Shown here: positions 1 to 64,000 of the stretch, one piece after another
Layout: every line of letters begins with the position of its first letter
Position numbering within the stretch: the stretch's first letter is position 1
Assembly (NCBI RefSeq): GCF_033095965.1
Contig: NZ_AP026801.1
Span: 1 to 64,000 of the forward strand
Origin: Xylocopilactobacillus apis
Lineage (GTDB): Bacteria; Bacillota; Bacilli; Lactobacillales; Lactobacillaceae
DNA: 64,000 nt
Direction of reading: 5' to 3'
Notes under the pieces: generated by a model
What the model was told of the DNA's origin: nothing
The model's input: only the letters and a program-made list of their open reading frames with translations
Database searches by the model: none
Translations under genes and position numbers: made by a program

Positions 1-1335
1 ATGTCTGAAATCACTGATTTTTGGTCGGCTGTGAGTAACGAATTTAACGATTCGATGACCAAAGCAAGTTTCGATACTTGGATTGGGACCACTCACCCGG
101 TTGAATATAAAGGAAATCAGCTTTATTTAGAGGTTCCTTCTCAGCTTCATAAAGGTTATTGGGAGAATAACTTGATAAATGAAGTTACGACTATGGCAAG
201 TGAGATGCTGAAGAAACCAATTCATATCATTGTTAAGACTACTGATGAGTATGCCAGTGATCCAACGATTATCGAAGAAGAAGTTAAAGAAGTTAAAAAA
301 AGCATTCCACGGCCTGATAGTCATTTAAATGGCAAGTACACTTTTGATTCTTTCGTTACTGGTAAGGGAAATGAGATGGCTCATGCGGCAGCTTTAGTTG
401 TCGCAGAAAATCCTGGTGCAACTTACAATCCACTATTAATCTATGGAGGCGGTGGATTGGGGAAAACTCATTTGATGGAAGCAATCGGTCATTATGTTTT
501 AGATAATGATTCTGAGAAAGTTGTCAAATACGTTACCAGCGAGAACTTCACGAACGACTTTATTAATTCCATTCGAAGCAACCGCCAGGAAGAATTCAGG
601 CAAGCCTACCGCAACGTAGATGTCCTGTTGGTCGATGATATTCAGTTCCTTGCAGAAAAAGAAGGGACCCAAGAAGAGTTTTTCCACACCTTCAATACTC
701 TTTACAACGATCAAAAGCAGATCGTTCTAACGTCTGACCGCCTGCCAAATGAAATTGCGAAGCTCTCTGATCGTTTAGTTTCCCGCTTCAAATGGGGATT
801 ATCAGTCGACGTTGCACCGCCGGATCTTGAAACGAGAATTGCGATCCTCCAAAGTAAAGCAAAAGCTGAAGGTTTAGAAATTTCTGATGAAACCATTGCC
901 TACATCGCTAAGCAGGTAAGCTCTAACGTGCGTGAACTTGAAGGAACTTTAGTCAGAGTTCAGGCGTACAGCGCAATTAAACGCCAGGACATCACGACTG
1001 AACTTGCGATGCAGGCTCTTGATGGACTGAAGATTAATCAGCGAACGGACATCACCGCCAGCAAAATCCAGCGAAAAGTTGCTGACTTTTACGAAATTAC
1101 CCCAGCTGATCTGAAAGGCAAAAAACGCAGTAAGACAATTGTCGTACCTAGGCAAATTGCGATGTATCTCTGCCGCGAACTAACCACTGATTCTCTCCCA
1201 AGAATTGGTCAAGAGTTCGGGGGAAAAGATCATACAACGGTCATGCATGCAATTAATCGAATCCAAGAAGAAATGGAAGGATCGCAGCGATTGCGTGATG
1301 AAGTAAATCAGTTAAAGAACAAAATTAAGGATTAA
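1..1335 (+). CDS. dnaA: Chromosomal replication initiator protein DnaA
   Basis: DnaA binds 9-bp DnaA boxes at oriC and, as an ATP-bound filament, opens the duplex for helicase loading. The 444-residue length is normal for Firmicutes. Domain I is at about residues 1-85, followed by a short acidic linker and the AAA+ domain. The Walker A motif GGGGLGKTH lies at residues 149-157 and the Walker B VDDIQF starts at 211. The C-terminal box-binding helix-turn-helix contains GGKDHTTVMHA at 407-417, the family signature. The window begins exactly on the ATG, as complete circular genomes are often rotated, so its ribosome site and promoter are not visible. DnaA boxes and dnaN follow directly. Confidence 0.99.
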   Translation: MSEITDFWSAVSNEFNDSMTKASFDTWIGTTHPVEYKGNQLYLEVPSQLHKGYWENNLINEVTTMASEMLKKPIHIIVKTTDEYASDPTIIEEEVKEVKKSIPRPDSHLNGKYTFDSFVTGKGNEMAHAAALVVAENPGATYNPLLIYGGGGLGKTHLMEAIGHYVLDNDSEKVVKYVTSENFTNDFINSIRSNRQEEFRQAYRNVDVLLVDDIQFLAEKEGTQEEFFHTFNTLYNDQKQIVLTSDRLPNEIAKLSDRLVSRFKWGLSVDVAPPDLETRIAILQSKAKAEGLEISDETIAYIAKQVSSNVRELEGTLVRVQAYSAIKRQDITTELAMQALDGLKINQRTDITASKIQRKVADFYEITPADLKGKKRSKTIVVPRQIAMYLCRELTTDSLPRIGQEFGGKDHTTVMHAINRIQEEMEGSQRLRDEVNQLKNKIKD

Positions 1336-1493
1336 CCTGTGGATAAGTCCGAAGTTTTCCACAAGTTATCCCCCACTTATCCACAAGCAGAATGTTGATA
1401 AATCAAAAACGAAGTGATTTTTTCACCGAATTCACAGGCCCTACTATTACTTCTAACAAAATCAATAAACCTTATTTATAAAAAGAGGAACCA
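1336..1493. other. oriC: Replication origin segment (oriC) between dnaA and dnaN
   Basis: Seen: a perfect DnaA box TTATCCACA at 1377-1385, a perfect inverted box at 1338-1346, and near-matches at 1355-1363 (TTTTCCACA) and 1366-1374 (TTATCCCCC). Degenerate boxes precede a GC-rich patch CACAGGCC at 1433-1440. This is followed at 1441-1456 by CTACTATTACTTCTAA, which on the other strand reads as TAG/AAG/TAA triplets, and then by an AT-rich stretch to 1485. This arrangement matches the Bacillus subtilis basal unwinding system of tandem boxes, GC-rich patch, DnaA-trio and AT-rich duplex-unwinding element. The dnaN ribosome site AAAGAGG sits at its right edge (about 1482-1488). Other origin boxes upstream of dnaA would be outside the window. 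Confidence 0.9.
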
Positions 1494-2627
1494 ATGAAAT
1501 TCAAAATAAAAAGGAATTTACTACTTAAACATATCAATCGTGCGAACAAAGGAATTGCTTCAAAGTCCCCTCAATACATCTTAAGAGGACTCTATATTGA
1601 AGTATTGGACGATCGAATTCGCTTAACAGGTTCTAATCAATCTTTAAGAATTGAAACTGAAATTTTAGCTGAAAATAACGATGATCTTCAGATTGAATCT
1701 GTGGGAACATCGGTTGTTGATGCTAAAATCGTTACCGATATTATCAGAAGAATGTCAAATGAAAATGTTACTTTTGAATTAATCGATCAAAAAACTGTGC
1801 ATATCTTTGACGAAGATACTGAATTTAAAGTTCAGCTTAGTTTTGAAAATGATTATCCGATTGTGCAAAAGGGCGGCTTCGAGAATGATTTCTCAATGTC
1901 AGCCGAAGTTTTCAGTGATGTATTGCGTGATGTTCTTTTTGCAATTTCAAAATTGGAGATTCAAGTTGTAATGACCGGGGTTAATCTGCGTTTTGAAAGA
2001 GGTAAAATCTACTTTATTGCAACTGATTCACATCGTTTAAGTCAAAGAGTTATTGACGCGCCTGAAGTTAACAGCAGTTTTTCAGTAATTATTCCAGGTT
2101 CTAACCTAAATGTTTTACTGAATCTGTTAGAAGATGAAACTGAAGTTAAGATGTCAGTTAATGATAGTTTGGCACTCTTCTCTTTTGCAGATTACAGCTT
2201 CTACTCAAGACTGATCAATGAGAAATATCCTGACACTGATGCTGTTTTTCCAAAAGAATTCAACACAGTTGTTAAAGCTGATACGCATGAATGGTTTCAG
2301 GCGGTGGAAAGAGCAGCGATCATCAGTAGCGGAAATTCATCAAATATGATAACCTTTTCTATTGACGAAGATAATAAAAAGATCGTCTTAAGCGGGGTTT
2401 CTGACAAAGAAGACTCTTATAAAGAAGAGCTGCCTTTTAGCGAACTCACAGGAGACAATCTTTCGGTCCATTTCAATGCAAACTTTATGCTTGACGCTCT
2501 AAGAGCTTATGGTGAAGGTGAAACGACGTTCCGCTTCACCACTAACCGCGGGGCGTTAACCTTGGAAAATGAAAACTTTGAAGATAGTTTCATGCAGTTA
2601 GTGACACCGATCATCACTTATGATTGA
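1494..2627 (+). CDS. dnaN: DNA polymerase III beta subunit (sliding clamp)
   Basis: The beta clamp is a homodimeric ring that tethers DNA polymerase III and repair enzymes to DNA. The 377-residue length fits three topologically equal domains. Recognisable stretches include the N-terminal FKIKRNLLLKHINRA, the central FIATDSHRLSQR near residue 180, which is the conserved ATDxHRL motif, and the C-terminal MQLVTPIITYD, corresponding to the hydrophobic-pocket tail of the family (usually ending in PxR in Gram-negatives). The start is set by AAAGAGG upstream of the ATG. It is the normal partner of dnaA, 158 bp away across the origin, but is not followed by yaaA/recF. Confidence 0.98.
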   Translation: MKFKIKRNLLLKHINRANKGIASKSPQYILRGLYIEVLDDRIRLTGSNQSLRIETEILAENNDDLQIESVGTSVVDAKIVTDIIRRMSNENVTFELIDQKTVHIFDEDTEFKVQLSFENDYPIVQKGGFENDFSMSAEVFSDVLRDVLFAISKLEIQVVMTGVNLRFERGKIYFIATDSHRLSQRVIDAPEVNSSFSVIIPGSNLNVLLNLLEDETEVKMSVNDSLALFSFADYSFYSRLINEKYPDTDAVFPKEFNTVVKADTHEWFQAVERAAIISSGNSSNMITFSIDEDNKKIVLSGVSDKEDSYKEELPFSELTGDNLSVHFNANFMLDALRAYGEGETTFRFTTNRGALTLENENFEDSFMQLVTPIITYD

Positions 2628-2638
2628 TGTTTTATCTT

Positions 2639-2712
2639 CGGGATGTGGCTCAGTTTGGTAGAGCACCACGTTCGGGACGTGGGGGTCACAGGTTCAAATC
2701 CTGCCATCCCGA
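2639..2712 (+). tRNA. tRNA-Pro (anticodon CGG)
   Basis: A full cloverleaf can be folded. The acceptor CGGGATG (2639-2645) pairs with CATCCCG (2705-2711), with discriminator A2712. The D arm has GCTC/GAGC. The anticodon stem CCACG/CGTGG flanks the loop TTCGGGA with anticodon CGG at 2673-2675. The T arm carries GGTTCAAATC. CCA is not encoded. CGG reads the CCG proline codon, and the body resembles known proline tRNAs. It starts 11 bp after dnaN stops and is followed by a terminator, so it may be co-transcribed with dnaN. Confidence 0.95.
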
Positions 2713-2718
2713 TTATGA

Positions 2719-2742
2719 AGTCACCTTATTGGTGGCTTTTTT
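2719..2742 (+). terminator. Terminator after tRNA-Pro
   Basis: The stem AGTCACC (2719-2725) pairs with GGTGGCT (2731-2737, including a G-T pair) around a 5-nt loop and runs into six T residues. Its position just after the tRNA fits release of the dnaN/tRNA transcript. Confidence 0.8.
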
Positions 2743-2763
2743 GTTTAAGTAAGAATGTTTATT

Positions 2764-2772
2764 TGTGGATAA
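2764..2772 (-). promoter_or_regulatory. Perfect DnaA box outside the main cluster
   Basis: TGTGGATAA at 2764-2772 is the exact complement of TTATCCACA. It lies about 1.4 kb from the origin boxes, between the tRNA terminator and the small truncated gene. It may add to the origin or titrate DnaA; a single 9-mer can also occur by chance in AT-rich DNA. Confidence 0.5.
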
Positions 2773-2898
2773 CTTTTTTCACGCAAATTATAAAAAAATT
2801 GATGTTAGTGATAGAATTTTTAATAGAATCAAGATTGAAATATTAACTAAGAAACGTTTTTTAAAAATAGAGATAATTGTTATATAAAGGATTAAATA

Positions 2899-3042
2899 AT
2901 GAGTAAAAAGGACAGAAATTCTGCTATCGGCAGGAGTTGGAAAGAAGTTAGAAACGAAATTTACACTCCTAAGGAAATAGCCGAAAGTAATTCACGGGTA
3001 TCCCTTATTGGAGAATTCATCAAAAAAAGGCAAAGATTTTAA
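2899..3042 (+). pseudogene. Truncated XRE-type antitoxin N-terminus (47 aa)
   Basis: A short reading frame with a ribosome site (AAAGG, 2886-2890) encodes 47 residues: SWKEVRNEIYTPKEIAES near residue 13, then RVSLIGEFIKKRQRF before the stop. From memory, this matches the region that precedes the helix-turn-helix in HigA-like XRE antitoxins, where similar proteins continue with a Gln-rich HTH. The HTH itself is missing because a TAA follows KKRQRF directly, and no toxin gene is beside it. I read it as a decayed toxin-antitoxin remnant. It could instead be an expressed micro-protein; the intact start region and ribosome site leave that open. Confidence 0.55.
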
Positions 3043-3060
3043 GTCTTTGTCTATTTTTTT
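3031..3060. terminator. Weak terminator between converging genes
   Basis: CAAAGA (3031-3036) pairs with TCTTTG (3044-3049) and is followed by a T-rich tract to 3060. It overlaps the end of the truncated gene and sits next to the end of the membrane protein on the opposite strand. Confidence 0.45.
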
Positions 3061-3499
3061 AAACGATCATTAATAAAGTTTGAAGCACGGTAATTGATAA
3101 AGCATAGATTGCAGCGGTCTTTTGAGAGGTTTGTTCAATGTTACTAGCGAAGAAGAAATAACTTAAAGCCGTAACTAAATCTGAAACGATTGTTAATAAC
3201 TGATAATTCCAGTTGATAGCAAACTCTGAAAACATGAGGGCAAATTCGATCAAGGTAATAATAAGAATTAAATTTAAAAGCTCAGTTTTTTTATCAACCG
3301 GTTTTCGTTTAATCAGTCTTAAAAGATACATTGAGAAGTAATAAACGACCCAAAGTGCAAAATAAGTTAAGGGAATTACTAAAATAATCGTCAAAATTGG
3401 ATCCATCAAGTTTTTAAAGCTAAAATAAAAGAAGAGATCTGATAAGACAATGACCGCGAAAAGAAGAAGATAAGAAATTTTGTTCATAATTTTTGACAT
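3059..3499 (-). CDS. Small multi-pass membrane protein, unknown function
   Basis: The protein has 146 residues with about four hydrophobic segments: near the N-terminus (ISYLLLFAVIVLSDLFFYF), PILTIILVIPLTYFALWVVYY, LLNLILIITLIEFALMF, and the C-terminal half. A positively charged loop (RLIKRKPVDKK) lies between segments two and three, suggesting it is cytoplasmic. I do not recognise a family. The ATG at 3499 is preferred because AGGTGA lies 5 nt upstream of it; a GTG three codons earlier lacks a ribosome site. It is divergent from the gene at 3554, with which it shares a short AT-rich intergenic region. Confidence 0.7.
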   Translation of the reverse strand: MSKIMNKISYLLLFAVIVLSDLFFYFSFKNLMDPILTIILVIPLTYFALWVVYYFSMYLLRLIKRKPVDKKTELLNLILIITLIEFALMFSEFAINWNYQLLTIVSDLVTALSYFFFASNIEQTSQKTAAIYALSITVLQTLLMIV

Positions 3500-3553
3500 A
3501 AGATTCACCTGAATTAATGATAATATAAATAATGATACAAGGAAGGCTAGAAA

Positions 3554-3766
3554 ATGGCAAAAGAAATCAGTTTCGATCGTTTGGAAATGGCAAGTTATTC
3601 CGTAATGGCTGCCAAAAATATTGGTTTAGATGTTGATACATCATATCGTTTAGCTAATGAAATTAACCGCTTAATTGATGCAAGCAAACTTAATCCTGAT
3701 TTTCGATCAATTTTAATGAATCAGGCGAAGCAGTGGTTTGACGAAAATGCCCCAAAAGAAGGTTAG
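3554..3766 (+). CDS. Hypothetical small protein (70 aa)
   Basis: A soluble, helix-rich, charged protein of 70 residues with no signal peptide or membrane segment. The ribosome site GGAAGG (3541-3546) supports the ATG. Residues about 8-50 (RLEMASYSVMAAKNIG, then TSYRLANEINRLIDASKL) look like two amphipathic helices. No family is recognised and no motif for catalysis or DNA binding is visible. It stands alone, 105 bp before the MucBP gene. Confidence 0.7.
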   Translation: MAKEISFDRLEMASYSVMAAKNIGLDVDTSYRLANEINRLIDASKLNPDFRSILMNQAKQWFDENAPKEG

Positions 3767-3870
3767 TTTCTATCTATTAATGAAAATCTAAACTGAATTG
3801 AAATTTATCTGGGAAAAAATTGTTTAATATATTGTTAGATTATATTAGATAAATAAGACGAGGAGTTAAA

Positions 3871-6501
3871 ATGAGTTCAGGTCAGAATAATAGATTAGAA
3901 GAAGTTAAAAAATTTCTGTCCGAGATACTTTCAGGCGAATTAACCGGATATAAAATCCAACAGCGTAATGATGAGATGTTTCAGCTTACTCAGTGGGCTC
4001 AAAAACAAAATTTAATCACCGGTGTTGATTTTCGTACTGTATCCGATCAAGTTGCAATGATCGATTATTCTGGGGTTCAGGTAACTGATAAGGGAAGACA
4101 AATACTTGCAGAAAGTGGTGTTCAGATTCCCGAACCGCAGAAAAAAACAGATAATGTAGTGCCTTTAAATGCTCAGTCAGATCAACAACCTCAACAATCC
4201 CAAGTTAATGTCGATAATTTATTGCAGAACATGAATGCAGGCGATCAAGAGACAGCACAATCTTTACTGCAGTCACTAAGAGAAGGTCGCTCGAATCAGT
4301 TAGTGTACTCAGATTATTTGGATTTCTTTAACCGTAATCCCCAATTCTACACATATTTTATTAGTGCGGGACAAGAAGAAGTTCCTGCACCTCAATCACA
4401 GGAAGTTCCACCAGCAGAAGCAAGTGGAATTTTCTCGCCGGAAGTTCAGAGAATTATTGCTCAAACAGAAAATCAAAAAGCTGGTCACGAAGAAGCAGCT
4501 CCTCAAGCTACCCCATCAGAAATTGATAATTCTGAACCAGTAGCTGTTGATCCTAATCCAGTACCTGAAAAAGAATCAGCTCCAGAGCCAGAAGTTCAAC
4601 CTCAGATCCAGCCTGAACCTGTCCAAACTTATCCAGTTCAATCAGAACCCGTGGTTGAAGAACCAGTTGTCAGTAAAGAAGAAGTTAGTGAACCTGCCTT
4701 TGAATCTGCTCCAGTAGTAAATATTGAACCAGAAGTTAAAGAGCCAGAACCAGCAGTAGAAGAAGCGCCTGAAGAAACTGTTTCTCAGTCTGCTAAAACC
4801 ACAACTCACGTGGTAATTAAATATTTAGATCAAGATCAAAAAGAAATTGCCCCTGCCCTTTCAATTCAGCTCACGAGCCAGACTTCGGCTTATGATGTAT
4901 CAAGTTATCAGAAGAAAATTCGTGACTATGATTTTGTGAAAGCAGAAAATGAAAAAGGACACATCACCAGCCAAGAAATAAATGTTATTTTCCACTACGA
5001 AGCGAAGCTTGCAGAGGGAAATATCAAAATAAGTTATGTAAATCAACAGGGAGAAAAGATTGCTGAACAAAAAGTTGTTCAAGGCGGTCGAATTGGTCAA
5101 TTTTATCCTTTACTTAATGATTTACCAGACCAGTTAGTTAAAGATCTTGATAGTCGGCGTTACGTTTTACAAAGTATCTTAGCTGATAATGATCCAACTG
5201 ATTCTTCACTCATCTACTTTAGTGATCGTGATCAGAATTTTACTGCGATTTTCCGTGAGTTGTTGCCAGGACGGATTACTTTAAGATATCGGAATCTGAA
5301 AAATCAAGCAATTGGCATCGGTGAACGGGTGATGGAAAACAATGTTGAAAATGGTGACAAAATTGCAATTCCTCTCCCCTTGGTTCCAACTGGCTATGAA
5401 TTAGATCAGACCTTACTTAATGGTGATCCTGTTAGTGTTGGTGATCACTTTACGGTTTCGCCGGATGAACAAATAATTGATTATGTCTTTAAGCGCGTTA
5501 TCGCTGACGGTGCAATTATTTTCAACTATGTAGATCAAGACGGACGTGAAATTGCTCATCAAACTGTTGTTCGCGGCGGCCGCTATGGTGAGATTTATGA
5601 CTTCGATGCTAATTTACCGCAGACAGTTATTAATCGAGTTAATGATGGAGTTTATGAAAATAATCCAATCATCAAAGAAGAAACCGAAAATGGGACTGTA
5701 ATTCCAGCGGCTCGAATTACATTTGACAATAACGATCATGAATATTCGGCTGTTTTCCAAGCAACAGAAGCTGCTAGTATTACTATGAAGTTTGTTACAA
5801 CTGATGATAATCCAATTCCAAACGTAACTGATAAAGTAGTTCAAGGAACTCATTATTATGGTGATACTTTTGTGATTCCAAATGCCCCTTCAATTACTGG
5901 ATTTGATCTTAATCGCGTGATGGTTAATGATAAAGTTGCGCAAGTTGATGATCCTGTAATGTATAGTAATCAAGAACAAACAGTTACTTATGTTTACACT
6001 ATTGCAACAAGTACGATCACTGCTCATCATGTCGATCAATTGGGTCGTCAAATTGCTGAAGATCGAATTATTACTGGTCAGATTGGCACGACGGTAGAAC
6101 AGAGTCAGCTGGTATCATTAAGACTCAATCCCTACTATGTTCTAAGCGACGTGTTAACCAATAACAGTAATTATACTTTTACTACTGATCCACAGTTCAT
6201 CACTTTCCATTATCAAGTCGATGATGATTTAGTACCAGAAGTCTTAAATGTATCGGATATAGTTTTACTCAACTGTCTTGATACAAATGGTAATATCATC
6301 GGAAAAGTGACTCCAAGTTCAATTCACCTTGAACCAGTTAAAGTCGGACATGTCTACCTCGTCCATGCACCTGACTTTGCGGGATATCACTTATTCAGCC
6401 AGACTGATACTGTGAGAATAGTGTGGAACTCTGAGAAAGCTAATGATTTTACAATCGTCGACCATCCAAATGGTTTAGCATTTATCTATCAATCTATCTA
6501 A
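3871..6501 (+). CDS. MucBP-repeat protein without signal peptide or anchor
   Basis: The protein has 876 residues and a ribosome site GAGGAG. Residues 1-90 are soluble and helix-rich, ending in a segment (VTDKGRQILAESG) that resembles the winged-helix tail of YjcQ-like proteins. Residues about 90-310 are a Pro/Glu/Gln-rich linker. From about 311 to the end come roughly seven beta-rich repeats of MucBP type. Examples are VVIKYLDQDQKEIAP (about 314), IKISYVNQQGEKIAEQ (about 390) and IIFNYVDQDGREIAHQ (about 550), several with a following GYxL-like element. MucBP repeats normally occur in secreted, LPXTG-anchored mucin-binding adhesins. Here I see neither a hydrophobic leader nor an LPXTG or transmembrane tail, and no better upstream start. 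How it reaches the surface, if it does, is unknown. Confidence 0.8.
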   Translation: MSSGQNNRLEEVKKFLSEILSGELTGYKIQQRNDEMFQLTQWAQKQNLITGVDFRTVSDQVAMIDYSGVQVTDKGRQILAESGVQIPEPQKKTDNVVPLNAQSDQQPQQSQVNVDNLLQNMNAGDQETAQSLLQSLREGRSNQLVYSDYLDFFNRNPQFYTYFISAGQEEVPAPQSQEVPPAEASGIFSPEVQRIIAQTENQKAGHEEAAPQATPSEIDNSEPVAVDPNPVPEKESAPEPEVQPQIQPEPVQTYPVQSEPVVEEPVVSKEEVSEPAFESAPVVNIEPEVKEPEPAVEEAPEETVSQSAKTTTHVVIKYLDQDQKEIAPALSIQLTSQTSAYDVSSYQKKIRDYDFVKAENEKGHITSQEINVIFHYEAKLAEGNIKISYVNQQGEKIAEQKVVQGGRIGQFYPLLNDLPDQLVKDLDSRRYVLQSILADNDPTDSSLIYFSDRDQNFTAIFRELLPGRITLRYRNLKNQAIGIGERVMENNVENGDKIAIPLPLVPTGYELDQTLLNGDPVSVGDHFTVSPDEQIIDYVFKRVIADGAIIFNYVDQDGREIAHQTVVRGGRYGEIYDFDANLPQTVINRVNDGVYENNPIIKEETENGTVIPAARITFDNNDHEYSAVFQATEAASITMKFVTTDDNPIPNVTDKVVQGTHYYGDTFVIPNAPSITGFDLNRVMVNDKVAQVDDPVMYSNQEQTVTYVYTIATSTITAHHVDQLGRQIAEDRIITGQIGTTVEQSQLVSLRLNPYYVLSDVLTNNSNYTFTTDPQFITFHYQVDDDLVPEVLNVSDIVLLNCLDTNGNIIGKVTPSSIHLEPVKVGHVYLVHAPDFAGYHLFSQTDTVRIVWNSEKANDFTIVDHPNGLAFIYQSI

Positions 6502-6516
6502 ATAATCTAAAAATTA

Positions 6517-6542
6517 AAGATCATGGAGACATGGTCTTTTTT
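6517..6542 (+). terminator. Terminator after the MucBP gene
   Basis: AAGATCATG (6517-6525) pairs with CATGGTCTT (6530-6538) with a short loop and a T run. It lies 16 bp after the stop codon. Confidence 0.85.
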
Positions 6543-6661
6543 GTTTTAGAGCTGGGTTTTTAATCGTTTGAGGATATTTTTTTAATTTGTGCTGATTTAA
6601 CAATAACTTTCAGTTATACACTAAATATAGAATTAATTCATTTTAACGATGGAGATAAACC

Positions 6662-8938
6662 TTGAAGAAAAAGTTAGTTATCTTTCCACTGCTAATATTT
6701 AGTTTCTTTGCTTTGTTAATAGTTAAAGCAGAGACAGTTAGTGCGGCAGATAAATTAGTAGCATTTAAAAATGACGCAGGAAGAACTGTTGGTTACGTTA
6801 ATTTGTCCAGCGAGGGCATTTTGGGAACCGATACTCTTGCTACGGCTTTTAAAAAGTTAGGTGCAACTTCTACCGGTGAAATGAATGTCTACGGTCGTAA
6901 ATATACTTTAGTTTCTGCAGACTCTCTCTCTACCGATCCAACAAGCGATATTGGCATTTGGTTTCACGGAACCACTGCAGGTAATACTACCACTGTCGAT
7001 AGTTTTATGAATAGTAACACTGCATCAATTACAGGTGGAGCCGTTTATCTCGAAGGTAAAAATCCGCAAATCCCCGAATTCCCAGATCTGAAATTGGATC
7101 CAACTAATGATAATGTTGATTTTGCTAGTTCAGGCTGGACTGAGATTACTCCCGCAAATTATAAGAACGACATGGTGTGGAATTTTACACGTAATAAAAG
7201 GAAGTACCAGATTACAAGTAATTCTTCTTATGATAATTACTGTGGTTCAGATAATTTAAATTCTTTAAAAGTAAAAGACCTTACGGATCCGAATAATATT
7301 AAATTCTATACGTATGATTACGATAACGGAGTGTCTAGTACAACAGTTCTTAGTTATTTCAATGATTATGGTGGAAATGATAATATCATTTTAAATACAA
7401 CAAATGTTAAAATGTATAAAAAGCCATCTAAATATGGCAATGCGATTGCTGTGATTAGAAGGTTCGATTACCCTACGTTTAGTAATTTTAATACAGAAAT
7501 TATGGATGTTAATCCTGATGGAACAATTCAGGTTTATACAAGTTATACCGAAAGATTAAAAACAAGACTTAATCCAACTTTTAAATATGATACGGATACT
7601 GATCTTAGAATATTTGATGCCAATGATAATAGAATTGGTGGACCAGGAGATACTGTTGGAATATATAAAGGACCAGGAAATACAGTTTACGTTAAAGGAA
7701 TAACTCAAAGTAATCCTTCCATTTCGGTGAAGGCAAATATCCATTATATTGATGTATCAGGTAAGAAGTTACCTTCAAGTGGCAGTTGGTCTCCTAGTGA
7801 TGGAACAGAATTAGCTGGCAGAACGCAACTTATTTCTGCAACCACAACTTCAATTAATAGTAACGGTTATGAGATTGTCCCGGTATCGGGTTTTGCAATT
7901 GTTGGCAGAAGTGATACTACTGCAATTTCTGCTGATGGAAAAAAGTTTAAATTTCCGGCTGATATAGTCAATAAAGCAGTTGAAACAGAATTTAGAGTTT
8001 ACTTTGGATCTAAAAATCAGTACGCGGCACCCCTTAATTCATATGGAAATCTTTATTATGCAGTTCATGCTAATGATGGGACTCATCAATTAGATGATCT
8101 ACTATTCTCTAATGGTGATTCTTCAGTAATAACTGCTGATCCAATACCTCGGCTTGATACTAACATGACTTATGGAATGCCACTTACGGAGCAAGTTGTT
8201 TCATCTGGCGAGTTAGAAGAAGAAAATACGAAAGATTATTACATTTATGTTCAAGAAAATAAGCCAGTAACATTGCGGGCTGTTCCTGACTTTGATTTTG
8301 GTATCCATAATATAGATTTTAGTAAGCACACTTATAATTTTAAAAGTTCTATTCCAAAAGCTGGAAGTGATGTTAATAAACTTAATTTAGATGATTCCTA
8401 TGATAATAATACACCTTCGTCAAATGTTGGTGTTCCAATTGAAAAATATTTGAAAGTAACGGATTATAACGGAGTGTCAACTAAAGCTCGAGCTTTAGTT
8501 GTGACAAATCCAAATGAAAATGATACTAGTAATTGGAGAATTGAAGCAAGTTTAGACACATTTAAAAATGTGAGTGGTACGTATATAAATCAAGCAGACA
8601 TACCTTATTTAAAACTAAAGACTAGTGCTGAAGGTATTGATGATTATGGTCAAAATGGTATGTCAACTTGGCAGAAGTCTTCAGCTCCAATTCTAGCGAC
8701 TGATCCAATAATTTATTCATATAATCGAAATAATCCAAGTGACCCAAGGAATAATCCAACAATCATTTTAAATGGAAAAAATGGAACAAGCACGGCGGTT
8801 GGATCGTGGAAACTCGATTTTGCTATGAGTGATTCTGCTTCATTATATTTTCCATCTTCATTAATACAAAGTTCTGGTAACAAAACTAATTCTTACCACT
8901 CAACATTGACATGGACAGTAGTTAATCAAACTCCCTAA
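6662..8938 (+). CDS. Secreted WxL-domain surface protein
   Basis: The protein has 758 residues, starting at TTG with GGAG upstream. The signal peptide is KKK plus a hydrophobic core, with likely cleavage after VSA near residue 28. Most of the protein is beta-rich, Asn/Ser/Thr-rich and of unknown fold; a MucBP-like strand (ISVKANIHYIDVSGKKLP) occurs near residue 355. The C-terminal part from about 541 fits a WxL domain: it opens with VPDFDFG (541-547), contains the proximal NWRIEAS (W625) in place of WxL, and ends with LTWTVV (749-754), like the usual distal motif. WxL domains bind peptidoglycan non-covalently, so this should be a cell-wall protein. It is upstream of the first large paralogue, and related WxL-like ends occur in the BspA-type genes. 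Confidence 0.8.
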   Translation: MKKKLVIFPLLIFSFFALLIVKAETVSAADKLVAFKNDAGRTVGYVNLSSEGILGTDTLATAFKKLGATSTGEMNVYGRKYTLVSADSLSTDPTSDIGIWFHGTTAGNTTTVDSFMNSNTASITGGAVYLEGKNPQIPEFPDLKLDPTNDNVDFASSGWTEITPANYKNDMVWNFTRNKRKYQITSNSSYDNYCGSDNLNSLKVKDLTDPNNIKFYTYDYDNGVSSTTVLSYFNDYGGNDNIILNTTNVKMYKKPSKYGNAIAVIRRFDYPTFSNFNTEIMDVNPDGTIQVYTSYTERLKTRLNPTFKYDTDTDLRIFDANDNRIGGPGDTVGIYKGPGNTVYVKGITQSNPSISVKANIHYIDVSGKKLPSSGSWSPSDGTELAGRTQLISATTTSINSNGYEIVPVSGFAIVGRSDTTAISADGKKFKFPADIVNKAVETEFRVYFGSKNQYAAPLNSYGNLYYAVHANDGTHQLDDLLFSNGDSSVITADPIPRLDTNMTYGMPLTEQVVSSGELEEENTKDYYIYVQENKPVTLRAVPDFDFGIHNIDFSKHTYNFKSSIPKAGSDVNKLNLDDSYDNNTPSSNVGVPIEKYLKVTDYNGVSTKARALVVTNPNENDTSNWRIEASLDTFKNVSGTYINQADIPYLKLKTSAEGIDDYGQNGMSTWQKSSAPILATDPIIYSYNRNNPSDPRNNPTIILNGKNGTSTAVGSWKLDFAMSDSASLYFPSSLIQSSGNKTNSYHSTLTWTVVNQTP

Positions 8939-9057
8939 AATAAATCATTAAAACGTTAAATATTCCCTTTTATTACATATCGTTTCAAATTTATTACCTG
9001 TTTTTTATATTGTTAGGTTACAATAAATGTAGAGATTATACGAAAAGGGAGAATTTA

Positions 9058-12000
9058 ATGAAATTTAAACTGGCTGGCTTTACTAGTACAGTTCTGTTGT
9101 TATTGACACCTATAACTGGTGCGTTAACTGCAGTTTCTAATACTAAAACTGTTTATGCTGATAATAATTGGGATTATGATGTCGATAATCCTAGTCTTAG
9201 TTCATATGATCAACTTTTACAAAATGCGGGTCCAACTGATGGGATTGTTGATTGGTATCCAACTAAAGGAGCGCTTAGTAACGATCCGTCTGCTCAAGAA
9301 GTAGTAAAACAATTAATTGATCTTTCAATTTCGACTAATGACTCTAATTCAAATGCCCGCAAAGTTCTCTTTAACGATACGACCGGTAATCTTAATGATA
9401 TCCGTTCTGATTATAAGTCTACATATGATAAATATAGCACTGCCCTTGGTTTTATTGCGCAAATTATTAATTTGAACAATACCAAGACCGGTCTTGGAGT
9501 TAAACTTGAACAGCATGCTGTAAAGAGTGCTAATGATAAAGATGATCCCGCTGATACTGATGGAAATAATGTCATTACTGATAAAGTTCAACTTGATCCT
9601 AAAGATGAAGCTTCAAAAATTGGGAAGAATATCTCTGATGTCTTAGGTGCAAGTTTCTTTGGTAATGCAGACGATGCCTATGCGCAGATTTATTTAAATG
9701 GATATGATAATGTTTCTCAGAATGAATCAAATATTATTCGAGAAGGAACTTCTAGCATTACGTTGGTCGCCTTCAGTAAAACTACTGGCAAAAAAGCAAC
9801 TGCAGTATTTAAGTTAAATAATAAGACTCTTCCTCAGGCGCCAACTAATTCTAAACTGAATAATTATGTTGACAACAGTCTTTATGCTCTAGAGAAAGAT
9901 AATGGCAAACGAGATATTGCGGGGCTTAATTTAGCGACGGCTCCAAAGTCAGTGATCGATAACCTTAAACTTTCAAAGAAATCTACTTTCTGGGTTGATG
10001 GGAATGGTGATGGCACAATTGTAGTCCCTCGTGGTACTACTGCTAAACAAATTGCAGATTTGATTGCCAAAAAGAAATTAGATTCTAATAACTCTCTTAA
10101 AGAAACTGCTCCGATGAAGGCAATTCAAAGTACTGATGGTGCTCATGGGTATGAACATAAATCAGTTGACTCGGGGAATGGAAATTTCACTCCTTTTAAT
10201 GGTAGTTCGTTAATTAAACACAGTATGAAGGGTCCAGATAAAGGTAATACTGGATATATTGAGTATAGCAATAATTTTCTTGAATCAAATAAATGGTTTG
10301 GTGGAGCTAATGATGCTGAACACATGTTGGATACTAATTCAATGCTGGAAACTTCATTTAGCAATAAATCAGCTTCAGAAATTCCAAACTCAAATGTTTC
10401 TGAATCTAGTCCTTTTATAAATGATCCTGAAGCATTTAAACCGCAGGATTATATCAAGCCAAACAATATTTCTGATGTTCAGAATGCGGCAGTTGTAAAA
10501 ACTAAAGATGGTAAGAGTAACGTTGGTAAAGTGGGACATTTATTCCAACCCGCTGGCTACGTTAAAGAATCATATGATGCTAATCACTTTGTAAACGACA
10601 ATCCTGAATTTAAGGATTCAGATTCAAGCAAGATTGCTCAAAGCATTGCGAATAGTGGTAGTTTTTCAAGTACTGATCCAAATGCTGGTGTAAAGAAGAG
10701 CTTTACCTATGAAGCACCTGTTAATACTTGGATGTATAAGTCATTCAACAACCCATACTCAACAGTTGTAAGTAGTCAAGGTTCTAATTATTCTAATAGT
10801 AAATCAAATACTAATGTATATGGTGATACCATAAAACCTCAAGAATATGTTGATTTAGCTGATCCAAATAATGACAAGCCAAATCTTTCTGCTCCTACTA
10901 CTTTGAAGTTAGATAAGGGTAATGCGCAAGTTATTTATACTGGTAAAGACAAAACTGGTGATAACGATGTTTATTATTATATTGGTGTATATAATAATTT
11001 AAAAAAATTAACAATACCTATTCCTTCCGCTACGACAAATATTGAAGATAGTGATACCGGAGCTCTTACCAAATATGGAACTGTTGGAACTGACGGGTCA
11101 GAACCCATTATGTGGGACCCTAAAATTTATAAAAATTCCCCGGATCCTTTTGGTACTACTAGTGTCCTTAATTCAGAATTTAACAATGGAACAGCTAGTA
11201 TAAATTTTGGTGACGGTAATGTAAATAAAGATCGAGATAAATTACTTTTTCCTTATGTTAAAAAGAAAGTTTCGAAAAACCAATCAATGTTCTTCGTTCA
11301 AACTTGGGATAAGAATGTAGACAGTAATACTAATGAACCAAAACCCTTGATTTACAACGCGAAGGGTGGTTCAAATTCAAGTGACTCTGATTCACCAAAC
11401 TTTGAGTCCAAATACTATATTGAAGGTGTTATTGAGGTGGACCCAAATGCAGTTATAGATCCTATCAAAGCTCATGCCGTTAACGTTCATGCAGTTCAAG
11501 ATAGTGATACGAAGAAAGCTTTCTTCAACTCAAATCTTTATAACTACGATAAAAGTGAATTTGCTAAACCTGGCAGTGATCACCAAAATAACAGTCAATT
11601 CTTTGTATCGCAGGACTTCTCCGTTGGACCTGTTTCAAGTGATATGGTATCTAGGACTGGTGACAGTTCAGTAGATAGTGATCCAAGTAAGATTATCGAC
11701 ATGGTTGCTAAGAATAGTGATCCTTCTAAGAATGAAAAAAATAATTATAATAATGACGTGGCTCCAGCCGAATTCACTGTCGAAAACGGCTACAAGTTAG
11801 TAACGCTTGATGATGCAGCTAAGAATCAGAACGTATCAGTTGATGCGTTGGCTTCAGAAGTTTCTAAAGTTACTGGTAAATCTCTTGATACTGTCAAGAA
11901 CACAAAATGGCTTGAAGCTTCATTACCTAGACTTAAAGAAAATGCAGGTACTGCTAGAGTTAACGTCGTAGTTTACGACAAAGAAGCAGTATCGGCTCCT

Positions 12001-13401
12001 ACGAAACAAGATACAAAACCATCGTTCTCAGTTACTGACCTTAGCAATGGAAATGATCCTTTCAATGTTAGTCTTCGTCCCTACACTACTACATATGATG
12101 ATGGTGCAGTTTTAACGACAGCTAACGTTCCTCAGAATTTCAAGAATTTAGTAAGCAAAACTCTTGTTGCTGGAAATCCTGACTTTGTTGATGCTAGCGG
12201 TAAAGTTTCAAATAACAAATTACAGCAGGTTCTTGTTAGTTCGTTCCTTAGCAGCTGGCAGCAAAATGACGGCAGTTTTAAACAGACTGACTCTGGTCTT
12301 GGAGTTAGGTCTCCCCTATACATGTATGGCGGTTTTGGAATCAGCAATTCTGACAGCAAGAATTCATATACCCAGTGGCCTTTAGGCTACAGTGATAACA
12401 GTGGCGATTACAAGAATGCAGTGAACAGTTTTTCAGGCGACTTTTATCGTGGCGGAACAGATCTTAAGGCAGCCGATGGTAAAAATTTGATTAAAGGGAT
12501 TCCTTTTAACGCTCTAACCGCTGACGTTAGTAAAGTAGATATCACAAAACCTGGTACTTATCCGGTCGTTTATACCTACACCAATCCTGACAATGCGAAA
12601 GATACCGCAAGTATTACGGTTCCAGTAACTGTGTCGGAAGTTTCAAAACCAATTTTTGCATTCCAAGGAAGCGCTGATTCGACAATTAATGTTGATGACA
12701 GCTTTAACGAAAATGAGTACAAAGTAGTCGGATCATGGGCAATTTTTAACAACTACGGCGGTGACTACAGCAAGCTGCCTAATTTTGAAGGCATCGCTAA
12801 GAATAATGATGGATCTCCAAAAGTAACGATCACGGGGCATGTGGATACTCATACTCCTGGTATTTATCAATTAACCTACGAGGCCACGAGTATTAGCGGC
12901 GAAACTACGACAATGATTAGAAAAATTACCGTTTTGCCGAAAAGTATTGCTACCGATTGGACGATTACCGATATGAAGGCCGTTGGCTACATTAACTATG
13001 TTCCAAATTACGGAATTATGGTTTTCAATGCGCCAGCCGGCAGTGCTACCGGTCAACGATTAGCTCACACTACGGCGTGGAGAATCAGCCAAAAAGCAGT
13101 TAATGCTAAAGGGGATGTTTTCTATCGCGTTGGCAAGAATCAGTGGATCAACGGGAGATATGTGTCATTTAGTCCAATCAGCACTATGGCTCCGCTAAAA
13201 GGCGAGATTGAAATTGTCTACGTGAGAGGTTATGGCGTTAACATTTGGAAGAGTGCCGGCACGACTAATAGTTACTACATGGATAGAAAATTGAAACATG
13301 GAAGCAAGTGGAAGACTTTTGGTCTTCAGAACGGCTTTTACAAAGTTGGCCGAGATCAGTGGGTTCAAGGAGATTTCGCTAGATACAAAGCATATAAATA
13401 A
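9058..13401 (+). CDS. Large secreted SLAP-like surface protein, paralogue 1
   Basis: The protein has 1447 residues. The ATG at 9058 is preferred over an upstream in-frame start because GGGAG lies just before it and the paralogues start there. The signal peptide ends near VYA (about residue 34). The shared N-terminal domain (about 35-300) begins NNWDYDVDNP and includes YDQLLQNAG, VDWYP and YAQIYLNGYDNVSQN; the element VVPRGTTAKQIA follows near residue 320. A variable centre follows (about 360-780), then shared blocks RFFVSQDF-like, KWLEASLPR and NVVVYDKEAV. An Ig-like domain of DUF5011 type (about 1190-1300) precedes two SLAP/DUF5776-like repeats at about 1306-1375 and 1378-1447, each built around GYG(I/V)xxxxxxAG and QWxxGxxxxx. 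SLAP-type repeats bind wall polymers non-covalently. The function of the N-terminal domain is unknown. Confidence 0.85.
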   Translation: MKFKLAGFTSTVLLLLTPITGALTAVSNTKTVYADNNWDYDVDNPSLSSYDQLLQNAGPTDGIVDWYPTKGALSNDPSAQEVVKQLIDLSISTNDSNSNARKVLFNDTTGNLNDIRSDYKSTYDKYSTALGFIAQIINLNNTKTGLGVKLEQHAVKSANDKDDPADTDGNNVITDKVQLDPKDEASKIGKNISDVLGASFFGNADDAYAQIYLNGYDNVSQNESNIIREGTSSITLVAFSKTTGKKATAVFKLNNKTLPQAPTNSKLNNYVDNSLYALEKDNGKRDIAGLNLATAPKSVIDNLKLSKKSTFWVDGNGDGTIVVPRGTTAKQIADLIAKKKLDSNNSLKETAPMKAIQSTDGAHGYEHKSVDSGNGNFTPFNGSSLIKHSMKGPDKGNTGYIEYSNNFLESNKWFGGANDAEHMLDTNSMLETSFSNKSASEIPNSNVSESSPFINDPEAFKPQDYIKPNNISDVQNAAVVKTKDGKSNVGKVGHLFQPAGYVKESYDANHFVNDNPEFKDSDSSKIAQSIANSGSFSSTDPNAGVKKSFTYEAPVNTWMYKSFNNPYSTVVSSQGSNYSNSKSNTNVYGDTIKPQEYVDLADPNNDKPNLSAPTTLKLDKGNAQVIYTGKDKTGDNDVYYYIGVYNNLKKLTIPIPSATTNIEDSDTGALTKYGTVGTDGSEPIMWDPKIYKNSPDPFGTTSVLNSEFNNGTASINFGDGNVNKDRDKLLFPYVKKKVSKNQSMFFVQTWDKNVDSNTNEPKPLIYNAKGGSNSSDSDSPNFESKYYIEGVIEVDPNAVIDPIKAHAVNVHAVQDSDTKKAFFNSNLYNYDKSEFAKPGSDHQNNSQFFVSQDFSVGPVSSDMVSRTGDSSVDSDPSKIIDMVAKNSDPSKNEKNNYNNDVAPAEFTVENGYKLVTLDDAAKNQNVSVDALASEVSKVTGKSLDTVKNTKWLEASLPRLKENAGTARVNVVVYDKEAVSAPTKQDTKPSFSVTDLSNGNDPFNVSLRPYTTTYDDGAVLTTANVPQNFKNLVSKTLVAGNPDFVDASGKVSNNKLQQVLVSSFLSSWQQNDGSFKQTDSGLGVRSPLYMYGGFGISNSDSKNSYTQWPLGYSDNSGDYKNAVNSFSGDFYRGGTDLKAADGKNLIKGIPFNALTADVSKVDITKPGTYPVVYTYTNPDNAKDTASITVPVTVSEVSKPIFAFQGSADSTINVDDSFNENEYKVVGSWAIFNNYGGDYSKLPNFEGIAKNNDGSPKVTITGHVDTHTPGIYQLTYEATSISGETTTMIRKITVLPKSIATDWTITDMKAVGYINYVPNYGIMVFNAPAGSATGQRLAHTTAWRISQKAVNAKGDVFYRVGKNQWINGRYVSFSPISTMAPLKGEIEIVYVRGYGVNIWKSAGTTNSYYMDRKLKHGSKWKTFGLQNGFYKVGRDQWVQGDFARYKAYK

Positions 13402-13475
13402 AACAATTGAATGATTGAGTTCTTTTTTGCGTAATTTTCTTATAGACGGAATTATCGTCGAGAAAGGAGCAAGAG

Positions 13476-13706
13476 ATGTTAAATCATATTGAGAAAATGA
13501 AGCTCGATTACGAATCAGGTCTGGAGACCCAGTGGACAATGGGAAGAGCCGAAGGTAAAGTCGAAGGTAGGGCCGAGGGAAAAGTACAAGGAAAAGTTGA
13601 AGGAAAGCAAGAGTTTGCCCGTAAGTTAATGAACAAAGGCATGTCCATTCAAGAGATTAGCGATTTAACCGATCTCAGCATTGAAGAAATCGAGAAACTT
13701 AAATAG
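13476..13706 (+). CDS. Orphan C-terminal segment of an Rpn-family nuclease (76 aa)
   Basis: The 76-residue product consists of a helical start, a Gly-Arg/Lys-Glu repeat tract (GRAEGKVEGRAEGKVQGKVEGK, residues about 23-44, shown by its repeated GxxEGK unit), and a small helix-turn-helix-like end (MSIQEISDLTDLSIEEIEKLK). This is the typical C-terminus of Rpn/PD-(D/E)XK recombination-promoting nucleases. The nuclease domain is absent: a stop codon lies 30 bp upstream and no catalytic motif precedes it. A good ribosome site (AAAGGAG) and a terminator (13722-13757) suggest it is still expressed. In some Rpn systems a short product from an internal start covers just this part and inhibits the nuclease; an orphan inhibitor or a remnant are both possible. 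Confidence 0.7.
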   Translation: MLNHIEKMKLDYESGLETQWTMGRAEGKVEGRAEGKVQGKVEGKQEFARKLMNKGMSIQEISDLTDLSIEEIEKLK

Positions 13707-13721
13707 ATTTTAAGACAAGAG

Positions 13722-13757
13722 AAAGTAGAATTTGAGAAATTGAGTTCTACTTTTTTT
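13722..13757 (+). terminator. Terminator after the Rpn-like gene
   Basis: AAAGTAGAA (13722-13730) pairs with TTCTACTTT (13745-13753) with a 14-nt loop and seven T residues. Confidence 0.8.
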
Positions 13758-13914
13758 CTTTTCAAAAACTCGTTCTACTTTTAAATTTTGGATTTACTTT
13801 ATAGACACTTCTGAACCTAAAAACTGATTATAAAACGACGTATTATTAAATCGTATACTAGTTAGATAACTAAATTTTGTTTCATATTTTGCAAACTTAA
13901 GATTTAAAAAATGC

Positions 13915-13958
13915 GTGAAAAGTTTCATAATTGCGGTATAATTGAAACTAAGTTTCAC
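13915..13958 (+). promoter_or_regulatory. Promoter with nested dyad operator before paralogue 2
   Basis: The -10 box TATAAT is at 13937-13942. GTGAAA (13915-13920) and AGTTTCAT (13921-13928) on the left mirror GAAACT (13944-13949) and TTTCAC (13953-13958) on the right, so inverted copies of AGTTTC/GAAACT flank the -10 box. No good -35 box is visible. The layout suits a repressor or activator binding as two dimers. The predicted transcript start lies within the right arm, leaving a leader of about 26 nt. Confidence 0.6.
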
Positions 13959-13974
13959 AAAGAAGGAGAAAGTA

Positions 13975-16900
13975 ATGAAATTTAAAGTAGCTGGTTTAGC
14001 TAGTACTGCATTGCTGTTATTATCACCTATAACAGGTGCTTTTACTGCAGCTATTAATACTAGTACAGTTCACGCGGAAAATAATTGGGATTACGACGTT
14101 GATAATCCTGGCATCAATTCTTATGATGCACTTTTGCAAAATGCTGGTCCTAGTGATGGGATCGTTGATTGGTATCCTGCTAAGGATGCATTGGGAGACA
14201 ACCCGACAGGACAAGAATTAGTTAAAGAACTAATCGACCTTTCAATCGCAACGAACGATTCAAGCTCTAATGCTAGAAAAGTTCTTTTTAACGATACTGT
14301 AGGTAACCTTAACGATATTCGCTCTGAATATAAAACTACTTATGATAAATATCCCGTTGCCTTAGGATTTATTGCGCAAATTCTTAATTTTAACAATTCT
14401 AAGTCAGGTCTTGGTGCAAAACTTGAACAAGACGCAGTTGACGGAGATCAAGATCCAACTGATAGTGATGGAAATTCTGTTATTGCAGGCAAAATCAAAG
14501 AAAATCCAGCCGATCACGCTGCACAGATTGGAAAAAATGTTTCTGACGTTTTAGGCTCAGCTTTCTTTGGCGACCCGGATGATGCTTACGCTCAGATTTA
14601 TTTGAATGGTTACGACAACGTTTCGCAAAACGAAGCTAATATCATTCGTGAATCAACAAGCAGTATTACAATTGTTGCTCAAAGTAAGTCAACAGGCAAA
14701 AAGGCAACAGCAATCTTCAAACTTAACAATAAGACCCTCCCTAAGGGTGCTGACGGCATGAAGCTTAATAATTACGTTGATAATAGTGTTTATGCCCTTG
14801 ACAATAAAAACGGTAATGGCGAGATCGCTGGCCTTAATATGACTACTGCTTCTCAGTCCACAATTGATAACCTTAATTTTTCAAAGCAGTCAACTTTTTG
14901 GGCTAGCGGTACAAAAAATGCTAATGCTAAAGATGATGGTGCAGGAACAATCGTTGTACCTCGCGGCACAACTGCAAAGCAAGTTGCTAAATTAATTGCT
15001 GACCGTAAGCTTGATGGGAACAACTCTCTTCGCGAATCAGCTCCAATGAAGGCTGTTCAAGCGGCCAAAATGCCTGCTGACGCCGGTGCTGATAACGAAA
15101 TTGCAGGAGCACCTACAGGCAGTAACACTTGGAAAGATGTTTCTTATGATCATTTTTACGAAAGTACAGGAGTTGCTAAAGCAAACGGTTCAGGTAGTGA
15201 CTCATTATATAACTTTGCTGACAGTATTAATACTGGAATTAATGGTCCTGATAACCCAGCTTTTTCTGTTTTTTCTACGATAAATGAAAATCGTGAATAC
15301 AATGGGCCATTTAACTCAAGAAATGGTTGGTTTGGTCAAAGCTACAATACTACCAAAATGAATACACGTATGATTGATACAAATGAACTTTTTGACCCAA
15401 GTAAGACTGGAAAATTTACTAATAAGTCTGCAGCTTCTTTACCAGGAGTTAAACAATCGGAAGCGACACCTTTTGATTCAGATGATGTTTCTTTGGGCCA
15501 CGCAAAAAATATGACCGATTTAAAAAGTAAGGTCGCTGGAGTTTTAGATGATAATAGTGAAAAAGCAACTAATGTCGGAAAAGTTACACATTTATTCCAA
15601 CCGTCTGATTATTTTAAAGAAGCTTATGATGCTAACCATTTTGTTACAAATAGTCCTTCTTTAAAAGATAATAATGTCGATGATATTGCAAGTAAAATCG
15701 CAAATAATGGTAGTTTCTCTGGTACTGATGTAAATGCTCAAATCAAAAAAAGCTTTACATACGAAACACCTGTTTCTGCTTGGCTTTATAAGTCTTACAA
15801 TAACCCGTACTCTACAGTTGTAAGTAGTGCAGGTGCAAAAACTGTTGATGGTAAAACGCTTGATGAAACAGTTTCTACCGCAAATTCAACCGTTCAGCCT
15901 CAAGAATATCTTGATTTATCAAATCCTAATAATCAGGAAGCAAAAGACGATCCAAAAAATATAAAACTTTCTGAAAATATATCACCTATTTTTGTTGGTA
16001 ATTATAATCCTTCTACATATGAGTTTGATGCAACTCCAAGTGGAACTAATCCCGTATTCTTCTGGGCAGGAACATTTAAGAAGGGTTTGCCATCTGATTC
16101 TACCAATATCTTGACAATTGATTTTAATACGATGATAAATGGAACATCAGGATCAGTAGGACTTCCTAGTGTAAATACTGGAAATAAAATCATGATTCCA
16201 GCGGGTACGTCAGGAACTTTGGTAAAATATGGAGCAGTAGGATCAGATACTGAAAGTTATGGTTCTGGCTCTACTACTGGAAAAGAAATTGGTCAATCAA
16301 CTATTGATAATTCTGGTATAGGTATAGGTACTGGTAAAATAAATGGGCCAGGGGGACTTGTTATCAATGGATCAAATCAGAAATGGGTTATGAATGGAAA
16401 AAACATTGGCCTAGAAAATGGTTTGAACGGAGAAACTTTAAACTTCAATAACCCTTATGACAAAATGGAAGTTTGGGATAATTCCCAATATTTTGTTCAA
16501 ACATGGGATAAAAATAAGACAACTAAAGAAGCGCAGGGTGACACATTTGTTCCTACAGATAAACCTGAGCCTTTGATATATAATATAAACATCACAAAAG
16601 ATCCTAATCAAGCAGGTGGAATAAATTCAGATAGTTTTGAAAAGAAAACTTTGTCAGCTGTGGATTCACCTAATTTTGAAGCCAAGTATTACTATTCTGG
16701 ATATTTTGAACTAGCTCCTGATGGTTCTGGTGACTATACAATTAAAAGGTTTTTAATAGGTAATCACCTTGCTCAAACTGCAGCATCAACGAGAGCATAT
16801 TTCAACTCTAATCTTTACAATAATCCTAACGGATATTTTGCTAACGATTTAAGTACTGGGGAAGCAAAAACTTACACAAACAACAGCCGTTTCTTCGTAT

Positions 16901-18735
16901 CACAAGACTTCTCTGTAGGACCTGTTTCAACAGATATGGTTAGTGATCCTGGTGGAACCGACCTCACAATTAATGGAGTAACTTATCCAGCTTCGAAAGG
17001 AACTAATCCAGAAGTTAATGCTGAAAAGATTATCGAATTTACAGCTAAAAATAATGATCCTACCCAAAATCCCGCAAATCAATTAGCAGATCCTAAAGTT
17101 AAAAACGAATTCACAGCCGATAATGGTTACAAATTAGTTTCACTTGATGAAGCAGCTGAAAAGCAAGGAACAACAGTTGATGCTTTAGCAAACGAAGTTG
17201 CTAAAGTTACTGGTAAATCAGTTCAAACTGTTAAAAACACTAAATGGCTTGAAGCATCATTACCTCGTGTTAAAACAAACGCCGGTCAAGCTCGCATTAA
17301 CGTCGTTGTTTATGATAAAGAAGCAGTTCCTGCTCCTACTAAGCAAGATACAAAACCATCATTTTCAACTACAGATTTAAGCAGCGGAAATGATCCATTT
17401 AATGTAAGCTTACGTCCTTACACAACAACTTACGATGACGGTGCTGTTTTAAAAACATCAGACGTCCCTGATAGTTTTAAAAACTTGTTAAGCACAACTC
17501 TTACTGCTGGCAATCCAGATTTAGTTGACGCAACTGGTAAAGTTTCAACAAATAAATTACAGCAGATTCTTGTTAGTTCATTCCTTGGCAGCTGGCAGCA
17601 AAATGACGGCAGCTTTAACCAAACTGATTCTGGTTCTGGCGTAAGCTCCCCACTCTACTTGTATGGCGGTTTCGGAATTAGTAATTCTGATACTAAAAAT
17701 TCATACGCTCAATGGCCAATGGGTTACATTGATAACAGTGGCGATTATAACAACGCAATTAATAGTTTTTCCGGCGACTTTTACCGTGGAAGTGCAGACC
17801 TTAAAACAGCAGATGGCAAGACTACTATCAAAGGAATCCCCTTCTCTGCTCTAACAGCTGACGTCAGCAAATTAGATATTACAAAACCCGGTACTTATCC
17901 AGTAGTTTATACATATACTAACCCTGACAATGCTAAAGACACTGCAAGCATTACAGTACCAGTTACTGTTAGTGATGCATCAGCACCAGTTTTTGCCTTT
18001 CAAAATTCTAAAGATTCAACAATTAAGGTTGGTGAAAGCTTTAACCAGAATGACTACAAAGTTGTAGGCTCATGGGCAATTTTCAACAATTACAGCGGCG
18101 ACTACAGCAAGTTACCTAATTTTGAAGGCATTGCTAAAAACAGTGACGGAACACCACAAGTCACAGTTAGCGGAAATGTTGATACAAATACACCTGGGAT
18201 CTATCAGTTGACCTATAAAGCAGTAAGCACTAGTGGTGCAGTAACAACAATGGTTCGTAACGTTACAGTTTTACCGAAAGAATCAACAACAGACTGGACG
18301 ATGAATGATATGAAGGCAGTTGGATATATCAACTATACTCCAGGATATGGTATTATGGTTTACACTGCTCCAGCAACTGGTGCAAAAGGTCAGAGATTAG
18401 CTCACGGCACTTCATGGAAGATCAGTCAAAAAGCAGTTAATGCTAATGGCGACACTTTCTACAAGGTCGGAACTAATCAGTGGATCAATGGAAAATACGT
18501 AACATTCAGTCCAATTAATACAATAACTCCTCTCAAAGGTGAAGTTAAAATTGTCTATAAGAAAGGTTACGGTGTTAACCTTTGGAAGAGTGCTGGAACA
18601 ACTGGCGGCTTCTATACTGGTCGTAAATTAAAACACGGCACATCATGGAAGACAAGCGGTAAGCAGAACGGCTTCTATAAAGTCGGTAAGGATCAATGGA
18701 TTCAAGGCGACTACGCAAGTTATAAATCATATTAA
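13975..18735 (+). CDS. Large secreted SLAP-like surface protein, paralogue 2
   Basis: The protein has 1586 residues. The ATG at 13975 follows AAGGAGA with normal spacing; an upstream in-frame ATG lies over the -10 region and is unlikely. The signal peptide probably ends after VHA near residue 34. It has the same architecture as the gene at 9058: the N-terminal domain opening ENNWDYDVDNPG, a variable centre (about residues 360-890), then RFFVSQDFSVGPVS, KWLEASLPR, an Ig-like domain and two C-terminal SLAP/DUF5776-like repeats ending YASYKSY. The centre contains long Gly/Ser/Asn-rich loops not shared with paralogue 1. Its promoter carries a nested dyad, unlike the other copies. It probably attaches non-covalently to the wall; the ligand or role is unknown. 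Confidence 0.85.
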   Translation: MKFKVAGLASTALLLLSPITGAFTAAINTSTVHAENNWDYDVDNPGINSYDALLQNAGPSDGIVDWYPAKDALGDNPTGQELVKELIDLSIATNDSSSNARKVLFNDTVGNLNDIRSEYKTTYDKYPVALGFIAQILNFNNSKSGLGAKLEQDAVDGDQDPTDSDGNSVIAGKIKENPADHAAQIGKNVSDVLGSAFFGDPDDAYAQIYLNGYDNVSQNEANIIRESTSSITIVAQSKSTGKKATAIFKLNNKTLPKGADGMKLNNYVDNSVYALDNKNGNGEIAGLNMTTASQSTIDNLNFSKQSTFWASGTKNANAKDDGAGTIVVPRGTTAKQVAKLIADRKLDGNNSLRESAPMKAVQAAKMPADAGADNEIAGAPTGSNTWKDVSYDHFYESTGVAKANGSGSDSLYNFADSINTGINGPDNPAFSVFSTINENREYNGPFNSRNGWFGQSYNTTKMNTRMIDTNELFDPSKTGKFTNKSAASLPGVKQSEATPFDSDDVSLGHAKNMTDLKSKVAGVLDDNSEKATNVGKVTHLFQPSDYFKEAYDANHFVTNSPSLKDNNVDDIASKIANNGSFSGTDVNAQIKKSFTYETPVSAWLYKSYNNPYSTVVSSAGAKTVDGKTLDETVSTANSTVQPQEYLDLSNPNNQEAKDDPKNIKLSENISPIFVGNYNPSTYEFDATPSGTNPVFFWAGTFKKGLPSDSTNILTIDFNTMINGTSGSVGLPSVNTGNKIMIPAGTSGTLVKYGAVGSDTESYGSGSTTGKEIGQSTIDNSGIGIGTGKINGPGGLVINGSNQKWVMNGKNIGLENGLNGETLNFNNPYDKMEVWDNSQYFVQTWDKNKTTKEAQGDTFVPTDKPEPLIYNINITKDPNQAGGINSDSFEKKTLSAVDSPNFEAKYYYSGYFELAPDGSGDYTIKRFLIGNHLAQTAASTRAYFNSNLYNNPNGYFANDLSTGEAKTYTNNSRFFVSQDFSVGPVSTDMVSDPGGTDLTINGVTYPASKGTNPEVNAEKIIEFTAKNNDPTQNPANQLADPKVKNEFTADNGYKLVSLDEAAEKQGTTVDALANEVAKVTGKSVQTVKNTKWLEASLPRVKTNAGQARINVVVYDKEAVPAPTKQDTKPSFSTTDLSSGNDPFNVSLRPYTTTYDDGAVLKTSDVPDSFKNLLSTTLTAGNPDLVDATGKVSTNKLQQILVSSFLGSWQQNDGSFNQTDSGSGVSSPLYLYGGFGISNSDTKNSYAQWPMGYIDNSGDYNNAINSFSGDFYRGSADLKTADGKTTIKGIPFSALTADVSKLDITKPGTYPVVYTYTNPDNAKDTASITVPVTVSDASAPVFAFQNSKDSTIKVGESFNQNDYKVVGSWAIFNNYSGDYSKLPNFEGIAKNSDGTPQVTVSGNVDTNTPGIYQLTYKAVSTSGAVTTMVRNVTVLPKESTTDWTMNDMKAVGYINYTPGYGIMVYTAPATGAKGQRLAHGTSWKISQKAVNANGDTFYKVGTNQWINGKYVTFSPINTITPLKGEVKIVYKKGYGVNLWKSAGTTGGFYTGRKLKHGTSWKTSGKQNGFYKVGKDQWIQGDYASYKSY

Positions 18736-18771
18736 TACATTAAATTTCATAAATTCTCTACACGTTTAAGT

Positions 18772-18805
18772 AGGATTCGGGGCAACATACCGAGTCCTAT
18801 TTTTT
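18772..18805 (+). terminator. Terminator after paralogue 2 (shared type)
   Basis: AGGATTCGG (18772-18780) pairs with CCGAGTCCT (18790-18798), followed by a T run. Nearly the same hairpin follows the genes at 38134 and 45667. Confidence 0.85.
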
Positions 18806-18883
18806 ATAGAAGTGTAATTCTTGATCATAGAATATTATTATGCTATCCTAGTATTGCCAAAGTTTATGTATAGAATGGTTTTT

Positions 18884-18955
18884 TTATTTTTCTTTATGTT
18901 CTAGGATGGCTACGACGAGTAGACCAAAAATAGAAAAGTTAACACTTGGAATTTG
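18884..18955 (-). pseudogene. Degenerate Hol-Tox toxin copy
   Basis: This minus-strand stretch aligns with the three toxin copies that follow, sharing FQVL near the start and the AGCCATCCTAGAACA end, but a 4-nt deletion in the central Leu/Ser part throws the frame into a stop. The start region and ribosome site have also diverged. It is the oldest-looking member of the array. Confidence 0.65.
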
Positions 18956-18996
18956 CATTCCTTGAATAAGTTTGTTTTACATTATATAATTTAAGT

Positions 18997-19120
18997 ACAA
19001 AAAGAGCCGATGCGCTAACATCAGCTCCAATGTAAGCCGCTTCAAAGGCGGTGGCGATATTATAAAAATGGATTAAGCCATCCTATAAACTCTCCAAAGT
19101 TTTACATAGGACGGCTTTTT
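18997..19120 (+). ncRNA. Antisense antitoxin RNA, unit 1
   Basis: The promoter TTGAAT (18962-18967), 17 bp, TATAAT (18985-18990) predicts a start near 18997. The RNA holds a 5' hairpin (GAGC...GCTC type), a hairpin CCGC/GCGG around TTCAAAG, and ends at a strong terminator (19075-19086 with 19106-19117, then T run). Its 3' end abuts the stop of the convergent toxin gene, so the two transcripts should overlap through the terminator, as in Fst/par and TxpA/RatA systems. Transcript ends are predicted. Confidence 0.7.
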
Positions 19121-19121
19121 G

Positions 19122-19202
19122 TTATCTACTTTTGTGATCTAAAATGGCTACGATAAGTAGACCAAACGAGATCAGCAGAGTTAACACTTGGAACGTATCC
19201 AA
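19122..19202 (-). CDS. Hol-Tox (putative holin-like) type I toxin, copy 1
   Basis: A 26-residue peptide starts at TTG (19202) with AAAGGAAC upstream and normal spacing. After the short head DTFQ it has one hydrophobic helix (VLTLLISFGLLIVAIL) and a charged tail DHKSR. The LxxLISFGxLIxAIL core is the pattern of the Lactobacillales putative holin-like toxin family. Such peptides insert in the membrane and are controlled by the convergent antisense RNA. An extended -10 TATACT on the minus strand near 19295 can drive it. A longer overlapping frame (to 19335) encodes no recognisable protein and is rejected. Confidence 0.8.
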   Translation of the reverse strand: MDTFQVLTLLISFGLLIVAILDHKSR

Positions 19203-19359
19203 GAATGCTGTTCCTTTCTATAAGATTTAGGTTCATAAAACCACCACCTTTCGAAATTTCACAGCCACCGCCCTCAAAACTTCTTACTGAATTAGTATAC
19301 CAAATGATAATTTTATAGAAGCGCTTGAAGAACAATCCATTACATTATATAATTTAGGT

Positions 19360-19484
19360 ATAAAAAGAGCCGATGCTCAAACACCAGCTCCAGTGTAAGC
19401 CGCTTCAAAGGCGGTGGCTCATTATATTAGATTAGTAAAATCGTCCTATAAACTGACCCAAGTTTAGGTAGGACGGTTTTTTTT
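19360..19484 (+). ncRNA. Antisense antitoxin RNA, unit 2
   Basis: The promoter TTGAAG (19325-19330), 17 bp, TATAAT (19348-19353) predicts a start near 19360. It has the same hairpin order as unit 1 and a terminator pairing ATCGTCCTA (about 19440) with TAGGACGGT (about 19469), followed by eight or more T residues. Confidence 0.7.
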
Positions 19485-19563
19485 ATTTTTCTTTGTGTTC
19501 CAGAATGGCTACGATGAGTAGACCAAACGAGAACAGCAAAGATAAAACTTGGAACGTATCCAA
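19483..19563 (-). CDS. Hol-Tox type I toxin, copy 2 (ribosome site lost)
   Basis: The 26-codon frame is intact (TTG start, DTFQ head, hydrophobic core VLSLLFSFGLLIVAIL, tail EHKEK). The leader differs from copies 1 and 3: where those have AAAGGAA before the start, this copy has a diverged sequence with no purine-rich site. It may therefore be silent, or translated poorly. The matched antisense RNA promoter is intact. Confidence 0.65.
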   Translation of the reverse strand: MDTFQVLSLLFSFGLLIVAILEHKEK

Positions 19564-19720
19564 GACGTTGCGCCAATAACAAAGATTTAGGTTCATAAAA
19601 CCACCACCTTTCGAAATTTCACAGCCACCGCCCTCAAAACTTCTTACTGAATTAGTATACCAAAATGATAATTCTATAGAAATACTTGAAGAACAATGGA
19701 TTACATTATATAATTTAAGT

Positions 19721-19845
19721 ACAAAAAGAGCTGGTGCGGTAACACCAGCTCCAGTGTAAGCCGCTTCAAAGGCGGTGACTAAATTTATAAAACTTACAGT
19801 CGTCCTATAAACTTGTCAAAGTTTTTGTATAGGACGGCTTTTTTC
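19721..19845 (+). ncRNA. Antisense antitoxin RNA, unit 3
   Basis: The promoter TTGAAG (19686-19691), 17 bp, TATAAT (19709-19714) predicts a start near 19721. The RNA ends at a terminator formed by GTCGTCCTAT (from about 19799) and ATAGGACGGC (about 19829-19838) plus six T residues. Confidence 0.7.
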
Positions 19846-19846
19846 G

Positions 19847-19927
19847 TTATCTGTTTTTCTGATCTAGAATGGCTACGACGAGTAGACCAAACGAGAACAG
19901 CAAAGATAATACCTGGAACGTATCCAA
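19847..19927 (-). CDS. Hol-Tox type I toxin, copy 3
   Basis: This is a 26-residue peptide from TTG (19927) with AAAGGAAAC upstream. The hydrophobic core VLSLLFSFGLLVVAIL is followed by the tail DQKNR. It has the strongest ribosome site in the array and an intact antisense partner, so it is the most likely functional copy here. The longer overlapping frame to 20003 looks like a shadow of its leader. Confidence 0.8.
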   Translation of the reverse strand: MDTFQVLSLLFSFGLLVVAILDQKNR

Positions 19928-20051
19928 GACGCTGTTTCCTTTCCATAAGATTTAGGTTCATAAAAACCACCACCTTTCGAAATTTCACAGCCACCGCCCT
20001 CAAAACTTCTTACTGAAATAGTATACCAAAATGATAATTTTATAGAAGTGC

Positions 20052-20107
20052 TTGAAGAACGATATATAATTTAAGTACAAAAAGAGCCGGTGCTGCAACA
20101 CCAGCTC
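20052..20107. terminator. Remnant antisense-RNA start reused as terminator of the BspA gene
   Basis: A fourth antisense promoter is present as TTGAAG (20052-20057) and TATAAT (20065-20070), but the spacer is only 7 bp rather than 17, so it should be dead. The 5' hairpin GAGCCGGTG/CACCAGCTC (20084-20107) remains. On the minus strand this hairpin is followed by five T residues, so it can terminate the BspA-type transcript that ends at 20144. Confidence 0.65.
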
Positions 20108-20143
20108 AACTTAGTCCACTTGCCTCATAATTTCTCAAATTCA

Positions 20144-22981
20144 TTAAATTCCAGAATCGTTTACGAGCGTAAATGTAACTTGACCAGTATAGTGACCGGT
20201 TGCTGGAATATCAATTGGGTTAGTTTTAATTGCTAAATTCCAAGGTATTGAAATATTATCTTGATAACCTGCACCCGCAGCACCCGTGTGAACGGTTTGT
20301 GCAGTTGAAGTTAAATTGTACTTATTGCCAGTGTCTGTATCGTAAAACCAAAGAGGGTTTCCACTAATGGATTTAGTCGAGTCCGTATCCAATTGCATTG
20401 GTTTAGTAACAGAGGCTTCAATCTTCCAAGTTTTACCTTGACGAGCATTTCTTGTATCAGTTTCGGTGAAAGTCTGGTTAGTGCTTTTCACTTCTTTATT
20501 GGTAAACGCTGGTTTTTGGAATCCAAAATCAATTAATGCATAAGTATAAAATGTTTGCCATCCAGTTTGATCCCAGACATAAGTTCTAACGTCGCGACGG
20601 GTTACAGAATCAGTCGTAATTTGACTCGCTTTAAGAGTTGGTCCCTTAGGATCGTGAGGCGTTCCTCCGGTACCTAATTCCTGCCATTGTGGATTAGTAG
20701 CATAGTAAATTGGTGTTGGCTGATCCAAATCGTTGATTTGAGTTCCGCGAACTGGATCGGTAAGTAGAGCTTCTTCAATTACTGAATTCGGTCCAAGCGT
20801 TAATTTCCAAAGAGAGGGAGTATTTTTAGTAATCCAAGTACGAAGGTAACCGGGAGTTCTCCTGATATTAAAACTACTTAAATCCAAACTAGTTAATTTG
20901 GTACAACTCTGAAATAAACTATTGAAATTATCGACTTTATTAGTGTTCCAATGATTTACATCTATACTAGTTAATCCTGCACAACCAGAAAACATTCCAT
21001 TAATATTTGTAGAATTACTAGTGTCAAAGTGACTAACGTCCAATTCTTTCAAAGCGGAACAATCAGCAAACATAAGTTGCATATTTGTCACCTTACTAGT
21101 ATCAAACTTACTAACGTCCAAACTTTTTAATACGTAGCATAGTCTGAACATCTGAGCCATGTTAGTTACTTTATTTGTTTTAAACTTATCCGGATCAAAT
21201 TTTAAATCGGTCATTTTTCCGCACCAATAAAACATATATTGCATATCGGTTACTTCACTAGTGTCAAAGTTTAAAATATCTAAATTAGTAAACTGCTTGC
21301 AATAAGCAAACATGTAAGCCATATTAGTCACGTGAGTAGTGTCAAAACCTGTTACGTTAACTGATAATAAATTCATGCAGCCATTAAATAGTCCTGCCAT
21401 ATTAGTTACTTTACTGGTATTAAAATGACTTACATCGATATTAGTTAATAATTGGCACGTAGCAAACATCGAAGCAATATTAGTAACTTGGCTGGTATCA
21501 AAATTAGATACATCTAAACCAGTTAATGATGAATCACGATAAAACATTCCAGCCATATTAGTAACCTTACTGGTATCAAAATGTTCAACATGTAAAGAAG
21601 TTAGTGAATCACAGCTTTGAAACATATATTGCATATCAGTTACTTGACTGGTATCGAAATGAGATACATCTAAACTAGTTAACAACTGACAACCATTAAA
21701 CATGGATGCCATATTAGTTACTTCACTAGTATCAAGCATTTCTAGTCCTTCAATAGATGTCATTTTGCGTAATGGTGAAAACAGTTTGATTAACGATCCT
21801 CTTGCTGTAACTCCGGGTGAAATTATTGCTTTAACTATTTCTGTATTGAGTACACTATGTTTTGGATACCATGGCCAATCCTGTTGAGTATAACCGCTAG
21901 TATCAACCCAATTGACATGATCTCGATCCCAGTTAAGTTCGTGAGGATAGATTGTTAAAACATTATTACTATCAACGTTCCACCAAAGATAATCACTCAA
22001 ATTAATCGTCTGCATTTTAGCAGGATCAAAATTATTGTTTTTGTCTACTGCGATCACATGCAGATACTTGTTAATCCCGTCGGCGCGGTTTACATTAACC
22101 GTTCCCGACCCAGTCCCATCCGGCATTAAATTAAGATTAGAGACCTCGCCATTTACATCTTTGATTGGAGTTACTACACCATTAGGATTATTGTCAATTT
22201 GATAAACATATCCTTTTAAACCGCTGGTGATCGTCGATTTAACCACGTCTGAGTATTTAGTGGCACTTGCTGTTTTGGCTTTTACTCGGTAAAAATAATC
22301 TGTTCCCAGATCAGCGGCCTTAATCGTAATAGTTGCTTTATCATTATCGGTTGTTACTGTTGTCGTCGGCTTTTCCGGCGCGGCACTGTCTTTAACTGTA
22401 TGGTCCTCACCATGAGTGGTCATATTTAGGGTGCTGGTATAGTAAATCATATTAGCAATAATCTTTGCTTCATCAGGTGTACAGGCACTCATCCCGTTGA
22501 AAATCGAATGACCAGTTTGGATCATCGCATAATTGTTTTTGGTAACGAGATAGAAATTATTATCAGCAATTCGATGCCCATCATCACCAGGTACTTGATT
22601 ATTATTTTCATCAAGATAATTAATATCTTTCGCTTCTCCAGCAAAAGAAAACGGCGGTTCGTATTCCATCCACTTTTGTGCCCCGCCTTGATATAAATAG
22701 TATTGGCCGGACGAATGCGAGAATTTGATTTCCAATGTCTGATCTAACGTAAATTTATATGGGTATTGATTTAAAAATCCATCCATTGAAAATTTAACTT
22801 TAGTTGAGCCTAACCCAACGTTTCCCCCACTGCTGGGATATCCTGGCAATATTTTTAATCCTAGACTAGGACCAAATTGAGCTAAATATGTATGAGGATA
22901 ATATACTGTATCGTGCCCCAAGATAATTGAACGTCCAGTTTGACCGTAAGCAACTGTTGCTGCATACGAAGTTGCGTTCAA
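20144..22981 (-). CDS. BspA-type LRR / WxL-like surface protein, 3' part after a frameshift
   Basis: A 945-codon frame starts at TTG (22981), overlapping the stop of the upstream frame by 4 bp, with no ribosome site. Residues about 1-170 continue an N-terminal domain whose first half lies in the 22978-23634 frame (GRSIILGHDTVYYPHTY). A Thr-rich fibronectin-like stretch follows. From about residue 400 come some ten BspA/DUF285 leucine-rich repeats of the form DTSxVTNMxxMFxxCxxLTxLDVSxF. The end (KTWKIEAS and GHYTGQVTFTLV) looks like a WxL-like wall-binding domain. BspA LRR proteins are secreted and often bind host or wall ligands. With the preceding frame it is most simply one gene broken by a one-base slip. 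Confidence 0.8.
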   Translation of the reverse strand: MNATSYAATVAYGQTGRSIILGHDTVYYPHTYLAQFGPSLGLKILPGYPSSGGNVGLGSTKVKFSMDGFLNQYPYKFTLDQTLEIKFSHSSGQYYLYQGGAQKWMEYEPPFSFAGEAKDINYLDENNNQVPGDDGHRIADNNFYLVTKNNYAMIQTGHSIFNGMSACTPDEAKIIANMIYYTSTLNMTTHGEDHTVKDSAAPEKPTTTVTTDNDKATITIKAADLGTDYFYRVKAKTASATKYSDVVKSTITSGLKGYVYQIDNNPNGVVTPIKDVNGEVSNLNLMPDGTGSGTVNVNRADGINKYLHVIAVDKNNNFDPAKMQTINLSDYLWWNVDSNNVLTIYPHELNWDRDHVNWVDTSGYTQQDWPWYPKHSVLNTEIVKAIISPGVTARGSLIKLFSPLRKMTSIEGLEMLDTSEVTNMASMFNGCQLLTSLDVSHFDTSQVTDMQYMFQSCDSLTSLHVEHFDTSKVTNMAGMFYRDSSLTGLDVSNFDTSQVTNIASMFATCQLLTNIDVSHFNTSKVTNMAGLFNGCMNLLSVNVTGFDTTHVTNMAYMFAYCKQFTNLDILNFDTSEVTDMQYMFYWCGKMTDLKFDPDKFKTNKVTNMAQMFRLCYVLKSLDVSKFDTSKVTNMQLMFADCSALKELDVSHFDTSNSTNINGMFSGCAGLTSIDVNHWNTNKVDNFNSLFQSCTKLTSLDLSSFNIRRTPGYLRTWITKNTPSLWKLTLGPNSVIEEALLTDPVRGTQINDLDQPTPIYYATNPQWQELGTGGTPHDPKGPTLKASQITTDSVTRRDVRTYVWDQTGWQTFYTYALIDFGFQKPAFTNKEVKSTNQTFTETDTRNARQGKTWKIEASVTKPMQLDTDSTKSISGNPLWFYDTDTGNKYNLTSTAQTVHTGAAGAGYQDNISIPWNLAIKTNPIDIPATGHYTGQVTFTLVNDSGI

Positions 22982-23634
22982 ATCGTTGTTAGGTCCATTC
23001 CCCCGTTACCATCTTCAGAACCGAAATAGACACCGTCATACTGATAATTTCCTGCTGCGTCTTTTAAGTACTGATTGGGATTACTGTTAAAATCAGCGAA
23101 AGACACTGGCACAACGTTAATTAACCCCATCGAAACAGGCTGCCCCGTACCAGGATCAATTTGATTCATCCAAGTCTGAAGGTAATTACAGTTATCGGGG
23201 TAGACATTAAGAATCGTTATGTGTTTACCGTAATTAGTGGGCGGAATTTGCCATAAAGCATCATTGGTTGGCAGAGTTGAGTCATTAGTTCGTTGAATCA
23301 CGTAACCATCAGAAATATCAGGGACACTGTCCCAGTCTAAAACCTCAAATGGCTGATTAGAAACATTGATCTGATTATCAACTTTGAGGCGAAAATCGTT
23401 AGTTTTGACAACTGTTCCAAGAGTTTGAGGACTAACGCCGCTTCGTCCCTGAGGCATTAATTTACCCTTTTGTGACAAAGATTTAGCTGAATTGGCTGAA
23501 GTTTTGCTTGAGTTATTTGATGACGTTAAATTATCAGCACGACTGTTTTCTCTAGGCATGATACTACTAAAGGCAAACAATACCATAAATCCCACGATGA
23601 AAATTAATGGCAGCTTTGCTTTTTTCCAATTCAT
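22978..23634 (-). CDS. BspA-type surface protein, 5' part with signal sequence
   Basis: The 218-residue frame starts at an ATG with AAAGGA upstream. It has an N-terminal KKAKLP charge and a hydrophobic segment (about residues 8-25), then a Ser/Asn-rich linker and the first half of an extracellular domain ending VYFGSEDGNGG. The next expected segment (roughly NDLNATSYAATVA, then GRSIILGHD) is found in the overlapping downstream frame. Adding one base to the run of five C residues at 23000-23004 (G on the coding strand) would join both into a protein of about 1160 residues. Either the locus is a pseudogene, phase-variable, or carries a sequencing error. Confidence 0.8.
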   Translation of the reverse strand: MNWKKAKLPLIFIVGFMVLFAFSSIMPRENSRADNLTSSNNSSKTSANSAKSLSQKGKLMPQGRSGVSPQTLGTVVKTNDFRLKVDNQINVSNQPFEVLDWDSVPDISDGYVIQRTNDSTLPTNDALWQIPPTNYGKHITILNVYPDNCNYLQTWMNQIDPGTGQPVSMGLINVVPVSFADFNSNPNQYLKDAAGNYQYDGVYFGSEDGNGGMDLTTI

Positions 23635-23818
23635 TAATAAATCCTTTCAGTTGTGAAAAATTGTCTTTAACCCGATTCTAACATCCCGTTAGGGTTCTTT
23701 TTATTTACCTTTTAAAAAAAAATTTATCAAAAACCTAGAAATCTTATTTTTTATGATTGGATTAATTAAAAGCTCGGAAGCATTCAAATAACGGACGTGT
23801 TTCTTCATATTAAATGTG

Positions 23819-23841
23819 TTCAGCGTAAGCTGAATTTTTTT
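23819..23841 (+). terminator. Short terminator upstream of DUF1659
   Basis: TTCAGC (23819-23824) pairs with GCTGAA (23829-23834) across a GTAA loop, then seven T residues. It shields the following promoter from upstream transcription. The remaining gap from 23642 holds an imperfect CTAAC/GTTAG repeat near 23680 and otherwise nothing I can name. Confidence 0.7.
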
Positions 23842-23842
23842 A

Positions 23843-23913
23843 TTTTAGGGCTAAAGTTTTCGGTAGTTCATACGATATATATAGTGTAAGAGGCAGCGGC
23901 CGAGTCATCTTAC
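23843..23913 (+). promoter_or_regulatory. Conserved alternative-sigma-like promoter and leader hairpin
   Basis: The block starting TTTAGGGCTAAAGTTTT (about 23845) and running through TCATACGATATAT to GTGTAAGA (about 23891) recurs almost base for base at about 31482-31530 before the divergent sigma-factor gene. No standard TTGACA box is present. GTAAGA (23886-23891) then pairs with TCTTAC (23908-23913), giving a leader hairpin. Shared sequence at two unlinked loci suggests a common transcription factor or sigma factor. The site is 27 bp upstream of the DUF1659 start (23913 to 23940). Confidence 0.6.
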
Positions 23914-23939
23914 GAAAATAAAACAGAAGGAGTATTGAA

Positions 23940-24131
23940 ATGTCTAAGGTTTTAAAAACTAATTTACAGGTAACTTTGGTTAAAGGAGCAGATAGAAAAA
24001 CTAAAACTTTTTCTAATGTCGTTGCAGGAGTTGACGATGTAAAGGCACAAAAGTTAGGACAAGTTGTCGCTAGTCTTTCACCAAACGCTAGTCTCGAACA
24101 AGTTAGAGCTGTTGAAACAAAGGAATTTTAA
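23940..24131 (+). CDS. DUF1659 family protein
   Basis: A 63-residue protein with AGAAGGAG upstream. The stretches LQVTLVKGADRKTKTFSNV and QKLGQVVASLS match the small DUF1659 family, common in Firmicutes and nearly always paired with DUF2922. No biochemical role is known to me. It has no signal peptide. The next gene begins 11 bp downstream and carries its own ribosome site, indicating one operon. The promoter region carries the same block as the sigma-factor locus. Confidence 0.85.
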   Translation: MSKVLKTNLQVTLVKGADRKTKTFSNVVAGVDDVKAQKLGQVVASLSPNASLEQVRAVETKEF

Positions 24132-24142
24132 GGAGGAGTCAA

Positions 24143-24370
24143 ATGGCAAAAGTATTACAATTGAAGTTTAAAAATGAAGCTGGCAAGAACACAAGTATGA
24201 GTTTCACTTATGTGAACGATAATTTATCTCGTGAGACCGTTGCAAAAGCAATGGAAGATCTTGCTGCTCTAGATTTATTTAAGGACAAAGACGGAAATCT
24301 TCTTTATAAGACACCCGTATCTGCAAAATATGTTGAAACGACAGAAACAGAAGTCGTTCCAGCAAACTAA
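24143..24370 (+). CDS. DUF2922 family protein
   Basis: A 75-residue protein with AAGGAGG before the ATG. The beta-strand start MAKVLQLKFKNEAGK and the following SFTYVNDNLSRETVAKAMEDLAAL are typical of DUF2922. The function is unknown; the DUF1659-DUF2922 pair is a stable two-gene unit in Bacilli. A strong terminator follows, so the operon contains just these two genes. Confidence 0.85.
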   Translation: MAKVLQLKFKNEAGKNTSMSFTYVNDNLSRETVAKAMEDLAALDLFKDKDGNLLYKTPVSAKYVETTETEVVPAN

Positions 24371-24401
24371 CTATAAAAACTAAATTCCAAATTAAACATT
24401 G

Positions 24402-24434
24402 AAGATCACTAAGAAATAGGTGATCTTTTTTTTG
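24402..24434 (+). terminator. Terminator of the DUF1659-DUF2922 operon
   Basis: AAGATCAC (24402-24409) pairs with GTGATCTT (24420-24427), followed by a long T run. Confidence 0.85.
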
Positions 24435-24518
24435 CGTGGTTATATGCCCTTTACAATAAAAATTACCATTACTGTTGCAAATATGTTACAGTATTGATAT
24501 TGGTACATATTTTGGTTT

Positions 24519-24543
24519 CTCAAAAATAATTTTGAGTTATAAT
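24519..24543 (+). promoter_or_regulatory. Palindrome overlapping the promoter of paralogue 3
   Basis: CTCAAAA (24519-24525) and TTTTGAG (24530-24536) form a perfect inverted repeat with a 4-nt spacer. It lies directly upstream of a TATAAT box (24538-24543). A regulator bound here would cover the -35/-10 spacer. This operator differs from the one before paralogue 2. Confidence 0.5.
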
Positions 24544-24576
24544 CATAAATGACCAAAAAGATTGAAAGGGAGAATT

Positions 24577-27500
24577 ATGAAAGCAAATCATAAATTCAAA
24601 TTTGCTGGAGTAGCGAGTACAGCTCTTCTGCTGCTGTCTCCTATCTCTAGTGCTTTTACCGCTGCTGCTCAGGCAGTTAATGTTCACGCTGACGGTAATA
24701 ATTGGGATTACGATGTTGATAACCCTAATTTAAGTGAATATGACCAGCTACTTCAAAACGCTGGACCTAGTGACGGTTCAGTCGACTGGTACCCCGCTCA
24801 GCGTTTTGCCAGCAGTAAAAATATTAATGCGTCTCTATTAGTTAAACAATTAGTCGATCTATCGATCGCTACCAATGACTCTACTTCTGACGCTCGGAAA
24901 ATTCTTTTTAATGATACTACCGGCGATAATGCTAATCAAAGTTATAAAGATACTTACGATAAATATAACCTCGCTCTTGGCTTTATCTCCCAGATCCTAG
25001 CATTCAAAAATGCTCGGGTTGGGAAAGGTGCTTATCTTAAACAAGGCTTTGAATCGCCTGATGGAATACAAGTTGGGAATTTTGATCCTAATGAGGATAA
25101 ATTCGCTGATACTGGCGAAACTCCGAGAGATATCATCCGCCAAATTCCGCAGTCTAAAGACGGCGTTAATATCTCTGACGTTTTAGGTACTGCCTTCTTT
25201 GGCAATCCTGATGATGCCTATGCGCAGCTTTATATTAATGGCTATGATAACGTTTCGCAAAATACGGAAAATATTATTCGCGAAACGACTTCTTCCATTA
25301 CGATCGTTGCCCAGAGCAAAGCTACTGGTAAAAAAGCGACTGCCGTTTTTAAACTTAACAACAAGACTTTTAATCAGCTGCCTGATAAGGTTTTGTTAGA
25401 GAACAGAATCGATAAGTCGCCCGCATTTTCCGGTACTTGGGGCACTAAATATATTCCTGAGTCTGAGAAAGCTGAAGCTAATTCTAAAGGCTTGTCGCGG
25501 TTAGGGGACTCTACCAACGGGGCCTTTAATCAGACCACCAATCTTAGAAATGGCTTGACCGATGATCAGAAGTTTCAGCTCACCGGTGGTGGGTCGACTG
25601 CTTGGGTTGATCCCAAATCTGGTGATGGGACGATCGTCGTGCCGCGCGGGACGAGCGCTGATGTCATTGCCAAGAAGATTTATCAGCTTCAATACCAAAG
25701 CAACTTCTCTATCCGCAACGTTGCTCCGATGAAGGCTATTCATGGCGATGAATTTAGTACTCACCCTTCCGGCAGCTTGTCTACTAAGGATAACTCCTAT
25801 AATGTGAAATTCGATGAACCGGCAGCTGGTGCGGGAAATCTTAGAGATAGAACTGAACAAACTAATGGAAATGTTACTCCTGTCAGCAATGATCAGTTTC
25901 TACCTGCTGGAACACCGGATAACAACTACCTGGCAGTCGCTGATCCGAGACAAAAAGAAGATGGATCTCAGGCTGGCTTAAAGACTGACTTTAGCAACAA
26001 GCTCCTTCATACCCCGCTTGACACCAACTCTACTGGAAATGATGGGATTAAACAGGATTATGACAATACTGTGGCTAAAAGGATTCCGAATCAGGCTGAT
26101 ACCAGTGCAGATGGGATTGATACGCCAATTGGCGCCAGTCATATGGATACTAAAAAATTCGGGCATGGACTTCCTGGTGGTGTAAACTTCTGGCCCGCTT
26201 ATTCTGTTGGAAATATAGATTCATCGGTTAATAAGGGTGTTGGTGTTCATACTGACGCAAATAAAGACCAGTCAGATTATTTTATTGATCCAAGTAACTC
26301 TGCTAATGACAGGCCTTACGGTATTACTACTTATCCATTTGGTGGTCCAGACGCAGCTTCAACGTTTGGGGGTGGAATGACTGGATCAGACACTTTAGCT
26401 CCTGGTAATGCGGAAAATCAGCTGGGTGATGTAGTTCATGCTTTTGAACCAAAAGACGGCAAGAAAGATGCTGCTTCACCATTTATGGTTCGTGAAGCTT
26501 GGGACAGTACTCACGGCATCTTTGGAACTGCGCCTTTTACTGGGACAACCGAACAGCAGATCAAGGATAAAGTTGCAGCTAATGGTTCATTTACGGATAC
26601 AACTGGTAAATCAATCAAGAAGAGCTTTACATATGAAGCACCTTTGAACAACATGGTATTTAAGTCTTACCGTAATCCTTACAGTACGGTCATCTCTACG
26701 GCGTTGCCTTTCGCCCAGGGGAATACTGAATTTACTAATGATAAGTATGATGACGGCAGTACATTCCCTACAGGGGGACTTGATAATCCTGCAGGATTAG
26801 CTGAACCGCTTGTAACACATCCTGGTGATATGAATAATTCTACTGATGGTTTTAACGGTAAGTACAGCAATAAAACTGATAGTACTTCATTGGCAACGTT
26901 GCCGTATACGAACCCTTGGTATGTGAATTATCATGGTACTGCTGCAACCAATACTAAGGACGATGTTGATTATAATTATCAAATTACGGATAAAACTGCT
27001 CATCAGATTAATATAAATCCAGATCCTAGTACAGGTAATGGCAATAACACTGCTAATTCTCTTCATATTAGTGATGCTACTTGGGAGAAACACCGTTTTG
27101 AAAGTAGTCCAAGCACCGGTTCCTCTATTAACGTAACAACACCTACTGAAAAACCTGGTATTTATAATACTAATTCTAAAGTTAAACAACATGGCTCTCC
27201 TACTCATAATTTTCCAGTAGATGCAGACGTGGGAAAGAATAATGTTTTTCAAGATTGGATTATTCAACCAATTAGTATAAATGATCCTCTTAAAGGTAAC
27301 GATTATAGTAGTTCTTTAGACGGAAAATATCCAGGAAGTTCAGCTGATGCAGCTGATCTTAAGATAAATCATGATTATAAATTAAGCTCGACTGAACTTG
27401 AACAAGTTGATGATGCTAATAACAATGATGATTTTAAGGATATTACTGTCCCTCATACTAGTAATGGACTTAATTTCCTTCATCCTGAGACTGGCGGAGG

Positions 27501-30500
27501 AGTTGGATGGGGGAATCATATCACTGACTCAGTTGGAGGTAAAACAACGGGATGGGTAATACCAGCAAGTGGACTTACCAATGACATGAGTTATACCGAG
27601 CTTTTCATACCTAATGTGAGCGGTAGTTCACCTAGCTATGTTTCAAGTTCTGATTCTAGAGGCTATTTAGTTGGTGCTCCTATAAATAAAAGATATGTTG
27701 TTTGGAAATATCCACAAAGTCGTACAGAAAGGCATCTCCAGTTAGCAAAGAATCAAGGTTATGTTTTAATTAATGCTTCAGGTATTAGTGAATCTCTAAG
27801 TAAGAAGCTTTCTAAATATCAAATTCCAGCCAGTGCTACAAGTGGTTTAAACAACCTTGATGGAATTTATAATATATCCGGGACAGCTCCTAATATTACG
27901 CACTTTACTAATGGAGAACTACCTTATATAAGTCCATTAAACGATGATCCAAAATATCGTGGTGGGTTGCTTGGAGTAATGAGCATACATGGTGATGGAG
28001 CTGGTAAGGGTGTAACAGTTACAAATTATACTACTACAGATACTGATGATGCTTCATCTAGTCCGCAGCTTGTTACCCAAGATTCTAATTTTGGAGGAAG
28101 CATTTATAACAATCTTTTAAGTTCAGCTCGTTTTGGAGCACCTGTTTTCTTAAAAACACCAGGATTTACAGATGATTCTCATACTGTTAGAGCAGATACA
28201 GCTGCATTAGGCCAATTTGCTTCTGATACCGATTTGCATTACGGATTGGCTTGGAATGATTCATCTGATCTTCCTCAAGTTAAGATTAAAAGATCATTAA
28301 ATGTTCAATATTTAGTTCCTGTTTCGGTTGTTAGAACTGTTGAAACAACATGGAGTCAGGTTGCTACTGCTAGATATGTTCATATTAGTGGTTTGGACTA
28401 TGATGGACGTTGGGATAGAACACAAAATGTAAAAACTACTTATGATAATTATCATCTCTACTTAGGTGATGTTAGGTTGGAGAACAGTTCCTCGGCAACT
28501 GGTGATCTTAAAGATCGTATAGATACTAATACTGATAGTACTGATCAAAAGAAATACGACTGTATTGATTCCTCTACTAGTTTGGTAACACTAGATAAAC
28601 TTCGTCCAGTAAACAATCAAATCGCATACACTCGTATTGATCAGAGTTATCCTCATTATGATTCAGAGCTGTTTGATAAAGGTTCAAATACTGATGATAT
28701 CAGTGCTAATAAATCAGGTGGAGATAATCGTAAAACATGGCTTGGTAACTCAAACGAACTTTCTGATGATTCCAACAAAAATAAGAAAGCTGATGCTTCT
28801 GAGAAGATCGGTACTTCTGATGATTACTCAATCGGAATTGTTAAAGCACCTAAGAAATTCTTTAAGACTGTTGATAACGATAAGAAGAAAGACTTTATAG
28901 TTGTAAACGGTAAGTTACAGTCAGAAGACGGTGTAAATCAGTCAACTGAAAATGCAGCTGACGGCAAAGAAGGAATCAATAAGACCATGGACGTTGACGC
29001 AAATGACAACGGAATGGCCATCAGTGATCCTGACAGCTACACAACATTAGCTAAAGCTTACAACGTTAACATCAGTGGTAATGATGCTAAAGCTAAAGTT
29101 ACTCCTAATGATAAAGATAACAGTGCTAACAAGTGGGATCGTGTTAAGTTAGTTGAACAGTTAATGCAGAATGGCGGAGATGCTAGCGCATTCTACTATA
29201 TTCCATCTCTTCCTCGTCTTTACAGCAACTGGGGCAAAGCCAGAGTAAACGTAGTAGTTTATGATCAGGCAGCAGTTCCAGCTCCAACTAAACAAGACAC
29301 TAAACCATCATTCTCAACAACAGATGTATCTGGCGGAAACGATCCATTTAATGTCAGTCTTCGTCCATATACCACAACATATGATGATGGTGCAGTATTA
29401 ACAAGCGCAAATGTTCCACAGAACTTCAAGAACTTATTAAGTAGAACACTAGTAGCTGGCAACCCTGACTTAGTAGACAGTACAGGCAAAGTAGCAGCTA
29501 ATAAATTACAGCAGATTCTGGTTAGTTCATTCCTCGGCAGCTGGCAGCAGAATGACGGCAGCTTCAAGCAGACTGACTCAGGACGTGGTGTAAGTTCACC
29601 ACTCTACATGTATGGCGGATTTGGAATCAGTAATTCTGATACGAAGAACTCATACTCACAATGGCCGAAAGGTTATGTTGATGGAACTGGTGACTACAGC
29701 AATGCAGTAAACAGCTTCCCAGGGGACTTCTACCGTGGAGGAGCAGATTTGAGACTTACTGACGGCAGTGGCAAGATCAATGGAATTCCAGTGACTGCCT
29801 TAAGTGCAGATATCAGTAAAGTAGATGTAACAAAACCTGGAACTTATCCAGTAGTTTATACCTACACTAATCCAAGTAATGCTAAAGACACTGCAAGCAT
29901 TACCGTACCAGTTACGGTAACTGATTCAAGTGCTCCTGTATTTGCCTTCCAGGGCAGTACCGACAGTACCATTAATGTTGGGGACAGCTTTAATGAGAAT
30001 GAGTACAAGGTCGTAGGTTCATGGACAATCTTCAACAATTACGGCGGAGATTACTCGAAGCTTCCTAACTTTGAAGGAATTGCTAAGAGCAGTGACGGCA
30101 CACCTCAGGTAACAATTACGGGACATGTTGATACTCATACACCTGGTATTTACCAGTTAACGTATAAAGCAACAAGTATCAGCGGTGCAACGACTACGAT
30201 GGTTAGAAACATTACCGTACTGGCTAAAGAGAATGCAGCTGAATGGACATTAACCCCTAATAAGATGGTAGGGTACATCAATTATGTACCAGGCTATGGC
30301 ATTATGGTATACAATGCACCAGCAGGCAAGGCAACCGGTCAGAGATTAGCCCATGGTACAGCATGGAAGATCAGCCAGAGAGCAGTTAATACAAAGGGAG
30401 ACGTTTACTATGCAGTAGGCAAGAACCAGTGGATTAACGGCAAGTACGTGTCATTCACGCCAATTAACACGATTACCCCATTGAGAGGCGAAGTACAGAT

Positions 30501-30684
30501 CGTCTACAAGAAGGGCTACGGAGTTAACTTGTGGAAGAGTGCAGGTACAACAAACGGCTTCTATCCAGGACGTAAGTTGCAGCATGGCAGCAAGTGGAAG
30601 ACATCTGGCAAACAGAATGGCTTCTACAAGGTTGGTAAGGATCAGTGGATCCAAGGCGACTATGCGAGCTACAAAGCTTACTAA
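24577..30684 (+). CDS. Large secreted SLAP-like surface protein, paralogue 3 (largest)
   Basis: The protein has 2035 residues. The ATG at 24577 follows AAAGGGAG; an in-frame TTG five codons upstream is less likely. The signal peptide ends near VHA (about residue 39). The N-terminal domain (NNWDYDVDNP, then YDQLLQNAGPSDG and YAQLYINGYDNVSQN) and VVPRGT are conserved. Its centre (about residues 390-1440) is some 500 residues longer than in the other copies and contains unique Tyr/Asn/Ser-rich stretches. The C-terminal part has APTKQDTKPSFSTTD, the Ig-like domain (about 1775-1885) and two SLAP/DUF5776-like repeats ending YASYKAY. The 3' part favours different synonymous codons from the 5' part, suggesting a mosaic history. 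No LPXTG motif is seen. Confidence 0.85.
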   Translation: MKANHKFKFAGVASTALLLLSPISSAFTAAAQAVNVHADGNNWDYDVDNPNLSEYDQLLQNAGPSDGSVDWYPAQRFASSKNINASLLVKQLVDLSIATNDSTSDARKILFNDTTGDNANQSYKDTYDKYNLALGFISQILAFKNARVGKGAYLKQGFESPDGIQVGNFDPNEDKFADTGETPRDIIRQIPQSKDGVNISDVLGTAFFGNPDDAYAQLYINGYDNVSQNTENIIRETTSSITIVAQSKATGKKATAVFKLNNKTFNQLPDKVLLENRIDKSPAFSGTWGTKYIPESEKAEANSKGLSRLGDSTNGAFNQTTNLRNGLTDDQKFQLTGGGSTAWVDPKSGDGTIVVPRGTSADVIAKKIYQLQYQSNFSIRNVAPMKAIHGDEFSTHPSGSLSTKDNSYNVKFDEPAAGAGNLRDRTEQTNGNVTPVSNDQFLPAGTPDNNYLAVADPRQKEDGSQAGLKTDFSNKLLHTPLDTNSTGNDGIKQDYDNTVAKRIPNQADTSADGIDTPIGASHMDTKKFGHGLPGGVNFWPAYSVGNIDSSVNKGVGVHTDANKDQSDYFIDPSNSANDRPYGITTYPFGGPDAASTFGGGMTGSDTLAPGNAENQLGDVVHAFEPKDGKKDAASPFMVREAWDSTHGIFGTAPFTGTTEQQIKDKVAANGSFTDTTGKSIKKSFTYEAPLNNMVFKSYRNPYSTVISTALPFAQGNTEFTNDKYDDGSTFPTGGLDNPAGLAEPLVTHPGDMNNSTDGFNGKYSNKTDSTSLATLPYTNPWYVNYHGTAATNTKDDVDYNYQITDKTAHQININPDPSTGNGNNTANSLHISDATWEKHRFESSPSTGSSINVTTPTEKPGIYNTNSKVKQHGSPTHNFPVDADVGKNNVFQDWIIQPISINDPLKGNDYSSSLDGKYPGSSADAADLKINHDYKLSSTELEQVDDANNNDDFKDITVPHTSNGLNFLHPETGGGVGWGNHITDSVGGKTTGWVIPASGLTNDMSYTELFIPNVSGSSPSYVSSSDSRGYLVGAPINKRYVVWKYPQSRTERHLQLAKNQGYVLINASGISESLSKKLSKYQIPASATSGLNNLDGIYNISGTAPNITHFTNGELPYISPLNDDPKYRGGLLGVMSIHGDGAGKGVTVTNYTTTDTDDASSSPQLVTQDSNFGGSIYNNLLSSARFGAPVFLKTPGFTDDSHTVRADTAALGQFASDTDLHYGLAWNDSSDLPQVKIKRSLNVQYLVPVSVVRTVETTWSQVATARYVHISGLDYDGRWDRTQNVKTTYDNYHLYLGDVRLENSSSATGDLKDRIDTNTDSTDQKKYDCIDSSTSLVTLDKLRPVNNQIAYTRIDQSYPHYDSELFDKGSNTDDISANKSGGDNRKTWLGNSNELSDDSNKNKKADASEKIGTSDDYSIGIVKAPKKFFKTVDNDKKKDFIVVNGKLQSEDGVNQSTENAADGKEGINKTMDVDANDNGMAISDPDSYTTLAKAYNVNISGNDAKAKVTPNDKDNSANKWDRVKLVEQLMQNGGDASAFYYIPSLPRLYSNWGKARVNVVVYDQAAVPAPTKQDTKPSFSTTDVSGGNDPFNVSLRPYTTTYDDGAVLTSANVPQNFKNLLSRTLVAGNPDLVDSTGKVAANKLQQILVSSFLGSWQQNDGSFKQTDSGRGVSSPLYMYGGFGISNSDTKNSYSQWPKGYVDGTGDYSNAVNSFPGDFYRGGADLRLTDGSGKINGIPVTALSADISKVDVTKPGTYPVVYTYTNPSNAKDTASITVPVTVTDSSAPVFAFQGSTDSTINVGDSFNENEYKVVGSWTIFNNYGGDYSKLPNFEGIAKSSDGTPQVTITGHVDTHTPGIYQLTYKATSISGATTTMVRNITVLAKENAAEWTLTPNKMVGYINYVPGYGIMVYNAPAGKATGQRLAHGTAWKISQRAVNTKGDVYYAVGKNQWINGKYVSFTPINTITPLRGEVQIVYKKGYGVNLWKSAGTTNGFYPGRKLQHGSKWKTSGKQNGFYKVGKDQWIQGDYASYKAY

Positions 30685-30697
30685 GAGCTAAAGAAAT

Positions 30698-30728
30698 AGA
30701 ACTCAGTTGATTCTGGGTTCTTTTTTTT
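30698..30728 (+). terminator. Terminator after paralogue 3
   Basis: AGAACTCAG (30698-30706) pairs with CTGGGTTCT (30713-30721), with eight T residues. Confidence 0.85.
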
Positions 30729-30772
30729 GCGCAATATTGGCAAAAGCTTGCTTTAGGTTATATAATATAAGA

Positions 30773-30898
30773 GTAATAAAAAAGGACCGGTGCTTGAACA
30801 CCAGTCCTAGTAGGCCGCTTTAAAGGCGGTGACTAATTATAAAAGTAACTGTGATGTCGCCCTATAACTAGACAAAGTTAATGGTAGGGCGGCTTTTT
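30773..30898 (+). ncRNA. Antisense antitoxin RNA, ectopic unit
   Basis: The promoter TTGGCA (30737-30742), 18 bp, TATAAT (30761-30766) predicts a start near 30773. The 5' hairpin (GGACCGGTG with CACCAGTCC), the CCGC/GCGG hairpin and the final terminator (CGCCCTA with TAGGGCG, then T run) match the array units 11 kb upstream. The 3' end reaches the convergent toxin stop. Confidence 0.7.
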
Positions 30899-30977
30899 AT
30901 CTGTCTTTATACTTCAAGATGGAAACAATTAAGCCTCCAAACATGATCATCAGACATAATGTCTCATAAACAGACAA
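30897..30977 (-). CDS. Hol-Tox type I toxin, ectopic copy
   Basis: A 26-residue peptide from TTG (30977) with AAAGGAAAAC upstream. It begins SVYETLCLMIMFGG and continues LIVSILKYKDR, which is closer to the family consensus (SxYExLxLMIxFGxLI) than the tandem-array copies. One membrane helix and a basic tail are visible. It has its own antisense RNA and sits just after the terminator of paralogue 3. It differs enough from the array toxins to suggest that its RNA controls only itself. Confidence 0.8.
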   Translation of the reverse strand: MSVYETLCLMIMFGGLIVSILKYKDR

Positions 30978-31237
30978 AATGGATCGTTTTCCTTTCGAGT
31001 GTAATTGCAAAATCATTCGCAACACCTCCTTCGAAGATTTACACAGCCACCGCCCTTAAAACTTCCGTTTAGTAGTATAACATCTTATTGTTTGATTGTT
31101 TGATGTCAACAGCAACCACAAAATGTCCAAAACGATATTTTAAAATACGCCAATTTCAGCGTAAGCACCAACAACCTATACGTCGGTTATTTGGAACTTA
31201 GGAACAAACGTTTTTTGTGCTCGTTGCAAATCAGAAA

Positions 31238-31270
31238 ATAGAACTCAGAATCAACAGGGTTCTATTTTTT
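31238..31270 (+). terminator. Second copy of the paralogue 3 type terminator
   Basis: ATAGAACTC (31238-31246) pairs with GGGTTCTAT (31257-31265), then T residues. The 13-bp sequence AAATAGAACTCAG is identical to the start of the terminator at 30694, so the ectopic toxin unit is bracketed by two copies. The stretch 31090-31235 holds no gene I can support. Confidence 0.65.
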
Positions 31271-31305
31271 ACAATTTTGATTTTTTACGACAAATTAAAA
31301 TATTA

Positions 31306-31334
31306 TTGACAAAAAAGAATAAATACATTATTAT
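31306..31334 (+). promoter_or_regulatory. Consensus-like sigma-A promoter with no full gene behind it
   Basis: TTGACA (31306-31311), 17 bp, TATTAT (31329-31334). The predicted start is near 31341. It reads through the short remnant frame at 31395-31448 and the conserved promoter block, and meets the terminator at 31541-31590 before the sigma-factor gene. Confidence 0.65.
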
Positions 31335-31394
31335 AAATATTATAGATTTACTACGTTATTTGTTTTAGTTGTGAAAGTATCTTGTAATTATTTT

Positions 31395-31448
31395 ATGGGA
31401 TATGGAGTTAACGCAGGTACAAGTAATGGCTTCTACAAAGCTTACTAA
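31395..31448 (+). pseudogene. Remnant of a further SLAP-like paralogue (17 codons)
   Basis: ATG plus 16 in-frame codons and TAA spell MGYGVNAGTSNGFYKAY. These are pieces of the SLAP repeat of the large proteins (GYGVN, AGTTNGFY and YKAY) with the intervening parts deleted in frame. It could be translated as a micro-peptide but lacks a clear ribosome site. Confidence 0.65.
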
Positions 31449-31481
31449 TAATTAAATATATAAATGGGTAAATATTTTTTA

Positions 31482-31530
31482 CTTTAGGGCTAAAGTTTTT
31501 AGTTTCTCATTCGGTATATTAAATGTAAGA
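31482..31530 (+). promoter_or_regulatory. Second copy of the conserved promoter block
   Basis: TTTAGGGCTAAAGTTTT is followed by a T/C-rich stretch, then TCATTCGGTATATT and ATGTAAGA, aligned without gaps to the block at about 23845-23892. The most variable positions lie between the two conserved ends. It is followed within about 15 bp by an intrinsic terminator. Confidence 0.6.
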
Positions 31531-31540
31531 ATAATTTTTG

Positions 31541-31590
31541 AAAAACCTTCAAAAAATTTTAATTAATTTTTGAAGGTTTTTGTTTTTTTT
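31541..31590 (+). terminator. Strong terminator between promoter block and sigma gene
   Basis: AAAAACCTTCAAAAA (31541-31555) pairs perfectly with TTTTTGAAGGTTTTT (31567-31581), then eight T residues. Transcripts from the two upstream promoters must pass it to reach the sigma-like gene, so it may act as an attenuator or define a short RNA. Confidence 0.8.
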
Positions 31591-31616
31591 GCGTAATGTA
31601 TATATGTGACGGAAAT

Positions 31617-31679
31617 ATTGGGTAAGAAAATATTAAACTGAGTTTTCTTAAATTCAAATCCCAATTAATAAATCAGTTT
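31617..31679 (+). promoter_or_regulatory. Structured leader of the sigma-factor gene
   Basis: ATTGGG (31617-31622) pairs with CCCAAT (31660-31665), enclosing AAGAAAA (31624-31630) with TTTTCTT (31643-31649). A competing pairing joins AAACTGA (31635-31641) and TCAGTTT (31673-31679). The alternatives suggest a switchable 5' leader; no known riboswitch class is recognised. Confidence 0.4.
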
Positions 31680-31708
31680 ATAAATTGATTTAAGAAGGAG
31701 AAAACAAT

Positions 31709-32242
31709 ATGTTACTTAGCATCTATATTAATATTTCGGAGGTTAATGAAGTGGAAGACAAAGGATGGGAAATTTACATGTTAAACAAGGATTTAGTTAT
31801 TAAAGCAGTTATTAAGGCCGGAGTACCTTTTACTCATATTGATTTCAACGATTACGTGGAGGACGGAATTATCTTATTTATAGAATTTCAACAAAAATGG
31901 CAGCGCGAGTTAAATTCAGACGAGGGAGTCGAAGAATTCTTGAGAGTGGTTTTTACTCATATTAAATGGCGGACGATTGATACAATTAGACACAACAATC
32001 TGGGCGGTTTTAAAGGTGATATCGATGATTTTGAGTTAATCGATGATGAAGATAATTTGACAGAGTTTGAGTTGAGAGAATTGTTAGCAGATAAATGTAC
32101 GCCGCGTGAATTGGACGTTGTGAATGCTAGTTTAAATGGATACAATCATCGAGAAATCGCTAAAAATCTGAATTTAAGTGAAGGACGCGTATCGCAGATA
32201 TTCCGGCATGTGCGCAATGTTTTAATACATAATTTGGCTTAG
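31709..32242 (+). CDS. Divergent sigma-70 family (SigH/ComX-like) factor
   Basis: The protein has 177 residues, with AAGGAG 8 nt before the ATG. A later GTG with GGAGG is an alternative start (VEDKGWEI). The middle (FTHIKWRTIDTIRH, about residues 88-101) resembles sigma region 2.4. The C-terminal part from C130 (TPRELDVVNASLNGY, then HREIAKNLNLSEGRVSQIF) is a region-4 helix-turn-helix. The length and lack of regions 1 and 3 fit small alternative sigma factors such as SigH/ComX of lactobacilli. The promoter block upstream is shared with the DUF1659 operon, so that block may be its target, with autoregulation. The following gene lies 54 bp downstream. A LuxR-like HTH regulator is the main alternative. 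Confidence 0.7.
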   Translation: MLLSIYINISEVNEVEDKGWEIYMLNKDLVIKAVIKAGVPFTHIDFNDYVEDGIILFIEFQQKWQRELNSDEGVEEFLRVVFTHIKWRTIDTIRHNNLGGFKGDIDDFELIDDEDNLTEFELRELLADKCTPRELDVVNASLNGYNHREIAKNLNLSEGRVSQIFRHVRNVLIHNLA

Positions 32243-32296
32243 TCACAGAGAATTTCTGACAATATGTTATACTACTACAATAAATCGAGGTTTCGC

Positions 32297-32728
32297 ATGA
32301 GTAATGAATTTGATGAGTCTTTTGACAGATATACCAATTTATACAGTTTAATTAAATCAAGGATTAAGGAGATGCCGGCAATCAGTGATCAAGCTGATAA
32401 ATACACCGTGATTGGCATGACAGGTCTTAATGATTATCGCCACATTTGGGGTGAGCCAATGAGTAAGCTGGAAAGTGATGAAGAATTTCGGGGTAAAGCC
32501 CTGAATTTTGTGACACAGCGCCTTGTTGAGAAAGAATCTTCAGATCGTGATAAATCAGCCGAATGTGGGATTTATCTTTCTGAGGAACAAGCTGATGAAT
32601 TGTTGGAGCAAACGAATGATCCCAAAGAACAATTAATTATTAAAGCTTTGAAACGTGGATATTCGGTTGGAATTGTTGCTTTTGCGCTCGAGATTAAGTC
32701 AGATGAGGTATTGAATTTAATTCAATAA
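32297..32728 (+). CDS. Sigma-factor partner protein, unknown function
   Basis: The protein has 143 residues. The ATG at 32297 follows CGAGG, which is preferable to a start 11 codons earlier. It is soluble, acidic and helical. Its layout loosely mirrors the preceding sigma-like protein: a middle part with an FRGKALNFVTQRLVE helix and a C-terminal pair of helices (QLIIKALKRGYSVGIVAFALEIKSDEVL) in the position of a helix-turn-helix. It may be a degenerate sigma paralogue, an anti-sigma factor or an accessory activator. Co-transcription is suggested by the 54-bp gap. A partial, decayed copy of its 3' end lies at 32932-32970. Confidence 0.65.
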   Translation: MSNEFDESFDRYTNLYSLIKSRIKEMPAISDQADKYTVIGMTGLNDYRHIWGEPMSKLESDEEFRGKALNFVTQRLVEKESSDRDKSAECGIYLSEEQADELLEQTNDPKEQLIIKALKRGYSVGIVAFALEIKSDEVLNLIQ

Positions 32729-32736
32729 TAGAAAAG

Positions 32737-32785
32737 GATCGGTTGTTCTGATATCTTTATTTTCAGAACAATCGGTTCTTTTTTT
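32737..32785 (+). terminator. Terminator of the sigma operon
   Basis: GATCGGTTGTTCTGA (32737-32751) pairs with TCAGAACAATCGGTTC (32763-32778) with a small internal mismatch, then seven T residues. Confidence 0.85.
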
Positions 32786-32931
32786 GCATTATGTCAAAGC
32801 TGCAGAAAGGTACGAAATTTTAGTAGTGGTCGAGAATGGTTCTGATTAATTCGGGAAGCGCCTGGTACTTTGCTGGAATTTGTTCTTTATCTAGTTGACT
32901 TCGATGATTCCTTTTAATAGTCCAATAGAAA

Positions 32932-32970
32932 AATTAATTATTAAAGCTCGGAATTGTTGCTTCTGTGCAT
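32932..32970 (+). pseudogene. Decayed duplicate of the partner gene's 3' end
   Basis: AATTAATTATTAAAGCT followed by GGAATTGTTGCTTCTG matches two parts of the gene at 32297 (AATTAATTATTAAAGCT near 32631 and GGAATTGTTGCTTTTG near 32668), with the 22 bp between them deleted. The rest of the 32786-33146 gap shows only a possible TGTTATACT -10 near 33012 and a terminator. Confidence 0.6.
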
Positions 32971-33047
32971 TAGATGTAATTAAATTTTTCTAGATTTAGA
33001 TAATTTTTAGTGTTATACTATTTAAGGTTTAAATTTCATTAATCTTG

Positions 33048-33082
33048 TAAAGCTCAGTCAGAAGACTGGGTTTTATTTTTTT
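33048..33082 (+). terminator. Terminator upstream of paralogue 4
   Basis: CTCAGTC (33053-33059) pairs with GACTGGG (33064-33070), extended by A/T pairs, then a T run. Confidence 0.7.
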
Positions 33083-33146
33083 GGAATAATTTAAAAATAC
33101 AATAAACTTTAATCATGGATAGATAGCAAAAAGGTATAATGTTGAT

Positions 33147-36100
33147 ATGAAGATTACAAAGAGGAAATTTACGAATAAAGGGATTAAACTTAAGATTACT
33201 GGGATTTTCAGTACAGTCCTATTATTGGCTTCACCACTAACAAGTACATTTACTGCTTTTTACCAAACTGAACAAGTTCAAGCAAGCAATGTTTGGGATC
33301 GAGAAACTGATCCTTCTAATTCAAATGATTACGATCAGCTTCTGCAGAATGCAGGTCCTGCGGACGCAATAGTTGATTGGTATCCGACAAAAGATGCTTT
33401 AGGACCTGATCCGAGCGGGCAGGATTTAGTTAAGCAGCTGATCGATCTTTCGATTGCAACTAATGATTCTACTTCAATCACTCGTAAGATCTTGTTTAAT
33501 GATACGACAGGAAGTAATTCAAATGCGAGTTATCGTGATGTTTATGATAAGTACAACTTAGCTTTTGGATTTATTGCGCAAATTTTAAATTCAAAAGGAA
33601 TTGGCAGCGGGATCGGTCTTAACTTAAAACAAGGTGCTAAGACTAGTTCAAAAGATCAAGATCCCTTAAACGACAGCGGCAAAAGCGTTGTTTCTGGAAG
33701 AGTTACGGAAAAGCCAGGAATTGGCGAAGGAGTCAATGTCTCTGATGTTTTGGGGACTGCTTTTTTCGGGAATCCTGAAGATGGATATGCACAGATTTAC
33801 GTCAATGGCTACGATAATGTTGCGCAGAGTGAAGCTAATATTATTCGTGAAGCAACGAGCAGCATTACGATTGTTGCCGGCAGCAAAGGTACTGGCAAGA
33901 AAGCAACAGCCATTTTTAAACTGAACAATCGAACTTTGCCTGTTGGTGTTTCTAATTCGAAGCTCAATAATTATGTTGATGACAGTGTTTATGCGCTTGA
34001 TTCTACTAGTAAAGATGTTGCTGGGCTTAATTTGACGACGGCTTCGCAAAATTTTATTAATCAGCTTGATTTCTCAAAGACGCCGAAATTCTGGGTGACT
34101 GGTAACGACGGCAGCGGGACGATCGTTGTTCCACGTGGAACCACCGCTAAGCAAATTGCGGAACTAATCTCAAAGAGACAAATTGCAGGAAACAACACGC
34201 TTGATGAATCTGCACCGATGAAGGCAGTCCAGGCGGCAACTGCCCCCGGCGAACCTGATGCAAAGAACCCAATTGCTGGGACTAATAAGAAATGGGAAGA
34301 CGTGTCTTATAGTCACTTCTATGAGGGGACACAGAAGAATAAAATTGGTTCTGATGAAGTTGGGGTACCATGGGCAAATAACAGACTAGCTGGTGGGGCA
34401 GTTGATTCAAGATATAATAATGCTCTCAGTGTTCATTCCGGAATTGATGGGCCTGAAAGTTTTAATGATAATTCTACTATTTCTGGTTGGGAAACAAGAC
34501 TAAAAACGAAGCAGTATCGTGAGTATAATAATGTGTTTAATACCAACGAAGGCATCAAAACTAACGATTCAATAGAACTTTATCCTGGAAACACCCTTAG
34601 TCCTGTTTTTATAACTGATCCGAACAATAAGCCAACAACTGATGGGTGGTTTGGCGGCAACGATCATCTAATAGACACTAATAAGCTTTTTAACAATGGA
34701 AATTGGACTACTAAGTCAGCTTCTAGTCTGCCTGACGTCAAAACTTCTGAGGGTTCACCTTTTGAAGAAACAAAACGTCAGAATGATTTGCTTCCTGCAA
34801 AAAATATGAATCAAGATGTAAATGTTGCTGGAACATCAGATCACACCAAGTCTTCAAATATTGGTAAAGTGAAGCATTTATTTACCCCATCAAGTTATTT
34901 TAAAGAATCATATGACGCTAATCACTTTGTGACTAACAGTCCGGAGCTGCAAGATAGTAATGTAGATTCGATTGCTAAATCTATTTCAAGTAACGGCAGT
35001 TTTAATGACAAAAGCGCTGATGGGCAGATTCAAAAGAGTTTTACTTATGAAGCACCGGTGTCATCTTGGATTTACAAATCATACGATAATCCTTATTCGA
35101 CGGTCATGAGCAGTGCGGGAGCTCAAACCACCGATGGGGAACCGTTAAAAGAAGATAACTCGAATTCGACGATTAAGCCGCAAGAGTGGTTAGATTTAGA
35201 CGATCCAAACAATCCAGAGGCAACCAAGGGAATTCACATTGGTGCTCAAAAAGGGACGGCATATTCAAAACAAACTGATCGAGTCGAGCCAGCTGATGGT
35301 TATGGAGATACTTATTTTTATGCGGGAGTATACCCGACTAATAAACCTGCAGGAGATCCAGATTCCACTTTAAAAATACCTTTCCCGGACGAAGGGGGTC
35401 GTACAAATAGGTGGATCAGATTTGGATCTGGTTCAGCAGGAACATTGGTTAAATATGGTGCAGTTGGGACCGACGGAGAAGATGTTGAAAACGATGAAAC
35501 ACAAGGTGTTCCTACAGTTAGTGGGAGCTCAGGTTTTGGAATTGATTTTATAACTGGTGGTACGGGAGGCACTAGTTATAACATGAATAGGATAGTTAAT
35601 GGAGTTACATATCCTAATAGTTCAGGAATTACTAATATCCTTAATAAGGACGGTAATAATTTTAGTAATATTCATATTTGGGATGATTCCCAGTATTTTG
35701 TTCAGACATGGGATAAGAACACTACTGTTAAAGATGACAATGGAAATCGAACTTTAAATGTTAAACCGCTGATTTACAACAAAAATGTGAGTTTTGACAG
35801 AGATTCTATTGGTAAAGTTGACTCTCCTAATTTTGAAGCCAAGTATTATTTAGCTGGTTATGTTCGTTTTTATTCGGGAGCTCCTGGATCTGTTGCTTTT
35901 TACCTTTTAGGTGATCACATCAATCAGACAAAAGCATCTAAGCGGGCGTACTACAATTCCAATCTATACAATAATCCAAGCGGGGAGTTTTCAAAAGGGA
36001 ATGCAGCGCATAAGAACAATAGTCGGTTCTTCGTCTCACAAGATTTCTCAATTGGACCCGTGTCTAGCGATATGATTAATGATCCGGGAGGCGATGACTT

Positions 36101-37892
36101 AACGCTTAATGGTGTTACTTATCCAGCGAAAAAAGACTCACCAGGCGCAACACCAGAAGAGAATGCGGAAAAGATTCTTAAGCTCGCGGTGTTATATAAT
36201 GATCCAACGCAAAATCCGAACAACAAAGCAGCTGATCCAAGCGTTAAAGCAGAGTTCACTGATTCGGGCACTGACGGCAATGGTCACGGAACTGACGGTA
36301 CTGGCTACAAGCTAGTAACGATCGCTGATGCCGCGAGGAAGCAGGGTATTACCGAAGATGAGTTGGCAGCAGAAGTTGCTAAAGTTACGAAAAAGAATCC
36401 CAACACCGTTAAACATACAAAGTGGGTGGAAGCAACTTTACCTCGTATTAAACAAAATGCCGGCCGGGCACGGATTAACGTCGTCATTTATGATAAGGCT
36501 GCTGTTTCAGCGCCGGATGATAATAAACCGACTGAACCCGTTAAACCAACTAAGCCGTCATTTTCAGTAACTGATGTCAGTCAAGGAAATGATCCTTTTA
36601 ACAGTCAATTAAGTCCTTATACAACGACTTATGATGATGGAGCAGTCTTAAAAGCCGGAGACGTTCCGCAGAGCTTTAAGAATCTGCTTTTAAATACATT
36701 AGTAGCCGGAAATCCTGATTTTACCGGTTCACCAGAAAAGACTAAACAGTTGTTAGTGGGTGCTTTTCTAGACAGCTGGCAGCAAAATAATCGAGCCGGT
36801 TCCTCATTATATCTCTATGGTGGATTTGGGATTAGTAATACTGATTCCAAGCATTCATACGATCGGTGGCCGACAGGTTTTGACAGTAATACGGGAGACT
36901 ATCAGACGGCAATTACGAGGTTTCCAGGGAATTTCTATCGAGGGGTGCAGGATTTAAAACTCGTCGACGGGAAGTCTTCAATAAAAGGAATTTCGGCTGA
37001 TTCGCTCACGGCTGATGTCAGCAAACTTGATTTAAGCAAAGCGGGCACGTATCCGGTAGTATTTACTTACACCAATCCTGACAATAAGGATAGTAAATCA
37101 AGCATTACGGTTCCAATTACGGTTGCTGATCAATCAGCACCAATTTTTACCTTCCAAAATAGTGATGATTCAACGATTTACGTCGGTGATAACTTTGACC
37201 CTAACAGTGGTTTTAAGGTTGTCGGTTCTTGGAGTATTTTCCATCAGTATCAAGGCAATTATAATAGCATTCAAAACTATGCAGGAATTGCCCGTGATGC
37301 AAAAGGTAATCCGGAAGTGTCGGTGACTGGTTCAGTAAATACTCTGAGGCCAGGCATTTATCAATTGACTTATAAAGCGACTAATACGAGTGGCCTTACG
37401 ACGACAATGGTCAGAAACATTACAGTTTTGCCAAGGGAGACTACTGGTGACTGGAAGGCGACGCCTTTAAAGGCAATCGGATATATTAATTACGTTCCTG
37501 GCTATGGCATTATGGTTTATGACGCACCGGCGGGGAATAAGACGGGCCAGCGATTGGCACATGGCAGTTCGTGGAAGATTAGCCAAAAAGCAATCAATGC
37601 AAAAGGCGAGATTTTCTACCGCGTGGGTCGTAATCAATGGATCAACGGCAAATATGTATCATTTAGTCCAATTGATAGCTTTATCCCACTCAAAGGGGAA
37701 GTAACGATCGTTTATGAGAAAGGCTATGGCGTTAATCTTTGGAAGAGCGCTGGTACGTCCGGTGGTTTTTATCCAGAAAGAAAGCTCATGACCGATACGC
37801 GCTGGAAGACATCCGGCAAACAAAACGGCTTCTATAAAGTTGGCAAAGATCAGTGGATCCAAGGCGACTATGCCAGTTTTAAATCATACTAA
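33147..37892 (+). CDS. Large secreted SLAP-like surface protein, paralogue 4
   Basis: The protein has 1581 residues. The signal peptide has an unusually long basic head (KITKRKFTNKGIKLK) before the hydrophobic core, with cleavage likely near VQA (about residue 46). The N-terminal domain opens SNVWDRETDP rather than NNWDYDVDNP but then follows the family (YDQLLQNAGPAD, VDWYP, YAQIYVNGYDNVAQS). The variable centre is about residues 365-890. A Gly/Asp motif GTDGNGHGTDGTG (about 1043-1055) precedes KLVTIADAA and KWVEATLPR. An Ig-like domain and two SLAP/DUF5776-like repeats end YASFKSY. The only likely -10 box, TATAAT (33135-33140), lies 6 bp before the ATG, so the mRNA may be leaderless; AAAGG there is too far for a normal ribosome site. 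Confidence 0.85.
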   Translation: MKITKRKFTNKGIKLKITGIFSTVLLLASPLTSTFTAFYQTEQVQASNVWDRETDPSNSNDYDQLLQNAGPADAIVDWYPTKDALGPDPSGQDLVKQLIDLSIATNDSTSITRKILFNDTTGSNSNASYRDVYDKYNLAFGFIAQILNSKGIGSGIGLNLKQGAKTSSKDQDPLNDSGKSVVSGRVTEKPGIGEGVNVSDVLGTAFFGNPEDGYAQIYVNGYDNVAQSEANIIREATSSITIVAGSKGTGKKATAIFKLNNRTLPVGVSNSKLNNYVDDSVYALDSTSKDVAGLNLTTASQNFINQLDFSKTPKFWVTGNDGSGTIVVPRGTTAKQIAELISKRQIAGNNTLDESAPMKAVQAATAPGEPDAKNPIAGTNKKWEDVSYSHFYEGTQKNKIGSDEVGVPWANNRLAGGAVDSRYNNALSVHSGIDGPESFNDNSTISGWETRLKTKQYREYNNVFNTNEGIKTNDSIELYPGNTLSPVFITDPNNKPTTDGWFGGNDHLIDTNKLFNNGNWTTKSASSLPDVKTSEGSPFEETKRQNDLLPAKNMNQDVNVAGTSDHTKSSNIGKVKHLFTPSSYFKESYDANHFVTNSPELQDSNVDSIAKSISSNGSFNDKSADGQIQKSFTYEAPVSSWIYKSYDNPYSTVMSSAGAQTTDGEPLKEDNSNSTIKPQEWLDLDDPNNPEATKGIHIGAQKGTAYSKQTDRVEPADGYGDTYFYAGVYPTNKPAGDPDSTLKIPFPDEGGRTNRWIRFGSGSAGTLVKYGAVGTDGEDVENDETQGVPTVSGSSGFGIDFITGGTGGTSYNMNRIVNGVTYPNSSGITNILNKDGNNFSNIHIWDDSQYFVQTWDKNTTVKDDNGNRTLNVKPLIYNKNVSFDRDSIGKVDSPNFEAKYYLAGYVRFYSGAPGSVAFYLLGDHINQTKASKRAYYNSNLYNNPSGEFSKGNAAHKNNSRFFVSQDFSIGPVSSDMINDPGGDDLTLNGVTYPAKKDSPGATPEENAEKILKLAVLYNDPTQNPNNKAADPSVKAEFTDSGTDGNGHGTDGTGYKLVTIADAARKQGITEDELAAEVAKVTKKNPNTVKHTKWVEATLPRIKQNAGRARINVVIYDKAAVSAPDDNKPTEPVKPTKPSFSVTDVSQGNDPFNSQLSPYTTTYDDGAVLKAGDVPQSFKNLLLNTLVAGNPDFTGSPEKTKQLLVGAFLDSWQQNNRAGSSLYLYGGFGISNTDSKHSYDRWPTGFDSNTGDYQTAITRFPGNFYRGVQDLKLVDGKSSIKGISADSLTADVSKLDLSKAGTYPVVFTYTNPDNKDSKSSITVPITVADQSAPIFTFQNSDDSTIYVGDNFDPNSGFKVVGSWSIFHQYQGNYNSIQNYAGIARDAKGNPEVSVTGSVNTLRPGIYQLTYKATNTSGLTTTMVRNITVLPRETTGDWKATPLKAIGYINYVPGYGIMVYDAPAGNKTGQRLAHGSSWKISQKAINAKGEIFYRVGRNQWINGKYVSFSPIDSFIPLKGEVTIVYEKGYGVNLWKSAGTSGGFYPERKLMTDTRWKTSGKQNGFYKVGKDQWIQGDYASFKSY

Positions 37893-38004
37893 TCTTTCTT
37901 CCAAGTAAATCCGTCAAGGGGAACAATCCTTTATGTATCAAGGCTTCTCTTTCTGCCCAGTAAATCCAATGGTTCTTATATCTTTGACTATACTAGTTGA
38001 TCAC

Positions 38005-38025
38005 GCAAGTTTTAAATCATACTAA
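38005..38025 (+). pseudogene. Duplicated tail of paralogue 4
   Basis: The in-frame codons ASFKSY and stop, with AGTTTTAAATCATACTAAT identical to the end of the gene at 33147, recur 130 bp downstream of that end. This is a footprint of a duplication or recombination between paralogue 3' ends. Confidence 0.6.
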
Positions 38026-38033
38026 TATTGTAA

Positions 38034-38056
38034 AGCTTGAGAAATCGAGCTTTTTT
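38034..38056 (+). terminator. Terminator after paralogue 4
   Basis: AGCTTGA (38034-38040) pairs with TCGAGCT (38045-38051) with a GAAA loop and six T residues. Confidence 0.75.
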
Positions 38057-38059
38057 AGT

Positions 38060-38087
38060 TTGGTCCAGCCGGGAATTTAGTTATAAT
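38060..38087 (+). promoter_or_regulatory. Promoter of paralogue 5
   Basis: TTGGTC (38060-38065), 16 bp, TATAAT (38082-38087), leaving a leader of about 40 nt with a perfect AGGAGG before the ATG. Confidence 0.65.
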
Positions 38088-38133
38088 GAAGATACATAGT
38101 TATAGTTGATTACTTTACAAATAGGAGGAATTA

Positions 38134-41100
38134 ATGAAGTCAAAACTTACTAGTTTAGCTAGTATAGCTTTGTTGCTGCTGTCGCCAATAATGAGTGCGA
38201 TGTTTTCGCTGGTGCCGGTTCATGCTGAAAATAATTGGGACTACGATATTGATGATCCAGAACTTGGCGATTACGATAAATTACTGCAAAATGCAGGTCC
38301 AAGCGATGGAATTGTCGACTGGTATCCCACGAAAGATGCCATCAGTGACCATCCGACGGGCCAAAAGCTAGTTCAGCAGCTGATTGAACTCTCCATCGCG
38401 ACTAATGATAAGGATTCGAATGCGCGTAAAGTGCTTTTTAACGATACAACCGGCAACAACAGTAACGCTAATTATCGGGACACTTACGCTAAGTATAGTG
38501 TTGCGCTTGGTTTTATTGCTCAAATTTTAGATTTTAATAATGCTAAAAGTGGAGTTGGTGCGAAACTGGAACAGGCTGCAGTGGCTGGAGATAATGATCC
38601 GCAAGATCTTGACGGGACTAACGTAATCAGAGGTAAAATTTTAGAAGACCCGAGCAATAAGAATTTAGGCCATAATATCTCTGATGTTTTAGGGACAGCT
38701 TTTTTTGGTCAGGCTGATGATGCGTATGCCCAGATTTATGTAAATGGATATGATAACGTTGCGCAAAACGAAGCTAATATTGTTCGTGAAGCAACTTCGA
38801 GCATTACACTGGTTGCGCAAAGCAAGAGTACCGGCAAAAAGGCAACTGCTATTTTTAAACTGAATAATAAGACGATGCCTGAGGATATCAAAGAATCCAA
38901 GCTTAATAATTACGTTGACGGCAGTGTCTATGCGAAAGATTCAGATAACGGTACTGATATTGCTGGGCTCAATATGACCACTTCGCCGCAGTCGACGATC
39001 GATAATATCGCTTTTTCTAAGGAATCAACTTTTTGGATTGACGGGAAAAATGGCGATGGAACCGTTGTCGTGCCTCGTGGGACCACAGCAAAACAAATTG
39101 CTGATATTATTGCTAAGAAGCAGGTTAAAACGAACAACACTTTAGAAGGTTCGGCTCCAATGAAAGCTGTGCAGGCAGCAACAGGTGTTAATGCAAAAGA
39201 TGGCAATAAGAAGATTGGTAAATCTACATTAGGGAAAGTTTCTTACAATCACTTTTATCAGCGGGAGGCAGAACCGGTTAGACTTCATCACGTTCCGGAT
39301 AACGATGGAAATGACATAAGAATCGGAAATTCGAGCATTAATTCAGATAAGCCATCAGTACAGTCATATTATAATTATGCTCCAGCTGTAGCGTACGGAC
39401 CTAATGGACCGTTTGGTTTTTATGATGCTCAATTTAGAGAATACAACAATGTTTTTAATACTGATGTGGGAAGTAAAGGTACTGGAGATCCAGAATCGCA
39501 TAATTACGATGACGTTAAAGTTTTTGGATCTGCTAATCATCATTCGCCCAATTATCTTACTGGTCAAGACAATGTACCAACTAAAGATGGATGGTTTGGC
39601 GGAGCTGCTTCAAACGCTGATCTGCATATGATCGATACTAACGTGCTTTTTAATGGAATCTGGAATACAAAATCTTCCAAAGAAATTCCCAATGTAGATA
39701 CTTCTGAGGGTTATCCTTATGACGTACCAGGAAGTAAAAAGGATGATTCAACTGATTATTCAAATTCGATTTATCCTGATCGGACAAAGACTGGAGCAAA
39801 GCTTGCTGGTGTTGAGGGAGAGAAAGCACCTGATTTCTATCCCACATTTCCTACATATGATGCTGATCCAACTAAGAAATTTACTGATGTTGGTAAGGTA
39901 AAACATTTATTTTCTCCTTCTAGTTACTTTAAAGAATCCTATGATGCCAATCACTTTGCCATGAACAGTCCAAAGATTCAGGCTTCTAGTTCTGATGAAA
40001 TTGCAAAAGAAATTTCTAATAATGGCAGTTTTACCGATACTTCAGTTAATGGTGAGATCAAGAAAAGTTTTACCTACGAAGTGCCAGTTGAATCATGGGT
40101 TTATAAATCTTATAACAATCCTTATTCTACCGTTATGAGCAGTGGGGGTGCGCAGACAAGGGACGGTAATCCGATTGAATCAAAATGGGAAAACTCAACA
40201 ATTCAACCGCAGGAAGCAATGAATTATGGTGATACCAATGAAGAGTTCCCTAAGAAGGATGATCCGAAAACAATTCCGTTAACTTCCGATACTACAGCTA
40301 AAATTGTACAGAAAACGGGGACAGGTCTTGAAGGATTATATTTTTACGCGGGAGTTTATAATACGAGAGTTTCTTCCGGAGACCCTGCATTAAAAGTCAG
40401 AGTGCCTGACCCATCAGGTTCAGGGTCTACTGATCCGATCTTCACTCTTACAGCACCTGGAGGGCCAGCTAATAATCAGGGAATTTTAAATAAATTCGGT
40501 TTAATTGGAACTGATGGCTTGAATGTAGGAAGTGGAAATATTATAGGGATAGAAAAAGGAAATGATATTTCTACTAATCCAATAGTTGTGTATGATCACG
40601 ATTTGAATATGGGAGATGTGATTTCGAGAAACCAAAAGTATCACTTTCTTGGAGATACGCCATCATTTTCGATGAATCCTGATTTCAAGTATGCTAGTTT
40701 TGCAGATGATTCTCAGTCTTTCGTTCAAGTGTGGGATAAAAATAAGACAACGAAAAATAGCGATGGCAGTTACACCGACACTCCAGCGCCTCTAATTTAT
40801 AACAAAAATGCAGCAGACCATCATAGTGGATATGATTCAAGTACTTTAGGACAAGTGGACTCCCCAAATTTTGAAGCAAAATATTATTTAGCCGGTTCAG
40901 TAAAACTTACTGCTGATCCTGGAAGTCCAGGGAAATATAAAGTTAGTGATATGACAATGAACGATCACTTGATTCAAACTGCAGCATCAAAGCGAGCCTA
41001 TTTTAATTCCAATCTCTACAATAACCCTAAAGGGGAATTCTCAAAAGAAAATGCCAATCATAAAAACAATAGCCGCTTCTTTGTCTCGCAAGATTTCTCA

Positions 41101-42954
41101 ATTGGGCCGGTATCAACTGATATGATTACAGATCCAGGTCTGCCAGGTTCTGGGATTACAATTAATGGAACTTACTATCCGTATGCCAAAAATGATCCTG
41201 CTGGTAAATCCACTGAAGATAATGCTGCTAAAATTTTACAATTAGCTGTGAAGTATAATGATCCAACGCAAAATTCAGATAACAATGAAGGGGATAAACA
41301 GCCGCGAAAAGAATTCACTGATTCAGGAACCGATGGCAATGGTCACGGGACTGACGGGACCGGCTATAAATTAGTCACCATTGATGATGCAGCTGCAAAA
41401 CAAGGTGTAGCGACCGAAAGTTTAGCAGGAGAAGTAGCTAAAGTTACTGGTAAATCAATTAATGATGTTAAACAAACTAAGTGGGTTGAAGCAACATTAC
41501 CAAGAGTTAAAAAGAATGCCGGTAAAGTTCGCATCAACGTGGTAATTTATGACAAAGCAGCCGTTTCTGCTCCTAGTAAACAAGATACGAAGCCATCATT
41601 TTCGACAACCGATATTAGCGGGGGCAACGATCCGTTCAACGTTAGTTTTAGACCATATACAACCACTTATGACGACGGCGCAGTTTTAAAATCAGCCGAT
41701 GTACCACAGAACTTCAAGAATTTATTGAGCAAAGTGCTGGTTGCTGGTAATCCTGATTTAGTCGGCAGCACCGCAAAGCTGCAGCAGATTTTGGTTAGTT
41801 CGTTCCTCGCCAGCTGGCAGCAAAATGACGGCAGTTTTAACCAAACTGATACCGGCTTGGGAGTTAGTTCGCCGCTTTATCTTTATGGCGGTTTTGGCAT
41901 CAGCAATTCCGATACCAAGAATTCCTATGCTCAGTGGCCAAAAGGGTACGCTGATAACAGCAGTGAATATCAGAGCATTATTAATAATTACCCGGATGAT
42001 TTTTATCGTGGGAGCAATGATTTGAAAACTGTTAATGGCAGCACAATTAAAGGTATCCCATTTTCAACTTTGAGCGCTGATGTCAGCAAGGTCGACGTAA
42101 CTAAGGCGGGGACTTATCCCGTAGTTTATACGTACACTAATCCAAATAATGCGAGTGATGCAGCCAAAATTACCGTACCTGTGACAGTAGGTGATGCTAG
42201 CACACCGGTATTTAGTTTTCAAAAGACAACAGATTTAGCAATTCATGTGGGAGATAGTTTTAAGGATAACGACTATAAAGTTGTCGGTTCGTGGGCCATT
42301 TTCAATAAATACGGCGGAGATTACAATAAGATCTCTAATTATGAAGGGATCGCCAAGAACTCAGACGGGACCCCCCGGGTGACGGTAAAGGGCATAGTAG
42401 ATACTCTGAGGCCAGGAATTTATCAATTAACTTATAAAGCAACGAGTACGACAGGTGCTGTTACGGAGATGGTGCGTAATATCACAGTTTTACCAAAAGA
42501 AACTGCTGCTGATTGGACAATTACTAATAACAAAGCAGTCGGCTACATTAATTATGTACCGGGCTATGGAATCATGGTCTACAATGCGCCGGGCGGAACT
42601 TCAACAGGTGTGAGATTAAATCACGGAACTGCTTGGAAGATTGGTCAAAAAGCCGTCAACGCCAAAGGTGAGGTTTTTTACCGGGTTGGCAGTAACCAAT
42701 GGATTAATGGCAAGTATGTCTCATTTAGTCCGATCACTACAATGATTCTGTTAAAAGGTGACGTCCAGATTGTCTATAAGAAGGGTTATGGCGTCAACCT
42801 TTGGAAGTCAGCAAGCACTACAGGCGGTTACTATCCAGGACGCAAACTCATGCATGGCAGCCGCTGGAAGACCTCCGGCAAACAAAATGGCTTCTATAAA
42901 GTTGGTAAGGATCAGTGGATCCAGGGCGACTATGTCAGTTTTAAAGAATATTAA
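38134..42954 (+). CDS. Large secreted SLAP-like surface protein, paralogue 5
   Basis: The protein has 1606 residues. ATG follows AGGAGG with ideal spacing. The signal peptide is shorter than in the other copies and ends near VHA (about residue 30). The N-terminal domain opens ENNWDYDIDDP. The centre (about 350-900) has unique His/Tyr/Asp-rich stretches. The Gly/Asp motif GTDGNGHGTDGTG recurs here (about 1066-1078), shared only with paralogue 4. The C-terminal region, Ig-like domain and two SLAP/DUF5776-like repeats follow, ending YVSFKEY. It clusters with paralogue 4 in the KWVEATLPR block and with paralogue 6 in the N-terminal GHNISDVLGTAFF block. Confidence 0.85.
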   Translation: MKSKLTSLASIALLLLSPIMSAMFSLVPVHAENNWDYDIDDPELGDYDKLLQNAGPSDGIVDWYPTKDAISDHPTGQKLVQQLIELSIATNDKDSNARKVLFNDTTGNNSNANYRDTYAKYSVALGFIAQILDFNNAKSGVGAKLEQAAVAGDNDPQDLDGTNVIRGKILEDPSNKNLGHNISDVLGTAFFGQADDAYAQIYVNGYDNVAQNEANIVREATSSITLVAQSKSTGKKATAIFKLNNKTMPEDIKESKLNNYVDGSVYAKDSDNGTDIAGLNMTTSPQSTIDNIAFSKESTFWIDGKNGDGTVVVPRGTTAKQIADIIAKKQVKTNNTLEGSAPMKAVQAATGVNAKDGNKKIGKSTLGKVSYNHFYQREAEPVRLHHVPDNDGNDIRIGNSSINSDKPSVQSYYNYAPAVAYGPNGPFGFYDAQFREYNNVFNTDVGSKGTGDPESHNYDDVKVFGSANHHSPNYLTGQDNVPTKDGWFGGAASNADLHMIDTNVLFNGIWNTKSSKEIPNVDTSEGYPYDVPGSKKDDSTDYSNSIYPDRTKTGAKLAGVEGEKAPDFYPTFPTYDADPTKKFTDVGKVKHLFSPSSYFKESYDANHFAMNSPKIQASSSDEIAKEISNNGSFTDTSVNGEIKKSFTYEVPVESWVYKSYNNPYSTVMSSGGAQTRDGNPIESKWENSTIQPQEAMNYGDTNEEFPKKDDPKTIPLTSDTTAKIVQKTGTGLEGLYFYAGVYNTRVSSGDPALKVRVPDPSGSGSTDPIFTLTAPGGPANNQGILNKFGLIGTDGLNVGSGNIIGIEKGNDISTNPIVVYDHDLNMGDVISRNQKYHFLGDTPSFSMNPDFKYASFADDSQSFVQVWDKNKTTKNSDGSYTDTPAPLIYNKNAADHHSGYDSSTLGQVDSPNFEAKYYLAGSVKLTADPGSPGKYKVSDMTMNDHLIQTAASKRAYFNSNLYNNPKGEFSKENANHKNNSRFFVSQDFSIGPVSTDMITDPGLPGSGITINGTYYPYAKNDPAGKSTEDNAAKILQLAVKYNDPTQNSDNNEGDKQPRKEFTDSGTDGNGHGTDGTGYKLVTIDDAAAKQGVATESLAGEVAKVTGKSINDVKQTKWVEATLPRVKKNAGKVRINVVIYDKAAVSAPSKQDTKPSFSTTDISGGNDPFNVSFRPYTTTYDDGAVLKSADVPQNFKNLLSKVLVAGNPDLVGSTAKLQQILVSSFLASWQQNDGSFNQTDTGLGVSSPLYLYGGFGISNSDTKNSYAQWPKGYADNSSEYQSIINNYPDDFYRGSNDLKTVNGSTIKGIPFSTLSADVSKVDVTKAGTYPVVYTYTNPNNASDAAKITVPVTVGDASTPVFSFQKTTDLAIHVGDSFKDNDYKVVGSWAIFNKYGGDYNKISNYEGIAKNSDGTPRVTVKGIVDTLRPGIYQLTYKATSTTGAVTEMVRNITVLPKETAADWTITNNKAVGYINYVPGYGIMVYNAPGGTSTGVRLNHGTAWKIGQKAVNAKGEVFYRVGSNQWINGKYVSFSPITTMILLKGDVQIVYKKGYGVNLWKSASTTGGYYPGRKLMHGSRWKTSGKQNGFYKVGKDQWIQGDYVSFKEY

Positions 42955-42973
42955 TAAAATAAATTGCATAAAG

Positions 42974-43008
42974 AAGGATTCGGAGCAACTTACCGAGTCC
43001 TTTTTTAA
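42974..43008 (+). terminator. Terminator after paralogue 5 (shared type)
   Basis: AAGGATTCGG (42974-42983) pairs with CCGAGTCCTT (42993-43002), then T residues. Confidence 0.85.
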
Positions 43009-43224
43009 TGTTTGCTTAATCCTGTAATACAGACTATTATTAAATAAGGCATTTTAATTTTAAAAAAACATTTGAGTTTACAATAACAATCAAACCTTAT
43101 ATTTGGTTCCTAGAAAATTTACTAAGCCTAATATTTGGGCATGTACTTTTCATTTATTTATATCAGACAGCAAAGCCGTGTTCAAACAATCGGATCACTG
43201 CCACATAGCATATTTAAGTAATAT

Positions 43225-43233
43225 TTATCCACA
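43225..43233 (+). promoter_or_regulatory. Perfect DnaA box upstream of the second BspA-type gene
   Basis: TTATCCACA at 43225-43233, 41 bp before the ATG at 43275. It could link expression to DnaA or be chance. The rest of the gap from 43009 is AT-rich; an 82-codon frame in it has no ribosome site and overlaps the next gene, and I see no other feature. Confidence 0.4.
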
Positions 43234-43274
43234 ATTTAATAATAAATGTAAATTTGTAAATCGGGAGGCAGTCG

Positions 43275-45479
43275 ATGAGCAAAATTTCAAGAAAAATAGG
43301 TTTCGTGTTTGTAGTTTTTATTGGTGTCTTAATTTTATTTCTTTCAATTAGACCAAATAATAAAGACAAAGCTGCTTATTTTCAGACTAATTCACTAACT
43401 AAAAACAAAAATACCAACCCGATTAGAAAATTAACAGATGTAAAGTCAATAAAACCAAAATCGGTAGAAGCAGATATTACAGCACCAAGCACCCCAAAAG
43501 TTTCTGCCCCAAAAAGTTCAACTGACAATCTTGTTTTTAGCATTACTTCAAACGATAATCCAACAGATTATTATGCGGGTAATTCATCATCAAATAATAT
43601 TAAACAACCTGTTGTGAGTGGGATAAAAGGCTATGTTTATACAATGGATGAAAAACCAACTGGAACTCCGACGGTTACAAAAGATCCAGCTACAGGGAAA
43701 GTCACAAATATTAATTTAAATCCTGGCGCAGATGGGGTCACAGGCTCTTTAACTTTAAATCGAAATACTGATTATAATAAATATCTCCATACTGTTGCGG
43801 TAGATAACAACAATAATGTTTCAGATGTTAAAACTGTGAGGTTAGGAGATTCTCTTTGGTGGTCTTTAGATAGTGTGTCCAAAACATTAACGATTCATCA
43901 ACATGAGCTGAATTGGGATACAGATAATTTTGATTTTGTTGGAAGTTATGGTCATGATTTTGAATGGCCATGGTATTCCCGTGCTGATGAAATTGAAAAA
44001 GTGGTAATTGAGCCAGGAGTGACGGGTAGAGGATCGCTTTATAGACTATTTTATGGTTTACAGTCTCTTACATCGATTGAGGGGATGAATAATTTAAACA
44101 CCACACAAGTGACTAGTATGAGTCAGATGTTTCATTTTTGTAGTTCATTGGAAAATATTGACATTACTCATATGGACACGACAAATGTTACAGATATGAG
44201 TGCGATGTTTAATTCGTGTCTGTCGTTAAAAAGTTTGGATTTCAGTCAATGGAATACTAGTTCGGTGCAAGACCTATCGTCTATGTTTTGGTATTGTCAA
44301 TCATTAACTTCTTTGGATCTTAACAACTTTGACACTAGCCATGTTACAACATTGAGAGCTATGTTCACCCTTTGTTATGGTTTGAAAGATTTAAAAATTA
44401 ATAATTGGGATGTCTCGCAAGTAAAAACAACTCAGGACATGTTTGTTTCTTGCCGTAGCCTAGTGAATTTAGATCTTGGTCAGTGGGCGTTGGAAAACAA
44501 CGAAAATGCTTATTCAATGTTTAGTGGTTGCGAATCTTTAATTTCTTTGGACCTTAGCCATTTTAATACTTCAAAGGTTAAAGACATGACTTATATGTTT
44601 TCCTGGGATTACAAGTTAATGTCGGTTAATATTAGCAGCTTTGATACTAGTAATGTTACGAACATGTTTGGCATGTTTCTTAATTGCAAATCACTAACCA
44701 CGCTTGATTTAAGTAATTTTGATACTAGTAGTATTATCTATCGTGATAGAAATGAAGTAGATTTTTACAGCGGTGAACAGAGGATGCTTGAAGGGACATC
44801 TTCATTATGGAAGCTGACTCTTGGTCCGAATTCTAAACTTAATTCTCTATATTTGGAAGTAGGCCTTAAGGATCCAGTAATTAGAACCCAGATTATTGAT
44901 TTAGAGAGTCTTAATAATTTTTATTTTTCAACTCATTCTCGCTGGGTCGAAGTTGGTTCAGGAGATTCTCATAATCCAGCAGGACCTAATATTTTGGCCG
45001 ATTCGATTATTACCGATTCTCAAACTAGAACGGATAAGCGAACTTATGTCTGGGATCAATCAGGAGAGCAAGGCTTAATTGCAGCCACAGGTATTGATTT
45101 AGGTGTGCACGAACCAGCATTTAATAATCAAATTTTTGAAAGTAGTCCCCAAACCTTAACTGAGACTGATACTAGAAGCGGACGACTTGGTAAAACCTGG
45201 CACATCGAAGCGGCGGAATCTAAGCCGATGCAATTGGATACCGATTCCTCGACAACAATTGCCGGCGACCCGCTTTGGTTTAAAAATTCAAATACTGGCA
45301 GTGAGATTAATTTTCATACGGTAGCCCAAACAATTTATTCTGGTACTCCGACAATCAATTTTGAAGATAATATTGTAATTCCTTGGACACTTGGCTTTAA
45401 AGCTATACCAAAAGATATTCCGCAGGCTGGTCATTATACGGGGCAAATTACTTTTACGTTAGTTAGTGATATTCCTTAA
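43275..45479 (+). CDS. BspA-type LRR / WxL-like surface protein (intact)
   Basis: The protein has 734 residues, with GGGAGG upstream. An N-terminal hydrophobic segment (about residues 8-25) acts as a signal or anchor. A Thr/Ser/Lys-rich region and a fibronectin-like part (about 75-190) follow. About ten BspA/DUF285 repeats (VTDMSAMFNSCLSLKSLDFS type) span residues about 265-490. The end has DTRSGRLGKTWHIEAA and GHYTGQITFTLV, a WxL-like wall-binding domain. It shares its C-terminal third with the frameshifted gene at 20144, but lacks that protein's extra N-terminal domain. It is likely a surface adhesin held to the wall through the WxL-like end. Confidence 0.85.
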   Translation: MSKISRKIGFVFVVFIGVLILFLSIRPNNKDKAAYFQTNSLTKNKNTNPIRKLTDVKSIKPKSVEADITAPSTPKVSAPKSSTDNLVFSITSNDNPTDYYAGNSSSNNIKQPVVSGIKGYVYTMDEKPTGTPTVTKDPATGKVTNINLNPGADGVTGSLTLNRNTDYNKYLHTVAVDNNNNVSDVKTVRLGDSLWWSLDSVSKTLTIHQHELNWDTDNFDFVGSYGHDFEWPWYSRADEIEKVVIEPGVTGRGSLYRLFYGLQSLTSIEGMNNLNTTQVTSMSQMFHFCSSLENIDITHMDTTNVTDMSAMFNSCLSLKSLDFSQWNTSSVQDLSSMFWYCQSLTSLDLNNFDTSHVTTLRAMFTLCYGLKDLKINNWDVSQVKTTQDMFVSCRSLVNLDLGQWALENNENAYSMFSGCESLISLDLSHFNTSKVKDMTYMFSWDYKLMSVNISSFDTSNVTNMFGMFLNCKSLTTLDLSNFDTSSIIYRDRNEVDFYSGEQRMLEGTSSLWKLTLGPNSKLNSLYLEVGLKDPVIRTQIIDLESLNNFYFSTHSRWVEVGSGDSHNPAGPNILADSIITDSQTRTDKRTYVWDQSGEQGLIAATGIDLGVHEPAFNNQIFESSPQTLTETDTRSGRLGKTWHIEAAESKPMQLDTDSSTTIAGDPLWFKNSNTGSEINFHTVAQTIYSGTPTINFEDNIVIPWTLGFKAIPKDIPQAGHYTGQITFTLVSDIP

Positions 45480-45496
45480 ATTACCAATATGCGAAA

Positions 45497-45543
45497 GCCT
45501 CATAATTGTTAGACAAATACTAACGATTGTGAGGCATTTTTTT
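45497..45543 (+). terminator. Long terminator after the BspA-type gene
   Basis: GCCTCATAATTGTTAG (from 45497) pairs with CTAACGATTGTGAGGC (to 45535) with few mismatches, then seven T residues. Confidence 0.9.
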
Positions 45544-45666
45544 ATGAGCAGCGAACTTTGATTTGTAACTTTTCTTATAAAAAATAACGATAATAAGAAA
45601 AAAAGGAAAGGAAAATACGATAACATTTTATAGTTTAATCGAAGAGCTTTAGATGAGGAGGAATTT

Positions 45667-48600
45667 ATGAAATTAAAACTCACTGGTTTAGTTGGTACAG
45701 CGATATTACTGCTATCACCTGTTGCAAATGCAATGACGGCAGTAGAGAAAGCTGCACCAGTTCAGGCCGATAATAATTGGGATTACGATGTCGATAATCC
45801 TGGACTAGGGTATTATGATCAACTTCTGCAAAATGCGGGACCTAGCGACGGGATGGTGGATTGGTACCCAGCTAAAGATACACTTAGTAATTATCCGACA
45901 GGACAAAAGCTAGTTAAGCAATTAATTGAACTTTCAATCGCAACAAATGATTCTAACTCAAATGCCCGTAAAGTTCTTTTTAACGACACTAATGGTAATA
46001 ATACTAACGCTACTTATAGAGATACTTATAACAAATATAGTGTTGCTTTAGGTTTTATAGCTCAGATTTTAGATTTCAATAATACTAAAAGTGGGGTTGG
46101 TTCTAAGTTGGAACAAGCCGCAGTTGCTGGGGATTACGATTCATCAGATGATGAAGGAAAGAGTGTCATCAAGGGAGCACTACTTAATGATCCAAGCGGT
46201 AAAGCTTTAGGTCATAATATTTCTGATGTTTTGGGTACAGCCTTCTTTGACAATGCTGACGACGCATATGCTCAAATTTATATCAATGGTTATGATAATG
46301 TAGCGCAAAACGAAGCAAATATTATCCGTGAAGCAACGAGTAGTATTACGATTGTTGCTCAAAGCAAGATTACCGGTAATAAAGCGACAGCGATTTTTAA
46401 GCTAAATAATAAAACGATGCCAGAACAACTTTCTGGTTCAATTTTAAATAACAATATTGATGGTGGAATTAAACAAAGAGATCCTAATTATAAGGTTAAT
46501 GGGTCGATGGTAGCAAACGCACAAACCTGGGTTAATAACGGGAACCGTAGTAATAGTCCTACTTTTTGGGTTAATGAAAATGGCAAAGGCACGATCGTAG
46601 TTCCAAGAGGCACCACTGCCAAACAAATTGCTAAAATGATTCTGGATTCAAAAGTAGATACAAATTATAAAATGGAAAATGTTGCGCCGATGAAAGCTAT
46701 TCAAGGTAATTACCAAAAGGGTAAAGGAGCACCATGGCACTCATCTTCTAACTTTAATGCAACTGGGGATGGTGAGTCCTATAACCATAAATTTATAAAA
46801 AATTCTAATCCAGGACCTAATGAAACAAATAAATTGCCGAACGGTGATAATTGGTTTATAGGTGTGGCTGATAATAATAGAAAAGAGGCAAATAATGAAT
46901 TTGCTATAGGAACCCAGGGAAATAGTGGTATATACAAAGGAAAAGTTACAGCACAAAGCTGGTTTAATAACAGTTTGGATACCAATAAATATCCATCTAC
47001 AACTTATAATCCTAAAACTTCTGCTTTTGAAATTCCAGATTTTGAAGCTTCGGAGGGAATACCTTCTTTTGAGAATACAGTAGAAGGTAAAGAAGATTCT
47101 CCAAAAAATCAGCCTAAATCTAATATTGGTAAGGTGACACATTTGTTTAATCCAGTAAACGATGTGGATGCTAATGGTAAATCGATGTTGAGAGAATCTT
47201 GGGATGCACAGCATTATGCCTATGCTTTACCAGAAATAAGTGAAATTTCAAATGGGGCTGACACGGACGAGAAAATTGATAGTTTAGCTAAAAAGATTAG
47301 TGAAAATGGAAGTTTCCAATCGGTATCAGATCCTTTAGCCCAAGTAAAAAAGAGCTTCACTTATGAAGCTCCAGTAAATGCATGGGTTTTTAAGTCATGG
47401 AATAATCCCTATTCTACGGTAATGTCTTCTGAGGGAGCGAAAGCGCCAATGGTTGCAGAATTTGATGACAAGTCTGGCGTATTAGATGGTTCTGACCCCA
47501 AAAAAGCTGAAGGACAGTGGCGTGGAGGATTAAAATATAAATGGTCAGAAGGTAATCTTGTAACAGATACCCAGACTGAAGTTACGGCAGTTCCAATTAA
47601 AGATAATAAATGGACGGGAGATATAGCCTTAACAAACCAATCTAATGTTAACTCATCTGGTAATTCAGTTATAACTATAAGTAATTTAATTGATACAAGT
47701 AGTAGTATTCCTTTTAAATTCGATGATCTACAAATAGGAAATACAGATGGTTCAGGAAGTACTGAGTTTAACGGACCTGAAGCGAAAATAAATTTTACTG
47801 CTGATGGAGAAACTCATACTATAAAAATACCAAAAAAGGTTACTACATGGGCTCGCCAAGGAGCAATTGGGGTTAACCAACTATATGTAAACATAGCTAA
47901 TGAATTTGGAAATCCTAGTGGCTTACTGATTGATGGAGAAGGTGTCAGCCGCTTTTTAACACACTCAAAATTTTGGGGTGTCTATAATCCACTATACAGT
48001 GAAACTAGTGATCTCGATAGTAAACCTCTAATTAAAGTTGCTGATAACCATTTAAACTTTATTGAAACATTTAACACAAATGGTACATTTGACGGACAAT
48101 CTAATCTTCCACGAAAAGAAGCAAAACTTGGGGGAAAGAATGAGTATTCAAAAGAGAATGCGGGTGGCTTGAATGTTCCTAATTTCGCATCCATGTATAA
48201 ATTTAGTGGAATTTTTTCGGTTTTAAAATATAAAGATAATTTTCATTTATCTAATGGAACTTCTGCGGGAATAATCCAAGTAGGAGATAAAATTACTCCT
48301 TCTATTAATGCATACTCTGAAATAACCAAAGATGGGACCTTAACTGCTCCATTAGGAGCTGGTCCATACACTGTTACGCATGCAAATGGAGTACCTTTAA
48401 TCAAGATGACATTTGGTGAAACTATCAGTCAGACAAGAGCTAGTAAAGTAGCATATTTTGACTCTAATTTATATAATCCGCATGGGAATTACAATAACAA
48501 CAAACCAGAAGATGGTTATGTTTCTCAGGATTATTCAATTGGACCTGCTTCGGTAAGCTCAGTTTCACCAAACGATTACGGAAAAGATAATCCTGATTAT

Positions 48601-50352
48601 GTTGGATTTGACGAAGATGGAAATATTGATCGCACTAAGACAACACCGGAGGATGTTGTTGATTCCACAGCCAAACGTAATCGAATTTATGGAAATACTA
48701 AGAAAGTTGAGGATGACCATAGTGAAGGAAGCAATCCTAATTACAAGATGGTTAACCTTAAAGATTTAGACAAATCAGGAACTGCTTATACAGGTATTAC
48801 AGAAGCAATGAAAAAAATGTATGGGATTTCTGATGGTAAGTTCCTTAAAGCTTCATTGCCTCAGTATGAAAGGAATGCAGGTAAGGCTCGGATTAATGTC
48901 GTTGTTTATGACAAAGAAGCGGTTCCTGCTCCAACTAAAGAAGACACAAAACCGTCATTCTCAACAACAAATGTATCTGGCGGTAATGATCCTTTTAATG
49001 TCAGTCTTCGTCCATACACGACAACTTATGATGATGGTGCAGTATTAACAAGTGCTAACGTTCCACAAAGCTTCAAGAACTTATTAACTAAGACATTAGT
49101 AGCCGGTAATCCAGATTTAGTTGACTCTACCGGAAAAGTTTCAAGCAACAAATTACAACAGATCCTGATTAGTTCATTTTTAGAAAGTTGGCAGCAAAAT
49201 GATGACAGTTTTAAGCAGACTGACACGGGTGCTGGTGTAAATTCACCACTTTACATGTATGGTGGTTTTGGAATCAGTAACTCAGATACCAAAAATTCAT
49301 ACGCTCAATGGCCTAAAGGTTATGTTGATGGCACAGGAGATTACAACAACGCAGTTAACAGATTCTCAGAAGACTTCTACCGTGGTGGATCAGATCTGAA
49401 GACAGCAGATGGTAAGAGTACAATTAAAGGAATTCCATTCTCAGCATTAACTGCAGATGTGAGCAAGTTAGATGTAACAAAGGCTGGTACTTACCCAGTA
49501 GTATATACATATACAAATCCAAGTGGTTCCAAAAAAGCAGCTAGCATAACCGTACCTGTAACAGTAAGTAATGCTTCAGCTCCAGTGTTTGCTTTTCAGG
49601 GAAGTACAGATGCAACAATTAACGTCGGCGATAGTTTTAATGAAGGCGATTATAAAGTAGTAGGTTCATGGGCAATCTTCAACAACTATGGCGGAGACTA
49701 CTCTAAACTGCCTGACTACGAAGGGATTAGTAAGAATACAGATGGTAGTCCTCAAGTAACGGTAACAGGAAAAGTTAATACAAGTACTCCAGGTATTTAT
49801 CAATTAACGTATAAAGCAGTAAGTACGAGTGGAGCAACAACGACTCTAATAAGAAATATTACAGTATTGCCGAGAAGTAACGAAAGCACTACAACACCAG
49901 ATCCAAGTGATTGGAAAATAACGTCATATAAGTCAGTAGGACATATTAACTATGTACCTGGCTATGGCATTATGGTGTTCAATGCCCCTGCAGGCACAAG
50001 TACAGGTCTGAGACTAGGACATGGAACTTCGTGGAAGATTAGTCAGAAGGCAGTGAACACGAAGGGAGATACATACTACCAAGTAGGAAGTAACCAATGG
50101 ATTGATGGGAAGTATATCTCATTTAGTCCGATCAACACAGAAATTCCACTAAGAGGAGAAGTTAAAATTATCTACAGAAAAGGTTATGGCGTTAACTTAT
50201 GGAAGAATGCCAGTACGACAAATGGCTATTATCCAGGCAGAAAGTTAATGCACGGCAGCCGTTGGAAAGTAAGTAGCAAGCAAAATGGCTTCTATAAGGT
50301 TGGAAAAAGCCAGTGGATCCAAGGTGAATACGTAAGTTACAAATCATACTAA
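45667..50352 (+). CDS. Large secreted SLAP-like surface protein, paralogue 6
   Basis: The protein has 1561 residues. ATG follows GAGGAGG. The signal peptide ends near VQA (about residue 36). The N-terminal domain opens DNNWDYDVDNPG. The centre (about 345-920) is the most divergent: KSFTYEAPVNAWVFKSWNNP is kept, but RFFVSQDF is replaced by GYVSQDYSIGPAS, and the KLVT...LDEAA block is reshaped (KMVNLKDLDKSG). The C-terminal region, Ig-like domain and two SLAP/DUF5776-like repeats are conserved, with an extra linker (SNESTTTPDPSDW, about 1408-1420) before the repeats. It ends YVSYKSY. It shares its terminator type with paralogues 2 and 5. Confidence 0.85.
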   Translation: MKLKLTGLVGTAILLLSPVANAMTAVEKAAPVQADNNWDYDVDNPGLGYYDQLLQNAGPSDGMVDWYPAKDTLSNYPTGQKLVKQLIELSIATNDSNSNARKVLFNDTNGNNTNATYRDTYNKYSVALGFIAQILDFNNTKSGVGSKLEQAAVAGDYDSSDDEGKSVIKGALLNDPSGKALGHNISDVLGTAFFDNADDAYAQIYINGYDNVAQNEANIIREATSSITIVAQSKITGNKATAIFKLNNKTMPEQLSGSILNNNIDGGIKQRDPNYKVNGSMVANAQTWVNNGNRSNSPTFWVNENGKGTIVVPRGTTAKQIAKMILDSKVDTNYKMENVAPMKAIQGNYQKGKGAPWHSSSNFNATGDGESYNHKFIKNSNPGPNETNKLPNGDNWFIGVADNNRKEANNEFAIGTQGNSGIYKGKVTAQSWFNNSLDTNKYPSTTYNPKTSAFEIPDFEASEGIPSFENTVEGKEDSPKNQPKSNIGKVTHLFNPVNDVDANGKSMLRESWDAQHYAYALPEISEISNGADTDEKIDSLAKKISENGSFQSVSDPLAQVKKSFTYEAPVNAWVFKSWNNPYSTVMSSEGAKAPMVAEFDDKSGVLDGSDPKKAEGQWRGGLKYKWSEGNLVTDTQTEVTAVPIKDNKWTGDIALTNQSNVNSSGNSVITISNLIDTSSSIPFKFDDLQIGNTDGSGSTEFNGPEAKINFTADGETHTIKIPKKVTTWARQGAIGVNQLYVNIANEFGNPSGLLIDGEGVSRFLTHSKFWGVYNPLYSETSDLDSKPLIKVADNHLNFIETFNTNGTFDGQSNLPRKEAKLGGKNEYSKENAGGLNVPNFASMYKFSGIFSVLKYKDNFHLSNGTSAGIIQVGDKITPSINAYSEITKDGTLTAPLGAGPYTVTHANGVPLIKMTFGETISQTRASKVAYFDSNLYNPHGNYNNNKPEDGYVSQDYSIGPASVSSVSPNDYGKDNPDYVGFDEDGNIDRTKTTPEDVVDSTAKRNRIYGNTKKVEDDHSEGSNPNYKMVNLKDLDKSGTAYTGITEAMKKMYGISDGKFLKASLPQYERNAGKARINVVVYDKEAVPAPTKEDTKPSFSTTNVSGGNDPFNVSLRPYTTTYDDGAVLTSANVPQSFKNLLTKTLVAGNPDLVDSTGKVSSNKLQQILISSFLESWQQNDDSFKQTDTGAGVNSPLYMYGGFGISNSDTKNSYAQWPKGYVDGTGDYNNAVNRFSEDFYRGGSDLKTADGKSTIKGIPFSALTADVSKLDVTKAGTYPVVYTYTNPSGSKKAASITVPVTVSNASAPVFAFQGSTDATINVGDSFNEGDYKVVGSWAIFNNYGGDYSKLPDYEGISKNTDGSPQVTVTGKVNTSTPGIYQLTYKAVSTSGATTTLIRNITVLPRSNESTTTPDPSDWKITSYKSVGHINYVPGYGIMVFNAPAGTSTGLRLGHGTSWKISQKAVNTKGDTYYQVGSNQWIDGKYISFSPINTEIPLRGEVKIIYRKGYGVNLWKNASTTNGYYPGRKLMHGSRWKVSSKQNGFYKVGKSQWIQGEYVSYKSY

Positions 50353-50389
50353 AAAATTTAAATTTCATAATTCTCTAAACGTTTAAAGT

Positions 50390-50424
50390 AGGATTCGGAG
50401 CAACATACCGAGTTCTATTTTTAT
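50390..50424 (+). terminator. Terminator after paralogue 6 (shared type)
   Basis: AGGATTCGG (50390-50398) pairs with CCGAGTTCT (50408-50416), then a T-rich tract. The following 200 bp hold no feature I can name. Confidence 0.8.
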
Positions 50425-50621
50425 TCTAATTTTTAAAATCGAGGAATTTGCGTATTTGAACCCGTCAAAATACAATTAGTAGCTGCAATGTTGATAAAGA
50501 TTAGAACAAATGAATTCTCACAAAAAGTATTATTAATAATTTTATGTGCAGTATTTGAGGTTAATCCCAATCACAATTAAAGTGATAAACTAAAACTAAT
50601 TAAAAATCAGGCAGGAACACG

Positions 50622-51149
50622 ATGGCTTTAAATATTTGGTATATTTCAATGACGATTGTTTTACTCGCTGAAGTATATCTTTTGGTTCAAATTTCTAAAA
50701 TTAAAAAACAAGAACGAGAATTGGTTAAACAGAAGTATCCAGATTTAACACCAGAGGAATTACGCAGCCGCAAGTTATCAATCAGAGCATATACTTTGGC
50801 TCATTTATATGGTAAAAAGAGTCGAGTTTTCGAGTTTATTCTAATTGCGGCAATTTTTTTGATCGGCATCGCAGTAGGACTTTTGATCACAGGATATTAT
50901 TATCTGTTAAACACGGTTCTTTTAGTTCTGCTGATTTTAGTTTTTGGGGTCGTGCTATTCTACTTGCCTAACTATCAAGATCAGCAAGAATTTGTTCAGA
51001 AGTATTTAGATGAACATCCGGATAATACTTTAAAATTTGTATCGGTTCCTTCAGATTTGGTAAAAAAGGTCATGATCATTCGAAGACTTTCAGGTGTAAT
51101 TGCCTGTGTTATGGTGGTTTTACTTTTAATTTTCGGCCGGTTGTACTAA
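50622..51149 (+). CDS. Membrane protein, unknown function (175 aa)
   Basis: The protein has 175 residues and a weak ribosome site (AGGAAC). One hydrophobic segment lies at the N-terminus (about 5-25), then a charged cytoplasmic-type region (KIKKQERELVKQKYPDLTPEELRSR), two adjacent hydrophobic segments (about 70-115) and one at the C-terminus (about 152-172). The pattern suggests four membrane passes. No family is recognised. It is convergent with the PTS regulator, 18 bp away, and may be independent of it. Confidence 0.7.
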   Translation: MALNIWYISMTIVLLAEVYLLVQISKIKKQERELVKQKYPDLTPEELRSRKLSIRAYTLAHLYGKKSRVFEFILIAAIFLIGIAVGLLITGYYYLLNTVLLVLLILVFGVVLFYLPNYQDQQEFVQKYLDEHPDNTLKFVSVPSDLVKKVMIIRRLSGVIACVMVVLLLIFGRLY

Positions 51150-51167
51150 AGGATAGAGAACTACTAA

Positions 51168-53711
51168 TTAATTCAAACAGTCTTTTAGAAGCTGATAGAT
51201 AAGAGAAATTTCAAAATTAGTAATTTTAACATTAAACTTATCTTGAATTGATTTAAAGATATCTTTCGAAATTGAAAAGAATTCTTTTGTTTTCGAATCA
51301 TTGTCAATGGTATACGAAGGATCATCATAACGGCCTTTTCTAAGGATCATTCTTTCAACCATTAGAGATATGTGCATATAGAGGTTTAATTTTAATTTGG
51401 AATTTAAACTTAAATTATAATAACTCTCATAATGAGCAACAGCGTTTTGGGCTTCTTCAATAATAATATCAGGATTTAAAAATTGCAGCCGGGTCTTAAT
51501 CCCCTCCACTGAAAACAAGTGTAGTAATTGTTCAATTAAGAGCTTGACGTTTTTTTGAGTTTCGCCCGATTCTTTTAAAATCTTTTTAAGTTTAATTGAC
51601 GCGTCTCGATCAAAGACATCATAAATGTTCATAATGTTCAAAGATAAATCCGAGTTAATATTTGTGGTTGTTAAAATTAAAATTGTATTTGCAAAGAAGC
51701 TCTGGTTATTGTTTTTTAATATATTTATTAATTCTTTATAATCGATTGTAATAATTTCTAATTGATCAGATAGGGTACTTTTAAAAACATCTTTTATTTC
51801 AGTTGATAGACCGATCCCTGACATGCATGAAATAATAATATGTGGATGATCTGCCAGTCCTTCATAATATTGCGAACCAGTTGTTTCACCATAATGCTGA
51901 CTTTCTAAAGCAATCTCTTTAAATGAATCATTTCTTTGAACACGGAGTCCTGTATCTAATGCCATGGCGGTAGTTAAATTATTAATAACGATTAACCGTT
52001 TGTGTGAATATTTTTTGATTTCGTTAAAAATTTGACTTAATGATCCCATATCGAAAAGGATGATTGTTCCTTTCACATAATTATTTTGCTTTTCTAGATA
52101 TTGCTTTACGGAAGAACTAATTTGTTTTATTGAAGTATCTAATTGCATATCAAAGGATTCGAATATGTAGTTACCGCATAATGAATTAACGACTTTTTGA
52201 ATATTTGAGGCAATGCCTTGACCATGGGCTAATAAAATACAGTTATATTTTATTCCTTCAATCTTATTTACAATTGGTGTCATTAATATAAAGAAAAGTA
52301 AGAAGTGACAATCATTTAGTTTGCTTGTTTTAAATAAATCTTCAAATATTTTTTCGAATAAATAAATACTTCTTGGATATTTATTTTGTAATGTGTTTTT
52401 AATAGTATTGTTTTCTCGAAAGATTGAGCTTTTGTTGTAAATAACAATGAAAGCAGTGCAAAGTGAACATCGATTCCAAAAATCTTTATTTTCGGGCAAT
52501 GATAAACCATATTTTTCAGTTAATTCAGTTTGGATTTTAATTTTTAAATGATCGTTAATCAAATCAAGGGTTTTAGGACTTTCAGAGATATTAATTAAAT
52601 GTAGTAATTTCATCACAATGAAATTTTGTTCACTTAATTGTTGATCTAATTTAATTGAATGAATTAAATCATCCATTATTCTTGAAACAGAGGGTTTTAA
52701 TTGCATAAAACTATTAATTAAATTTGACAGTTCAATATTTAAATCATTTTGGGAGGAAGATATTTTTATATTTAATTTGTTAGGTAGACCGATATAAATC
52801 TCTTCTTTTGGTAATAAGTTGACATAAGATTTAGCAAGTAAAAGTTTAATTTTGTTTTCAAGGGCTGCAATATTATCTGGATGATCGTACATAGTTAATT
52901 GTTTGACAATCTTCGTGTTTATGATAATTGGATGTTTAATTTTTTGTGCTTCTAAATAAAAAAAGTTTAAAACTAATGATAGTCGTTCAAAAAAATAACG
53001 ATCTAAAAAATCGGGCAGCTTAATCTGTAAGCCTATTTTTTTATTTAGAAGCAGGCAATCTTCAAATCCGGTAATTGAAATAATAAACCGAACTTGACAC
53101 TTGATGTCTCTTATTGCTGATTTTATTAAATTTAAAAGAAGTTGTTGGTTGTTTTGAGATAATTTTTGAGCTTCATGAATAAATAAAATACCTTTGTTAT
53201 TGGGAAAGAGAGATTTAGTGCTTAAAATATTGTCAAATTTTGAGCACTTTTTTGATTTTTGAAATAATTTAATAAAATTACGTTGGTTGGATACATAATC
53301 TGAAGCATTAATTTTGATAAAAGGATCAGTTTTAGTAATTACTTTACGCGTTAGAGCTTCTTCGTACATTTTTTGAGCTAATAATTTTTTTCCAGTGCCA
53401 TTATTTCCAGTAATTATAAGAGGCAAGTCATTATCTGGATAACTTAATGATTCTTTGCAATGAATAATTACATCAGCTAAACTTCCTTTTGCTCCAATCA
53501 ATTCATCAAAACTACTTTTAGGCTTTACGATCTGCCAAAAAACAGGGCGCGAATGAGTTTTTGTAACTTTTCCTTGTGAGTATAGAGAAGAAAGATAGGA
53601 ACTTACTACACCTCTTGATAATCCAGCAGCTTTAGCTACTTCAATTGTTGTAACTTTTTGATCATGAAAGTTATTAATGAAAATGTTGTATATTTTATCA
53701 ATCGATTTCAA
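51168..53711 (-). CDS. LevR/ManR-like PTS regulator with degenerate AAA+ domain
   Basis: The protein has 847 residues from TTG (53711), chosen because AAAAGGAG lies 6 nt upstream; the longer GTG start places this site inside the gene. Order: winged-helix N-terminus (TTIEVAKAAGLSRGVVSSYL), AAA+ domain, PRD-like region, an EIIA-Man-like domain (LLAHGQGIAS), an EIIB-like domain (IISCMSGIGLS) and a C-terminal PRD. This is the LevR layout, whose members activate sigma-54 promoters of mannose-type PTS operons under PTS phosphorylation. Here Walker A reads GNNGTGKKLLA, the Walker B acid is altered (ILFIHEAQ) and the GAFTGA loop needed to contact sigma-54 is missing. It is divergent from the PTS operon and probably controls it by another mechanism. 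Confidence 0.85.
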   Translation of the reverse strand: MKSIDKIYNIFINNFHDQKVTTIEVAKAAGLSRGVVSSYLSSLYSQGKVTKTHSRPVFWQIVKPKSSFDELIGAKGSLADVIIHCKESLSYPDNDLPLIITGNNGTGKKLLAQKMYEEALTRKVITKTDPFIKINASDYVSNQRNFIKLFQKSKKCSKFDNILSTKSLFPNNKGILFIHEAQKLSQNNQQLLLNLIKSAIRDIKCQVRFIISITGFEDCLLLNKKIGLQIKLPDFLDRYFFERLSLVLNFFYLEAQKIKHPIIINTKIVKQLTMYDHPDNIAALENKIKLLLAKSYVNLLPKEEIYIGLPNKLNIKISSSQNDLNIELSNLINSFMQLKPSVSRIMDDLIHSIKLDQQLSEQNFIVMKLLHLINISESPKTLDLINDHLKIKIQTELTEKYGLSLPENKDFWNRCSLCTAFIVIYNKSSIFRENNTIKNTLQNKYPRSIYLFEKIFEDLFKTSKLNDCHFLLFFILMTPIVNKIEGIKYNCILLAHGQGIASNIQKVVNSLCGNYIFESFDMQLDTSIKQISSSVKQYLEKQNNYVKGTIILFDMGSLSQIFNEIKKYSHKRLIVINNLTTAMALDTGLRVQRNDSFKEIALESQHYGETTGSQYYEGLADHPHIIISCMSGIGLSTEIKDVFKSTLSDQLEIITIDYKELINILKNNNQSFFANTILILTTTNINSDLSLNIMNIYDVFDRDASIKLKKILKESGETQKNVKLLIEQLLHLFSVEGIKTRLQFLNPDIIIEEAQNAVAHYESYYNLSLNSKLKLNLYMHISLMVERMILRKGRYDDPSYTIDNDSKTKEFFSISKDIFKSIQDKFNVKITNFEISLIYQLLKDCLN

Positions 53712-53746
53712 TAGTCGCTCCTTTTTAAACACTATATTGATTAATT

Positions 53747-53773
53747 AAGCACTAAATTTTAGTGCTTTTTTTA
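53747..53773 (+). terminator. Terminator-like hairpin in the divergent PTS control region
   Basis: AAGCACTA (53747-53754) pairs with TAGTGCTT (53760-53767), followed on the plus strand by seven T residues in all. It lies upstream of the operon's likely promoter, so it may insulate it from leftward-gene antisense transcription or act in the regulator leader. Confidence 0.6.
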
Positions 53774-53777
53774 TGGA

Positions 53778-53810
53778 TAGCGCTTAACATGTGCATTGTA
53801 AGCGATAACT
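53778..53810 (+). promoter_or_regulatory. Inverted-repeat operator with overlapping cre site
   Basis: TAGCGCTTAACA (53778-53789) and TTGTAAGCGATA (53796-53807) form an imperfect inverted repeat with a 6-bp spacer, a candidate binding site for the divergent regulator. The right arm lies in TGTAAGCGATAACT (53797-53810), which fits the CcpA cre consensus (TGWAANCGNTNNCW). A sigma-54 -24/-12 element was not found. Confidence 0.65.
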
Positions 53811-53857
53811 TTTTTAAAATCTAGTAAAACTTAAATTATCTAAAAGGAGCATTTATT

Positions 53858-54286
53858 TTGAAAAAATATCTTATAGCGAGTCACGGCAGATTTGCTAGTG
53901 GATTGAAAAATTCAATTAAAGTTTTAACCGGTAAAACAGATATTATCGCTATTGATGCTTATTTAGAAGAAGAGCCGGTTGATGTTGAGCAGAAGGTTAA
54001 AGAGTTTATAAGAGAACTGGGGGCTGACGATGTAGGGATTATTTTCACGGATTTAATTGGCGGAAGTGTTAACCGCGAGGTGATGATTCAAGTTAAGGAT
54101 AAAAACAATATTGTATTAATCAGTTCTGTTAATTTGCCAACGGTATTAGCAGTTATTCTAGACACAGAACCAGTTACACAAGTACATTTACAAGAAATAA
54201 TCGATTCTACTCCAGTAAAAATTATAGATTTTAACTTGGAGCAAAATAATGAAGATTTTTTATCAGATGATGAATTTTTATCTTAA
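53858..54286 (+). CDS. PTS mannose-family EIIA component
   Basis: A 142-residue cytoplasmic phosphocarrier that takes phosphate from HPr and passes it to EIIB. TTG start with AAAAGGAG 8 nt upstream. The start KKYLIASHGRFASGL places the phosphorylated histidine at H9. DLIGGSVNR at about residue 65 is typical. The acidic tail (NNEDFLSDDEFLS) is extra and probably a flexible linker remnant. It is the first gene of an operon with EIIB (13-bp gap), EIIC and EIID. Confidence 0.95.
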   Translation: MKKYLIASHGRFASGLKNSIKVLTGKTDIIAIDAYLEEEPVDVEQKVKEFIRELGADDVGIIFTDLIGGSVNREVMIQVKDKNNIVLISSVNLPTVLAVILDTEPVTQVHLQEIIDSTPVKIIDFNLEQNNEDFLSDDEFLS

Positions 54287-54298
54287 AAGGAGAAGATA

Positions 54299-54799
54299 AT
54301 GATTAAAATGTTGCGTATTGATGAACGATTGATACACGGTCAAGTTGCTGTTGTTTGGTCAAAAGTTCTAAAAATTAGTCATATTTTAGTTGCTAATGAT
54401 GCTGTTATGAATAATGAGACCCAGCAAATGACAATGAAAATGGCAGTCCCAGATAATATTAAGTTTATTTGTCGAAATATAAAAGATTCACTTAGTATTT
54501 TGTCAGATCCTCGTGCTTCTAAATTGGAAATGTTTGTAGTTGTTCAAAATTTTAAAGATGCAAGAGAAATTGCTGAAAAATTAGAAGACCAAATTGATTT
54601 GATTAATGTAGGTAATTATGGATTACTGCCGGTAAATCAGCATGATAAGTCACAGAAAAAAATAGCTGCAGCAGTTCAAGTGGATGAAGATGATTTAATT
54701 GATATTAAAGCTATCGCAAAGTTAAAGCCTGAATTTAAGGCACAACTAACTCCAGATGCACAAGACAAGAATTTTAAAAAGATTTATGGAGGTGACTAG
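54299..54799 (+). CDS. PTS mannose-family EIIB component
   Basis: The protein has 166 residues and AAAAGGAG upstream. The RIDERLIHGQVAVVW motif has the active histidine at H13. It accepts phosphate from EIIA and phosphorylates the sugar during transport through EIIC-EIID. The C-terminal half (DLINVGNYGLLPV and KKIAAAVQVDEDDL) is typical. A separate EIIB gene, rather than an EIIAB fusion, fits the Aga/Sor/Lev type, but the sugar cannot be told from the sequence. Confidence 0.95.
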   Translation: MIKMLRIDERLIHGQVAVVWSKVLKISHILVANDAVMNNETQQMTMKMAVPDNIKFICRNIKDSLSILSDPRASKLEMFVVVQNFKDAREIAEKLEDQIDLINVGNYGLLPVNQHDKSQKKIAAAVQVDEDDLIDIKAIAKLKPEFKAQLTPDAQDKNFKKIYGGD

Positions 54800-54801
54800 C
54801 A

Positions 54802-55626
54802 ATGTTCTTAAAGGCTTTAGGAATTGCGATCCTTTACTATGTAGTGCTTTGGGTTGGTAATATGGGAGGAGTTTTCCATTTTTCACGTCCCATTATTGTC
54901 GGTCCATTGGTTGGCTTACTCTTAGGTGATTTACATACAGGTATAGTTCTAGGAGCAACATTTGAATCGGTATTTTTAGGTGTTATTGCAGTTGGAGGAG
55001 CAGTACCTGCCGATGCGACAATTGGTTCTTTAATGGGAACAGCTGTGGCAATTTTGACTCATGTATCAGGAGCAAAAGCTTTAGCTGTTGCCGTTCCGGT
55101 TTCTGCTTTAGGGGTAATCTTAATGCAAATAACTTATGCGTATATGGCACTTTTTATTCCTAAATTAGATATTTTAGCTAAAAGAGGAGATGAAAAAGGG
55201 GTTATTAGATACAATTTTATAATGTCTTTTGTTTATCCAATTTTAAATACTATTGTTATCTTTTTCTCAATTTTTCTTGGTGTAAATGCAGTTGGTGATT
55301 TACTGAAAATAATTCCAAAGTTTGTGCAGGATGGTTTTACTGCAGCCGGAGCAATGCTGCCAGCGGTTGGATTTGCAATGCTGCTTAATATGTTATTTAA
55401 AGGAAAATTATTTGGTTACTTTTTCTTAGGGTTTGCGTTGGTCGTTTATCTTAAATTACCAAATTTAGGTGTTGCGATTATTGCAATAGTTATTGCTCTA
55501 ATGATCTATGATATTGAACAAAAATTTATGGCCAATAAGAATTCATCATCAAATAGCGATGTAAATAATGGCAATGTTCAAAAGTTAAGCAGTAAAAGGA
55601 CTGAAGAGGAGGACTTTTTATCATGA
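54802..55626 (+). CDS. PTS mannose-family EIIC permease component
   Basis: The protein has 274 residues and multiple membrane segments. FHFSRPIIVGPLVGLLLGDL and ATFESVFLGVIAVGGAVPADATIG (described by its key GGAxPAD motif near residue 70) are characteristic. With EIID it forms the sugar channel. The hydrophilic C-terminal tail is Asn/Ser-rich. It starts 2 bp after EIIB stops, and its stop overlaps the EIID start by 4 bp, indicating translational coupling. Confidence 0.95.
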   Translation: MFLKALGIAILYYVVLWVGNMGGVFHFSRPIIVGPLVGLLLGDLHTGIVLGATFESVFLGVIAVGGAVPADATIGSLMGTAVAILTHVSGAKALAVAVPVSALGVILMQITYAYMALFIPKLDILAKRGDEKGVIRYNFIMSFVYPILNTIVIFFSIFLGVNAVGDLLKIIPKFVQDGFTAAGAMLPAVGFAMLLNMLFKGKLFGYFFLGFALVVYLKLPNLGVAIIAIVIALMIYDIEQKFMANKNSSSNSDVNNGNVQKLSSKRTEEEDFLS

Positions 55627-56444
55627 CGAAAGATGTATCCGAAAAACAGCAAGATAAAAAAATTATTAATAAAATGTTTCAACATTCCTGGTTTCTTTTT
55701 AGCTCTTTTAATATGGTAAAGATGCAGGGTTACGGTTATGAGTACAGCATGCTGCCAGCGATTGATGAATACTATAAAAATGATCCTGAGGGTAAACGAG
55801 CTGCTATTGAACGTCATTCTAGCTTTTTCAATTGCACTTATGAAACAGCTCCGTTTATTATGGGCCTAAATGCAGCAATGGAAAAAGAGAATTCTCGTAA
55901 TCCATCTTTTGATCCAGAATCAATTAATGCGATTAAAGCTGCGTTAATGGGGCCATTATCTGGAATTGGTGATTCTATTTTTTGGGGAACAATTAGATTA
56001 ATTGCAGCAGGAATTGGAATTCCTCTAGCAATGAAAGGTAATATTTTAGGACCGATTTTATTCTTACTTATTTACCATATACCTTCAATTTTTACACGAT
56101 ACAAATTACTGCAAGTGGGTTACACTTCAGGAGAAAAATTCATTAGTAATGCATTTCATTCAGGATTGTTTGAATTGATCACGAATTGCGCGACGATTGT
56201 GGGGCTAATCATGGTCGGGGCAATGACAGCTAGTTCTGTGACAATTAAAACTGCTCTTAAATGGAATATGGCAGGTACTCCTTTAAAATTACAGGATATT
56301 TTTAACAGTATCATGCCAGGTTTATTACCGTTAGTTTTAACGCTTACAATTTTTATATTACTCAGAAAAAAAGTTAAAGTAATTTATCTATTATTTGGTG
56401 TCATTATTTTAGGAATTATTGGGGCATTTTTAGGTGTCTTTTAA
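55623..56444 (+). CDS. PTS mannose-family EIID component
   Basis: The protein has 273 residues, with GAGGAGG in the EIIC 3' end. The N-terminal part (SFNMVKMQGYGYEYSMLPAI) and the ETAPFIMGLNAAMEKE motif are diagnostic for EIID. GPLSGIGDSIFWGTIR begins the membrane part. The last 60 residues are hydrophobic. It completes the transporter together with EIIC. Confidence 0.95.
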   Translation: MTKDVSEKQQDKKIINKMFQHSWFLFSSFNMVKMQGYGYEYSMLPAIDEYYKNDPEGKRAAIERHSSFFNCTYETAPFIMGLNAAMEKENSRNPSFDPESINAIKAALMGPLSGIGDSIFWGTIRLIAAGIGIPLAMKGNILGPILFLLIYHIPSIFTRYKLLQVGYTSGEKFISNAFHSGLFELITNCATIVGLIMVGAMTASSVTIKTALKWNMAGTPLKLQDIFNSIMPGLLPLVLTLTIFILLRKKVKVIYLLFGVIILGIIGAFLGVF

Positions 56445-56455
56445 GGAGGTTTGAA

Positions 56456-57247
56456 ATGACAAAAAAAATAATTGTTAACGCTGATGACTTTGGCATGTCC
56501 GAAGCTTTTAATTATGGGGTAATTAAAGCATTTCGTGAGGGAATTGTTTCGTCAACTTCTATTATGATTAATCAAGAAGCTGCTTCTCATGGCATTTCTT
56601 TACTAAAAGAAGCTCCAGATTTATACGTAGGACTACATGTTAATTTAACAACCGGGAATCCCGTTTCTGATCCTAAAGAGATTCCAAGTTTGGTTAAGCC
56701 TGATGGTAGTTTTATTGGTTCGAAAGATTTTAAAACTCATAAAAAATTGTTTTCTTATAAAGATGCTTTGAAAGAGACTAAAGCTCAAATTAATAGGTTT
56801 CGTGAAATGTTTGGCTTCTATCCGACACATATAGAGCCACATTCTGCTATGGATGATAATTCAGCTCAAGCCTTAATTGATTGTGCAAAAGAATATAAAA
56901 TTCACACGGCAGTTCCTTTAAAGGGAGAATACGTTCAGCCAAGTCCAGAACTTTATGAACAAGTAGAATCTCCAGTCAACGAAGATTATATGTCCATTTT
57001 AGATCGAGGTGTTCAGCCGGAAGATTTCTTCAATGATCGATTTGGAATCTTAAAAAATGAGAATAATGGTTTAATAACAGAATTACATTTTCATCCAGGT
57101 TTTGTTGATCAGTATATTTTGGACCATTCAACTTTAACACTGCCGCGAGTGCGTGATAATGAAACATTATGCTCAGAAGAACTTAAAGGATGGATTATAG
57201 ATCATGATATTGAACTAATTAGTTTTGGAGATTTAAAGAAAAAATAG
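56456..57247 (+). CDS. chbG: ChbG/YdjC-type carbohydrate deacetylase
   Basis: The protein has 263 residues, with AAGGAGG before the ATG. VNADDFGMSEAFNYG holds the metal/catalytic Asp pair (D10, D11). LHVNLTTG (H61) and HIEPHSA (H125, H129) complete the metal site of the YdjC family. These enzymes remove the acetyl group from N-acetylated di- or oligosaccharides such as diacetylchitobiose-phosphate. Its place directly after the EIID gene suggests that the PTS imports an N-acetylated amino sugar, which this enzyme deacetylates in the cytoplasm. No glycosidase gene follows, so the next step must be encoded elsewhere. Confidence 0.85.
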   Translation: MTKKIIVNADDFGMSEAFNYGVIKAFREGIVSSTSIMINQEAASHGISLLKEAPDLYVGLHVNLTTGNPVSDPKEIPSLVKPDGSFIGSKDFKTHKKLFSYKDALKETKAQINRFREMFGFYPTHIEPHSAMDDNSAQALIDCAKEYKIHTAVPLKGEYVQPSPELYEQVESPVNEDYMSILDRGVQPEDFFNDRFGILKNENNGLITELHFHPGFVDQYILDHSTLTLPRVRDNETLCSEELKGWIIDHDIELISFGDLKKK

Positions 57248-57293
57248 ACTTACTTGGCCTATTTGCAGATAATAGAGCTAAGGAGTGTAAAAA

Positions 57294-58487
57294 ATGAGCA
57301 AAAAATATAATTTCGACCAAATAGTGGATCGCCATCATACAAATTCTTCCAAGTGGTCCCTTGAAGCATACAAAGAAAAATTTAACGAACCTAACATCAA
57401 ATACCCTTGCTGGGTTGCCGATATGGACTTTCTTTGTCCACCAATGGTAATTGATGCAGTTGAAAAAAGAGCAAATCATGGCATTTACGGCTACAGCAGT
57501 TCTAATGAACCCGAAATTGCTTACATGGGCTGGGCGAAACGCCGATTTAATTGGGAGCTCAAAGAAGAGTGGATCTTGCACACACCGGGCGTGGTAACAG
57601 CGATTAGATTAGCAGTTCAGACTTTCACTCATCCGGGAGACCAAGTTCTCATCCAGCGGCCAGTTTACTATCCCTTTAGTGATGCGGTCGAAGACAACGG
57701 CCGCAAATTAGTATCTAACTCGTTAGTTTTCAAAAATGGACATTATGAAATTAATATTGCTGACTTTGAAGCAAAATGTGCCGATCCGAATACCAAAATG
57801 TTTATTTTATGTTCACCGCACAATCCAATTGGGCGTCTTTGGACCAAAAATGAGCTGTTAAAAATGCTTGAAATTTGTGACAAGTATCACGTTTTTGTAG
57901 TTGCAGATGAAATTCACAGCGACTTGGTGATGCCAGGGCATACTCATTATGTTGCCGCCAATCTTGATCCTAAATATGCCCAAAACATCATGACTTGTAC
58001 CGCTCCCAGCAAGACCTTCAACCTCGCAGGCTTACAGTTTTCTAATGTAATTATTGAAAATGATGCAAAGCGTTATGACTTAGATCGCGCGATTAACAAC
58101 GTCGGCATTGGCAATCCTAACCCTTTTGCGATCGTTGCTACAACAACTGCTTACAATGAGGGTGATGAGTGGCTTAAGGAAGTTTTAGATTATATAGAGG
58201 GAAATCTTAATTGGGTGAAAGATTACTTGAGCAAGAATTTACCGCAGGTAAAAGTCTATAATCACGAAGCAACTTATCTTTTGTGGCTTGATTTTAGAGA
58301 ATTGAAACTAACAGATCAAGAACTTGAAGATGTGATTTTTCACGAAGCACTGGTTGCAATGGATGCTGGAACTTGGTTTGGTCCTGAAGGCAGCGGATTT
58401 ATGCGCTTTAATCTGGCTTGCCCGCGTTCAACGGTTACTGGCGCATTTGAAAGTATTCGTGAAGCTTTGGCCAAGCATAATTTTTAA
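57294..58487 (+). CDS. PLP-dependent C-S lyase / aminotransferase (MalY/PatB type)
   Basis: A 397-residue fold-type I PLP enzyme with AAGGAG upstream. CWVADMDFLCPPMVIDAV near residue 40 and GIYGYS are typical of MalY/PatB. The PLP lysine lies in APSKTFNLAGLQFS (K240), and the FMRFNLACPR motif near the C-terminus binds the substrate carboxylate. Such enzymes cleave cystathionine or cysteine conjugates. It is 46 bp downstream of the deacetylase and may share its transcript, although it has no obvious link with sugar use. A terminator follows. Aminotransferase activity is an alternative. Confidence 0.85.
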   Translation: MSKKYNFDQIVDRHHTNSSKWSLEAYKEKFNEPNIKYPCWVADMDFLCPPMVIDAVEKRANHGIYGYSSSNEPEIAYMGWAKRRFNWELKEEWILHTPGVVTAIRLAVQTFTHPGDQVLIQRPVYYPFSDAVEDNGRKLVSNSLVFKNGHYEINIADFEAKCADPNTKMFILCSPHNPIGRLWTKNELLKMLEICDKYHVFVVADEIHSDLVMPGHTHYVAANLDPKYAQNIMTCTAPSKTFNLAGLQFSNVIIENDAKRYDLDRAINNVGIGNPNPFAIVATTTAYNEGDEWLKEVLDYIEGNLNWVKDYLSKNLPQVKVYNHEATYLLWLDFRELKLTDQELEDVIFHEALVAMDAGTWFGPEGSGFMRFNLACPRSTVTGAFESIREALAKHNF

Positions 58488-58519
58488 GCAGTCTTTTTAA
58501 AAAGGGACTGCTTTTTTTT
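58486..58519 (+). terminator. Terminator after the MalY/PatB gene
   Basis: AAGCAGTC (58486-58493) pairs with GACTGCTT (58506-58513), then T residues. Confidence 0.85.
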
Positions 58520-58533
58520 GTGGAAAAATCTTG

Positions 58534-58539
58534 TATTAT
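58534..58539 (+). promoter_or_regulatory. -10 box consistent with a leaderless YfhO mRNA
   Basis: TATTAT at 58534-58539, preceded by TTG, ends 6 bp before ATG 58546. No ribosome site exists upstream of any possible start. No convincing -35 box is seen. Confidence 0.4.
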
Positions 58540-58545
58540 ATGAAT

Positions 58546-61389
58546 ATGAAGGTATATTTTCATAAATTAACCAAGCATCCATATCTTTTTTATACTTTAT
58601 TGTTTCTAATTACGGCTCTCGTTGTATTTGGTCCCCACCTCATTGGCGGCGGGACTTTAATTTGGAATGGGGACGGAATTTCGCAGCACTATCCTGCTTT
58701 AGTTCACTTTCATCATGATTTACAAAATCTGTTATTTCACGGGAAAGCACCCGAAATGTGGCAGTGGCAGGTTGGCTTAGGGCAGGATTATCTGCAGACT
58801 TTCTCCTACTATGTGATTGGCGATCCATTTTTATATCCATCTGTTTTCTTTCCCGCTTCTTTTCTGCCAGACTATTATTCAATCGCCATTATTGTGCGCC
58901 TTTACTGTGCGGGACTAGCGTTTATTTTTGCAGCATGCCGCCTAATGCCTAGTTCAAAAGATTTCTCTAAGTCTTTAGGCGGGCTAATATATGTTTTTTC
59001 AGGTTATACCGCCTACAGTTCGTTTGCCCATCCATTTTTCCTTAATCCGCTGATTTTATTTCCGCTTTTAATCGTTTCGCTTCACCACGCCTTAGACAAA
59101 AAGTCGCTTTTGCCCTTCATTGGCATGGTTGCCTTAACACTTTTCGTTAATTTTTATTTTGCTTATATTTTGGCCTCTGGTGCCGTAGTGTACTGGCTGA
59201 TTGAGCTTTTCGTGCATCGAAAATATCGCAGTTGGCGCAATTTTGGCAGAATCGTCATGGGGGCCATCATCGGCTTTTTAATCAGTGCCGTTTTATTTGT
59301 TCCTTCATTATATTTCCTGCTAAATTCAGCTCGTTCGGGCGGCAAAATCGCAAACGGTCTAAAAACATATTCCTTGTCCTACTATTTAAGTATTCCAGGC
59401 TCGTTACTAGTTCCTAAAATAAAACCGGAATTCTGGTTAATGGGCGGCTTTATGGTTTTAGGACTTTTGGGCATGATCTTTGTCATCCGGCGTTTTCGCA
59501 CTTATCGCGTTTTATCAATCACTTATTTAGTGGCGCTAGTTTGTCTTTTGCTTCCCGTTTTAGGCGGAATTCTCAATGGTTTTTCGTCGCCTTCTAACCG
59601 TTGGCTTCTTTTGATGCTCCTCCCGCTAGCATTTTCGGCGGTCATTTTGCTTGATGCCAAGCTCACCAAAAAAGATTTAATAGCATTTACTATTTTTGGC
59701 GTCGTAGCGGTCATTTCACTTTTGATCTCATCAAGCTTTGGGCGCTATGACGGTGATTTGGGGATGATTTCGTTTCAATATTTGTTAATCATCGGGGCAT
59801 TGTTTTTTAGTCAACAATGGAATGCTAACTCCAAGCTGCTTTTTAGCGTGTTTACAATCATAAATGCAGCGACGATTTTCTTAAGTATCGAACCCTATAA
59901 TCTTAAAGCAACTAATCATTTGTTAAGTAAATCGGCAGTGCAGCAGTTAGCCGAGCGTCAGCAAGGTTATGTCAAACAAGTGGTTAATGATTATCAAGTT
60001 GATCCTAAGACAGGTGACAAGGATCAGCCAACGTTTACTCGCTCCTACATCGATACCCAATTACCAGATTATACATATTCTCCGAGCCTGCCGATTCTAA
60101 GTCCCATTCATTCAATTGAAAGCTATTGGTCCTTAGAAAATAGTGATGTTTATATGTTTATGAAAGAACTGGGCGTGAGTAATGCAATTCAAAATGACGT
60201 TACCGGGAATGCTGATTTACGCAATATTTTGCTTAATTATCTAGGCGTCGGTCAACTCTCTTTGAATCAAAAATCGAAGATGATTCCTGCATCTTATCAA
60301 AGTTATGATTCTACTATTTATAACGGTCAGCAGACTTATTTATCCGATTCTTCGTTTCCGCTCTTTTATTTCCCGTCCTATGTGATCAGTACTAAAGATT
60401 TCCATAAAATGACATCAGATGAAAAAGAAGCCAGTTTACTGGACTCGGTCGCAACTCACTCTGGGCATGAGAAATCTAAGATGGCTCAAAAGGTTCAGCA
60501 AGTGCCTTTTTACAATCAGACAATTCTCCATTCTAAAGGAGAACAAGTTAGTTTTAAATCAAATACTGATGAAGAGCTGAAGCTTATTTCACCTTCCGGA
60601 CAAGTGGTATTGATGATTTCTCCCAATAAAGAACTAGCCGATCAAGAATTGCATTTGGAATTTCAAAACATTCAGTATCAGCCTTTTAATTTCGGTGAGT
60701 TATGGCAGGCTAATTTAGCTGATTATCAGGCTGAACACAACAACAACAGCTTAGAAGGTTTAGACGATTTTCAAAATTATGATCCATCGATGTTTAAATA
60801 CCGCTGGTTGGCGCGTAATTATTTGAAGCTGGGCAGAACGAAACCCGGTTATACCTTAAGTGCTGATTATTTAGACCGCACGAACAGCTTTACTCAACTT
60901 TCGCCGTCCCGCCTTTCAGGCTATGAGGTTTTAAAAAATGTAACCCTTAATTTGGGTTCTGCTGATCAAACTGATCGCGAACAATGGATTAGACTAAATA
61001 CGAATAGCTTGGCTCATTATGCTTTTAAACTTAATCTAGTCGCAGTTCCAACAGGTGCAGCTATTAATCGCGCTGCTAAAAAAGTCAGGCATGAAAGCCG
61101 CCAAAATCTGAAGTTTAAAATGGGTCATGACCGAATCGATCTTAAAATCAAACACCCAGTTAAAAAGGTTGTGGCAACGACAATCCCCTATTCGACGGGC
61201 TGGCATATTAATCAGGGCAGGATAATTAAGATTAATGATGCATTTGTCGGAATTAAGCTTAAAAAAGGACAGAGTAATTATGTTCTAACTTATCAGACCC
61301 CATTTTTAAAAGCTGGTCTATTCATGAGTATCGCCGGACTGGTGCTTATGATGATTTGGAGTATTTTTGAAATTAAAAAAATGAAATAA
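58546..61389 (+). CDS. YfhO-family membrane protein
   Basis: The protein has about 947 residues. The N-terminal half has around ten or more membrane segments, with a large extracellular loop after the first containing NGDGISQHYPAL (about residues 35-47), the YfhO family hallmark. A large soluble C-terminal part (about 440-920) follows, with a final membrane segment and a basic tail. YfhO-type proteins are glycosyltransferase-like (GT-C fold) and have been linked with lipoteichoic acid or lipid glycosylation. The ATG at 58546 is taken as the start because 58540 and the TTG at 58531 also lack ribosome sites. It stands alone between terminators. Confidence 0.85.
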   Translation: MKVYFHKLTKHPYLFYTLLFLITALVVFGPHLIGGGTLIWNGDGISQHYPALVHFHHDLQNLLFHGKAPEMWQWQVGLGQDYLQTFSYYVIGDPFLYPSVFFPASFLPDYYSIAIIVRLYCAGLAFIFAACRLMPSSKDFSKSLGGLIYVFSGYTAYSSFAHPFFLNPLILFPLLIVSLHHALDKKSLLPFIGMVALTLFVNFYFAYILASGAVVYWLIELFVHRKYRSWRNFGRIVMGAIIGFLISAVLFVPSLYFLLNSARSGGKIANGLKTYSLSYYLSIPGSLLVPKIKPEFWLMGGFMVLGLLGMIFVIRRFRTYRVLSITYLVALVCLLLPVLGGILNGFSSPSNRWLLLMLLPLAFSAVILLDAKLTKKDLIAFTIFGVVAVISLLISSSFGRYDGDLGMISFQYLLIIGALFFSQQWNANSKLLFSVFTIINAATIFLSIEPYNLKATNHLLSKSAVQQLAERQQGYVKQVVNDYQVDPKTGDKDQPTFTRSYIDTQLPDYTYSPSLPILSPIHSIESYWSLENSDVYMFMKELGVSNAIQNDVTGNADLRNILLNYLGVGQLSLNQKSKMIPASYQSYDSTIYNGQQTYLSDSSFPLFYFPSYVISTKDFHKMTSDEKEASLLDSVATHSGHEKSKMAQKVQQVPFYNQTILHSKGEQVSFKSNTDEELKLISPSGQVVLMISPNKELADQELHLEFQNIQYQPFNFGELWQANLADYQAEHNNNSLEGLDDFQNYDPSMFKYRWLARNYLKLGRTKPGYTLSADYLDRTNSFTQLSPSRLSGYEVLKNVTLNLGSADQTDREQWIRLNTNSLAHYAFKLNLVAVPTGAAINRAAKKVRHESRQNLKFKMGHDRIDLKIKHPVKKVVATTIPYSTGWHINQGRIIKINDAFVGIKLKKGQSNYVLTYQTPFLKAGLFMSIAGLVLMMIWSIFEIKKMK

Positions 61390-61471
61390 AACTTCATGAC
61401 GAGCTTTTTGCAGAACACTTTAAACCCAGTAAATAAGCTTAAATTTTTGATTAAAATTAGAATTATTCTCA

Positions 61472-61500
61472 TTGACAGATGTTTTTAGAGATGTTACAGT
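61472..61500 (+). promoter_or_regulatory. Sigma-A promoter of the licT-bglP operon
   Basis: TTGACA (61472-61477), 17 bp, TACAGT (61495-61500), with a predicted start near 61507, just before the first antiterminator target. Confidence 0.8.
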
Positions 61501-61523
61501 TTTAGAAACTAGTTTCATTATTA

Positions 61524-61607
61524 GGAACGTGACTTTATATTTCAGTTAGTAAAGGCGTAACCATAACAGTTCAAATTGGTGTTTTGGATTGTTGGTTACG
61601 TTTTTTT
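61524..61607 (+). promoter_or_regulatory. RAT antiterminator site and terminator before licT
   Basis: The RAT-like element (61524-61562) begins GGAACGTGACTT and ends AAAGGCGTAACC. It overlaps the left arm of a terminator, CGTAACCA (61556-61563) with TGGTTACG (61593-61600), followed by seven T residues. Binding of the LicT-type protein to the first structure would prevent the second, allowing read-through into its own gene. Confidence 0.75.
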
Positions 61608-61630
61608 GTCGTCTTAAAGGAGGTGATGCT

Positions 61631-62482
61631 TTGCGTGTGATAAAGAAAGTGTTCAATAACAACGTTTTATTTGTTGTTAATGAGAACAATCGCGAAGAAA
61701 TTATCATGGGCAAAGGTTTAGGTTTTCATAGGCATAGTGGAGAAACAGTAGATGAGAATGATCAGAAGATCGATAAGACTTTTATCATCAAAGATCAAGC
61801 CACCGTAAAGAATTTTCAAGAACTTGCTGAAAGAATTGATATTACTGATATTGAAATCGCTAGTGATATTATCAATGAGGGAGAGCAGGCTTTAGGCTAT
61901 AAATTATCTAACAGCATTTTATTTGCTTTAGCTGACCATATCAATGTGATGCTAAAAAGGGTGCGGGAGAAGACGTTTTTTTCAACGCCGCTGCAATGGG
62001 ATTTAAAGGCAATTTATCCCAAAGAATATCAATATGCTTTTAGGGCAGTAAAAAAGATTGAAGAGCGAACCCAATTAAACATTCCAGATCAAGAAGCAGC
62101 TTTTATTGCTCTTCATTTCATTAATGCTCATTATGATGTCAAAGATATGGAAGAGACATTGATGAGCACTAAAATAATTCAAAAGGTGATTGATATTGTT
62201 AACTATCATTATGGGCGGCAGATTGATCAGTCTTCGTATAGTTTTTCACGTTTTGTGACTCATATTAGGTATTTTGTGCTGCGTCAGCTGCACGGAGAGA
62301 ACACCGAAGATTCGAGTTCGATTTTAAATTTTATTCAGCAAAAGTACCCGGATGACTATAATTGTGCGCTGAAGATTAAGAAATTTCTGGAAACCAGTTA
62401 TCATTGGGATGTGAAAGATAATGAATTGTTATACTTAACCCTTCATTTAAATCGTTTATCAACAAATTTTAATGGATCGTGA
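61631..62482 (+). CDS. licT: LicT/BglG-family transcription antiterminator
   Basis: The protein has about 283 residues. TTG at 61631 is chosen because AAAGGAGGTGA lies 7 nt upstream and the resulting RVIKKVFNNNVLFVVNE matches family N-termini; a GTG two codons on is possible. The RNA-binding CAT domain covers about residues 1-55 (IMGKGLGFHRHSG). It is followed by two PRDs with conserved histidines, for example ADHINVML, FIALHFINAH, FVTHIRYFV and YLTLHLNRL, which are phosphorylated by the PTS. It binds RAT sites as a dimer and blocks the overlapping terminators. One RAT lies upstream and a second overlaps its own stop codon. Confidence 0.93.
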   Translation: MRVIKKVFNNNVLFVVNENNREEIIMGKGLGFHRHSGETVDENDQKIDKTFIIKDQATVKNFQELAERIDITDIEIASDIINEGEQALGYKLSNSILFALADHINVMLKRVREKTFFSTPLQWDLKAIYPKEYQYAFRAVKKIEERTQLNIPDQEAAFIALHFINAHYDVKDMEETLMSTKIIQKVIDIVNYHYGRQIDQSSYSFSRFVTHIRYFVLRQLHGENTEDSSSILNFIQQKYPDDYNCALKIKKFLETSYHWDVKDNELLYLTLHLNRLSTNFNGS

Positions 62483-62557
62483 CTTATTAGATTAAGGCGA
62501 AACCTGACAAATTGTTTGGCAGCAGGACTGCTGGACCTTTTGGGCAGGTTTTTTTAT
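62474..62557 (+). promoter_or_regulatory. RAT antiterminator site and terminator before bglP
   Basis: The RAT (62474-62504) begins GGATCGTGACTT and ends AAGGCGAAACC, close to the LicT/SacY consensus; its TGA is the licT stop. AAACCTG (62500-62506) pairs with CAGGTTT (62545-62551) around an inner hairpin (AGCAGGACTGCT), then a T run. The two RATs in this operon share both ends but differ in loop length. Confidence 0.8.
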
Positions 62558-62573
62558 TTTTAGGAGGAAAATT

Positions 62574-64000
62574 GTGGTTAAAGAAGAATCATTAAATATT
62601 TTGTCGTTAGTTGGCGGCACTAGAAACGTTAACAGCTTGGTGCATTGTGCAACGCGATTAAGGTTTTCGTTAAAAGACAATGCTAAAGCCGATAAGAGTA
62701 AAATTGAGGAGTTGCCGTACGTCTTGAGTGTGGTAATCAGTGGGGGACAATTTCAGGTGGTGATTGGACCGAAAGTGGCGGATTACTACGATGTGATTAT
62801 TTCTCAGCTCAATTCAACAACTGAAGACAAACATGAGAAGTTTTCGTTGTTGAAGGTAATTTCCGGTGCATTTACGCCATTAATTCCAATTTTAGCAGGC
62901 GCGGGGATGGTCAAGGCGTTATTAACCGTTTTGACCACTCTCAACTGGCTTTCAGATAAAAGTACGCTCTATGCAGTTTGGTCAGCAGCGGGAAATAGTA
63001 TCTTTTATTTTCTGCCAATATTCTTAGGGATGACGCTTGCTAAGCAGTTTAAGGCTGATATGTTTGTCGGAGGTGCTTTAGGAGCAGCTCTATTAGAGCC
63101 TAATTTTACAGCCCTAATCGGCAAAAAAGGACTCAATCTTTTTAACATCAGCTTAACTCCCGTTGATTATGCAACGACCGTCTTCCCGATTTTCTTAATC
63201 GCGATCGTTTATGCGGGATTAAATAAGCTGTTAAAGAAGATAATCCCGCAGCAATTGCAGTTATTCTTAAATCCGATGATTTGTCTGTTAATCTTAGTTC
63301 CCGCAGCAGTAATTGTTTTTGGACCTTTTGGCACGGTGATCGGGAACGCCGTTTCAGCGTTCATTGCGTGGCTCTTTAGTGTTAGTCATGTCTTGGCAGG
63401 CCTTGTAATGGGAGCGACGTATCCATTTTTGACAATGTTAGGACTTCACTGGGGATTTACGCCAATAACATTACAAAATCTACACCAATTTGGCGGCGAT
63501 GTACTTGAAGGAACTGCCGTAGCAACCGTCTACGCTCAAATTGGAATTGCCATCGGTGCATATTTGAGAAGTAAGAAAAACTCTAAGATGAGGGGAATTG
63601 CGGGTCCGACTGTTTTGACTGGACTTTTAGCAGGAGTTACTGAACCGATTCTTTACGGAATTATTATGCGCTCAAAACGATTATTGGCAATTGTGGCAAT
63701 TTCAGGTGGTGTCGGCGGGGCAATCAACGGCTTGTTCCACGTTCAGATGACGTCATATGTATTTCATAATTTATTCTCTTTAATTTTCATGAGCTACAAG
63801 CCAATGCCGTTTATGATTTTAGGAGTTTCAGTATCCTTAATCTTAGGAGCTGTCTTAACGTATTTCTTTGGGGTCACTAAAGACGATGCCGATTATTTTC
63901 CAGTCAACAAATCAGTTGAAAAGGTTCCAGAACCATCGGATAAAGAGATTAAAGTTTATGCTCCGATTGTTGGGCAGGCCATTTCTTTAAAAGATGTAGA
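62574..64000 (+). CDS. bglP: PTS beta-glucoside-type EIIBCA (5' part; runs off window)
   Basis: The open frame has at least 475 codons, starting at GTG (62574) after AGGAGG. The EIIB domain has its phosphorylated cysteine in LVHCATRLRFSL (C25). The EIIC domain (about residues 95-445) contains PILAGAGMVKALL and GLHWGFTPI and the conserved AGVTEPILYG. The EIIA domain begins near the window edge (VYAPIVGQAISL). The order B-C-A is that of BglP/AscF permeases for aryl-beta-glucosides or similar sugars. Expression is controlled by the LicT-type protein through the RAT just upstream. A phospho-beta-glucosidase is expected beyond 64000. Confidence 0.9.
   Translation, partial: MVKEESLNILSLVGGTRNVNSLVHCATRLRFSLKDNAKADKSKIEELPYVLSVVISGGQFQVVIGPKVADYYDVIISQLNSTTEDKHEKFSLLKVISGAFTPLIPILAGAGMVKALLTVLTTLNWLSDKSTLYAVWSAAGNSIFYFLPIFLGMTLAKQFKADMFVGGALGAALLEPNFTALIGKKGLNLFNISLTPVDYATTVFPIFLIAIVYAGLNKLLKKIIPQQLQLFLNPMICLLILVPAAVIVFGPFGTVIGNAVSAFIAWLFSVSHVLAGLVMGATYPFLTMLGLHWGFTPITLQNLHQFGGDVLEGTAVATVYAQIGIAIGAYLRSKKNSKMRGIAGPTVLTGLLAGVTEPILYGIIMRSKRLLAIVAISGGVGGAINGLFHVQMTSYVFHNLFSLIFMSYKPMPFMILGVSVSLILGAVLTYFFGVTKDDADYFPVNKSVEKVPEPSDKEIKVYAPIVGQAISLKDV

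Follow-up and report, generated by a model that had tools for sequence, protein, structure and literature searches.

A leaderless, anchorless MucBP-repeat protein with a winged-helix-like head in Xylocopilactobacillus: an adhesin-type array that may work inside the cell

Results

The locus and its neighborhood

The stretch of DNA analyzed here (the window; 64,000 nucleotides from the start of contig NZ_AP026801.1 of Xylocopilactobacillus apis) carries on its plus strand, at 3871..6501, an ATG-start open reading frame for an 876-aa MucBP-repeat protein that lacks both a leader and a wall anchor. The gene was taken from the list of open reading frames and recognized by PF06458, and the protein is present in all four genomes of the genus considered: that of X. 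apis itself (G000; complete, 2,271,855 bases) and those of three sampled sister species, one complete (G001; 2,311,735 bases) and two in draft (G002 and G003). A likely ribosome binding site, GAGGAG, can be read from the sequence five bases 5′ of the ATG (3860..3865), and an in-frame TAA seven codons 5′ of the start (3850..3852) makes a longer frame impossible. Downstream lies a terminator-like hairpin followed by a T run (6516..6539, plus strand), one of three such sites in the stretch scanned, against 1.9 expected in shuffles.

The gene has constant company. A genus-specific 70-aa ORF (3554..3766, plus strand) adjoins it upstream, and a divergent gene for a 149-aa hydrophobic (membrane) protein (3059..3508, minus strand) lies beside the pair; the three are kept together in four of four genomes, although in G003 the contig ends within the hydrophobic-protein gene. 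A tRNA-Pro(CGG) gene, the only tRNA in the window, is found at 2638-2713 (plus strand) between dnaN and the MucBP locus.

Immediately downstream lie genes for exported proteins, the first being one of 758 aa with a TTG start (6662-8938, plus strand) whose WxL match falls just below the cut-off (24.5 vs. 25 bits). Six related giant exported proteins of 1463-2040 aa (9010-13401, 13942-18735, 24562-30684, 33147-37892, 38134-42954 and 45667-50352, all on the plus strand) make up a large surface-protein cluster beside dnaA-dnaN, where the chromosome record begins; the two that were scanned with Pfam both have Ig-like and weak SlpA-type domains at the C-terminus. Inside this cluster are also two leucine-rich proteins of the DUF285/BspA type, one of 945 aa (20144-22981, minus strand) and one of 734 aa (43275-45479, plus strand). 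In two MAGs, detached ORFs at the same place (11401-12702 in L088 and 8891-10135 in L089), taken as rear parts of giant surface proteins, would represent either split genes or phase variation. Farther along the window are a PRD/sigma-54-activator-type regulator (51168-53732, minus strand), YfhO (58531-61389) and a BglG-type antiterminator with PRD and CAT_RBD domains (61589-62482, plus strand); the smaller ORFs between the two regulators may form a sugar-uptake set.

Domain make-up of the protein

An earlier note on this DNA, made from the letters alone, had described about seven MucBP-like repeats behind a winged-helix-like N-terminal part and a long Pro/Glu linker, and the repeats were readily confirmed. 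PF06458 (MucBP) matches the 876-aa ORF with an E of 1.1e-35 (122.6 bits vs. a cut-off of 23), six stretches pass singly, and the orthologues of all four genus genomes lie above the curated cut-off. Alignment with hand-set borders gives seven units, with the protein ending on the last. These were compared with a home-made MucBP profile, for which 59 MucBP ORFs from other Lactobacillaceae each supplied one repeat. Repeats 1 (4801..5010), 5 (5770..6003) and 6 (6007..6228) match this profile over its full length and repeats 2 (5014..5259) and 4 (5506..5766) in part; the divergent repeats 3 (5266..5499; E 0.095) and 7 (6241..6498; E 0.079, MucBP-like) also match only in part and are placed by alignment. 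By eye, units 2 and 4 resemble each other in the array alignment, as do units 3 and 5, and a pair of units may thus have been duplicated. The AlphaFold2 model of the array (three sequences) has a mean pLDDT of 29.5, and the fold of the array, in which each MucBP repeat would be expected to be beta-grasp-like, is argued from Pfam alone. The sole cysteine of the protein, C802, lies in repeat 7 and is invariant in the four orthologues; cysteine content is uninformative on location, being found also in 13 of 59 exported MucBP ORFs.

The N-terminal part does resemble a winged helix (residues 1-88; 3871..4134). No Pfam family other than PF09639 (YjcQ) has matches in all four orthologues; its best E is 7.2e-4, its scores lie under the curated cut-off of 23.3 (14.1-17.2 bits in the window protein and 20.7 in the G001 orthologue), and hhalign of the head against six YjcQ proteins of other Lactobacillaceae gave 86.5% over 53 columns, with residues of about 30-83 aligning with YjcQ. 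An AlphaFold2 model of residues 1-170 (three sequences; mean pLDDT 69.8) has a winged-helix-like arrangement at 3-81 (block means of about 70-87 over residues 11-80), a low-confidence stretch at 84-111 and four helices at 114-168. Foldseek matched this model to 2hgc, the NMR structure of B. subtilis YjcQ (prob 0.98, E 0.13, TM by target 0.60), which was also the top match in VIA (Z 7.9, rmsd 3.3, 69 aligned), where the rows reach residues 1-91 at most. Most of the VIA matches below it are winged helices that bind DNA (PadR, MarR, CggR), those of the PadR and MarR types with Z of 5-7. Because a VIA Z below 8 perhaps reflects merely a common arrangement, we call the head YjcQ-like and not a YjcQ. 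The YjcQ matches above the cut-off in the sampled genomes are short frames of 67-122 aa, whereas the head of the present protein is joined to about 790 more residues. As a fold class, winged helices belong to cytosolic proteins that bind DNA or other proteins; the head carries a net charge of -1 to -3 in the four orthologues and its putative recognition-helix stretch is neutral or acidic, and DNA binding is not favored because the head is net negative rather than basic. The suggestion that this domain serves as a new targeting element found no support, this part of the protein reading as a YjcQ-like winged helix followed by a helical domain.

Behind the head come four predicted, genus-specific helices (residues 112-168; 4204..4374; AlphaFold2 and alignment) and then a fast-evolving linker (residues 169-310; 4375..4800), with only 17.6-29.4% identity between lineages. 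The description of this linker as Pro/Glu-rich holds for X. apis, where its 142 residues include 25 P and 30 E, and in part for its sisters, which are Pro-rich with fewer Glu. In the G001 orthologue (L004) the linker is enlarged at residues of about 191-258 by a short Gln/Pro/Ala-rich repeat, with units starting at 191, 206, 221 and 251, that is absent from the other three species. Amid this variation the motif GIFSPEVQ(R/K)II (residues 186-196; 4426..4458) is fixed in all four orthologues; when a short motif is conserved while the linker around it drifts, it usually marks a binding peptide, and we take this one as a putative example.

No leader, no anchor and no missed start

The lack of any ordinary export signal, the observation with which the earlier note began, stands in all its parts. 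Kyte-Doolittle hydropathy averaged over 15 residues peaks at 0.53 within the first 90 residues, where 53 of 59 ordinary MucBP ORFs reach 1.5 or more; the 19-residue hydropathy maximum of 1.17 indicates no transmembrane segment in the whole protein; and the ORF contains no LPXTG. We looked in the four genomes for a missed upstream leader frame and for orthologues with ordinary leaders and found neither: all four orthologues are leaderless and begin at the same start, M(S/N)SGQN, with an in-frame stop 6-11 codons upstream in each. Since the same methionine and the upstream stops recur in four of four genomes, a sequencing error or frameshift that hides a leader is ruled out. The upstream 70-aa ORF was considered as a lost leader and rejected as a separate conserved protein; kinship between its product and the helical domain of the MucBP protein was likewise rejected (hhalign probability 0.5%).

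The same combination did not occur among the MucBP ORFs read from other Lactobacillaceae, where leaders were judged from Kyte-Doolittle means and by eye: 0 of 86 (59 + 27) lack both leader and anchor. A leader is present in 80 (70 by threshold, 10 by eye), and the remaining six, in which none is visible at the first start, each have an anchor of the LPXTG type. The first survey covered 59 distinct ORFs compiled by hand from among the matches listed, with a bias to high-scoring canonical repeats; 53 exceeded the hydrophobicity threshold, three (L110, L114, L150) have a leader by eye, and of the three without one, L117 is truncated where its contig ends, L122 seems to be the back part of a split gene and L131 shows none at its first start. 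The second took 27 further ORFs, matches from outside the genus that were not already in the first survey; 17 exceeded the threshold, seven more have a leader by eye, and L171, L173 and L185 have none at the first start. The other MucBP proteins read within the genus have leaders, mostly of the KxYKxGK type.

Distribution

The head (residues 1-180) finds a match in four of four genus genomes and in 1 of 297 other Lactobacillaceae genomes (E 0.007), where the lone hit (L036) is a protein of 382 aa, unrelated and hydrophobic at its N-terminus. Of these 297 genomes outside the genus, 28 have similar sequences, in the MucBP part only. Among 395 genomes of the order, a sample apparently without the other three members of the genus, a profile search recovered the own genome only, and a further contig search gave two loci, taken as the G002 and G003 contigs. 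From these searches the domain architecture appears to be genus-restricted, and it is new to us. The 70-aa family follows the same pattern, occurring in 4 of 301 Lactobacillaceae genomes (those of the genus), plus one match in G232 (E 4.5e-4) that we take as chance, as it holds a stop and overlaps, on the opposite strand, a long ORF resembling an hslU-type ATPase. A phage or plasmid origin was rejected: the tblastn matches (6 phage and 13 plasmid records) cover the MucBP part only, from query position 304 onward, the head had no match in these records, and the only PHROGs matches were weak and fell in families of unassigned function.

Conservation and composition of the array

The array spans 566 residues and differs by no insertion or deletion in any pair of orthologues, with 79.3-81.8% identity between lineages; the corresponding values for DnaN and DnaA are 76.7 and 91.4%. 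For the close pair G002/G003, omega is 0.03 for the array and 0.072 for the whole gene. Between X. apis and G001, identities of 36.8, 47.5, 48.7, 49.0 and 59.5% were obtained for exported surface proteins encoded in the same region and mostly 61-94% for cytosolic-type neighbors, all these neighbor identities being those of best hits and not of proven orthologues.

In composition the arrays are richer in Arg (3.7-4.4 vs. 0.8%) and poorer in Thr (6.7-7.6 vs. 15.3%) than 219 exported MucBP repeats. A linear composition classifier built on 31 exported and 33 cytosolic genus proteins, labeled by hand (2 of 64 leave-one-out errors, both of them exported proteins resembling lipoproteins), placed all four arrays on the cytosolic side at -3.4 to -6.9, near the border when set against a cytosolic leave-one-out median of -22, and all 32 exported MucBP repeat sets on the exported side at +8.4 or above. 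The composition of the array is thus intermediate. An earlier version with automatic labels, some of them wrong (MnmG, for example, as exported), made 6 leave-one-out errors in 72 and also called the arrays cytosolic (P exported 0.03-0.11); the short N-terminal parts were divided, with G002 (+3.1) and G003 (+2.7) called exported and G000 (-0.9) and G001 (-1.3) cytosolic, and were left out of the argument because of their shortness.

Export systems

EssC, the T7SS ATPase, was not found above the cut-off in the X. apis genome, where the hit is FtsK-like only (125.4 bits vs. 778.4), nor in the drafts G002 and G003, again with only an FtsK-like hit; G001 alone of the four has it, at full length (1532.6 bits). 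No second SecA was found in any of the four genomes, each having one SecA frame that was matched in two pieces.

Discussion

The repeats described here are of a known kind, while the architecture in which they occur, and their apparent location, are new to us. The likeness to the MucBP mucus adhesins of lactobacilli (those with KxYKxGK leaders and LPXTG anchors) is confined to the C-terminal 566 residues, which exceed the PF06458 cut-off; the protein differs from them in having no leader or anchor, a fixed array length, a winged-helix head and repeats that are richer in Arg and poorer in Thr. The best PDB sequence match of the array, a weak one (E 0.049), is 7yl4, listed as a GRAM_POS_ANCHORING domain-containing protein, which we take to be lactococcal YwfG; it is named for a wall anchor, unlike the protein studied here, and presumably has no winged helix. 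Among the papers listed in literature searches, titles and the opening parts of abstracts yielded no cytoplasmic MucBP protein and no MucBP/winged-helix fusion.

We think that the protein probably stays inside the cell because of the conservation of the array, the shift in its composition and the lack of EssC, together with a single SecA, in its own genome. On balance we lean toward the view that it resides in the cytoplasm and that its MucBP array, of the adhesin type, was recruited to intracellular work as a scaffold or adaptor. Of the possibilities raised in the earlier note, that the repeats act inside the cell is thus the one that fits best, with leaderless orthologues throughout, housekeeping-like conservation and a cytosolic-side composition in its favor; the location itself we infer from these sequence data. 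Against a cytoplasmic reading stand the exported proteins encoded immediately downstream and the classifier scores of the arrays near the border, and high conservation can also be compatible with an exported protein that has a fixed job. All MucBP proteins of known location are, to our knowledge, extracellular, and we know of no intracellular ligand of MucBP.

If the protein does work as a cytoplasmic scaffold, the YjcQ-like winged helix and the small helical domain would form a head, joined to the array by a flexible linker with its one fixed, putative binding motif. Head and linker motif would dock on a cytosolic partner, either DNA or, since the head is non-basic, perhaps rather a protein, for which the co-inherited 70-aa protein is a candidate. 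The seven MucBP-type modules, held in an array of fixed length, would then present several binding faces to an intracellular ligand. We give about even chances to the fuller version of this proposal, namely that the array is a domesticated adhesin array acting as a multivalent intracellular scaffold with genus-specific partners, which would make it the first array of MucBP repeats to have a task inside the cell.

A different cytosolic role would be that of a transcription regulator, in which the winged helix binds DNA, perhaps controlling the neighboring surface-protein genes, and the array serves as a cytosolic sensor or oligomerization arm. The largely DNA-binding winged helices that follow 2hgc among the VIA matches, and the surface-protein genes downstream, agree with such a role; the negative charge of the head and its neutral or acidic recognition-helix stretch, shared by all four orthologues, do not, and VIA Z values under 8 may reflect only a common arrangement, so that we regard a regulator as unlikely, if plausible.

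The membership of the repeats in a mucus-adhesin family and the exported neighbors also recall leaderless surface adhesins, which are synthesized in the cytosol, leave the cell through lysis or by a non-classical route and bind again to the wall, as moonlighting adhesins do. Intracellular proteins are reported to act as adhesins in gut bacteria (PMC6604927, PMC6646928). The likeness to moonlighting adhesins such as lactobacillar GAPDH lies in the missing export signal; these are, however, enzymes and chaperones with a known cytosolic job, while the present protein carries dedicated adhesin-type repeats. Its array differs in composition from all 32 exported MucBP repeat sets and is invariant in length, the protein has no wall-anchoring motif, and the other MucBP proteins read in the genus do have leaders. 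We therefore think this route improbable, and for non-classical export in general, which the earlier note had also raised, we found no positive evidence.

Specialized export by a T7SS or an accessory Sec system, with the head as targeting signal, could draw on the full EssC of G001, but the FtsK-like hits that stand in its place in X. apis, G002 and G003, and the single SecA of all four genomes, make it very unlikely. We discount almost entirely a decayed adhesin gene, or a mis-assembly or frameshift that cost it its leader: there are examples of broken MucBP genes (L122/L132 in G013 seems to be a split one), but here the leaderless start with its upstream stops is common to the four genomes, the frames are open, and the whole-gene omega of the G002/G003 pair is low.

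The interest of an intracellular MucBP array, if the cytoplasmic reading is right, would be threefold. The usual reading of MucBP is “surface, mucus-binding,” and in genome surveys these genes are counted among the adhesins; the module could then also serve inside the cell, this protein would offer a model for finding a MucBP ligand where no mucin is present, and its case would warn against naming a function from the repeat alone.

As a separate observation, the EssC gene of G001 lies close to four tandem, near-identical 133-aa ORFs with hydrophobic N-termini (L090, 1894-3814, minus strand), and near this array are a 455-aa lipase-like ORF and a MucBP protein with a leader and an LPXT-type anchor; the set is possibly a T7SS effector and immunity array.

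Follow-up and report, generated by a model that had tools for sequence, protein, structure and literature searches.

How does a regulator that descends from the sigma-54 enhancer-binding proteins control its target once the loop that contacts sigma-54 is gone? This question is raised by the first 64,000 nucleotides of Xylocopilactobacillus apis contig NZ_AP026801.1 (the window), where a LevR-like PRD regulator of 847 amino acids is encoded by an intact open reading frame on the reverse strand (51168-53711), divergent from a mannose-family PTS operon. We favor, with a probability of roughly 0.75, a motor-dead, PTS-controlled LevR-family regulator that would work outside the sigma-54 pathway and control a sigmaA promoter directly, probably by activation.

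The regulator and its AAA+ domain

The start codon is TTG at 53711, which is preceded by an AAAGGAG site and gives the start residue shared by the orthologs. Starting at an alternative GTG at 53732 would lengthen the protein by 7 residues, but this codon precedes the ribosome-binding site; numbered from it, the residues His496, Cys629 and His780 discussed below become His 503, Cys 636 and His 787. The domain order is winged HTH, degenerate AAA+, PRD1-like region, EIIA-like, EIIB-like and PRD2. In Pfam, we found one PRD and a weak Sigma54_activat match of 35 bits, as compared to 146 bits for a canonical LevR paralog in the same genome, and the nearest NCBIfam model is DagR. The regulator is a member by descent of the LevR/ManR/CelR family of PRD-containing sigma-54 enhancer-binding proteins (for example, B. 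subtilis LevR), with which it shares the domain order, the mannose-family PTS partner, the EIIA His, the EIIB Cys and the PRD2 His. Unlike that family, it lacks GAFTGA, intact Walker A and B motifs, the arginine finger and a –24/–12 target.

The AAA+ (sigma-54 activator) domain spans residues ~61-293 (52833-53531, reverse strand, as are all features of the protein). The initial annotation had reported that GAFTGA is absent and that Walker A (GTGKKLLA) and Walker B (ILFIHEAQ) are altered, and sequence comparison bears this out: Walker A reads GNNGTGKKL, with Lys in place of Ser/Thr (53382-53408), and the acidic pair is gone from Walker B around ILFIHEAQ (53166-53192). We found no arginine-finger RR in this domain. 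In the predicted structural model (mean pLDDT 78.6), the AAA+ fold is kept and resembles FlrC and NtrC1, and the best PDB match by profile is VpsR. The domain is very probably dead as an ATPase with its fold retained, and contact with sigma-54 would be impossible. In the sensor half of the protein, the EIIA-like phospho-acceptor His496 (52224-52226) is kept in 64/64 relatives and the PRD2 His780 (51372-51374) in 63/64, and both these residues and the EIIB-like Cys629 (51825-51827) are invariant among the relatives that lack GAFTGA. Phosphorylation of His496 and His780 would set the activity of the regulator, as in LevR. Upstream, the window also encodes a surface-type protein of 1561 amino acids (45667-50352), and similar pieces are found at loci L056 and L057.

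Loss of the sigma-54 connection among relatives

We searched several hundred genomes and recovered 64 near-full-length relatives; an initial scan of the genome contigs with a single protein as query had given no match. The tree was built from the C-terminal half only, with the changed AAA domain omitted. In this tree, the 16 full-length regulators that lack GAFTGA group as a single clade with an SH-aLRT of 99. The clade is nested among GAFTGA-bearing relatives and spans seven genera, and its named members include Liquorilactobacillus, Lactiplantibacillus, Loigolactobacillus, Lacticaseibacillus and Pediococcus species. Throughout this clade, Walker A has lost its Ser/Thr and Walker B its acids, and the arginine finger is gone; a set of losses common to 16 members goes beyond chance. 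Identity within the clade as compared to the sister group is 44% versus 61% for the AAA domain and 22% versus 84% for the L1 region; for the HTH it is 66% versus 49%.

The promoter changed along with the protein. At all 17 clade loci (including one split by a contig end; L078, with a split regulator frame, was left out of the counts) the regulator is divergent from the PTS and no –24/–12 element precedes the PTS, while the 46 loci that have both a PTS and GAFTGA all carry a –24/–12 element scoring 10-11/11 before the operon, although these counts stem from essentially one loss event and the loci are not independent trials. At the GAFTGA-bearing loci the regulator is mostly codirectional with the PTS. 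Four apparent exceptions to this pattern were accounted for: at L058 the IIA start is misplaced, at L135 the –24/–12 element precedes an added amidohydrolase gene, at L118 the control unit is duplicated, and L154 is an orphan in a genome lacking rpoN.

In the X. apis genome, rpoN is present and intact (a 436-amino-acid frame), so the possibility that it might be missing, raised by the initial annotation, falls away and there is no link to rpoN loss here. The gene lies near the canonical GAFTGA-bearing LevR paralog, which has its own –24/–12 man operon, with the promoter TGGCATAATTATTGCT preceding its PTS, and which is the sole strong sigma-54 activator match in the genome. Four weak Sigma54_activat matches elsewhere in the genome were checked and rejected as regulators, three being Clp ATPases and one another AAA protein. 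We also observed seven TGGCAYN5TTGCW sites in the genome (G000:C1 737873, 1061371, 1370769, 1484909, 1635432, 1650412 and 2083296) and zero for the reversed control pattern.

Two relatives bear directly on whether the regulator needs sigma-54. In G290 (99% complete), neither of two domain models finds rpoN, and the regulator, operon and control unit are intact; the regulator there cannot need sigma-54 if the assembly is complete at that point. In G453, a truncation in the DNA-binding domain affects rpoN, and the regulator is intact. The sigma-54-independent mode that the initial annotation had proposed is well supported by the sequence evidence, namely the clade lacking GAFTGA, the concerted loss of –24/–12, a conserved sigmaA-type promoter, and relatives that keep the regulator and have no functional rpoN.

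The control region and the divergent PTS operon

We aligned the intergenic DNA of the clade, placing L060, which has a degenerate second box, by hand. A control unit with fixed spacing became apparent: TTAARCAC-N12-TTAARCAC followed, with offsets counted from box 2, by a –35 at +17 (GTGAC[AT]), a –10 at +40 (TA[AT][CT]AT) and a cre at +52 (TGTAAGCGTTAAC). The element columns outscore 10,000/10,000 random column sets. In the window, all elements are read on the forward strand. Candidate operator box 1, TTAAACAC (53725-53732), abuts the ribosome-binding site of the regulator, and box 2, TTAAGCAC (53745-53752), lies 20 bp from it, so that the two boxes share roughly the same helix face. A weak –35, GTGCTT (53762-53767; GTGAC[AT] in most relatives), is followed 17 bp further on by the sigmaA-type –10 TAACAT (53785-53790), and, counted from the inferred start, the boxes are centered at about –48 and –69. 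A conserved inverted half-site, GCGCTTAA (53780-53787; GTGCTTAA in several relatives), overlaps the –10. The cre-like site TGTAAGCGATAAC (53797-53809) scores 12/13 to TGWAARCGYTWNC and its counterparts score 13/13 in several relatives.

The TTAARCAC tandem occurs as one zero-mismatch copy in the 2.27-Mb genome (53725-53752), with no one-mismatch copies. Among nine relatives with a match it is single-copy in six (G290, G453, G393, G251, G046 and G321) and multicopy in G266, G299 and G181; G012 has no tandem within one mismatch. This direct repeat is the likely operator, and the regulator is predicted to bind it next to its own start codon. The initial annotation had instead put forward the inverted repeat at 53778-53807 (TAGCGCTTA...TAAGCGATA). 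That repeat exists; however, its left arm is the –10 with the inverted half-site and its right arm is the cre, and on this ground it was rejected as the operator.

The sigmaA hexamers are weak, and weakest in the window, and a plain consensus scan for a sigmaA promoter does not pick GTGCTT and TAACAT. An early –35/–10 candidate, TTGTAA...TCTAGT, was rejected because its hexamers are not conserved among relatives. At L118, a second complete control unit stands before the PTS, and the unit next to the regulator has lost the –35 and cre and retains the boxes and –10. A terminator-like hairpin with a T run (AAGCACTAAATTTTAGTGCTT TTTTT; 53747-53767) overlaps box 2 and the –35 in the window; most relatives have not preserved its palindrome. 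At L122, L123, L125 and L126, there is a long leader between cre and IIA with complementary stretches (for example, ACGATGATT...AATCATCGT) and possibly a short leader peptide; this leader is not present in the window or at L057.

The divergent operon, on the forward strand, encodes PTS IIA (mannose family, 53858-54286), IIB (sorbose/mannose family, 54299-54799), IIC (54802-55626; nearest curated names aminosugar PTSs, AgaW) and IID (55623-56444). A YdjC family deacetylase (chbG-like, 56456-57247) is likely part of the operon, and a YdjC family gene is also found within the operons of L057 and of GAFTGA-bearing L135. A PatB-like C-S lyase/aminotransferase (57294-58487) is a possible further member. 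The PTS substrate is probably an N-acetylated aminosugar. The clade contains two kinds of PTS, which suggests that PTS partners were exchanged as well; the PTSs of the window and L057 are closest to that of L135, and those of the remaining members are distant from them.

We propose that the bound regulator most likely activates the divergent PTS-YdjC operon from the weak sigmaA-type promoter and most likely holds down its own expression, and that CcpA may repress through the cre overlapping the inferred start site. The putative cre, TGTAAGCGNTAAC, scores 12-13/13 in most of the clade, and the ccpA homolog in the genome scores 399 bits, below the NCBIfam cut-off of 442.

As to the polarity of this control, we hold activation to be somewhat the better supported direction. 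In the opposite arrangement, an equally sigma-54-independent regulator would cover the boxes, the –35 and the –10 and be released when the PTS transports sugar. This is possible, with an appreciably lower probability: the inverted half-site overlaps the –10, the near-perfect AAGCACTAAATTTTAGTGCTT palindrome of the window links box 2 to the –35, and a regulator bound to its own upstream region could act as a repressor with no need for an ATPase. However, weak promoter hexamers are commoner where transcription is activated, both tandem boxes are positioned upstream of the –35 and on about one helix face, and the LevR relatives are activators. A decaying locus, in which a relic regulator stands beside a PTS that is constitutive or under CcpA only, would account for the lost motor motifs, and decay does occur in relatives: L154 (G330) has neither rpoN nor an adjoining PTS, and the Lacticaseibacillus pantheris member L183 (5449-7523) is broken into several frames. 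We consider it improbable for the window, since full-length frames persist across seven genera, the sensor residues and operator spacing are invariant, and dN/dS is low for all domains. In close pairs of the clade, dN/dS is ~0.08-0.14 for the AAA domain, which indicates that this domain is still under purifying selection and that the regulator is no relic; for the HTH it is 0.00-0.08. L154 is the sole other GAFTGA loss that we saw and has a separate origin; its LevR-like gene (6151-8697) retains an intact Walker A.

The presence of rpoN and a canonical paralog in the genome leaves two routes by which sigma-54 could still be involved. The regulator might join the rings of the LevR paralog and dampen it, which we regard as very improbable because G290 keeps the regulator with no rpoN and the tandem operator in the X. 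apis genome is confined to the regulator locus. Least probable of all is that sigma-54 drives the PTS from a missed divergent or distant –24/–12 element. As the initial annotation had stated, there is none ahead of 53858, and our scan of 44-62 kb of the window found none scoring at least 10/11; GAFTGA-bearing relatives with a PTS score 10-11/11 without exception, and the regulator has no GAFTGA with which to drive such a promoter. Of the pair that the initial annotation had set against its own proposal, an rpoN gene plus a functional –24/–12 start upstream of 53858, the former was found and the latter was not. At the level of sequence, the following can be regarded as established: the motifs were lost once in the clade, the promoter was replaced, the boxes, promoter and cre keep a fixed spacing, the operator is unique, and the regulator occurs in a genome that lacks rpoN.

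Origin of the circuit and its relation to known systems

How the PTS may have come under a regulator-side promoter is suggested by the sister group. Tandem boxes are found upstream of the regulator at 9/10 sister-group loci, the second box being degenerate at one of them; a contig end cuts the tenth locus. At L059, L130 and L135, an extra rpoN, oriented divergently to the regulator and preceded by the same tandem boxes, occupies the position where the PTS operon now sits, and at L059 and L130 the –35/–10 spacing equals that of the clade control unit. The gene order at L130 is regulator, rpoN, PTS. If rpoN and the –24/–12 element were lost from an L130-like layout, the PTS would be left under the regulator-side promoter. 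We tentatively suggest that a sigma-54 activator could have become a direct sigmaA regulator by capturing a promoter possibly already under its control. Genes for rpoN inside LevR-PTS clusters were seen at L059 (7930-9207), L130 (9391-10653), L135 (5413-6663) and L065 (15900-17168), and at least in G059 the cluster rpoN is a second copy beside another rpoN. These appear to be sigma-54 genes that serve a single PTS cassette.

The MtlR/LicR class of activators carries PTS-phosphorylated PRD and EII-like domains and has no AAA+ domain; the regulator reaches a similar layout through motor loss. Enhancer-binding proteins that lack GAFTGA and have parted from sigma-54 are already known, among them TyrR, DhaR and HupR (PMC3162934). 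Proteins of the TyrR/HupR/VpsR kind act with sigma-70. Like these proteins and VpsR, the regulator has a sigma-54 activator fold with no working GAFTGA; unlike them, its sensor is made of PRD, EIIA and EIIB domains, and the change in promoter and gene order can be traced among relatives. In the openly accessible literature, we came across no description of such a GAFTGA loss within a PRD/LevR clade.

Transcription by sigma-54 and by sigma-70 differs mechanistically, and a circuit moving between them is rarely visible. In the lactobacilli, close relatives from either side of the change, including one that lacks rpoN, allow the regulator, its promoter and the gene order to be set side by side. 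A Sigma54_activat match thus need not imply membership in a sigma-54 regulon.
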